A stretch of 32,525 bases of DNA from Saprospiraceae bacterium (lineage in GTDB: Bacteria > Bacteroidota > Bacteroidia > Chitinophagales > Saprospiraceae), in NCBI GenBank assembly GCA_027488135.1, contig JAIYCH010000012.1, forward strand, positions 1 through 32,525, given 5' to 3'. Below are positions 1 through 32,525 of the stretch, in pieces. The position numbers and the translations under genes were made by a program. The notes under the pieces were generated by a model, which had not been told where the DNA came from, ran no database searches, and saw only the letters and a program-made list of their open reading frames with translations. The number at the start of each line of letters is the position of its first letter. Position 1 is the stretch's first letter.

Positions 1-1
1 A

Positions 2-1501
2 ACATCTGAATCATTTGGCTATTATCAGGATATTTACAATGCTGGCACAAAAAATGGGAATAAATGGGCCGTTTCAAATGCTACGTTTTACTCCATGTTT
101 AATAAAACGTATAATCGTTTTTCTTTTTCGAACATTACTTCTTTTACAAATAACAAACTCGATAAATCGACAACCAGAGTAAATTACTTTTTACTGGGTA
201 ATAAATCACAACCTCTTCACCTTGCTCATTTCTTATATCCCGATTCCTTGCTCCCCACCTTCACTAACGCTCCTGCCAGACAAGGTTATGGTAATTTGTT
301 TTATTATTATGATGCTCAGTTATTCAGGAATGATTTTAGATTTTTTTATCAAAATGACAGATTCAATATTACCAGTGGTTTAGAAATTAGATTTAGTCAG
401 CAGTATGGTGACTATCTTTATTACTTAGATTTTCCGTTAGGAAATGATGGATTGTTGCAAAATGAACTACATAAAGCACAAGAATTAGGGTCCACATTAA
501 CAGAAAGTCCAGGTGGAAATATTTATAATATTTTTGATGTGGCGCTATATTTTTCGGGGACTTACAAAATTATTCCATCAAAACTCAATGTTTCTTTTGG
601 AAATAGGATTGACAACAATACTATTCGTGGATCTGGAGGCTTTGGTTTAGAGTTTTCCCCCCGATTGGCTCTGGTTTATTTAGGAAAAGAAATATCAGGT
701 AAACTGATTTTTTCTCATGGAATCCAAAATGTTTCACAATTTCATAAATATTCTACCGGAAGTAATCGTAAACCAAATCCACATCTTAAAACGGAAAAAA
801 TTGACTATTTTGATTTATCTCTAAACGGAGCGCATAAAAGCAATAGGGTAAGGTGGACGCTTGTTTTATTTAATTATTTTATTAGAGACGCTGTTGCCTC
901 GGTAGCAATCAATGAACCTCCTTTCAATAATCAAAATCAAAATGTAGGTGTTTACCGCGTTATTGGTTCATTATTAGATTTTAATTATTCGTTTATAGAT
1001 AGAAAGTGGTCTGTTTTTTTTAATCATACCTTCAATTTACCCTACCAACAACCCCTCAATGTTGGTGATAAATTTATCAGAGTGGCTGATATTAGTTCCC
1101 ATAGCGCTAATTTGGGTCTTACACATCGTTTAAATAAAAAAAACTTTCTTTTATCTACCCATTTTTATGCCAATTTTGTAGGTGAAAGACAAGTAGGCCC
1201 AGGAACAACCGCGCCAAATAATCTTGGGTTATACGGGGAAAATATTCCTGCCTATTTAATTTTTAATACTACCATTAATTATTCTAATTCGTTACTGAAA
1301 GGGACTATGTTTTCTTTGATTTTGAATAATTTATTAGATACTAATCTTTTGGATACTAAAAACAAAACCTATTTTCATCCGGGAATCAGGACAGCGAGTG
1401 GAGCTCCTCAACCGGGTAGCTTTAATAGTTTAGTTCCCTTCTTTCCGCAAAGAGGCAGGCAAATATCGCTTCGAATGCTGATTAATATTGGGGGAAGTTA
1501 A
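2..1501 (+). CDS. TonB-dependent receptor, C-terminal beta-barrel (5' partial)
   Basis: The reading frame is open from base 2 with no start codon that must be used, so the gene begins left of the window; the first in-frame ATG at 95 is internal. What is visible are alternating aromatic/polar strands separated by polar loops, as in an outer-membrane barrel, and a C-terminal signature of TonB-dependent receptors: a 'YFHPGIRTASG' segment followed by 'FPQRGRQISLRM' near residues 435-465 of the visible ORF. The signal peptide, TonB box and plug domain would lie upstream. Such receptors import siderophores, cobalamin, metals or glycans using TonB energy; the substrate cannot be read from this fragment. 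The gene ends only 2 bp from the stop of the convergent tape-measure gene, so it is not part of the injection-system series. The family call is fairly secure, the substrate unknown. Confidence 0.78.
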   Translation, partial: TSESFGYYQDIYNAGTKNGNKWAVSNATFYSMFNKTYNRFSFSNITSFTNNKLDKSTTRVNYFLLGNKSQPLHLAHFLYPDSLLPTFTNAPARQGYGNLFYYYDAQLFRNDFRFFYQNDRFNITSGLEIRFSQQYGDYLYYLDFPLGNDGLLQNELHKAQELGSTLTESPGGNIYNIFDVALYFSGTYKIIPSKLNVSFGNRIDNNTIRGSGGFGLEFSPRLALVYLGKEISGKLIFSHGIQNVSQFHKYSTGSNRKPNPHLKTEKIDYFDLSLNGAHKSNRVRWTLVLFNYFIRDAVASVAINEPPFNNQNQNVGVYRVIGSLLDFNYSFIDRKWSVFFNHTFNLPYQQPLNVGDKFIRVADISSHSANLGLTHRLNKKNFLLSTHFYANFVGERQVGPGTTAPNNLGLYGENIPAYLIFNTTINYSNSLLKGTMFSLILNNLLDTNLLDTKNKTYFHPGIRTASGAPQPGSFNSLVPFFPQRGRQISLRMLINIGGS

Positions 1502-1503
1502 CA

Positions 1504-4500
1504 TTAACGCCAAAGAACAACGAGCCTTTCTTTCATCCAGCTCATTTGAATCATTTGAATGCCCCACGGAAGCGTTTCCAATAATACATCGTAAGCCTTT
1601 TTTTCAACTTTTAATTCCCACCGATTATTCATGTAATAGAGAGAACCATTTCGTTGTAAAAATGTCTCGCGGAAGGTGCCAATTCTGGTTCCTTTAAGTT
1701 TCTCCCAATTGGTTATAGCGCCCGTTAAAAGTGAATTGGATAGATTGATTTCTTCTTCTGTGATATCTATTTCCATATCTATTTCCATATCTATATCCAT
1801 GTCCATATTGGCTCCACAAAGTAATTTATTCAAAGCTAATTCATATTCAGGTGCCTCCTTTTTACCGGTTACCAAATATTGAATCAATAAAATAGCTCTC
1901 ATTCTACAGCTTTCATCAATAAATTCTTTAGCGCCTACTAAATTTAATCTTCGAAAAAAACGACCTAAAAATGGCCATAATAATATTAATCCGGCGTTTG
2001 CAATGTAAATTGATTCGGGAGGAAGTCCCTCAGGGATAGGTGGTATTTCCTTTTTTACGGGCTTTTCTACTTGGCTATCTTTTGCAAATTTTTGTATCTC
2101 TTTGATAATATTTATTTGTTTGGACGAAACATTTTTTACTTTTTCAATAACCAGAGACAATAATACGTTGGGTTGAATTCTCTTTTTTTCAACGTACATT
2201 GAAAATAATTTAAAAGTTATAGGTGTTGTATCTGGTTGAAGTTTTGACATTTTACTCCAAATTAATAATATTCCTTTTAGCGTATCTGTATCATTCTTAA
2301 AACCAAGTTTGAGGCTGATTTTTTCACCTGTTGCAGCATCTATTGATTTTTCAAGTAAGAAATAATGGTCCACTAATTCTGGGTGAATTAATGAGACAAT
2401 GGAAAGAAGCGTTTGTATTTTTAATAAATCAAATAATCTATTTATTTTTTTGGGAGATTTTGACCAGAAGTGCAGTTTAAAAAGAAGTACTCTTGGGGAA
2501 TTTTTAATTATCCGTGATATCATAATTTCCCAATCTATGGGAACTTTTTTGATAGATTCAATGGGAATAGAACCATACGTTAGGTAATAATCAATCAGCT
2601 CAAGATCTATTTCCCACAAGGTAATATTGGATATTGTTTTTAGTTTTTTGTCCTTTTCTTTTACTTCCGGAATGACACCTTCCAATGCTTTTTGTATCAA
2701 ATCTTCTATGTTAATACCCTTATTTACTTTAAATAATAGGGACGATATTAATACGTCTAATAAAATATTTACGTTGCTTTCTAAGATGAAAGTGTTCGAT
2801 TGAATTAAATATTTATTAATAATGTTTTTTAAAAAAACGGAGTCAATATTTTTAATTTTCATTACCGTATTCAAAAGTAAACCTATTTCTCTTAGAGTGA
2901 ATATTTCACGAAATAAGGTTTGTAGAAACGAATAATGGGGTATTGATTCTGTGATCTTAATAATAGCATCAGGTCTTTCAGTTAGCGTATCATGAATAAA
3001 TTGATAATAAGCTTCCTTTGTCGTTTCGTTAAATCCTTGGGGCCACATTCCTGTTTCTACATAGTAGGACAACCATTCAAGTTGAAACGGTTTTTCTTTT
3101 ATATTTATTCGTTCATTTTCTATGCTTACATTATATATTAGTTGTAAATTATCTATCATTATTTCATAACGGATCATTTCACTGGATATATTCCATATTT
3201 TTTTCTCCAGAAATAGTTCGATGATAACGGTTTCTATAGTAGTAGAAGAGATATATTTTTTGGCGAGAACGGTAAGGGATTCATAAAATGCAACCAAACT
3301 TTTTTGCGGTTGTAAGTTATCTATGACTCGTATGAAATATAGCGGATCTGTTTTGTCTAATAATTGAAAAATTCTTTTTAGTCTTGTCTGGTTCAACGGA
3401 ATAGACAGAATGGCTTTTATAAAATGGGCATTTTCTGACTTTAAAGCGTCACTAAACAAATAAATTAGCTCGTTTAGCTCTATATAAGGTTTATTTAACC
3501 AAGGTTGAATGACGCCCGTTGTGATATAATGCACGATAAGGTCAGTAAAAAATTGCTGATCTCTCCAAGATGTAGGGGTTGGTAATTGATTTTGGTCAGA
3601 GATAAAATAAAGGATTTCAATCTGTAAATTTTCAGGTATATTTTGAATGGTTTGTTCTAATTCTTTCCATTGTAGCAGCCTTTCTTTCTGCAGTTTTTCT
3701 AAAATAAAATAGTAATAATCTTCAATCTTCCACGGCTTTTTCCCAAATTGAATTAAAAATAGCATAGCATTTTGCTTTAGCCATAGATTTAATTTGTTTT
3801 TAGGCAATTTGACGATATTGTATTGCTGAACCCATTTGTTTATTTTATGTATTCCTTCAATAAAAAGAGGATAAGATTCTCCTGCCATTTTCATTTGTAA
3901 AAACTGAATGGCTTCTTCCGATAAACCAGTTACTAAAAGAATGGATAACAACGGGTTAAATCTATTATTTTCAATTTTTGAAAGAATATCTTTTTCTTTT
4001 AACCATAGAATTTCAAGGAAAAGGGTTGCTTTGTCGATATCTGCTGGTAAACTGTCGTCTTCAAATAACTTTGCTCCCAATATCTGGATCAACTTCTCCA
4101 TAGATTCATCTGACTTAAAAATGGGATCTACCGTATCGGAATAGGTTGGACTTTTTTCTATTATAAATGCATAAATCTGTCTTAATTCTTTGATTAATCT
4201 ACTGGGTATCAATATATCCTTGCCTAAGAGGGGGTACAAGAATGTTTTTACTGGGATTTTTGCTTTTTGTGAAAGTTTTAATATAAATGTTAAAAGCCAT
4301 TTGTCTGTTTTATTCACATCAGACGGGTTGATTAGGAATAACTGAATGGCAAAAATATAAAAGGCCTCTGTCTGAATATATGAACCGAGGGTGGGGTGAA
4401 GAAGCTTGACTTTTTTAAGAAATTCCTCAAACAGCGCCTGATTATTTTTTAACAAACCATGTAAAATATTTCTTAATGCCTCCATATTGAGGTTGTCTAA

Positions 4501-6342
4501 TGGCTTGGAAAGCGTGCCAAATTGCTTTAGTCCCGGCGTTGAAAGATCTATATTTCCTTTTAAGGATTTAACTAATTGATTTCTAAGTTTTGACGATATT
4601 GAATCTTTAGTAATGAGCAGACTTTTTTGAAAATCTAAGGTGTTTAACGGTATATTTTTACTTAAAACGGGTGCTATTTCTTGGACAAAGTGATGAAATT
4701 CAGGTCTTGTTGTAGATTTTTCTGATAATAGCTGAATAGCAAAAATATAAAAGGCCTCTGACTGAATATATGAACCTAGTTTGGGGTGAACAAACTTGAC
4801 TTTTTTAAGAAATTCCTCAAACAGCGCCTGATTATTTTTTAACAAACCAAAGAGAATTTTCTTTAGCTCTGATTTATTTGTATTTTTAACTTTGTTGATT
4901 TCTTGCTCTTGCAGCTTTAATTTAGTTAGCTTATTGATGGAAAATGCAGGAATATGAGTGATTAAATTTTTTAGTGGCAGGCGATAAATTTTTGCAATAT
5001 TTTTTAATACTTGCAAGATAATTTCTTCAGATGGATGGGTTTCAGTAAAAGTGTGAAATAAAAATTGAGTATATACGATACTTTTAATACTTAATGGGCT
5101 TGAAGAAAACACAAAGAATTTTTGTTGGACTTTCTGTAATGGTTCAATCAGGGAATGAATAGTTTCATCGGCGATTGGGCTTCCGATATGAAGTAATTCC
5201 AATAATACATTTTCAGAAAAAAGTAAAGCGGTTTGCTCTTTATTTAAATGAAATTTCCTGTGAATCTTTTTAAGCAATAAAATGGTTTTTTGCTTATTCT
5301 GCCGGAGCATTTGCCTTATAAATCGGTCTCGTTCGCGTTTTGATTTATATTTACCAGATATCTGTTCAGGTTTATTTTGGTAAAACATTTCCAGTATCTC
5401 TTCATAATCAGTGAAAGAATAAGTGGAAATATTTTGAGGTATTGACAAGGGTTCAAAGTCTTGTTTTAGTAATTTTTTAACTATTTGCTTTAGCGTGGAT
5501 TGACTTGTAAATTGATTAGGTGATTTTACAATAACCTCATTTATTCTATCTAAAATAGTTTTGTAATCAATACCATACTGCTTGGAAAGCATTAATAATT
5601 GCTTTCTAAAAAAGGCAGTTTGGTCAATACTGGTGGCTTTATGAGAGATTAAATAGGTTAATATGAGTTCCTGTATCACCTTTTTAAAGGCTAAATCTTC
5701 TTCCTCAACTATTCTTTGCTGCTGATGAATATAGGTTAATTCGGTGGCATATTGTTTGAAAAAAGAGGATGGCCTTGGGCTAAGAATGCCAAAAAGCTGA
5801 TAAAGTGTATCTTCTTTAAATTGATAAATAATTCTTTTTCTAGTAGATTTTTCTTGTCCTACTTCGAAAACAAGATTTTTTGTTTTCACTGAAGCTTCAC
5901 GAATATATTTTTTCAACGATTCGTCCGGAATAAAGGTTGGATTTAATCCCCACCAGGGTATTTTTCCATAGGAAATGAAGTATTTTAGTAAAGTAAAATC
6001 TCTTTCCTTTAAAGTATATGTCTTTATTTCTGGTGACTTTTCTAAAGTTTCTGACGAAAATGTTTCTTTAAACCATTTATTTAAGGAATTTTTAAATTGA
6101 GAAATGAGTTGACTACGTGAGTGCGCCAAAGAAATGTCACCTAAATCCAATTCAATTTTATCTATTTGGATCGTTTGATCTTTAATTTGGTAGGTATCTA
6201 AAAGCTCTTGTAAAAATAGGGGAAGTTCGACCTCTGTGATACTTGAAATCATATCAGCTACCTGCTGATAATCTTTTTCCGTAGGAAGTTGAATGTCAAA
6301 AGTCAGTGTATCAATAGTATGTTCTTCTTTGCCATTTTTCAT
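1504..6342 (-). CDS. Contractile injection system tape measure protein (Afp14-like, CIS_TMP)
   Basis: This 1612-aa protein ends the injection-system series. Its N-terminus ('DTLTFDIQLP', then 'IDKIELDLGDIS') is the characteristic opening of CIS tape-measure proteins (Afp14/CIS_TMP family), which set the length of tube and sheath during assembly and stay in the tube lumen. The rest is long, mostly helical and rich in Lys, Leu and Ile, with repeated modules that contain 'KYFISYG', 'YYVETGMWP' or 'YYLTYGSIP'-like turns, each beginning a new helical unit (for example near residues 120, 1080 and 1270). Two modules (about residues 498-537 and 628-667) are almost identical, also in DNA. A Met/Asp/Ile/Glu repeat lies near residues 1511-1527, close to a conserved C-terminal end. 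At 1612 residues it is longer than Afp14 (about 700 residues), in line with large Bacteroidota versions. It starts 3 bp after the upstream baseplate gene, so the two are probably co-translated. Assignment by N-terminal signature, size and position. Confidence 0.85.
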   Translation of the reverse strand: MKNGKEEHTIDTLTFDIQLPTEKDYQQVADMISSITEVELPLFLQELLDTYQIKDQTIQIDKIELDLGDISLAHSRSQLISQFKNSLNKWFKETFSSETLEKSPEIKTYTLKERDFTLLKYFISYGKIPWWGLNPTFIPDESLKKYIREASVKTKNLVFEVGQEKSTRKRIIYQFKEDTLYQLFGILSPRPSSFFKQYATELTYIHQQQRIVEEEDLAFKKVIQELILTYLISHKATSIDQTAFFRKQLLMLSKQYGIDYKTILDRINEVIVKSPNQFTSQSTLKQIVKKLLKQDFEPLSIPQNISTYSFTDYEEILEMFYQNKPEQISGKYKSKRERDRFIRQMLRQNKQKTILLLKKIHRKFHLNKEQTALLFSENVLLELLHIGSPIADETIHSLIEPLQKVQQKFFVFSSSPLSIKSIVYTQFLFHTFTETHPSEEIILQVLKNIAKIYRLPLKNLITHIPAFSINKLTKLKLQEQEINKVKNTNKSELKKILFGLLKNNQALFEEFLKKVKFVHPKLGSYIQSEAFYIFAIQLLSEKSTTRPEFHHFVQEIAPVLSKNIPLNTLDFQKSLLITKDSISSKLRNQLVKSLKGNIDLSTPGLKQFGTLSKPLDNLNMEALRNILHGLLKNNQALFEEFLKKVKLLHPTLGSYIQTEAFYIFAIQLFLINPSDVNKTDKWLLTFILKLSQKAKIPVKTFLYPLLGKDILIPSRLIKELRQIYAFIIEKSPTYSDTVDPIFKSDESMEKLIQILGAKLFEDDSLPADIDKATLFLEILWLKEKDILSKIENNRFNPLLSILLVTGLSEEAIQFLQMKMAGESYPLFIEGIHKINKWVQQYNIVKLPKNKLNLWLKQNAMLFLIQFGKKPWKIEDYYYFILEKLQKERLLQWKELEQTIQNIPENLQIEILYFISDQNQLPTPTSWRDQQFFTDLIVHYITTGVIQPWLNKPYIELNELIYLFSDALKSENAHFIKAILSIPLNQTRLKRIFQLLDKTDPLYFIRVIDNLQPQKSLVAFYESLTVLAKKYISSTTIETVIIELFLEKKIWNISSEMIRYEIMIDNLQLIYNVSIENERINIKEKPFQLEWLSYYVETGMWPQGFNETTKEAYYQFIHDTLTERPDAIIKITESIPHYSFLQTLFREIFTLREIGLLLNTVMKIKNIDSVFLKNIINKYLIQSNTFILESNVNILLDVLISSLLFKVNKGINIEDLIQKALEGVIPEVKEKDKKLKTISNITLWEIDLELIDYYLTYGSIPIESIKKVPIDWEIMISRIIKNSPRVLLFKLHFWSKSPKKINRLFDLLKIQTLLSIVSLIHPELVDHYFLLEKSIDAATGEKISLKLGFKNDTDTLKGILLIWSKMSKLQPDTTPITFKLFSMYVEKKRIQPNVLLSLVIEKVKNVSSKQINIIKEIQKFAKDSQVEKPVKKEIPPIPEGLPPESIYIANAGLILLWPFLGRFFRRLNLVGAKEFIDESCRMRAILLIQYLVTGKKEAPEYELALNKLLCGANMDMDIDMEIDMEIDITEEEINLSNSLLTGAITNWEKLKGTRIGTFRETFLQRNGSLYYMNNRWELKVEKKAYDVLLETLPWGIQMIQMSWMKERLVVLWR
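1763..1810. repeat. 12-bp microsatellite inside the tape-measure gene
   Basis: Three tandem 12-bp units occupy 1763-1798: two exact copies of atatctatttcc and one with a single change (atatctatatcc), followed by two further related hexamers to 1810. On the coding (-) strand they encode an alternating Met/Ile and Asp/Glu run near residue 1511-1527 of the tape measure. The unit is a multiple of three, so copy-number change by slippage would keep the frame. Confidence 0.9.
4342..4459 (-). repeat. Internal repeat, copy A, tape-measure gene
   Basis: This 118-bp stretch matches 4732-4849 with 7 differences by eye (about 94% identity), offset by exactly 390 bp (130 codons), so the repeat is in frame. 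It encodes a helical segment around residues 628-667 containing 'NNQALFEEFLKKVK' and 'EAFYIFAIQL'. Flanking DNA on both sides is much less alike. Confidence 0.9.
4732..4849 (-). repeat. Internal repeat, copy B, tape-measure gene
   Basis: Partner of 4342-4459, coding for residues about 498-537 of the tape measure with the same 'NNQALFEEFLKKVK' and 'EAFYIFAIQL' strings. The near-identity at DNA level, including third codon positions, while the surrounding modules have diverged, suggests recent duplication or gene conversion. Confidence 0.9.
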
Positions 6343-6345
6343 GCC

Positions 6346-9120
6346 TTACTCGTAAGAAAGAATTAGCTGAACTATTTGCAGCGAAAGATTATCCAGGTAG
6401 TTAAAGTCAGGATTAGGTTTTTGTTTTTCTTCCAGCCATTTTTGATAAACTGTTTCAAACAGGCTCATTTCTTCAATATCAATAAAAAAGATTTTAAAAT
6501 TAAAATGGGCGGGTATCAAATGATCTACGGTTTCTTTTAACAAACTTTTGAAATCATCATTTTGAAAACGCGCGGGCCATTTGGGGAATATTAAACTTCC
6601 GGCATTTGAAAATTCAAATGCGAGGGGAAACATTGTTGCCGGCGAAGATTGCTGAATAATTTCAAAAGAAGATTCCAGGTCTCGCTGTCCATCTAATATT
6701 TCCTGAAATAAATGTATAGCTGCATCCATTTCCTTTTCTGCAACAAATGTTGAGTAAAATTCTTTTTGGATTTTTCCAATAATTTCATTTTTATTGTTAT
6801 ATATAACTACTTGATATTTTGCATTTTGTTCTATTTCTATTAGGCCATAATTTTCTTTTTTTACGCCAATAAACGGATAATCTTCTACTTGATTTTTAAG
6901 TTTGACCATATTATTCAAGGTGTTACCGACGATATAAATTTCCCCTTTGGTATCAAATAAATGTAGGGTATATTGAACGGATTCAAGGGGTCTAAGTAAA
7001 ATGTGTTCTATTAAGTGGAACCCTTCACAGGCTTGATTCAGTGTAATAAATCGCTGAATGGCTTGAGTTAATTTTTCAAGACAGGCATTTTCATCCAAAG
7101 ATTCAAATATAACAGTTGCCGTAAACGATTGCGGACTTTTATATATTAGATGATAGAGGTAGCCTGGATATTGGCCTGTTCTAATTATATTATAAAATGG
7201 GCTGGATATACCATGTAAAAATAAGTCCTGTATTACATTACTTTGAATGGAATAGAAAGATACTTTGTCAGGTTCATAAGCTCTGTCCTTTAGCCTTAAT
7301 ACCTCTAATTTTTCGTTGTTTTCCAGTGTTAATGTATCAAGTATCCACTCATTTTTTAGTGAGTCATTTTTTTGAATATTGGCTTGTTGAAGGAGTGGTT
7401 TTACAAATGATCTTGTGCCCTGATTTTTGATATTTAACAATAAACTTAATTTATTTGCTAGGCCAGCATTATTTTGAGTATCCCAGGAGAGAATTTGGTA
7501 ATTAAAGCCGAGTCCACGGGTGTAGCCGAGAGGTAAAATTTGCTTTAAAAAGCGAATTTTTGCCTGGATCATTTCCAATTCAATTTGATTTTTGGTGGTT
7601 AATCCACGCAAATTTTCAAATTTTTTCAATATATCGTCTGGAAAAGTTTCGCCAAAGCGAGCTAATAAATGATCTAAAATTCTGTTGCGCCGGTCAATAT
7701 ATGGATCTATTTCTTGATTGATTTTGCCCAGATTTTCTTTATAAACATCGATATTTTCTTCCTTTAATACCTTTTTAAGTTGAGGGATGTCATAAGGAAC
7801 TTGATAGAAATAGGTTTGATTCAGCTCTGGATTTATTGAGAACAGTTTTTTTGTATTCACTAATTGTGAAAGATAATTAGCCAGTATTTGCTCAAAGAAA
7901 GTTAGGTATGCTTTCAGTTGATATGCCTGCGCTCTCCTTTGTGGAGTGGCTGTTGAAGGCAGTGAACTATCTTTTAGTCCATAGATATCGGGTAATTCAT
8001 TTTGAATAGAAAAATAGGTTTCAATTTCCTCAGCGGTAAATCGTCCTTGTATAATTTCTTGCGTAGCTATTTTGGGTGTTTTATAGTTTTGTAAACTATC
8101 GGCCATTTGAGCATTAAAAAATTGTTGTGTAGTAAGGGAATCCGTTTTATATTGAATATTATTTTTAAGAATAATTAAATAGTTTCCTGCATTTTCGTCT
8201 TGAATTAAATTTTTATCTAAAATCGGAAATTCATCATTTTCAAAAGTGATAAGATTTTCATGGCTTCGCACCTCGTTTTTCATTAAAATTAACTCCTCCA
8301 CAAATTTTACTCCTGGTACTTCAGCGATTAATTCTTTAACCCTTGACAGATAAATTCCTTTTATTGAAGGTTTTAATTCAGCATCTGAAATATAACCAAA
8401 AGGAAGAGAGGGACCCTGGAAAACAATATTGGGATCAATGCCATCATTTAATATATCATCGGGGTGTTGAAATCTGATTTCTGGATTTAAAAAATCATTT
8501 ATTTTTGAAAAAATCTGAGCGAGTAATAATTCTCCAACCACATCAGGGTCTATCTGTATTTTTCCCCGGAGGCTTATTTTTACTCCAGTCATTATGACCA
8601 CCTTATTAATATCAAAACCAATTAATCTATTGGCATTAAATTCATTTTTAATTTTTGCAATTAACTCCTTTTTTTCATTTTCATTCAGTTCTTTTCCCGA
8701 TTGGACTAAAATATCGATCAGCCCCTGATAACCAGCGGCATCATCTTTAACTGGATCGACCCAGCAATTTTTTATTTCAGGTATTTTTCCAATGAGTAAT
8801 TTTCGATAATCATTGATAATTATAGGACTTGATGGGAATAACTTAGAGGGTGGAAATAAAAGATTATCAGATTTTACATGGTCTTTATCATTTTTTATAT
8901 AAAGTAAATCAGTAATAGGAAATTGGGTTCGGTAAGACAAATCGGTAATGGCGTAGCACAATTGCTCAAGAAAAGTAACCCCGGGGTCGTGATAATTATA
9001 ATCGGTCCAGGTATTACCTGAAAATTGCTGGGCAAAGGCCATGGCTTTTTCTCTTAACCATTCATAGTCAATGGATTGAATATCATATTTAGCTTTGCTT
9101 ACCGTTTGTGCTTTTTTCAT
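6346..9120 (-). CDS. CIS baseplate wedge protein, Afp12-like
   Basis: A 924-aa protein. The N-terminal segment 'DYNYHDPGVTFLEQLCYA' (near residues 41-58) is the 'DPG...LLE' signature of gp6/Afp11-Afp12-type wedge proteins that ring the hub of contractile tails. The middle holds 'RRNRILDHLLARFGE' (about residues 475-490) and the C-terminus 'HLIPAHFNFKIFFIDIEEM' followed by 'FETVYQKWLEE', both typical of large Afp12-type proteins of eCIS and T6SSiv clusters. By homology with Afp/PVC it forms wedges with the Afp11-like protein and links sheath contraction to baseplate opening. It lies between the tail-fibre-like gene (6-bp gap) and the tape measure (3-bp gap), which agrees with the role. No signal peptide or membrane segment is visible, so assembly should be cytoplasmic. 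Exact orthology with Afp12 rests on position and these motifs. Confidence 0.8.
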   Translation of the reverse strand: MKKAQTVSKAKYDIQSIDYEWLREKAMAFAQQFSGNTWTDYNYHDPGVTFLEQLCYAITDLSYRTQFPITDLLYIKNDKDHVKSDNLLFPPSKLFPSSPIIINDYRKLLIGKIPEIKNCWVDPVKDDAAGYQGLIDILVQSGKELNENEKKELIAKIKNEFNANRLIGFDINKVVIMTGVKISLRGKIQIDPDVVGELLLAQIFSKINDFLNPEIRFQHPDDILNDGIDPNIVFQGPSLPFGYISDAELKPSIKGIYLSRVKELIAEVPGVKFVEELILMKNEVRSHENLITFENDEFPILDKNLIQDENAGNYLIILKNNIQYKTDSLTTQQFFNAQMADSLQNYKTPKIATQEIIQGRFTAEEIETYFSIQNELPDIYGLKDSSLPSTATPQRRAQAYQLKAYLTFFEQILANYLSQLVNTKKLFSINPELNQTYFYQVPYDIPQLKKVLKEENIDVYKENLGKINQEIDPYIDRRNRILDHLLARFGETFPDDILKKFENLRGLTTKNQIELEMIQAKIRFLKQILPLGYTRGLGFNYQILSWDTQNNAGLANKLSLLLNIKNQGTRSFVKPLLQQANIQKNDSLKNEWILDTLTLENNEKLEVLRLKDRAYEPDKVSFYSIQSNVIQDLFLHGISSPFYNIIRTGQYPGYLYHLIYKSPQSFTATVIFESLDENACLEKLTQAIQRFITLNQACEGFHLIEHILLRPLESVQYTLHLFDTKGEIYIVGNTLNNMVKLKNQVEDYPFIGVKKENYGLIEIEQNAKYQVVIYNNKNEIIGKIQKEFYSTFVAEKEMDAAIHLFQEILDGQRDLESSFEIIQQSSPATMFPLAFEFSNAGSLIFPKWPARFQNDDFKSLLKETVDHLIPAHFNFKIFFIDIEEMSLFETVYQKWLEEKQKPNPDFNYLDNLSLQIVQLILSYE

Positions 9121-9126
9121 GGATAT

Positions 9127-9870
9127 TTATTCTGCGTCTGACCAAAGTTGGGTGACATTAAAACGAATAGGGTAAGGTTCAGCGTTTTGATCATTCAAAC
9201 CATAATGTCTTCTGGTTCTGACCTGTAAAGCGTAATTATTTACTTGCCCAGTCCATCTGAACTGAAGTTGATTTAAAAAGCCACCATAATTTGCAGCTGT
9301 TTTTCGGATCGACCATCTTGATAAATAGCCTCCAAAGGTAGCCAATGCCAAAGCATGGGCTATGGCATAACGACCACTTCCTTTTTTTCCACTTATCTGA
9401 GCCATAATTTCGAAAGCATTTACACCGTCCAACTCATCAAGGATATTGTGCCATTTGGCATCGCCGGGTACTTGTCCCATTTTGAAAGTACCTTTTCTGG
9501 CATCCATTCCAATACAACCTTTTACTTCCAGTTTTGAGGTAGGATTTGAAATACCTATCCCAATATTTCCGCCACCTTTTAAGACCAATCGGTTATCGTT
9601 ATCCGATTCGTGAAAGGATAAACCTTTAGTATTTCCGTCATTTAAACTGATAAACCAGTCAGGTTTTACCTTTTGAGAATTTTCATAAAAAGAGAGAAGT
9701 CTTTTGGAATAGCCCATAGGCGCGATTCTAAATCCATCATCAATGCTTCTTCCAATGCCGTCTTCTACAATATTTATAGAGGAGTCAATTAAGTCAGCAA
9801 AATTAGTTTCGGTAGGAACGCTGCCTTTCCTAAAGAAATTTTTCAAGGTTATCCTATTTAGTATAGCCAT
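9127..9870 (-). CDS. Tail-fibre-like / receptor-binding candidate protein
   Basis: A 247-aa protein between the two large baseplate genes. Residues 1-40 ('FFRKGSVPTETNFADLID') form a short N-terminal module that I infer attaches the protein to the baseplate. Residues 99-117 contain 'GGGNIGIGISNPTSKLEV', a motif common in phage tail fibres and Bacteroidota surface adhesins just before a collar or head domain. The C-terminal half (about 120-247), with 'LDELDGVNAFEIMAQIS' and 'YAIAHALALATFGG', looks like a compact beta-rich head. In Afp the fibre (Afp13) follows Afp12; here the candidate sits between the Afp11-like and Afp12-like genes and is much shorter, so it is a short spike rather than a long fibre. 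If right, it would choose the target cell. No homology search was possible; function is inferred from the motif and position. Confidence 0.6.
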   Translation of the reverse strand: MAILNRITLKNFFRKGSVPTETNFADLIDSSINIVEDGIGRSIDDGFRIAPMGYSKRLLSFYENSQKVKPDWFISLNDGNTKGLSFHESDNDNRLVLKGGGNIGIGISNPTSKLEVKGCIGMDARKGTFKMGQVPGDAKWHNILDELDGVNAFEIMAQISGKKGSGRYAIAHALALATFGGYLSRWSIRKTAANYGGFLNQLQFRWTGQVNNYALQVRTRRHYGLNDQNAEPYPIRFNVTQLWSDAE

Positions 9871-9876
9871 GACAGA

Positions 9877-12800
9877 TTAAAAATTAAGGGTAAATAAAAT
9901 GGGTGTTTGATTTTCATAATCTTCCAAAATTTTTGCTTCCAATTTGATTTCTTCACCGACTTCGGGAATATCTGAAGCAATTACCAGGGTATTACCAATT
10001 CTAAAATCGGATAAATCAGCTGGGACGGGTGCATAAAATTTGGGTTTATCCAGTATGTCAATATCATTTGAAAAACTAGGTATTAAAACAGACCAAGGAG
10101 TTCCACCTTTCAATAAACTATCTGTGGATTCAGTATCTGCTGCAGTATCTTTTAAAAGATATAAACCGTTGTCATTCATCTGTAATTGAATAACGGACAG
10201 GCCAGTTAAAAAGGCAACGTAAGGTCTGGATTCTACAAATTGAATAAGAGCAGATTTTTTAATGGACCCACCTAATGAGGCATCAACATTATCATTAAAA
10301 AACCAGGGGCAAATAAACTGGAGTAAATCTTTTTGTAATTCTCTAATATATCGACCTGTTGATTTACCGTTAAATATAATTTTAGCCTTTAGCCGGATAT
10401 ATTCATAGCTGGGATTTCTTATCTCCAATTTTAAAAATGGACTCGTATGCTTTCCTAAATAATCTCTTATTTCCTCAATAAGTTCGGGACTTAACTTAGG
10501 CTCAAAAAATTGTTTTTCTCCAAAAACTTTTGGAATGGCCACAATAACAATCTCGCCTTTAGATATAAAATTCTCATGTCCGTTATAACCTATACATTTT
10601 ACCTGATTTAATTCATCAAATCTGTTTAGAAGCATGTGTTCTATATCCCATCGGGTAAGGCAGCGATTTTTATGCCTAATTCTTTCGGCTACTCTGGTGT
10701 GAAAAATTGTTTCTAATTCGTGCCCGGAACCGTTATTTGAATCCAGTGGCTGTAAAATATTCAGTATGCCTTCAATAGGTTCAGCCAGTTCACTTATACT
10801 AAACGCGGGCAAACTGGTTGGGTGATCTGTTGAATTTTCGTCATAATGGTACGTTGCCGAACCCGCATTAGTGTATATATTGATTATTTCACTATGTAAA
10901 TCTGCTTTTTGACGAGTTTTGGCCCTAATCCAATAATTATTTCCAGGTAGAATATCACTTTGCTGTGTCATATTGGAAGGTAATTCAAAACTAATAATGC
11001 CAGTTACCATTAAATTTCTGGTGCCATCATTTAGAATTCCCTCCGCTTCAAAATCAATCCATTCTTCCCTTGATAAATATTGCCATTTAACCTCCGGGTT
11101 GTGACCGATTTCCCATTGTTCACTTCTTTTTGTATGAAATAATAGATGTAATTCCTGGGGAAGTTTTAGATTTTCCAAGCCAATAAATAAATATCCCTCA
11201 TCTGATAACTCAGGGATAAAATTTTTCTTTTTCGGTTTACCTTCAGTAAAAATATTTTCAATGCCAAAGGGATGCAGATGATAGCATTTTTCTTCCTTCA
11301 ACGGATTATTTTCGAACAACTTTCTTTCATCAAACTGAAATTTACTGGTTGCTTTGTAGGTGATTTTTACATCAGAGACTATGGGATAAATGGGATTATT
11401 TGGAAGAGTCTGTTGAGGTTTATCACCGGAAAGGAGAGAATTTGGCTTTGCATTTTCGGTTACCGTACTTACGAATATTTTAGGATAAAGTTCAAAACCA
11501 AAGCCCATGGGGGGATTTGTTAAGGTAAATTTTAGAAATCCAGTTTGTTTATCTTTGTTATATTGAATTATTGATTCATCAGAAAGCAGGTAATTTGGCT
11601 GAATTTGAAGTTTCGATATATCAATATCATCAAAGGTAGTATTTTCAGGAACACCTTGATCTGGCTCTATTTTGAATAGGCAAAAGTCTTGTGCCTCGGA
11701 CTTTTTTATGGGATTAAACTGAAAATTTGACAGGGCGGAAAGACTCACTTTAAACGATTGGGCTTGAATATCTTTTCGGTAACCTTCATAATGAGTGCTG
11801 AAATTTCCACCATCTAATGCCATGGGTTGATAGGATAAATTAATGACCACATCTGTTAAATCTTTTGAAAATAATTCGGCACTTCCAATGACAAAATAGG
11901 AGCCAATACCTGGAATTGGTCCTAATACTGGAAATGGATTTGAAGAATCAATGGCGCCTAAGTGATTAAAAAAATGTAGATTTTTTAGTTTATCAACCTC
12001 AACATTTAATTCAATTTCATTAATACGCATTTTTTCCAAATAAGAATAAGGGTGGGTTGTTAAACCTCCACTCATTAAAATGCGGAGCACCGGGTGTTCC
12101 GTATGGTAATTCCCACCATGAATCGCCGTATTATATGGCATAATAACTGAAAACGATTCATTGAGCTCAAAAGTAAGCCTAATAGGATCTTTAGTCCAAT
12201 CATCAGGCGGTATAATCTGATAAGTATTTGGCGAAATCCAATCATTTTCGCCCGTCAATGATATTGAAAAGGAGTAGGCAAAAACTTCATGAAAAACCTC
12301 CTCGGGCTTGATAGCCCTTTTGTTTGCTATATCAACAAGTAAAAAAGTAAGATTATCTATTGATTCTGCAGAAAAATAAAGACATAAAGTAACGCTTCGA
12401 TGGCCGCCACAAAGCCTTAAAGTTGGAGATGACAATGCAAAGCCAACTTGTAATGCAGACATGGTCTTTTCCTCCTCTGTTAAAAAAAGTTGTTCTGATC
12501 CAAGGGAAGCAGTAGGTTCCATCGAGGATAAATCTGAAATTTCTTTACCATATATACCAGAAACTAATCTGAATTGTGAGTAAACATCGATTAACGGATT
12601 TCGACTTACGTAAAGGGTTAAAAGTTTAGAAACACTAGCCTGGGTTAATTGTATAGTTTGATCCATTTTGTACTTTTCGGCATGGCCTAAGGCGTTTTGA
12701 CCCGCATGCAAAAGGGTATTTTGATCTAAAAAAACATCATTATACTCAGGATTCAGAATGGCATATACAAATAAGGTATCTGGTCGGCCATTTTTAGGTT

Positions 12801-13653
12801 GTTGACCCAGTATTTTCGAATAAAAAAAGTCTAAATGTTTGTGGGTTAATTTATTTAAATCTTCCTTTAAAACGGAATAAAGTTCCAGGAAAGTAAAAAG
12901 CAAACCATTGTGCGGCGGGTGGTCATCCTTTTCGGCATAAGATTTATTGAACAACCCTGGAGCTTTAAAATGCAGACCTCTCAATAGGGAAATAATGGGA
13001 GGATAGAGTAAAATGACCTCCTTAATGGCATGACTAATCTGTTCTAATTCATTATTTCCATTATGGTAAATGGATATAGGCTCCGTTTCTTCAATTCTCC
13101 ATATAGATAAAAAGGAGGAATAATCATTTTGCATGGTAATGGGCAAATCGCTGGACATTTTAGCCATATCATAAGCTAAAAGCTTTGAAAGTAGGGTAGT
13201 ACCCTCAGCTGATATCGCAGTATAAAGTTCATTTTCTATGGTTGTAGATTGAATGCCTTTATTGGTCTCGGAAGCCCTTTTATACCAGGTATTTAATTGT
13301 TTTAATAAGTTTAGACAAAAAATAAAAAAGCGTTCATATTGTCCAATTTTTGAAAGAAGTTCATCGTAACCGTCGAAAGAATTTAAGATATTAATTTTTT
13401 CTTTTTCAATGTTATCAATGGGAAAGCCAGCAATTTCGGCAAGTAAAAAAGAATCATCCCCTTCGAAAAATGGTTGCCAGGATCCCGTTTCATCCCCTTG
13501 CACCGAATAGAATTTTAACAGATGGGCTTGTTGGTGTATAAATCGAAGAAAATCACCGGTAGTGCGCTCATCGGTCAAAAAATACTGACTATGAAGGGCT
13601 TTATTTAAGCGATTTTTTCTCGACGAACCCTGATAGGAGGACAATGTATTCAA
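9877..13653 (-). CDS. CIS baseplate J-like wedge protein, Afp11-like
   Basis: At 1258 aa this is the first of two large wedge proteins. Its C-terminal third has the baseplate J signature region: 'ERIRHKNRCLTRWDIEHML' near residue 985 and following beta-alpha units through 'FLKLEIRNPSYEYIRLKAKI', as in Afp11/PVC11 and gp6-type proteins. The long N-terminal part (start 'MNTLSSYQGSSRKNRL') resembles the expanded Afp11 family of Bacteroidota CIS. Known role of the family: heterodimeric wedges around the hub that dock gp25 and the first sheath ring. It follows the gp25 gene by 14 bp and precedes the fibre-like gene by 6 bp. No export signal is visible. The assignment is strong by combination of motif, size and order. 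Confidence 0.82.
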   Translation of the reverse strand: MNTLSSYQGSSRKNRLNKALHSQYFLTDERTTGDFLRFIHQQAHLLKFYSVQGDETGSWQPFFEGDDSFLLAEIAGFPIDNIEKEKINILNSFDGYDELLSKIGQYERFFIFCLNLLKQLNTWYKRASETNKGIQSTTIENELYTAISAEGTTLLSKLLAYDMAKMSSDLPITMQNDYSSFLSIWRIEETEPISIYHNGNNELEQISHAIKEVILLYPPIISLLRGLHFKAPGLFNKSYAEKDDHPPHNGLLFTFLELYSVLKEDLNKLTHKHLDFFYSKILGQQPKNGRPDTLFVYAILNPEYNDVFLDQNTLLHAGQNALGHAEKYKMDQTIQLTQASVSKLLTLYVSRNPLIDVYSQFRLVSGIYGKEISDLSSMEPTASLGSEQLFLTEEEKTMSALQVGFALSSPTLRLCGGHRSVTLCLYFSAESIDNLTFLLVDIANKRAIKPEEVFHEVFAYSFSISLTGENDWISPNTYQIIPPDDWTKDPIRLTFELNESFSVIMPYNTAIHGGNYHTEHPVLRILMSGGLTTHPYSYLEKMRINEIELNVEVDKLKNLHFFNHLGAIDSSNPFPVLGPIPGIGSYFVIGSAELFSKDLTDVVINLSYQPMALDGGNFSTHYEGYRKDIQAQSFKVSLSALSNFQFNPIKKSEAQDFCLFKIEPDQGVPENTTFDDIDISKLQIQPNYLLSDESIIQYNKDKQTGFLKFTLTNPPMGFGFELYPKIFVSTVTENAKPNSLLSGDKPQQTLPNNPIYPIVSDVKITYKATSKFQFDERKLFENNPLKEEKCYHLHPFGIENIFTEGKPKKKNFIPELSDEGYLFIGLENLKLPQELHLLFHTKRSEQWEIGHNPEVKWQYLSREEWIDFEAEGILNDGTRNLMVTGIISFELPSNMTQQSDILPGNNYWIRAKTRQKADLHSEIINIYTNAGSATYHYDENSTDHPTSLPAFSISELAEPIEGILNILQPLDSNNGSGHELETIFHTRVAERIRHKNRCLTRWDIEHMLLNRFDELNQVKCIGYNGHENFISKGEIVIVAIPKVFGEKQFFEPKLSPELIEEIRDYLGKHTSPFLKLEIRNPSYEYIRLKAKIIFNGKSTGRYIRELQKDLLQFICPWFFNDNVDASLGGSIKKSALIQFVESRPYVAFLTGLSVIQLQMNDNGLYLLKDTAADTESTDSLLKGGTPWSVLIPSFSNDIDILDKPKFYAPVPADLSDFRIGNTLVIASDIPEVGEEIKLEAKILEDYENQTPILFTLNF

Positions 13654-13667
13654 AGTAGCTATATTTT

Positions 13668-14081
13668 TTAAGTGATCTTGGTTCCTTCAGCAAAATAATA
13701 TGGATACACTATGTTATTTCTAACATTGGTACTTTCAATTTCATAATCAATGGCAATATGTAAAATACCTTCCATTATTTTGTCCTTGTTCGCTGATATA
13801 CTATGTATAAAAATACGCGGTTCATTGATGCGCAGAGCAATGGCTAAATCCTTTAAAATCCAATCGATATTTTTCTCGGTGGACATTTCGAATACATGTT
13901 GAAACAGTGGATTACCATATTCTGGTCTCATATCTCGTTCCCCAAGTCTGGTGCCCAGAAAAATATCAATACTTTGTTTGATATCCTCTTCATCACTAAC
14001 CATCTGAATACCTTTTATTTCCACATGAAAGGTGGGTGGGAAGCTCCATCCGGTGCCAAGAAATGATTTTTCTACAGACAT
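13668..14081 (-). CDS. gp25-like baseplate protein, Afp9-like
   Basis: A gp25/Afp9-family protein (137 aa with the start chosen here), which connects the wedge to the first sheath layer. The family core is visible: 'FLGTRLGERDMRPEYGNPL' near residues 40-58, including the conserved R-P-E/D-Y-G string, then 'AIALRINEPRIFI'. A longer reading frame opens at 14111, but it overlaps the PAAR gene. I prefer the ATG at 14079-14081 because it has an AGGAGG ribosome site 6 nt upstream, leaves only a 2-bp gap to the PAAR stop, and gives the usual start 'MSVEKSFLGTGWSFPPTF' of this family. In Afp the order is Afp9 then Afp10; here the PAAR gene comes first. Confidence 0.9.
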   Translation of the reverse strand: MSVEKSFLGTGWSFPPTFHVEIKGIQMVSDEEDIKQSIDIFLGTRLGERDMRPEYGNPLFQHVFEMSTEKNIDWILKDLAIALRINEPRIFIHSISANKDKIMEGILHIAIDYEIESTNVRNNIVYPYYFAEGTKIT

Positions 14082-14083
14082 AA

Positions 14084-14374
14084 TTATCCTCCTATTATTA
14101 CTGTTGGACAACCTAATACAATACTTCCTCCATGAGCACAGGTATCACCCATGCGTGCCGCGGGTTTTCCACCAATAAGCACAGTAGCTGAACCCTTCAT
14201 GATAGAATCTGGGGGACCTACGCAGATAGCGGAATCACCCATAATCGCAGCGGGTAAAAAAGCAATAAGCACGGTTGGCGAGCCAGGACCAATGATTGGG
14301 CCTCCGACATGAGGGACAGGGCCGGTAGTCATTGGGCACACGTGTAAATCAGTAATTCGGGCTGCAAATGGCAT
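14084..14374 (-). CDS. PAAR-domain spike tip protein, Afp10-like
   Basis: This 96-aa protein is a bare PAAR domain: 'MPFAARITDLHVCP' at the start, the eponymous 'PAAR' near residues 71-74 in 'GGKPAARMGDTCAHGG', and a glycine/proline-rich pattern of short beta strands. PAAR proteins sharpen the VgrG-like trimer with a cone that holds a metal ion; His and Cys residues at His11, Cys13 and in 'DTCAHGG' are candidate ligands. There is no C-terminal extension, hence no fused toxin. It sits 10 bp after the VgrG-like gene and runs into the gp25 ribosome site. Confidence 0.93.
   Translation of the reverse strand: MPFAARITDLHVCPMTTGPVPHVGGPIIGPGSPTVLIAFLPAAIMGDSAICVGPPDSIMKGSATVLIGGKPAARMGDTCAHGGSIVLGCPTVIIGG
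14088..14093 (-). promoter_or_regulatory. Shine-Dalgarno AGGAGG for the gp25 gene
   Basis: On the minus strand AGGAGG lies 6 nt before the ATG at 14081 and overlaps the last codons of the PAAR gene. Bacteroidota genes seldom carry such a strong site; none of the other starts I read closely in this series has one. It decides the gp25 start. Confidence 0.75.
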
Positions 14375-14384
14375 AACTTTTTTT

Positions 14385-16193
14385 TTAGTTTATCATAACA
14401 ACACCTCCTTTGACAACGGTTTGACCCGAGGCCACAAGTTCTGCCTGGGCAGTTCCTTTGATGGAAGCTTTTATTTGAGCCTCAGCGGCCACATTTAATC
14501 CCTTTAGTCCAACATCGCCCCCAGAACAAGCTATATCCACTCCAGTCGTGCCAGAAATGGCGACTTTTTGCCCACTTTTAATGGTAATATTAAAATCACT
14601 GGTGATTTCAATGCCGGAGGTCGATGTTTTTATTTTATTCCCATTTAGATCTTCCAGGGTAATTCCTTTATCTTTATCAGAGATAATAAGCGTATTTCCC
14701 CCTGGAGTCAATAAGGTGATGATTTTGTCTGTGTCGTCAAATTCCAGTTTCAAAAGAGATTTCGAAATAATCGCCTTTTTAGGATTAGCAGCACTAATGG
14801 TTTCAGGAGGCGCATTGGTACTATTGTATAAGCTGCCTAAAACGACAGGGAATCGGGGGTCCTCATTTAAAAAACCAATGACTACCGAAGAGCCAACTTC
14901 GGGAATGAAAAAACTTCCTGCACTAGCGGTGGCATAAAGATGACTCAATCGAGCCCAAATACCTAGTCCAGTTTGTTTTAATGTGGGAATGAGCACTTGA
15001 ATTTTATACTCCCCCGCTGGATCTGCATCAATTTTGGTAACTTTTCCTATATGTAATCCTTTGACAGGATTATAAATTGGCAATTGATTAGGGATTTTTT
15101 CACTTTGTAAAAGACTTGGATGTAATCCAAATTGTATTTTAGTAAAATACACACCATCTGCCATGTTGTGTTCTATGCCTGTAACTAAAGTTTCACCATC
15201 AAAATGGCTTCCAAAGCCTTCTAAGGTGATAATATCTCCCAAAGAAAAACTATTTAAACCTCTGAAGGTAACGCTTCCTCTAATTCTTTGTATTCTTGAT
15301 AAAACGAGTAAAGCATCAGCATATACTTTTAATTCAGCAGACAACATCGGTGAATTATAGTTTAAATCTAGGGTGGCTGGGCTGGCAACAGCGCCCAATA
15401 CTTTTCCTGTTAAATCACCCTGAACGGGGAATCCACTGGGTTCTGACCCCGTTTGGGTCACCGCTGCGTTACTGTATGGATTATAAGTTGCAGATGAAAC
15501 CCCTTGTAATTGGGTTGACGCATCTATTTCTCCTTCAAAACCTGAAATATTGTCGCCATAGATTAAGGTAGTTTTTGAAAATGCCATCAACGCTGGAACA
15601 GGCTTTCCAACGGTTAACTTTCCCTGACTATTGAAAACAACATAGCCATTTGCTTTGGCACGTAATAACAAGAAATCCCAATCGGTCATTTCATGTTGAA
15701 TAAGAAATGGATGGGTATAGGTGGTGCTTGTTATCGTTTTAGTAACGCCAGTTGCTGAAATGAGCGTAGTAAAAATAGCGCTATCTGTTTTTTTTTCAAA
15801 TATTTCTGATTTCTTCTGATATGTCATTTGAATGGCATTATCAGCACATTCCAATACAATAAGGTTTTTGTAATAAGCATTTTGATAGCCCGACTTAACA
15901 GAAATATTGTGTTTTATAATGATGCCACTAAAAACGACTTCATTAAGCTGGTCAAATCCAAGACTAATTTCAACCTCAGACCCTGGTTTAAAGGCAACTT
16001 CTTCACTTTCTGGAAAAAGATGTAAGGAAGTATCTCCCCCAATAATTTCAATCCTTGCTCGCGCTATTTTATTTACCTCTTCACAGGTAGATATTTTGTA
16101 AACCATTAAATCATCGGACAACTCTGAACCATTAAAAGTAATGGTGTAAGAGGTGGGTTTGCCAGCAGAATCTAAAGGGGATATTCCAAACAT
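14385..16193 (-). CDS. VgrG-like central spike protein, Afp8-like
   Basis: A 602-aa fusion of gp27-like and gp5-like parts, the trimeric spike at the end of the tube. Residues 1 to about 365 form the gp27-like hub; a gp5-type OB-fold is at about 377-455 ('HIGKVTKIDADPAGEYKIQV' to 'DPRFPVVLGSLYNS'); from about 470 to the end short repeats ('ITLEDLNGNKIKTSTSGIEI', 'ITIKSGQKVAISG') wind the triangular beta-helix. The chain ends with the helix and has no toxin domain after it. It follows the LysM adaptor by 9 bp and is followed by the PAAR gene, the order found in Afp7-8-10. The assignment is clear from domain order. Confidence 0.93.
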   Translation of the reverse strand: MFGISPLDSAGKPTSYTITFNGSELSDDLMVYKISTCEEVNKIARARIEIIGGDTSLHLFPESEEVAFKPGSEVEISLGFDQLNEVVFSGIIIKHNISVKSGYQNAYYKNLIVLECADNAIQMTYQKKSEIFEKKTDSAIFTTLISATGVTKTITSTTYTHPFLIQHEMTDWDFLLLRAKANGYVVFNSQGKLTVGKPVPALMAFSKTTLIYGDNISGFEGEIDASTQLQGVSSATYNPYSNAAVTQTGSEPSGFPVQGDLTGKVLGAVASPATLDLNYNSPMLSAELKVYADALLVLSRIQRIRGSVTFRGLNSFSLGDIITLEGFGSHFDGETLVTGIEHNMADGVYFTKIQFGLHPSLLQSEKIPNQLPIYNPVKGLHIGKVTKIDADPAGEYKIQVLIPTLKQTGLGIWARLSHLYATASAGSFFIPEVGSSVVIGFLNEDPRFPVVLGSLYNSTNAPPETISAANPKKAIISKSLLKLEFDDTDKIITLLTPGGNTLIISDKDKGITLEDLNGNKIKTSTSGIEITSDFNITIKSGQKVAISGTTGVDIACSGGDVGLKGLNVAAEAQIKASIKGTAQAELVASGQTVVKGGVVMIN

Positions 16194-16202
16194 AAGTACT
16201 TT

Positions 16203-16922
16203 TTATTTTTCCAAAGGTGGAAATAATAATTTTTCTCCAAGTTTAAGTCTTCTAAAAGAAGGAAGACCATTTATTTCTGCAATTTTCACATAGTATTTTT
16301 TGTCGCTATAAAATTCTTTACAAAGAGCAGGAAGGGTGTCACCAGACTTTATAGTTGGTATTCTCGTTATATCCGGACTTTGATATTTAGATTCTTCGAC
16401 ATCTCTATTGATAAATTCCTCTATGGTGATAGAAATTTCAGCCCTAACAGCACTGCCCGTCGAGTTGAAATAGGTGTATTCAATACCTAATTCGGTAACT
16501 ACTCCTTTCAAAGAAATGTCTCCCCATACCAAATGAACAAAGGGTGGTGCATGAGTAGAACGCAAAGGATATATAGTAACACCTTTCAATTTTTCAATGG
16601 AATCATCTAATCCCATGAAATAACTTATTTCAGAAGGCAACATCCAATACCAATCTCCGTCGGGCACACTTGGAATAACACCTGTTAAATCGAGCGTAAA
16701 TTTAAAGGACACCGTTTCCTTAAAATAAGTAGGTGATTTTTGTGGAATGGCACCGCCGTTGGCGCTTGCTGGTTCGTCATCCCCTTCATTTTTTCCAAAA
16801 CTACAAGAAACGCTGCTTGGATTAATCTGAAGTTGATAGGAATCGACACTCCAAAAATATCCCCAAGAGATATCCTCATATGTTTCGAAGGCAGTAATAG
16901 AAAGATTGAAAAATGAAAGCAT
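16203..16922 (-). CDS. LysM-containing tube/spike adaptor, Afp7-like
   Basis: A 239-aa protein with an N-terminal gp53/Afp7-like region ('YQLQINPSSVSCSFG' and 'VSFKFTLDLTGVIP') and a C-terminal LysM-type domain at about residues 187-237 ('IPTIKSGDTLPALCKEFYSD' to 'LKLGEKLLFPPL'). In Afp and PVC this protein joins the inner tube to the VgrG-like hub and contacts the wedge; its LysM fold acts as a protein contact there rather than as a wall-binding domain. The start overlaps the stop of the preceding DUF5908 gene in TAATG, so translation is probably coupled. Confidence 0.88.
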   Translation of the reverse strand: MLSFFNLSITAFETYEDISWGYFWSVDSYQLQINPSSVSCSFGKNEGDDEPASANGGAIPQKSPTYFKETVSFKFTLDLTGVIPSVPDGDWYWMLPSEISYFMGLDDSIEKLKGVTIYPLRSTHAPPFVHLVWGDISLKGVVTELGIEYTYFNSTGSAVRAEISITIEEFINRDVEESKYQSPDITRIPTIKSGDTLPALCKEFYSDKKYYVKIAEINGLPSFRRLKLGEKLLFPPLEK

Positions 16923-17119
16923 TATAGATTGGTTTGTGCTTTAATTTGTTCCATAACTCTGGAAACTACCTCGTTTATAAGTTCCTCTTTTTCGTAAAAC
17001 CCTAAAGTATCTTTTGATTTTTTACCCTGGCTTTTGTTGACACCCTGCTTGGGTTTTGAGCCAGCATCAGTATCTTTCACATTGGCTTTGACCACTAATT
17101 GTCTAATTTCTACTGGCAT
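16922..17119 (-). CDS. Small DUF5908-type CIS protein
   Basis: A 65-aa basic protein starting 'MPVEIRQLVVKANV', the opening of DUF5908 proteins, which in Bacteroidota CIS clusters lie between the tube and LysM-adaptor genes, at the place of afp6. The middle is Lys/Gly/Ser-rich and probably unstructured; the last 25 residues ('EELINEVVSRVMEQIK') should form an amphipathic helix. I infer a small baseplate or assembly role. It is 3 bp downstream of tube 2 and overlaps the next gene by 1 bp. Confidence 0.8.
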   Translation of the reverse strand: MPVEIRQLVVKANVKDTDAGSKPKQGVNKSQGKKSKDTLGFYEKEELINEVVSRVMEQIKAQTNL

Positions 17120-17122
17120 AAT

Positions 17123-17608
17123 TCAATATATTCTGGTGTAATAGGAATAACTAAATTCAATAGATTCAAAAGCGTATTTTGAATCCTGCGCGTCAAAGTC
17201 ACTTATCGTCCATTTTGTCGGATAAGCGTTGTAAAATGCCCAAGCCATTGCAGGAGCGGAAGTGGTTGGTTCAATCAAATATACTATAATGGTTGCCGTT
17301 TGAATGCCGCCCATTAACATAGACATAGAACTGGTGCACCAGAGCGTTAATGGTGAAAAACCAGCTACTATACCACGTTCAAGTACGAGGGGAGTATAGT
17401 TTATATCTGTCGGCAGATGGTAAGTTGTCATATTTCCAGCACCCGCCTGAACAGCACTCGTATTTCTGGTGGTTGAAATACCAGACACTTTACTAAAATA
17501 ATTATCGCCAACTAATGGAACGGGAACACCAAAAGCAGTAGTAACAATATTAACTGAAAAGTTATACCCTGGTAGAGGCTGTAATCTTGGATTCGGGACG
17601 CCTGCCAT
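17123..17608 (-). CDS. CIS inner tube protein 2 (gp19 family, Afp5-like)
   Basis: A 161-aa protein of the phage T4 gp19/Hcp-like tube family. It has an N-terminal beta strand ('YNFSVNIVT'), the 'FSKVSGIST' turn, 'YTPLVLERGIVAG' corresponding to the conserved 'LKRG' loop, and a C-terminal 'YAFESIEFSYSYY' strand. In Afp the second tube protein (Afp5) forms the first ring(s) on the spike and initiates the tube; position next to the DUF5908 and LysM-adaptor genes suggests the same here. It is separated from tube 1 by a 113-bp gap with a strong hairpin, so it may be made at lower level, which suits an initiator. Confidence 0.88.
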   Translation of the reverse strand: MAGVPNPRLQPLPGYNFSVNIVTTAFGVPVPLVGDNYFSKVSGISTTRNTSAVQAGAGNMTTYHLPTDINYTPLVLERGIVAGFSPLTLWCTSSMSMLMGGIQTATIIVYLIEPTTSAPAMAWAFYNAYPTKWTISDFDAQDSKYAFESIEFSYSYYTRIY

Positions 17609-17649
17609 TTAATGTATTTTTCAGGTATTAAAAAAAATATATTAAAAAG

Positions 17650-17680
17650 AAAAACCCCAGGGAGGGAAACCTCCTCTAGG
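17650..17680 (-). terminator. Hairpin with T-run between tube 1 and tube 2 genes
   Basis: On the minus strand an arm CCTAG-A-GGAGG (17680-17670, one bulged A) pairs with CCTCC-CTGGG (17665-17656) around a TTTC loop, giving ten base pairs including one G-T. It is followed at once by G and TTTTT and, after one C, another TTTTT. This is the form of an intrinsic terminator, placed about 40 bp after the tube 1 stop within a co-directional gene series, so it may act as a partial terminator or processing/stability hairpin. A shorter T-run on the other side (ATTTTTAT) would make it weakly bidirectional. Confidence 0.72.
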
Positions 17681-17721
17681 ATTTTTATAATATACTTTAC
17701 CCCATTTTGTTGGGAATGTTA

Positions 17722-18192
17722 TTAAGCGGCTTCAATGGTAATTCCTTCACAAGCAAATACAATAGATTCAATCGCTGCATCACTTGTTTGAGAATTCATA
17801 TCAGTAGGCGTTATTTTCTTTGGAAATGCACCAGTTACCGTCCATGTCATTTTTGGAGAAGCGTCTTCATCCAATAATTTTATAACTAAGGTAAGCCTCT
17901 CATAAGTATTCAACTGAATTTTTATGAGCCAGTCATAGAAAGAATTGTCAGTGGTAAATACTCCTTTTTTGAGGGTAATATCACCATATTTCATTAGACC
18001 TGGCATCTTGATCGTTGAGTGAACAGGGCTATTTCCGTGACGATATTCTACTACATCGGTTTCAATATCTAAACCTGAAACTTCCTGAAAAGGAAGATCT
18101 GTTTGATCACCTATGTCAACAGAAAAGTAAAATTTTGGTAGAGGCCAATTTTGGTCTTGATCTGCACCAGTGCCTGGCGTTGGAGCTGCCAT
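17722..18192 (-). CDS. CIS major inner tube protein 1 (gp19 family, Afp1-like)
   Basis: A 156-aa gp19-fold tube protein. Visible family marks: 'FYFSVDIGDQ' strand, 'FQEVSGLDIETDVVEYRHG' (the conserved 'F.EVSGL..E...YR.G' block, residues 35-53), 'YGDITLKKGVF' loop and the C-terminal 'AAIESIVFACEGI' strand. Hexameric rings of this protein would build the length of the tube that is driven out of the sheath. The gene lies 32 bp after the sheath gene and before the hairpin at 17650-17680, so sheath and this tube gene may form a highly expressed pair. It matches the family consensus better than tube 2, hence the call as major tube. Confidence 0.93.
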   Translation of the reverse strand: MAAPTPGTGADQDQNWPLPKFYFSVDIGDQTDLPFQEVSGLDIETDVVEYRHGNSPVHSTIKMPGLMKYGDITLKKGVFTTDNSFYDWLIKIQLNTYERLTLVIKLLDEDASPKMTWTVTGAFPKKITPTDMNSQTSDAAIESIVFACEGITIEAA

Positions 18193-18224
18193 ATAATTAA
18201 GTATTTATTGTTAGTTAATTAGGA

Positions 18225-19724
18225 TTATGATTTTTGTTGTTGTTGTTGGAACGTGATGACGATAAATTCTGCCGGACGAACAATCGCTACTTTTACTGTA
18301 AGTTTTAACATACCGTCTAAGATATCATTGGCTGTCATTGTTGAACCTAATCCAATTTCAACAGAAAATGCATCGGTTGGCGTACTTCCCGCAAGAAGAC
18401 CCCCCTGCCACTGGTTATTAAGGAAATTCTCAATGGTTGCCTTAATGGATATCCATGTAGTGGCTGTATTTGGTTCAAAAACGTATCTTTCAGATGCAAT
18501 TTTAATGCTTTGCTCCAGGAATGTCATCGTCCTTCTCACTGAAATATATCTCCAATCCTGACTATTACCATCCAGGGTTCGTGCTCCCCAGACAATGGTT
18601 CCTTTTCCTGTAAAGGATCTGATGGCATTAATTGCTTTACCGTTCAATGGAAGGTTTAACTCTTCTTGTGCTTCATTGGTGATATTAACTACCGGAGATA
18701 TTACGTTACCAACACTAACATTAGCTGGTGATTTTGCAATATTTATAGAATTATCTACCATGGCATATACGCCAGCCATAGCAGCACTTGGAGGTAATAT
18801 ATTCAAAATTTCGCGCATATCAGCTAATATGCTTTTAAATGTTGGGCTTATTACTTTTAAAGTATCACTTAACAACAAAATTTCTACAGAGGTTGCTGCA
18901 GTGGCAATTTTTGCGATTTCCAATTTAATCAATTCTGCCCGGGCATCTCTGACTAATCCAGCAGACACACCATCTACAACTTCTTTAGTTAGTATTTCGA
19001 TAAGACCATCTTTATTGCTGATATTCGTAAAATCAACATCGCCTGCCTGAACTACTGTTGTTTGCAAGAATGGATAATAAGCTGCACCCCATTGAAGGAA
19101 ATTGGCGCCTACTCCTTCTCTGAACTTATTTATAATATCTTCGTCGTCAAATGTTCTTTCTTTGTCACCATTAAAAATATCCAAAATAGCAAACCGGTTC
19201 TTCATGGTGTAACCACAATGTAACAACATGGCTTGTTGAAGGGAAGCGCAATCTGCTTCTTCAAGTAAAATAGCCTCTGGAATTACCAATAAGGTAGGTT
19301 CCATATATTTCAAAAGAGTAACTAGACCTCTTCCGTTAGCAGGATCGTTAAAGTCAATAGCTTTGATTCCACTTCCATAATTTCCTATAGATACCACATA
19401 ACAATCACCCCCACCATTTGAATAAAAATGACGTAGCGCACTATGCAAAAGATACCTTGTGCCCTGGTCAACCGTCAAGGTGTAACCAGTATTGTCATTT
19501 GGCTCAATACTGAATTTTGTTTTTGGTGCACCACCAAACATTTCTTCGTATTCAGCTAATGAGGTAATTCTGGTTGGTACGTTAGTAAGTGGTTTGTTGC
19601 CTCTTGCCGCACGTGAAGTGTAACCAATAAACGCGGGTACTGCGGTTGATACTGGAACCACAGACGAAGAAAAAGCACTCTTTTCTTCAATATAGACTCC
19701 AGGCGTTGCTAATACTTTTGCCAT
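18225..19724 (-). CDS. Contractile sheath protein (Afp2/3/4-like)
   Basis: A 499-aa phage tail sheath family protein. The start 'MAKVLATPGVYIEE' with 'VPVSTAVPAFIGYTSRAARG' is the classic N-terminal sheath signature, and the end has the conserved 'MLKLTVKVAIVRPAEFIVIT' strand, the part donated to neighbouring subunits in the sheath mesh. Central 'ISVRRTMTFLEQSIKIAS' and 'TTWISIKATIENFLN' are the conserved C-terminal-domain helices. It is the only sheath gene in the window, while Afp has three. The last residues are a five-Gln tract and KS, coded by a ttg repeat on the + strand (about 18234-18248). An 87-bp AT-rich gap upstream could hold its own promoter. Confidence 0.96.
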   Translation of the reverse strand: MAKVLATPGVYIEEKSAFSSSVVPVSTAVPAFIGYTSRAARGNKPLTNVPTRITSLAEYEEMFGGAPKTKFSIEPNDNTGYTLTVDQGTRYLLHSALRHFYSNGGGDCYVVSIGNYGSGIKAIDFNDPANGRGLVTLLKYMEPTLLVIPEAILLEEADCASLQQAMLLHCGYTMKNRFAILDIFNGDKERTFDDEDIINKFREGVGANFLQWGAAYYPFLQTTVVQAGDVDFTNISNKDGLIEILTKEVVDGVSAGLVRDARAELIKLEIAKIATAATSVEILLLSDTLKVISPTFKSILADMREILNILPPSAAMAGVYAMVDNSINIAKSPANVSVGNVISPVVNITNEAQEELNLPLNGKAINAIRSFTGKGTIVWGARTLDGNSQDWRYISVRRTMTFLEQSIKIASERYVFEPNTATTWISIKATIENFLNNQWQGGLLAGSTPTDAFSVEIGLGSTMTANDILDGMLKLTVKVAIVRPAEFIVITFQQQQQKS

Positions 19725-19772
19725 GCCGTTTTAATTAATTTAATGGTGTTTTTAGAATAATTCCTTAAAACT

Positions 19773-19803
19773 AATAATTATTTAGTAATAATTATATATC
19801 AAC
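19773..19803 (-). promoter_or_regulatory. Weak Bacteroidota-type promoter candidate before the sheath gene
   Basis: In the 87-bp gap before the sheath gene the minus strand has GTTG at 19803-19800, then 19 nt, then TAATTATT at 19780-19773. Spacing fits the Bacteroidota sigma-ABfr pattern (TTTG, 19 nt, TAnnTTTG), but the -7 box matches only partly. The -7 end overlaps a 10-bp direct repeat (TAATAATTAT at 19772-19781 and 19786-19795, period 14). Considered a candidate only. Confidence 0.28.
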
Positions 19804-19811
19804 CATTTATT

Positions 19812-20651
19812 TTATATAAAAATAAATTCCTGAACGAAAAACTTATCTTCCTTTTTGTCGTAATGTACCGAGGTGGGATTAGGACATGGTAAACTTTTAA
19901 TGAGTTGATTTTCAGTATTTTTATTTTTGTTTAGATAAAGACCGAGTATTTTCGTTGGTCTCTCTTTTAGCGGTAAACTATTTTCGGAGATAAATAATAA
20001 TCCATCTTTTCCATTAGGTAATTTTACCATCCCTTTTGAATTAAATGAAATACTGTCTTTTTGGTTTTTTTCGTAAATGTAAAGATAATCAGCTTCTTCC
20101 ATGTACCTGCTCGGGCCGTAAATAAAATATTTCCAAAAAACGTTTCTTTCTTTAAATTGAATAGAATGTTTAATAGGTAATAGTTTATTTCTTTGCGCTG
20201 AATCGAGACCAAATAGTTCATTTTCTTTATTAATACATAAACTTATTTTACCAATTATTCCCGCTTCGGAGGACTCTCGGCAAATATCAATAGACACTAA
20301 ATCAGTAGTATGTAATAATTCCCTTCCTGGAATATGCTCAAAATCAATCTGCTGATTTGAACTAAATGGGAGTTCAGTAAAATTTAAAAATTGAGGATTT
20401 TTATTTTTCAAGTAAAATGTTAAAGTCAATGCTCCGCCATAACAAAAATGATTGAAGTCTTTATTTGCATCTATTATTAATATAATTTTATTTGTTTCTT
20501 GCTTTGTAACCACACCATATTCTCCCAATAACTGTGAGGTTTCCTTACTCATCTCAAATGAAAAATCTCCACATTTGTTATGGATGTAGTACCCATGAAA
20601 TATAGAAATGGATAAAAGTTCCTGAAATTGAACGGTGTAATTTATTTGCAT
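19812..20651 (-). CDS. Unrecognised CIS-associated protein between cap and sheath genes
   Basis: I do not recognise a domain in this 279-aa protein. It has no signal peptide or membrane segment. It reads as mostly beta: 'MQINYTVQFQELLSISIFHG' at the start, a middle with 'LTLTFYLKNKNPQFLNFTEL', and a C-terminal 'FFVQEFIFI' strand. It starts 15 bp after the DUF4255 cap-family gene and ends 87 bp before the sheath gene, so it belongs to the structural part of the cluster. A cap adaptor, sheath-end or lumen protein is possible; AlgoCIS is known to have additional cap-side proteins, but I cannot show homology. Its codon use and base composition match its neighbours. Confidence 0.6.
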   Translation of the reverse strand: MQINYTVQFQELLSISIFHGYYIHNKCGDFSFEMSKETSQLLGEYGVVTKQETNKIILIIDANKDFNHFCYGGALTLTFYLKNKNPQFLNFTELPFSSNQQIDFEHIPGRELLHTTDLVSIDICRESSEAGIIGKISLCINKENELFGLDSAQRNKLLPIKHSIQFKERNVFWKYFIYGPSRYMEEADYLYIYEKNQKDSISFNSKGMVKLPNGKDGLLFISENSLPLKERPTKILGLYLNKNKNTENQLIKSLPCPNPTSVHYDKKEDKFFVQEFIFI

Positions 20652-20666
20652 TAGGATGGCTGCCTT

Positions 20667-21212
20667 TTATTTAGGTGTAAATAATAAAGGTATAATTTCT
20701 TCATTCATTGCATATTGATTGAAATTTAACATTCTAAATTTATATACAATGGAAGGTAAATATTTTCCGCCTAACATACTCCATATATTACTTAAAACAG
20801 GAAATTCCAGGTTGATTATTTCTACGGTTATTTTATCTACTTCAGCAGGAAGAGATGGGGTATTTTGCGGGTTAAAAGTATGCTGTCCCTGAAAAAAATA
20901 GATTACGGCAGAGAGAAATCTTAATCCTTCCCGATAGTTGTTTTCAGGAAAATTTGCGGCGAATAATACATATAGATTGATATAAATGGATGGGTTTGAG
21001 CCACTAAATTGATTATACCCCGTGTTTCTGATGAGTTTTTCTTCTTCGACATTGATCAGTGTAATAGATATTTTGTTTTCAGAGTCCATCGTTGAGGCAC
21101 CAGAACTATTCCCAATAGAGGTAACTATTACGCGGTCATCCATTTCGCCAAAGGAATTTTTTAAATATTCATTCAATTGGCTTCCAATAATAGGCAGAAC
21201 GTTTTGTATCAT
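20667..21212 (-). CDS. DUF4255 cap / tube terminator protein, Afp16-like
   Basis: A 181-aa protein of the DUF4255/Pvc16 N-terminal family. Visible marks are the start 'MIQNVLPIIGSQLNEYLKN', 'ISITLINVEEEKLIRN' (residues 48-63), 'PSIYINLYVLFAANF', and the C-terminal 'FPVLSNIWSMLGGKYLPSIV' with 'YKFRML'. In Afp/PVC the Afp16 protein caps the distal end of tube and sheath and stops elongation. It is about 100 residues shorter than Afp16, having the N-terminal domain only, as common for Bacteroidota homologues. It is 2 bp from the upstream small membrane-protein gene, tying the membrane-protein group to the structural genes in one transcription unit. Confidence 0.9.
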   Translation of the reverse strand: MIQNVLPIIGSQLNEYLKNSFGEMDDRVIVTSIGNSSGASTMDSENKISITLINVEEEKLIRNTGYNQFSGSNPSIYINLYVLFAANFPENNYREGLRFLSAVIYFFQGQHTFNPQNTPSLPAEVDKITVEIINLEFPVLSNIWSMLGGKYLPSIVYKFRMLNFNQYAMNEEIIPLLFTPK

Positions 21213-21214
21213 GG

Positions 21215-21475
21215 TTATGGGTTTCCTGAGGTGGCATCATGTACACCAACTAATTTTAATAATGCTTTAACGACAATTCTAACAATGTAAACACAAATAA
21301 ACATCACCAGCCACCCAATCATAAAAAGCTGGACGGTAAATACCTTTTCCACTTCGTTTAAACCTGGATTTGCGCTGGTTAATTTTAGCAATCCCAGGAA
21401 AACAAATGAAAGGGGAACGGCAAGTACCGAAGCTATAATAAACCACATGAGTTCTTTTAAAATTGTTTTTTTCAT
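21215..21475 (-). CDS. Small two-helix membrane protein
   Basis: An 86-aa protein with two hydrophobic helices (about residues 11-31 and 47-70). A longer frame opens at 21712, but that part lies within the GH18 gene in another frame and its translation looks random; I place the start at ATG 21475-21473 ('MKKTILKELMWFIIAS'), 8 bp after the GH18 stop. Both ends should be cytoplasmic or both periplasmic, with a short charged loop between helices. No family is recognised. Its close packing between the GH18 and cap genes suggests a membrane partner of one of them; its size and topology would also fit a holin-like protein, but nothing in the sequence proves that. Confidence 0.7.
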   Translation of the reverse strand: MKKTILKELMWFIIASVLAVPLSFVFLGLLKLTSANPGLNEVEKVFTVQLFMIGWLVMFICVYIVRIVVKALLKLVGVHDATSGNP

Positions 21476-21483
21476 AGAGATGG

Positions 21484-23223
21484 TCAGGGTCTTTTTATAT
21501 TGATATTTACTTGTAATTTTTGGATAAAGTAAAATACAAACGCACCAAAAAGGAAAGCTATCAAAAGGGAAATTCTTTGATCGGTAAACCAGTTCATCAC
21601 ACTGAGCAAGGGAACTATGAGCAGTGTCATAATAAGCATAAAAAGATATCTGAAGAATTGTTGGCCTAAAATGCCTGTTCTTACACGCCAGTCTGCAAAG
21701 GCTATAACCCATCCAATTACCACAGAAAGGGCAAAAAGCAGGTAAGTTAAAGTTAAGATATCTCGGTATCTCATCATAAAACTACCCATTGAAACGGGGA
21801 AACCATCGGCTTCATTTATTGGATTGACAACCGCTGTTGTGTCAGTAGTAAATTGGTTGTCAAGTAATTGCCATAAATCTGTATAGCCATTATCGTAGCC
21901 CAAAGCCCAAATGCCTACTCCTTTTAGTCCATAGCTCAAGGCTAAATTATACTTTTTCTCTAAGGAGGCTGCATTATCGAACCAACATTCCACCGATGTG
22001 CTGTCGCCAAACTCCAGGAAAAAATAATTGGTCATACTAACAAAATCATATTGGGGTGTATAATTTGCTCCGTAAAGATTCATTACTTCCCGATAAGGGA
22101 TATCCTTGTCATAATAGGTGTCATATACTCCTTTACTATTGATTTTACCTTTCCATTGAGCGCCGTAATAGGGGAGGGCCAAAACGGTTTTACCCATATT
22201 CAGCTGATTTTTTGCATAATAATCTAAGGTGCTTTGTAAACTTATCCCATTCCTATTGGTCGTTCTTAAGGGTGATACAGCGCCGGTAATTCCTTTACCT
22301 TTATGATAATCATAACCCATAATAACCATTAAATCTACCAATTCGCCTAATTTTACATTGTCAAATGCTTCCCGTGTACTGTATGAAGGTAAGGTTATGG
22401 AGAGAAAAACCTTACCTGAAGGCATTTTATTAGAAAGATTTGATCGAAGTAAGGTTACAAAATTGACTAAAGATTCTTTGTGCTTCTCCGGTACATTCTC
22501 AAAATTTAAATCGACGCCATCTGCATTTCTCGCAAGGATTAAGCTGGCAATACTATCAGAAAAGGTATTCCATGACGCTGGGTTCGATAAAAATCGGTCA
22601 TTTTCAGAGACACCATGACTCGCCATGCTTAGCAGCACCCGGGTTCCATGAGCCTTCGCAGAATCGATCATGGAGGTCGTTCTCCACTCTTGCATTTGTG
22701 CAGGATTAGTATAAGAACCTGTCTCTGGATCAACGATATAAGCAAAATAGGCAACGGTACTCAATAACGAAAAATCATACGATTCCCAGGCTGATCCCAT
22801 CCAATGCGGATGCCAGCCAAACACTTCATATTTTTTATTTAATTTTCTGTTCGTTGGACTTTTGATAAAATATATCTGTTGTACGGAATCCCAGTAAAAA
22901 TTATTAGCTTTTAATTTATTTGGGTTATTTGGATTTAAAAAATCATATAAATAAGCATACCTGTTTAGCATGTTTTGCTGTTCGGGGGTAGCCAGACTTT
23001 CTTTCATTTTTTTTTGATCCTCAGAAGATAATTCTTCGTCGCCCATACCCAGCGCCTTTTGAATTTTTGACGCGTCCTTATATATATATCGCAACGTGGA
23101 TTCGGTCTGTCTGCTACTTCTTTTAGCTTTAAAATAGGCATCTTTTGCCTCACAAGAATAAAACAGAAGACTTAACACGATAAAATAAATGACAAATCTA
23201 AAGGGTAGGATTTGCTTGATCAT
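21484..23223 (-). CDS. GH18-family hydrolase-like protein with C-terminal membrane anchor
   Basis: A 579-aa protein with an N-terminal export signal (hydrophobic residues 8-22, possible lipobox 'LFYSC' with Cys24), a GH18 barrel (about 130-455) and three C-terminal membrane helices (about 489-509, 523-545, 551-568). The GH18 catalytic strand reads DGVDLNFE at 235-242: the acid Glu242 is kept, but the last Asp of DxxDxDxE is Asn. 'MVIMGYDYH' matches the later barrel strand, and 'GLKGVGIWALGYDNG' the last. GH18 proteins of this shape include spore-cortex GlcNAcases as well as chitinases; peptidoglycan or chitin is thus the likely substrate if active. Export plus anchor would hold the barrel in the periplasm on the inner membrane. 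Its ATG overlaps the upstream stop (ATGA, 23220-23223) and an 8-bp gap precedes the next gene, so it is tightly bound to this locus. Confidence 0.85.
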   Translation of the reverse strand: MIKQILPFRFVIYFIVLSLLFYSCEAKDAYFKAKRSSRQTESTLRYIYKDASKIQKALGMGDEELSSEDQKKMKESLATPEQQNMLNRYAYLYDFLNPNNPNKLKANNFYWDSVQQIYFIKSPTNRKLNKKYEVFGWHPHWMGSAWESYDFSLLSTVAYFAYIVDPETGSYTNPAQMQEWRTTSMIDSAKAHGTRVLLSMASHGVSENDRFLSNPASWNTFSDSIASLILARNADGVDLNFENVPEKHKESLVNFVTLLRSNLSNKMPSGKVFLSITLPSYSTREAFDNVKLGELVDLMVIMGYDYHKGKGITGAVSPLRTTNRNGISLQSTLDYYAKNQLNMGKTVLALPYYGAQWKGKINSKGVYDTYYDKDIPYREVMNLYGANYTPQYDFVSMTNYFFLEFGDSTSVECWFDNAASLEKKYNLALSYGLKGVGIWALGYDNGYTDLWQLLDNQFTTDTTAVVNPINEADGFPVSMGSFMMRYRDILTLTYLLFALSVVIGWVIAFADWRVRTGILGQQFFRYLFMLIMTLLIVPLLSVMNWFTDQRISLLIAFLFGAFVFYFIQKLQVNINIKRP

Positions 23224-24410
23224 TCTGTATATATTTTAAAATATCGAACCAATTCCGGTATTTTGTTTACAACTTGTTCTGTAAATGGCTTTCCTTCCAG
23301 ATAAATACTTTTAAAAAAAATGGATTGTTCTACTATTCCATTGGTATTGAGGCAAGCCAAATATAATAATTTTTTGTTGTATTTTGAAGTGGGCTCTATT
23401 ATCTTACCATAATTTGGACCGTTATTGGGTGCAAAAGTTAAGGTGGATGGAGAATATTTTTCGTTACGGGTCAATTTTAACGCATTAGATTCATTAACAA
23501 AGGCACAGGTCAGGCCTTTAGGTTCGGAATTAGGTAGAAAATGAATTTTCCCGGACGCATAATCTGTAAGTGCATCCTTTTCGGCTATCACGGACTTAAA
23601 TTCAGTGATATTTTTTTGCTGATATCCAATCCAATAAACCCAGCCTTTCCCGTTTTTTGCCTCATTAAAGGGTATAGGAAACATAAAATAAGGTGTTTTT
23701 GTAAGATCTAAGGTGGCTCCAATGCTGAATGATTGTTCTGCTAAAGGCAGGTACTGCAATTCTTCCCTGGTGATCATGGCGGTATCGAGGGTAAATAAAG
23801 TATCTACAGCCTCCTTAATTACTATTTTCTTTTCCTTTATTAAATTTCGCACAAATAACTTCGTTTTGAGAGGAAAATAATTCCTGTTATTCAGTTTAAC
23901 GGTTATTTCCCCCGTTTCCATAGCAGGTATTTTTACATAAACCTTTTCTTTTTTTGCCAACTTTAATTTTGAATATACGGGTATTTTTCCGAAAGATACC
24001 TCTACAGAACTTAATTTAAAAAAGGATGAATGTTTAATATATATTTGTAATGTATCTCCTTTATTTACTGGATAAGTATATTCCAGTTTATCTTTTTTTG
24101 GCACTAATACTTGAACAGTAGCATGAGTAACGGAATCTTTTTTAGGATTTTTAATCATTGACTTAATCTCACTTAAGGTATAATTTAATATTAAAGTATC
24201 ACCTAATTTTAATTTTTCTTGAAGGCTATCAATAAATGATGTCTTTGGTAGAGATTTATCTTTAATAATGGTAGAAACAGCTTTTTCAGCTTTATCTGTA
24301 AGTTTATCGAGTAAATCAGCTTGTTTTATTTGAGCTATACCATTTGTTAAACAAAATAAAAGGCATATAACAAATAGGAATGGTGATATTTTAGAAGTCA
24401 ATGGTATCAT
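23220..24410 (-). CDS. Exported protein of unknown function in the CIS locus
   Basis: A 396-aa protein with an N-terminal signal peptide (hydrophobic core 10-22, likely cleavage after 'NGIAQ' at residue 27). Residues 28-60 form a charged helix; the rest alternates short beta strands with Lys-rich linkers ('VKIPAMETGEITVKLNNRNY' looks like an Ig-type strand pair), and the C-terminal half has 'GWVYWIGYQQ' and 'LLYLACLNTNG'. I recognise no family. It would be periplasmic or surface-exposed and is encoded between the DUF4407 and GH18 membrane proteins; the 4-bp overlap with the GH18 gene suggests coupled translation and similar amounts, hence a possible partner in an envelope complex. Confidence 0.7.
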   Translation of the reverse strand: MIPLTSKISPFLFVICLLFCLTNGIAQIKQADLLDKLTDKAEKAVSTIIKDKSLPKTSFIDSLQEKLKLGDTLILNYTLSEIKSMIKNPKKDSVTHATVQVLVPKKDKLEYTYPVNKGDTLQIYIKHSSFFKLSSVEVSFGKIPVYSKLKLAKKEKVYVKIPAMETGEITVKLNNRNYFPLKTKLFVRNLIKEKKIVIKEAVDTLFTLDTAMITREELQYLPLAEQSFSIGATLDLTKTPYFMFPIPFNEAKNGKGWVYWIGYQQKNITEFKSVIAEKDALTDYASGKIHFLPNSEPKGLTCAFVNESNALKLTRNEKYSPSTLTFAPNNGPNYGKIIEPTSKYNKKLLYLACLNTNGIVEQSIFFKSIYLEGKPFTEQVVNKIPELVRYFKIYTE

Positions 24411-24423
24411 AGTGCTTTCATTA

Positions 24424-25512
24424 TTATTTTTTATTTAAAAGTTGCTTAACCAACTTTTCTTGAAGTTGAGCTAACTGAATGGCTGTTTCTTCTTTTTTTG
24501 ACCTTTCAGCTGTTGGTTTTTCTTGTTCTTTTTTATAAGAGGCATTCACTTCTTTAGCTCGTTTCAAGGAAGAATCTGGAGGTGATTTTGATTCTTGAAT
24601 CTGCCCAAAATAAGCCATTTTATATGGGTATTCTTTCCCTTGAAGTAAATGATCATAAGGGCCAATGGGCGCAAATAATTTAGATAAAATAGGGGCAGTT
24701 TCTAGGAAAATAAAGAGCAATAAAATTGCAAAAGAAGTATTTCCTGATAGGGCAGACAAAGCCTCCAATCTGGCTAATAATCCTTTGGAAAAATGTTTAC
24801 TTAGCTCCTGGTTTTCTTCATTTTTTTCGTCGTTCAACTTTGCTTTTTCTTTAGACAATAAAGATAATCTGGTATTTATTTTAGATTCAATGATCTGATG
24901 TTCTTTTGTGTACGATTCATATTTCTGTTGTTTTCTTACACATTCACTGCCTCTGCCTGAATTACCTGTGCCACAGGTGCCATCACATTCGCATTTATAT
25001 TGAGCATAATATGATTCTTTTAATTGGAAACTTTTATTTAATTCAGCTTGGTATTTATTTTCATTACGTTCAATTTGTCTGAATTTTAGTTCATATTGCT
25101 CATCTATAAGAAGGGCTTTTTCTCTTTTTATCTCTAATAATTTAAAATCTATTTCTGATTGGAATAATTTTAATTCAAGTGGTTTAGAAATAACCAAAGC
25201 AATAAAAACAGCCATTAATATTCTCGGCAATGCTTGTAAAAATTCAGCTAAGGGCCTTCCTTTTTTGCGGAAACTGGAGACTAAAAAACGGTCCAAATTA
25301 AAAATCAATGCGGCCCAGAGTAATGATAAAAAAACAGAGGATAAAACTTGTTCTAAAATAAGATAAAATGCAAAATAGGCCGACAGACCTGCCATTAAAG
25401 TGGTAAAATATACACTGGCACCAATGCCTGCATATTTTATTTTTTCCGATTCCGGACATTCTGCCATAATGTCCTTACTGACGCCTGCAGCAAAATGAAA
25501 TATTCTGGACAT
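24424..25512 (-). CDS. DUF4407 family membrane protein
   Basis: A 362-aa DUF4407 protein. Three helices lie at about 30-52, 56-76 and 96-112, with the family mark 'LIFNLDRFLV' (69-78), then a long charged coiled coil (about 117-250) and a fourth helix (258-280), then a Lys/Glu-rich tail. The loop in the coiled coil has 'YKCECDGTCGTGNSGRGSEC' (172-191), the DUF4407 Gly-rich block but with four Cys (174, 176, 180, 191). With an even number of helices, N- and C-terminus lie on one side and the coiled coil on the other, most likely the periplasm. The function of the family is unknown; the coiled coil could span part of the periplasm. It is 48 bp downstream of the first gene of the series and 13 bp upstream of the exported protein. 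Confidence 0.85.
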   Translation of the reverse strand: MSRIFHFAAGVSKDIMAECPESEKIKYAGIGASVYFTTLMAGLSAYFAFYLILEQVLSSVFLSLLWAALIFNLDRFLVSSFRKKGRPLAEFLQALPRILMAVFIALVISKPLELKLFQSEIDFKLLEIKREKALLIDEQYELKFRQIERNENKYQAELNKSFQLKESYYAQYKCECDGTCGTGNSGRGSECVRKQQKYESYTKEHQIIESKINTRLSLLSKEKAKLNDEKNEENQELSKHFSKGLLARLEALSALSGNTSFAILLLFIFLETAPILSKLFAPIGPYDHLLQGKEYPYKMAYFGQIQESKSPPDSSLKRAKEVNASYKKEQEKPTAERSKKEETAIQLAQLQEKLVKQLLNKK

Positions 25513-25560
25513 TTAAAAAAAATTCAATAATCTAAATAAAATAAAGGTATCAATTATTAA

Positions 25561-26574
25561 TCAAAAAAGTAGTGTTCTTCTTTTAAAGAAGCTGAAAATT
25601 GAACGTGCAGCTTTTTCTGTTTTAGGCATTTCTTCCTTTATATCTTCTTCTAAAATATAAAAATGAAGATCTATATTTTTTATATCAAATACCGTTTTCC
25701 ATTTAAAATGTAACGATGTATTTTCGTTACATTGCATATCTCTGAAGCCATTTGATGGTATTTCTCCCCAGGTATCTTCATTTAAAATACCCATTTGTTC
25801 AGCCTCCCAATATAGTCGAAGGGTACAAGCTGGAGGAATAGCAAAGTGAAATGGAATGTCAGGATGGCCGCTCAAGGGAATAAATTCCTGCGAAGGGTCT
25901 GTGGCTATAAAAACAGAAAAGGTTAATCCTAAAGAGGTTAAAGCCTTGATAAAAATTCTTTTTTCCGTTATTATATTGTCATTTTTAGCCTGGATGCTAA
26001 ACAAACAATCGTTGTTTATCTGTATTTCCATACTCCCTTTTAGGGGTAATTCTATTTTTTGGGGATATAAAATGACCGATTGAGCTTTTTCAACTTCCCA
26101 AAATATTTGTGCTTTTTCTCCTTTTTTAACCCACTCCTGGGAAGCATAACCTACTATCTCCGGACTACCGCTTTGATGGACTAACCGTTTTGCTTTTTCT
26201 TTAATCTGATGGTATATAGCCTCATCTCGCCTTAAATGGGCTTGAATATCAGTGTCATTGTGGTAATCAACCCCATTTGAATTCAGAGCAATTCGTTTAT
26301 CTATATGAACGAAACAGGCGACATCCTGTTCAGCGTCTTCTGTACAATATAGTTCACCACCTGCAGCGGACATGCGCATGAGGGTGTTTGTTGTTTTAAT
26401 TGATTTATTCCCATTTTCCATAATAACGATGAATTCAACAAAGATTCCCTTGCTTTGAAGGTTATAAATGTTTGTTGAAATTTCTTCCAGTACCGCATAA
26501 GGGATTATACCGACAATATGAAATTGGCAAGAACGTAAGGCTATCTTTATTTTATTGTTATAAACTTCGAGCAT
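25561..26574 (-). CDS. PLD-fold-like protein with Ig-like domain, first gene of the CIS series
   Basis: A 337-aa protein with no signal peptide. Residues 1-100 resemble a phospholipase D-like fold: 'IKIALRSCQFHIVGIIPY', then 'LQSKGIFVEFIVIMENGNK', then 'RMSAAGGELYCTED', then 'VHIDKRIALNSNG', the place where the HxK(x4)D catalytic motif should be. That motif is not intact, so I expect no catalysis. Residues 145-215 look like the Bacteroidota Ig-like module ('EWVKKGEKAQIFWEVEKAQS', 'LPLKGSMEIQINNDCLFSI'). The C-terminal part (215-337) is unassigned and ends in a basic, aromatic tail. It begins at the divergent intergenic region and leads the series, so it may be a regulatory or scaffolding factor. 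The fold call is tentative. Confidence 0.6.
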   Translation of the reverse strand: MLEVYNNKIKIALRSCQFHIVGIIPYAVLEEISTNIYNLQSKGIFVEFIVIMENGNKSIKTTNTLMRMSAAGGELYCTEDAEQDVACFVHIDKRIALNSNGVDYHNDTDIQAHLRRDEAIYHQIKEKAKRLVHQSGSPEIVGYASQEWVKKGEKAQIFWEVEKAQSVILYPQKIELPLKGSMEIQINNDCLFSIQAKNDNIITEKRIFIKALTSLGLTFSVFIATDPSQEFIPLSGHPDIPFHFAIPPACTLRLYWEAEQMGILNEDTWGEIPSNGFRDMQCNENTSLHFKWKTVFDIKNIDLHFYILEEDIKEEMPKTEKAARSIFSFFKRRTLLF

Positions 26575-26695
26575 AATTATGAATGCTTTCCTAACTAAAG
26601 GGTTAGAAATGGAAATTTACTTATTTTTTTTCGTTAGTTTTAATTATTGTGATGAAGTAATATTAAATTGTTGTTTTTTTAAATAAAATCTAAAT
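26575..26695. promoter_or_regulatory. Divergent intergenic region, likely promoter site of the CIS series and the STAND gene
   Basis: These 121 bp separate two divergent genes and must hold promoters for both unless transcription comes from elsewhere. The region is AT-rich. On the minus strand TAAATTTC at 26619-26612 is one base off the Bacteroidota -7 box (TAnnTTTG), about 38 nt from the start at 26574, but I see no -33 TTTG at correct spacing. A short inverted repeat CTAAC (26591-26595) / GTTAG (26602-26606), with another GTTAG at 26633-26637, could be an operator; it is too short to prove. Confidence 0.45.
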
Positions 26696-29600
26696 ATGGC
26701 ATTAATAGGCAATTCACTTAAACCTTTTCCTGGTTGCAGATCATTTTATGAATCTGAACAATCTTCTTTTTATGGAAGAATGAAACAAGTGGATGATGTT
26801 CTTTTATTATTACATAAACACAAATTTATAGCCTTAACAGGTCAGATTGGTTCAGGAAAGTCTTCGTTTTTACAATCTGGCCTCATTCCGGCCCTAAAAA
26901 AGGGCCATAACGGTCTTGCCGGGAAGGAATGGGTGATATGTAATACCAGACCAGGATTGGCTCCCATTAAAAATCTTGCCCACGCCTTATCAGAAAATAA
27001 TTTGTTAAACCCCTCCATTAAATCCACACCAGAGCAACGTTTATGGGTAGAGAAGAACCTAAAAGAGGGTATTTCGGGACTAGAATCTATATATCGTCGG
27101 TCAGAAATTTTTGGAAAGAAAAATCTAATTATCATTATCGATCAGTTTGAAGATTTGTTTTTGCATACCGATCGGTTTAATAATGCCGCTGTTCTTAACG
27201 AAGAAACCAATCAATATATTAATGCCATTACGGGGGCTAATTTTGCAGAAGATATTGCTGTATATGTCGTTATTGCTTTGGGGGCAGAAAATATTATTGA
27301 CATCTCTCCTTACCGACGTTTACAAGACTTGATGAACCAAGGTCAATATCTATTACCACGAATAAATGGTATCGATGTAAAACGTTTGATCCTCAATCCG
27401 TTGTCAGGCACAAACTTGAGTATTAGCCCGGAATCAATGGACTCCCTTCTTGCTCAGTTTGGTTCCGATATGCGCCTCTTACCAAATCTTCAGTTCCTAA
27501 TGTTTAAAATCTGGACGACTTTTCAGCATTCTGCCGATGGGGAAATAGTCATTCAACCATTAGATTTGGCTGAAGTGGGAAATTTGCAACATTGTTTTGC
27601 TGTACATTTGGAAAATCATTACGACAGCCTTGATACAAGGCAAAAGCTTGTTTTTGAAAAATTGTTTAAAGCCATGCTGTCCGATGATTCTCTTGGCAAG
27701 CTTACTCAGCCCAAGACATTAACTCATTTAAGTTCTATCTGTGAGGCTTCTGTAGATGAAATTTCGTATTTATTAAATGATATTTTTGAAGGTGAACGTA
27801 ATTTTTTGGATATTTTACCCCCCGATGTATCTCTGTTACAAGGAAATTCTACAAAAATCTACCACAGGAATAGTCTTATTTTTTTGAAAAATGAAAATAT
27901 ATTTATACACTGGGATAGATTTAGAACCTGGCTTGAAGAGGAAAAGGAATCCAGAGATATTTATAGAGGTCTTATTACCGATCAATTAAGGTATGATGAA
28001 GGCAAAACATCTTTGCTCAGACCTCCCGATCTTGATTTTATCTGGCAATGGTATCAACATATTCAACCTACAAAAATTTGGGGTGAATTTCTTGTTCCTG
28101 GATATCAGAACGCGATCGATTATCTTATTTTAAGCCATTCTACCTATAAAAATGAAATGGTTTTAAAGGAAAATGCCAGAAAAAATGAAATAAAAAGGTA
28201 TCGACGCAATATGTTGATTGGTGTTATTCTTGCATTGGTAATTCTTGCGGTGGTGTCTTCCTTATATTTAAAAGCCGTCGAGGAAAGAAAAGAAACAGAA
28301 AGGGCGAATGCAAATTTAGCTAAGGAGAAAAAGCGAATTGATAAACTAAATTCGTCTTTGCAAGAGACACAGGATAGTCTGAATGGAACAATAGTTCAAA
28401 GAAATAAGGTTGTCAGCGAATTATTGACTAAGGAAAAAACCATTAAAATTCAAAATGTTGATTTAATTCGTAAAGGGTCTCAGTTAGAAAAATCTGCAAG
28501 CACAATTAAAACGCAAAATCAATCACTTATAACTAAAATTAAGGAAACCGAAGTAGCAAAATCTAAAGCGGAAGCAGCAAGGGAAAAGGAAATAATTGCC
28601 ACCAATAAGGCAACAGATCGGGAAAAATTTAGCAATATCAAAAATGATCTTTTTGTACTTACCGGCGAAATGGCAGCCTCTGAAAATCCATTGGAACTCA
28701 TTGCAAAATTAAATACTGTAGTTACTAATTACGAGGCGTTTTCTCTTAAAGTTGAAGGCGTTGTATTACCTAATAACAGCCTTTTCAAATTATTAAATCT
28801 GGCTTCCAGGAAATTAGAAGTAAAGAAAAATATAACGTCTCAATTAATAAAATCTAATGCCGGACTTAGATCCGTTGTAGTCAATAACGGCGGTTTCCTA
28901 TGTGCTGGTGATGAAGGCAAAATGTTTAAAAATACCCAGCAAAATGTGTCAGGTATAGGGCAACGTGTAAGAACCATTTTGCCTTTAAAAGGAGAAAGTG
29001 GAACCTTACTGGGTGCGTTCGATGGCGCCGTGTATGCTATCTATCCAGGTAAGTCTCCTTTAAAGATTGTCAGTTCTTCCTCGGTAAAGCCCGTAGTTTC
29101 TCTGCTGAATTCTTTTCAAAATGGAACCTATTTATTGGCCGGGCAAAATGAATTAACGCTCTTTTCTTTGGAAAAAGGAGTGCTTGCAAAATCTTTATTA
29201 AAAGATGATTTACTGGCTATTTTTCCAATAAATGGTCGGAGTGAGTTTTTGATATCAACTCGTAAAGGACTTTACACATGGAAGCCAGGGGACGAAGTTA
29301 ATCAGTTACTTTCCATAGGAAAAGGCGAGTTCGCTTACCCTGTTTCTGCTATTGAAATTTCAGAAAATATGGTGTCCCTTGGATTTAAAAATGGGAAAAT
29401 CCTTCTCTTTCCTTTAAATGCTTTCCTGCAGAATCCTGAAATATTTCCTTCTCAAAAATTTGTATATCACAATGCTGAAATTACAAAAATGAAGTTGTTT
29501 AAAGGAAACCTTTTTTCTGCTAGTTTGGACAAATCAGTTCAATTCGTAGATCTTTCTTTACCAAATCCTAACTCTTTCGTAGTTAAATTGGTTGAAAATA

Positions 29601-29749
29601 ATAGTTGGATTTGGGATATATCTATTCAGGAAAATAAAAATGGAGTAGATTATTTGCTTTGCGCAGATGAAAATGGATCACTGAAAAAATATTTCATTAC
29701 AGCAGATGTTCATTTAAATTATATTAATGATTTAGCAAAAAGTAATTAA
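26696..29749 (+). CDS. nSTAND1-type NTPase with transmembrane helix, coiled coil and beta-propeller
   Basis: A 1017-aa signalling-type NTPase. Walker A is GQIGSGKS (residues 49-56) and Walker B 'LIIIIDQFEDLF' (144-155), the form seen in novel STAND NTPase 1 proteins, after an N-terminal 'FYGR' box. The NTPase and its helical part reach to about 480. A single membrane helix ('NMLIGVILALVILAVVSSLY', about 505-525) is followed by a charged coiled coil (about 527-650) and a C-terminal region (about 690-1010) of repeating four-strand units such as 'LLAGQNELTLFSLEKG' and 'LFSASLDKSVQFVDLSL', a degenerate WD40-like propeller. With no signal peptide the NTPase should be cytoplasmic and the propeller periplasmic. 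Known STAND proteins oligomerise on sensing a ligand. It is divergent from the CIS series; no AAA+ ATPase (Afp15) is present there, so this could be a regulator or a stand-in, but its family differs. It is 27 bp upstream of the GGT gene. Confidence 0.82.
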   Translation: MALIGNSLKPFPGCRSFYESEQSSFYGRMKQVDDVLLLLHKHKFIALTGQIGSGKSSFLQSGLIPALKKGHNGLAGKEWVICNTRPGLAPIKNLAHALSENNLLNPSIKSTPEQRLWVEKNLKEGISGLESIYRRSEIFGKKNLIIIIDQFEDLFLHTDRFNNAAVLNEETNQYINAITGANFAEDIAVYVVIALGAENIIDISPYRRLQDLMNQGQYLLPRINGIDVKRLILNPLSGTNLSISPESMDSLLAQFGSDMRLLPNLQFLMFKIWTTFQHSADGEIVIQPLDLAEVGNLQHCFAVHLENHYDSLDTRQKLVFEKLFKAMLSDDSLGKLTQPKTLTHLSSICEASVDEISYLLNDIFEGERNFLDILPPDVSLLQGNSTKIYHRNSLIFLKNENIFIHWDRFRTWLEEEKESRDIYRGLITDQLRYDEGKTSLLRPPDLDFIWQWYQHIQPTKIWGEFLVPGYQNAIDYLILSHSTYKNEMVLKENARKNEIKRYRRNMLIGVILALVILAVVSSLYLKAVEERKETERANANLAKEKKRIDKLNSSLQETQDSLNGTIVQRNKVVSELLTKEKTIKIQNVDLIRKGSQLEKSASTIKTQNQSLITKIKETEVAKSKAEAAREKEIIATNKATDREKFSNIKNDLFVLTGEMAASENPLELIAKLNTVVTNYEAFSLKVEGVVLPNNSLFKLLNLASRKLEVKKNITSQLIKSNAGLRSVVVNNGGFLCAGDEGKMFKNTQQNVSGIGQRVRTILPLKGESGTLLGAFDGAVYAIYPGKSPLKIVSSSSVKPVVSLLNSFQNGTYLLAGQNELTLFSLEKGVLAKSLLKDDLLAIFPINGRSEFLISTRKGLYTWKPGDEVNQLLSIGKGEFAYPVSAIEISENMVSLGFKNGKILLFPLNAFLQNPEIFPSQKFVYHNAEITKMKLFKGNLFSASLDKSVQFVDLSLPNPNSFVVKLVENNSWIWDISIQENKNGVDYLLCADENGSLKKYFITADVHLNYINDLAKSN

Positions 29750-29776
29750 GGAACGCTCTAAAATTAACAAATAACT

Positions 29777-31615
29777 ATGATGGCACTTAAAAAAATTATT
29801 TTTTTCTTTTCTACCCTCTACCTGGTTCAAATAGGTTTTGTACAAGCGCAGACCACACAAAAACCTGTCATTCATGGTAAACACTGGATGGCCATTACGG
29901 GTAAACCTTTAGCTGCAACGGCTGGAGCAACGGTTTTTCAACAAGGGGGAAATGCCGTGGATGCTGCTTGTGCCATGCTTGCCGCAACAGCTACCATGTG
30001 GGATGTTCTAAGTTGGGGTGGAGAAACACAAGCCCTAATTTATAATCCACATACTGGTAAGGTGATGGGCGTTAATGCTTTAGGTGTTGCACCGACGGGT
30101 GCCACTCCCGCATTTTACAAGTCGAAAGGTTATGATATCCCTCCCGCTTATGGTCCACTCGCAGCCGTTACCCCAGGCACTCCAGGTGGATTATTTACTA
30201 TGTTGAGCGAATTTGGTACCATGTCTTTGGCACAAGTGTTGAAACCAGCCATGCAAATGGCTGAAGGTTATCCCATGGAAACTTCTACCGCTGATATGAT
30301 TGAAAAAAATAAGGGGAGAATTAAAAACTGGCCTTATTCAAAAAAGATTTTTCTTCCTCATTTGAATGAAAACAGGGAAGCACCTGAGGGTGGGGAGATT
30401 TTTGTTCAAAAAGATCTTTTTCAAATGCTCTCAAAATTGGTAGATGCTGAATCTTCTGCATTAAAACAGGGGAAATCGAGAAAGGAAGCTATTCAGGCTG
30501 CTTATGATAGATTTTATCGAGGCGATATTGCCGTGGAATTCGTAAGAGGCGTGCAAGAACAAGGTGGATTGATAACTTTAGAGGACCTTGCAAAATGGAA
30601 AGTAAAACTGGAAGAACCCGTTTCTGTAAATTATAGAGGTATTGATGTTTATAAATTAACTACCTGGACTCAGGGGCCTGTTATGCTCCAGGCCCTGAAC
30701 ATTCTGGAAAATTTCGACTTGAAATCTATGGGTTATAATTCCTCCAGATATATTCATACGATCTGTCAGGCCATGCATCTCGCTTTCGCTGACAGAGATT
30801 TTTATTATGGCGATCCTGATTTTTTACCATCGGAACCTATCAATGGATTACTTTCAAAAGCTTATGCAAAGGAAAGAGCGAAAAGCATTCAATATGAACG
30901 AAATGATACTCTGACAGGTCCGGGTGATCCATATCCTTTTGAACAAAAAGTTAATCCGTTTAAGTCTTTACTGGAAAAATATAAAAATTCGCATTCTTCT
31001 TTAATGTCGGAGGAACATAGGGAGGGATTTTTTGCCGGAACAACGTCTATTGAAACGGCCGATGCTGAGGGCTGGGTGGTCAGTGTTACCCCAAGTGGTG
31101 GTTGGATTCCCGCCTGCGTTGCAGGAAATACAGGAATTGGATTAAGCCAGAGAATGCAGGCTTTTGTGTTAGATGTTGCTGATAATCCGTTTAATGTGTT
31201 AGAACCCGGTAAGCGTCCCCGCGTTACCCTTACGCCAACCCTGGCCTTGCGTAATAATATTCCTTTTGTTTCTTTTGCCGTTCAGGGCGGTGATTCTCAA
31301 GACCAAAACCTATTGCAGTTTTTCTTGAATATGGTAGAGTTTGACATGAATGTTCAAGAGGCTTGTGAAGCGCCTAATGTTAATTCTTTTCAAATGAAAA
31401 GTTCTTTCGATAAACATCTTTCGGAACCAGGGCGCTTGTTAGTTAACGAACAAACGCCTGACTGGACAAGAAGGGAACTCAAAAAACTGGGTTACTTGCT
31501 GGAGTTTGATAGAAAAACCTCAGGCCCAATTAATGCCATTTATTTTGATCATAAACATGGTTCCTTCTGGGGTGGAAGCAGTCATTTTGGAGAAGATTAC
31601 GGCATTGGCTGGTAA
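29777..31615 (+). CDS. ggt: Secreted gamma-glutamyltransferase family protein
   Basis: A 612-aa Ntn-hydrolase of the gamma-glutamyltranspeptidase family, with an N-terminal signal peptide ('MMALKKIIFFFSTLYLVQIG', cleavage after about residue 25). 'GGNAVDAACAMLAA' near 55-70 and 'WGGETQALIY' are typical of the large subunit. Self-cleavage should occur before Thr422 in 'AGTTSIETADAEG', giving a small subunit of 191 residues, the usual size. In E. coli-type enzymes the residue two after the nucleophile is His (TTH); here it is Ser (TTS), and the later Gly-Gly and substrate-loop motifs also differ, so the donor may not be glutathione; cephalosporin-acylase-like or other gamma-glutamyl/amide substrates are possible. 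It acts in the periplasm. No link to the injection system is evident apart from following the STAND gene by 27 bp. Confidence 0.9.
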   Translation: MMALKKIIFFFSTLYLVQIGFVQAQTTQKPVIHGKHWMAITGKPLAATAGATVFQQGGNAVDAACAMLAATATMWDVLSWGGETQALIYNPHTGKVMGVNALGVAPTGATPAFYKSKGYDIPPAYGPLAAVTPGTPGGLFTMLSEFGTMSLAQVLKPAMQMAEGYPMETSTADMIEKNKGRIKNWPYSKKIFLPHLNENREAPEGGEIFVQKDLFQMLSKLVDAESSALKQGKSRKEAIQAAYDRFYRGDIAVEFVRGVQEQGGLITLEDLAKWKVKLEEPVSVNYRGIDVYKLTTWTQGPVMLQALNILENFDLKSMGYNSSRYIHTICQAMHLAFADRDFYYGDPDFLPSEPINGLLSKAYAKERAKSIQYERNDTLTGPGDPYPFEQKVNPFKSLLEKYKNSHSSLMSEEHREGFFAGTTSIETADAEGWVVSVTPSGGWIPACVAGNTGIGLSQRMQAFVLDVADNPFNVLEPGKRPRVTLTPTLALRNNIPFVSFAVQGGDSQDQNLLQFFLNMVEFDMNVQEACEAPNVNSFQMKSSFDKHLSEPGRLLVNEQTPDWTRRELKKLGYLLEFDRKTSGPINAIYFDHKHGSFWGGSSHFGEDYGIGW

Positions 31616-31621
31616 AAAGAC

Positions 31622-31659
31622 TTAGCACCGAAGGGATTCTTATTTTTCTTCGGTGCTAA
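31622..31659 (-). terminator. Terminator hairpin overlapping the end of the cytochrome-LRR gene
   Basis: A perfect 12-bp inverted repeat (TTAGCACCGAAG at 31622-31633, CTTCGGTGCTAA at 31648-31659) with a 14-base loop. On the minus strand it is followed by GTCTTTTT, the form of an intrinsic terminator for the cytochrome-LRR gene, whose stop codon (31642-31640) lies in the loop. On the + strand it begins 6 bp after the GGT stop and could block read-through there, but no T-run follows on that side. Confidence 0.85.
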
Positions 31660-32525
31660 CCTCCATCGTTAAGGTATCTATTTTATACCCACCCAAATCA
31701 AAATAAACCTTAGGCATTCGCTGCTGTATTTCAGCTATGGCTTCCATTTTAACTTCGCTTTGATATAAATAAACGGATTTTAAATGGGGTAATGAACCTA
31801 AAGCACGTAATCCTTTTTCAGTGATGCCCGTTCCCACTAAATTTAAATATCTTAGTTCATTGGCATTCTTTAATAAGGCTATGCCCTCATCTGTAATCAA
31901 TGTGTTATCCAGATAAAGTTTGGAGAGGTTAGGTAATGCACTTATCCATTTCAGGCTTTTATCGGAAATTCTGGTACCACTCAGTCTGATAGAAGCAATA
32001 TTTTTTTCTAATCCTTTAAATAGTTCCCCATCTTTGTCGCTAAAATCAGAAATAGCCTGGCAATTTATCTGAAGGAGCGGATGACCACTGGCTAAAGGTA
32101 ACACCACTATACCCCGGTCTCTTAACGGAGTTAGCACGCTTTCTGACACAGTAACTAAGTCAGGGACAGAGGGCCAATCAGCTGTTTTAGCTAAATTTTT
32201 TTCTTCCAATGAAGATGAAACGACCTCTTCCGTTAACTGTAAGTCTTTAAGTAATAACTTAGGGCTTGCACCCAAGGATAACCATTTTTCAATGATAACT
32301 ATTTCCTTTTCAGTAAGTTGTGTTTTTCCTTTTGGGGGCATGTGCTGCTTATCAGACAGAGGGAGCTTCATCCTATGCGACATTAAGGCTATTTTGCCCT
32401 CCTCGTTGCCATGATAAAATCCGTTTTTACCTCCTTTTAATACCTGTTCAATTTGGTCTAATTTTAACTTACCTTTTTGTTTTGTTTTTCCATGACATGA
32501 CACACATTTTTCTTCAAAAATGGGG
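31640..32525 (-). CDS. PSCyt1-type cytochrome c with leucine-rich repeats (5' partial)
   Basis: The frame is open to the right edge. A GTG at 32503 could be read as start, but it lies inside the haem motif: the upstream codons give 'PIFEEKCVSCHGKTKQKGKL', that is, CxxCH with the 'KGKLKLD' continuation of planctomycete-type cytochrome c (PSCyt1). So the gene starts outside the window. 'MPPKGKTQLTEKEIVIIEKW' about 55 residues later holds the likely distal Met ligand. The C-terminal part (about 155-265 of the visible chain) has LRR units of the 'LPNLSKLYLDNTLITDEGI' type. Such proteins are exported, bind one haem c and are usually linked to membrane DUF-rich partners in carbohydrate or respiratory gene sets; role here unknown. 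It converges on the GGT gene and ends in a terminator. Confidence 0.85.
   Translation of the reverse strand, partial: PIFEEKCVSCHGKTKQKGKLKLDQIEQVLKGGKNGFYHGNEEGKIALMSHRMKLPLSDKQHMPPKGKTQLTEKEIVIIEKWLSLGASPKLLLKDLQLTEEVVSSSLEEKNLAKTADWPSVPDLVTVSESVLTPLRDRGIVVLPLASGHPLLQINCQAISDFSDKDGELFKGLEKNIASIRLSGTRISDKSLKWISALPNLSKLYLDNTLITDEGIALLKNANELRYLNLVGTGITEKGLRALGSLPHLKSVYLYQSEVKMEAIAEIQQRMPKVYFDLGGYKIDTLTMEVSTEEK

What the first reader, a model, noticed from the sequence alone, without database searches (positions are those of the whole stretch)
21215..26574. Candidate envelope module built into a contractile injection locus
Five genes lead the CIS series: PLD-like/Ig-like, DUF4407 coiled-coil membrane protein, exported unknown, membrane-tethered GH18, and an 86-aa two-helix protein. 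Gaps are 48, 13, -4, 8 and 2 bp, the last one into the cap gene. Afp and PVC lack such genes; T6SS uses TssJLM. A dedicated set of inner-membrane and periplasmic proteins suggests that this injector is membrane-anchored, or has its own wall-passage or release system. I know of no described function for this set as a whole. Co-transcription and spacing are seen; the role is inferred.
Basis: partly seen in the sequence, partly recalled or inferred. Interest (0 to 1): 0.78.

Follow-up and report, generated by a model that had tools for sequence, protein, structure and literature searches.

The report
Envelope gene set for bacterial injector
Many Bacteroidota that carry one branch of phage-tail-like injector keep a set of envelope genes with it, probably the part that holds the injector in the cell envelope and lets it reach through the wall, although this has not been tested in these genes.

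Summary
In detail: five minus-strand genes (26574-21215; gaps 48/13/-4/8/2) lead into the Pvc16-type cap gene of a contractile injection system (CIS). The set is not local. PLD/Ig, DUF4407, exported Exp and membrane-tethered GH18 stand in this order in 25 of 56 sheath-selected Bacteroidota loci outside Bacteroidales (two with an unassigned ORF in Exp's place). GH18 with late membrane helices tracks the CIS branch: 48 of the 56, 0 of 14 Proteobacteria, no full-length match in 10 Bacteroidales; in an even phylum sample 6 of 395 genomes have it, all six with CIS. Parts are separable: DUF4407 mostly occurs elsewhere, and one relative without a CIS cap gene carries Exp-PLD-DUF4407 beside defence genes. 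GH18's catalytic Glu is lost in 16 of 66 distinct copies, and the PLD motif in 30 of 30 CIS-linked copies examined, so much of the block looks structural. Papers citing a 2024 Science study (not held) report a trans-envelope complex for Aureispira's T6SS subtype iv; Aureispira MAGs carry Exp-GH18-GH18-TM86 beside this CIS. Best reading: the block is, or contains, such a docking complex.

The parts
25561..26574 (-). PLD/Ig: 337-aa cytosolic-looking protein, degenerate PLD-like domain plus Ig-like tail, HKD residues lost
24424..25512 (-). DUF4407: four predicted TM segments, long coiled-coil-like stretch with four Cys between TM3 and TM4
23220..24410 (-). Exp: exported-looking 396-aa protein, divergent member of a family found before GH18; lipobox-like start in some relatives (by eye)
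21484..23223 (-). GH18-3TM: lipobox-like N terminus, GH18 domain (motif DGVDLNFE), three C-terminal TM with a DWRVR loop
21215..21475 (-). TM86: 86-aa two-helix membrane protein directly before the cap
20667..21212 (-). CIS cap (Pvc16_N)
19812..20651 (-). cap-adaptor-like protein, relative of SalCis16b (E 1e-10)
18225..19724 (-). sheath, nearest solved relative 9r9h E 2e-158
17123..18192 (-). two tube proteins (gp19-like)
16203..16922 (-). CIS tube / LysM protein
13668..16193 (-). spike (GPD/OB), PAAR tip and gp25 wedge protein
9877..13653 (-). baseplate J-like protein (AlgoCIS 7aeb_G E 6e-88)
9127..9870 (-). short fibre-like protein (bd2133 E 4e-07)
6346..9120 (-). 924-aa protein, second baseplate-type protein by position only (no Pfam match)
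1504..6342 (-). tape measure protein (CIS_TMP)
26696..29749 (+). divergent nSTAND1 protein with one predicted TM and a C-terminal half that is propeller-like in relatives; often near the PLD/Ig + DUF4407 pair

Best explanation
The block encodes an envelope-spanning docking complex for this branch of CIS, which works in place, like a T6SS of the subtype-iv kind, rather than only as a released particle. GH18-3TM and TM86 sit in the inner membrane with conserved cytosolic parts; the GH18 domain and Exp reach into the wall and periplasm, binding the wall and, where the catalytic acid is kept, possibly cutting it locally; DUF4407 would add a periplasmic coiled-coil stalk and the dead PLD/Ig protein a cytosolic adaptor to the baseplate or cap. 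The nSTAND protein may sense the envelope and gate the system. Shown here: gene order, conservation, tie of GH18-3TM to the CIS branch, predicted TM segments, loss of catalytic residues. Inferred: topology, contacts, docking and mode of firing.
For: GH18-3TM is present in 48 of 56 sheath-selected Bacteroidota loci or genomes outside Bacteroidales (30 in the locus, 18 by whole-genome search) and in 0 of 14 Proteobacteria with related sheaths at E 1e-20; on the sheath tree presence needs 5 changes for 93 scored rows. Reverse test: 6 of 395 phylum genomes have it, all six among the 77 with a cap gene, p 4.7e-5 without correction for kinship; leaving out G230, whose copy shows only two late helices, 5 of 5 and p 2.5e-4. 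In nine genomes the row PLD/Ig-DUF4407-Exp-GH18 lies away from the cap (in one of them the cap is off the contig): in seven directly behind the tape measure and an ATPase-like ORF, in two with no CIS gene in the fetched stretch. Catalytic Glu is replaced by eight different residues in 16 of 66 distinct copies while the protein is kept, as expected of a structural or binding part. PMC11566945 and PMC12237407 (passages; one section of the first) cite Lien 2024 for a trans-envelope complex of T6SS, the first naming Aureispira's subtype iv; Aureispira MAGs L196 and L198 carry Exp-GH18-GH18-TM86-cap.
Against: No localisation, interaction or phenotype data. Structure prediction could not be run. The Aureispira paper is not held; strain CCB-QB1 was not examined, and I do not know which genes that paper assigns. 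DUF4407 was found in 0 of 4 Saprospira/Aureispira-type genomes searched (G027, G061, G062, G081) and full-length PLD/Ig in 0 of 7 (weak partial matches in 5), so two of the five are not needed there. Exp, PLD/Ig and DUF4407 relatives also stand in a row in L072, beside defence genes, in a genome without a cap match. A ten-row branch shows GH18-3TM without the other four nearby, away from the CIS in six of the ten; a full-length PLD/Ig match lies elsewhere in one of these ten genomes. Six of 56 loci have the CIS without an intact GH18-3TM found (drafts). AlgoCIS was purified and never seen at the membrane; for SalCIS, the nearest solved relative, only PDB entries were seen and its mode is unknown to me.
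Confidence: 0.55

Rival explanations
1. Release cassette: GH18-3TM is a tethered wall hydrolase and TM86 a holin-like protein; together they lyse a few cells and free the CIS particles, as phage lysis genes do.
For: TM86 is 86 aa with two TM segments, the size of small holins (recalled). GH18's best solved relatives include the cortex-lytic enzymes 4s3j, 4s3k and 3cz8. The genes sit with a phage-tail-like machine.
Against: Catalytic Glu is lost in 16 of 66 distinct copies with the protein kept. TM86 matches no PHROG family below E 0.2, and those are of unknown function. GH18 carries an export signal and late membrane helices. No spanin-like gene was recognised by eye; none was searched for. 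GH18-3TM without recognised partners persists in one branch.
Confidence: 0.14
2. Sensor and trigger module: nSTAND, dead PLD/Ig, DUF4407 and perhaps Exp form a membrane-bound signalling unit derived from a defence-type unit, which senses envelope damage and switches CIS firing or expression; GH18 and TM86 are the docking parts.
For: nSTAND lies in 17 of 38 fetched loci with PLD/Ig + DUF4407 (35 CIS-linked, 3 not; all 17 CIS-linked) against 1 of 138 CIS loci without block genes; loci are not all independent. In L052, L053 and L270 nSTAND-PLD/Ig-DUF4407 run together, divergent from Exp-GH18. Outside CIS, L072 (Exp-PLD-DUF4407 by Drt3b) and L055 (PLD-DUF4407 by type I restriction genes) keep the HKD motif.
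Against: In most loci with the pair, DUF4407 and PLD/Ig are contiguous with Exp and GH18. 21 of the 38 loci show no nSTAND gene within reach, some because the contig ends.
Confidence: 0.18
3. Accessory wall-passage or protection function that is not physically part of the injector: the proteins loosen or guard the cell's own wall when the tube passes, and are carried with the CIS for convenience.
For: GH18 keeps its Glu in 50 of 66 distinct copies; T6SS of type i borrows the housekeeping transglycosylase MltE (PMC10781749 section 13).
Against: The tie of GH18-3TM to one CIS branch and the repeated loss of catalysis point to a structural partner.
Confidence: 0.1

Closest known systems
T6SS subtype iv of Aureispira sp. 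CCB-QB1 (Lien 2024, not held; known here through passages of PMC11566945 and PMC12237407)
   Same: Phage-tail-like CIS of the eCIS-related group with a trans-envelope complex; Aureispira MAGs carry Exp-GH18-GH18-TM86 beside a CIS of this branch.
   Different: Whether those genes make that complex is not known to me; PLD/Ig and DUF4407 are not seen beside the CIS there.
TssNQOPR membrane complex of T6SS type iii (PMC10781749, abstract and sections 13 and 16 read)
   Different: No such family among the Pfam or NCBIfam matches of the window block; other CIS type; includes a GH18 and a PLD-like protein.
CisA of Streptomyces and Hbor_38620 of haloarchaea
   Same: Membrane proteins coded in CIS clusters, needed for firing (CisA) or proposed as anchor (Hbor_38620).
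   Different: Single membrane proteins; not compared by sequence here.
AlgoCIS (PMC8894135, passages read)
   Same: Same phylum, cap plus cap adaptor, similar baseplate protein.
   Different: Seen free in the cytoplasm, never at the membrane; its sheath is more distant (E 8e-100) than that of SalCIS (2e-158).
GH18 cortex-lytic enzymes (4s3j, 4s3k YaaH, 3cz8 YdhD)
   Same: Among the nearest solved GH18 domains, with 4wiw and 4q6t.
   Different: Late TM helices; Asn at the Asp two before Glu in 30 of 50 distinct Glu-bearing copies; Glu lost in 16 of 66.

Membership tests
CIS of the eCIS / T6SS-iv related group | Pvc16-type cap, sheath, tube, LysM tube protein, spike, PAAR, gp25, J-like baseplate, CIS tape measure | tested here: met
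CIS of the eCIS / T6SS-iv related group | AAA+ ATPase of the cluster | tested here: met
   not in the window; homologue 49% identical to L251's, unlinked, at G000:C43:144-1457
T6SS mode of action (subtype iv) | Particle docked to the inner membrane of the producing cell | not testable with these tools
   needs tomography
T6SS mode of action (subtype iv) | Trans-envelope complex encoded with the CIS | tested here: inconclusive
   candidate set present, GH18-3TM tied to the CIS branch; composition of the known complex not available
T6SS type iii TssNQOPR | Homologues of TssN, O, P, Q, R | tested here: inconclusive
   no such family among Pfam or NCBIfam matches; that the libraries hold such models is recalled, and folds were not compared
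T6SS type i TssJLM | Homologues of TssJ, TssL, TssM | tested here: not met
   no such Pfam match among the four larger block proteins (TM86 was scanned against PHROGs and NCBIfam, and a relative of it against Pfam); that Pfam holds these models is recalled
Glycoside hydrolase 18 | GH18 domain | tested here: met
   PF00704 E 4e-33
Glycoside hydrolase 18 | Catalytic motif DxxDxDxE (recalled) | tested here: inconclusive
   window DGVDLNFE: Glu kept, Asp two before it is Asn; activity untested
Phospholipase D superfamily | HKD motif | tested here: not met
   absent at the aligned place in 20 of 20 CIS-linked members aligned (L187 has the pattern elsewhere) and absent anywhere in 10 further ones; present in 2 of 2 non-CIS members that have the PLD part
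Phospholipase D superfamily | PLD fold | tested here: inconclusive
   1 of 15 members hits PLDc_2 at 0.0065; profile hits FAM83B at 0.0026 (a pseudo-PLD, recalled) and an endonuclease at 0.16; intact relative L072 at 2e-26
Holin-endolysin lysis cassette | Recognisable holin next to a muralytic enzyme | tested here: inconclusive
   no holin family hit; size and two TM would fit

The most novel reading that the evidence does not exclude
A membrane complex of a contractile injector unrelated to TssJLM and TssNQOPR, assembled from recycled parts: a wall-binding GH18 that has lost catalysis many times, a two-helix inner-membrane protein, and an exported scaffold, a dead PLD and DUF4407 taken over from a defence-type Exp-PLD-DUF4407 unit and wired to an nSTAND envelope sensor that decides when the injector fires.
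Probability: 0.25. Interest if true: 0.82.

Novelty: new variant of a known kind. Interest (0 to 1): 0.64.

Why it matters
How CIS of the eCIS-related group come to be cell-anchored in some bacteria and released in others is open. A gene set that tracks one mode would let the mode be predicted from sequence; the haloarchaeal anchor Hbor_38620 has been proposed for that use in archaea. It also names genes to delete in culturable environmental bacteria, and it shows a wall enzyme and a PLD-like protein apparently kept as structural parts after loss of catalytic residues.

Tried and rejected
Rejected: 'block is local to one genus'. Rejected: 'nearest CIS relatives have lost the block'. Their caps had TM86 or a like ORF only, but whole-genome search found one full-length GH18-3TM in each of 9 of 9 such genomes (L172, L174-L178, L180, L183, L194) and in the 3 known carriers put in beside them; the stretches fetched showed the four-gene row in eight of the nine (L249-L256) and GH18 with an nSTAND gene only in L194's (L257). 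L173's genome, is the ninth with the row (L258). Rejected: GH18 as a universal wall-digesting enzyme. Rejected as unlikely: GH18 or Exp as injected cargo, since both carry export signals and GH18 late TM helices (inference). Rejected as chance: two-helix ORFs before the caps of L099, L115 and L159, which do not resemble TM86 by eye. Withdrawn on recheck: that Exp is CIS-only (L072); this moved the best explanation from 0.58 to 0.55 and the sensor rival from 0.15 to 0.18.

Led nowhere: phage families, NCBIfam, solved structures for Exp, defence models for the window proteins (a 0.009 hit for nSTAND). Literature: DUF4407 with contractile injection gave 0 papers, SalCIS 0; other searches. The key Science paper is not held.

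Limits: genes in fetched loci come from my own greedy ORF picker with first ATG/GTG/TTG starts; it hid TM86 in the window and GH18 in L270 behind longer frames. TM segments come from a simple hydropathy window. In 7 of the 77 phylum cap loci my cap query found no cap, so no gene order was printed; their genomes were still covered by the profile search. TM86 was never searched genome-wide; Exp and PLD/Ig only by single sequences in 148 relatives, PLD/Ig by profile in 30 more. In one search L223 and L207 were scored as without GH18-3TM.
Full report
WHAT IS THERE. The five ORFs, their strand, order and gaps are as stated. They precede a Pvc16_N cap gene and a CIS set: cap-adaptor-like protein, sheath, two tubes, LysM protein, spike, PAAR, gp25, J-like baseplate, a short fibre-like protein, a 924-aa protein and the tape measure. 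The nearest solved sheath is SalCIS 9r9h (E 2e-158), then AlgoCIS (8e-100). The window lies in a 4.2-Mb draft genome with one DUF4407 match; its AAA+ ATPase homologue is unlinked. Divergent from the block is an nSTAND1 protein with one predicted TM segment; a member beside a relative's block has WD40 matches (L250).

THE PROTEINS. PLD/Ig (337 aa) has no Pfam match itself, but a relative with an intact HKD motif hits PLDc_2. In 20 of 20 aligned CIS-linked members the His and Lys of HKD are absent at the aligned place (L187 has the pattern at another place), and 10 further CIS-linked members have no such pattern at all (some are close kin); 2 of 2 non-CIS members with the PLD part keep it; a third non-CIS match, L076, covers only the tail. 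DUF4407 has four predicted TM segments; the loop between TM2 and TM3 carries 4 K/R and 1 D/E, which suggests a cytosolic loop and a periplasmic stretch of 141 residues with four Cys (topology inferred). Exp looks exported; it is linked to other Exp proteins only weakly pairwise (L057 against a same-genus copy E 2e-06, L062 6e-05, window against L057 0.005), and by profile and position. GH18-3TM has DW[RK]VR between TM1 and TM2 in 22 of 30 aligned rows, DWRVR in 15. Among 78 GH18 ORFs with at least two late TM segments (66 distinct copies) the catalytic Glu is kept in 62 (50 distinct); the 16 losses are Q 5, N 2, T 2, R 2, S 2, L 1, I 1, Y 1; among the 50 distinct Glu copies the residue two before is Asn in 30, Asp in 18, Thr 1, His 1. 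The window copy reads DGVDLNFE. TM86 is a two-helix protein.

DISTRIBUTION, RELATIVES. In 148 related genomes DUF4407 is over its cut-off in 50 and Pvc16_N in 32. Outside the own genus, 3 of 43 DUF4407 genomes have it on a contig with CIS-block genes (G029, G033, G100); contig breaks could hide more. Exp by single sequence matched in 8 of 148, seven of the own genus and one weak match with stops; PLD/Ig in 11, four of them weak and outside the genus; GH18 in 30. The GH18 matches that reach the TM part were those lying by CIS caps or, in split drafts, on contigs of the same cluster. Against a CIS-only block: L072, in G131, which has no cap match, carries an Exp protein with a signal-like start (profile E 1e-19), a PLD/Ig relative with HKD and DUF4407 in a row, beside Drt3b and an HSP90-like ATPase gene. 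L055 has PLD/Ig (HKD) and DUF4407 beside type I restriction genes.

DISTRIBUTION, PHYLUM. In 395 genomes drawn evenly from the phylum, 77 have a cap, at 80 places. The 77 places not in hand were fetched; gene order could be printed for 70 of them. Near the cap the block genes showed only in L110 and L161, besides the window and L047 in hand. A profile search of the same 395 genomes gave 102 with a GH18 match at E 1e-20; GH18 with late TM is in six (G000, G085, G230, G234, G300, G423), all with a cap. G230's match stops before the TM part and its copy (L110) shows two late segments; G234 and G423 have theirs behind the tape measure and a 462- or 518-aa ORF. G339 also matched into the TM part, with stops, and its ORF shows no late TM; six other strong matches that were opened show none, one of them (L271) running off its contig. 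The other matches were not opened; none reaches the TM part of the profile. Fisher 6 of 77 against 0 of 318, p 4.7e-5; without G230 p 2.5e-4; kinship not corrected.

DISTRIBUTION, SHEATH-SELECTED. A scan for the sheath alignment kept the best 80 of 566 confirmed loci: 14 Proteobacteria (Algicola checked), 10 Bacteroidales, 56 other Bacteroidota, by record titles. Of the 56, GH18-3TM is in the locus in 30 (in L169 only as a C-terminal piece at a contig end), found by whole-genome search in 18, not found as an intact full-length match in six (L207 has two GH18 fragments), not tested genome-wide in two (L179, L181). Proteobacteria 0 of 14; Bacteroidales 0 of 10 for full-length matches, though L223 carries a remote GH18 (E 4e-21) with three late TM segments near its cap, which speaks for a wider or older spread. 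The order PLD/Ig-DUF4407-Exp-GH18 occurs next to the cap in 14 of 56 (L170 cut by a contig end; L189 seen through L259), in two more with an unassigned ORF in Exp's place (L184, L197), and away from the cap in nine (L172-L178, L180, L183; seen in L249-L256 and L258; L173's cap is off its contig): 25 in all, 23 outside the own genus. In seven of the nine it follows the tape measure and an ORF of 449-485 aa that is an AAA ATPase in the two checked; in L249 and L258 no CIS gene lies in the fetched stretch. L244's genome has the genes split into two divergent runs (L270). Among the carriers are the isolates Psychroflexus salis, Fulvivirga imtechensis and Parachryseolinea silvisoli (the last with an unassigned ORF in Exp's place). 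Saprospira and Aureispira relatives have Exp, two GH18 and TM86 without PLD/Ig or DUF4407 beside the CIS. A ten-row branch (two Fulvivirga, Reichenbachiella, others) has GH18-3TM without recognised partners nearby; in six of the ten it is away from the CIS, and one of the ten genomes (L206's) has a full-length PLD/Ig match elsewhere.

TREES. On 96 sheaths, module rows (labelled by adjacency, so L136 and L138 counted as without) need 3 changes, shuffled mean 16. On 108 sheaths with genome-wide scoring, 63 rows with and 30 without GH18-3TM, 15 untested, presence needs 5 changes; a 26-row branch of Proteobacteria, Bacteroidales and two others was scored as lacking it throughout, L223 included. 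Support values are SH-aLRT of a quick search, and several long branches are uncertain.

PARTNERS. nSTAND genes lie in 17 of 38 fetched loci with PLD/Ig and DUF4407 (35 CIS-linked, 3 not; none in the 3), 5 of 49 with GH18 and no PLD/Ig, 0 of 20 with DUF4407 but no PLD/Ig, 1 of 138 CIS loci without block genes; loci overlap and differ in length. The short fibre-like protein is 238-303 aa in complete copies; its last part (131-247) is at least as conserved as its middle in 16 of 18 relatives compared, but less than its first 65 residues in 17 of 18. It is also present where the block is absent, so it says little about the block.

LITERATURE. PMC11566945 (passages and the Discussion) states that the T6SS subtype iv of Aureispira sp. 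CCB-QB1 has a large trans-envelope complex; PMC12237407 (abstract and passages) cites the same study among others for T6SS trans-envelope complexes. Lien 2024 itself was not seen; that it reports reversible insertion elements is recalled from its abstract. PMC10781749 (abstract and two sections) describes TssNQOPR and says that how that complex crosses the wall is unknown. PMC8894135, PMC7394362, PMC8213781, PMC12210884, PMC8831229, PMC8894136, PMC13314943, PMC12374797 and PMC10508125 were seen in passages, PMC12998442 in abstract and outline. PMC8213781 lists a possible chitinase and a peptidoglycan hydrolase as eCIS-associated toxins, which is another role. None of the passages seen describes a membrane-tethered GH18 or a DUF4407 protein with CIS; the searches for such mention were made, in an open-access library only. 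I do not claim that the block is undescribed.

CONCLUSION. The firm result is a GH18 protein with late membrane helices tied by distribution to one CIS branch, with Exp and TM86 as frequent and PLD/Ig, DUF4407 and nSTAND as less frequent partners, some of which also live apart from CIS. The docking-complex reading is the best fit to anatomy, distribution, repeated loss of catalysis and the Aureispira reports, but no step of its mechanism was tested here.

Noticed in passing
L061:5588-6894 (same genome as L200, Saprospira grandis Lewin): An insertion element (HTH_Tnp_1 and rve integrase core) lies between the GH18 domain and the TM segments of the second GH18 gene; in strain DSM 2844 (L201) the gene is one ORF of 725 aa. 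Possible link to switching of predation (recalled).
   Followed up: partly
L072:3237-13170 and L055:318-11054: PLD (intact HKD) + DUF4407 outside CIS, in L072 preceded by an Exp relative: next to a Drt3b reverse transcriptase and an HSP90-like ATPase, or next to type I restriction genes. Perhaps an undescribed defence unit.
   Followed up: partly
L063:12857-17474 and L204: Four genes, the first with a weak EndoU nuclease match, sit between GH18 and TM86: possible cargo and immunity genes.
   Followed up: no
L066, L086, L088, L089: Tandem DUF4407 genes, followed in L066, L088 and L089 by a 551-640-aa protein with three or four TM segments, with no CIS gene recognised: another DUF4407 operon type.
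   Followed up: no
G005:C102 and G005:C147: A same-genus genome carries two copies of the CIS cluster start, one on a contig that ends inside GH18.
   Followed up: no
window 29777-31615 and 31640-32503: Beyond nSTAND lie a 612-aa protein that looks like a gamma-glutamyltransferase and a 287-aa protein with LRR-like text (both by eye, not searched); relatives of both also flank the block in L067 and L068.
   Followed up: no
L223:4856-6886: A Bacteroidales CIS locus has a remote GH18 with three late TM segments 1.7 kb before the cap, which hints at an older or transferred GH18-3TM.
   Followed up: no
L032:3937-9813 (G100): In another CIS branch a tape measure is followed by a putative nuclease effector, an AAA ATPase and a DUF4407 gene without PLD/Ig.
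   Followed up: partly
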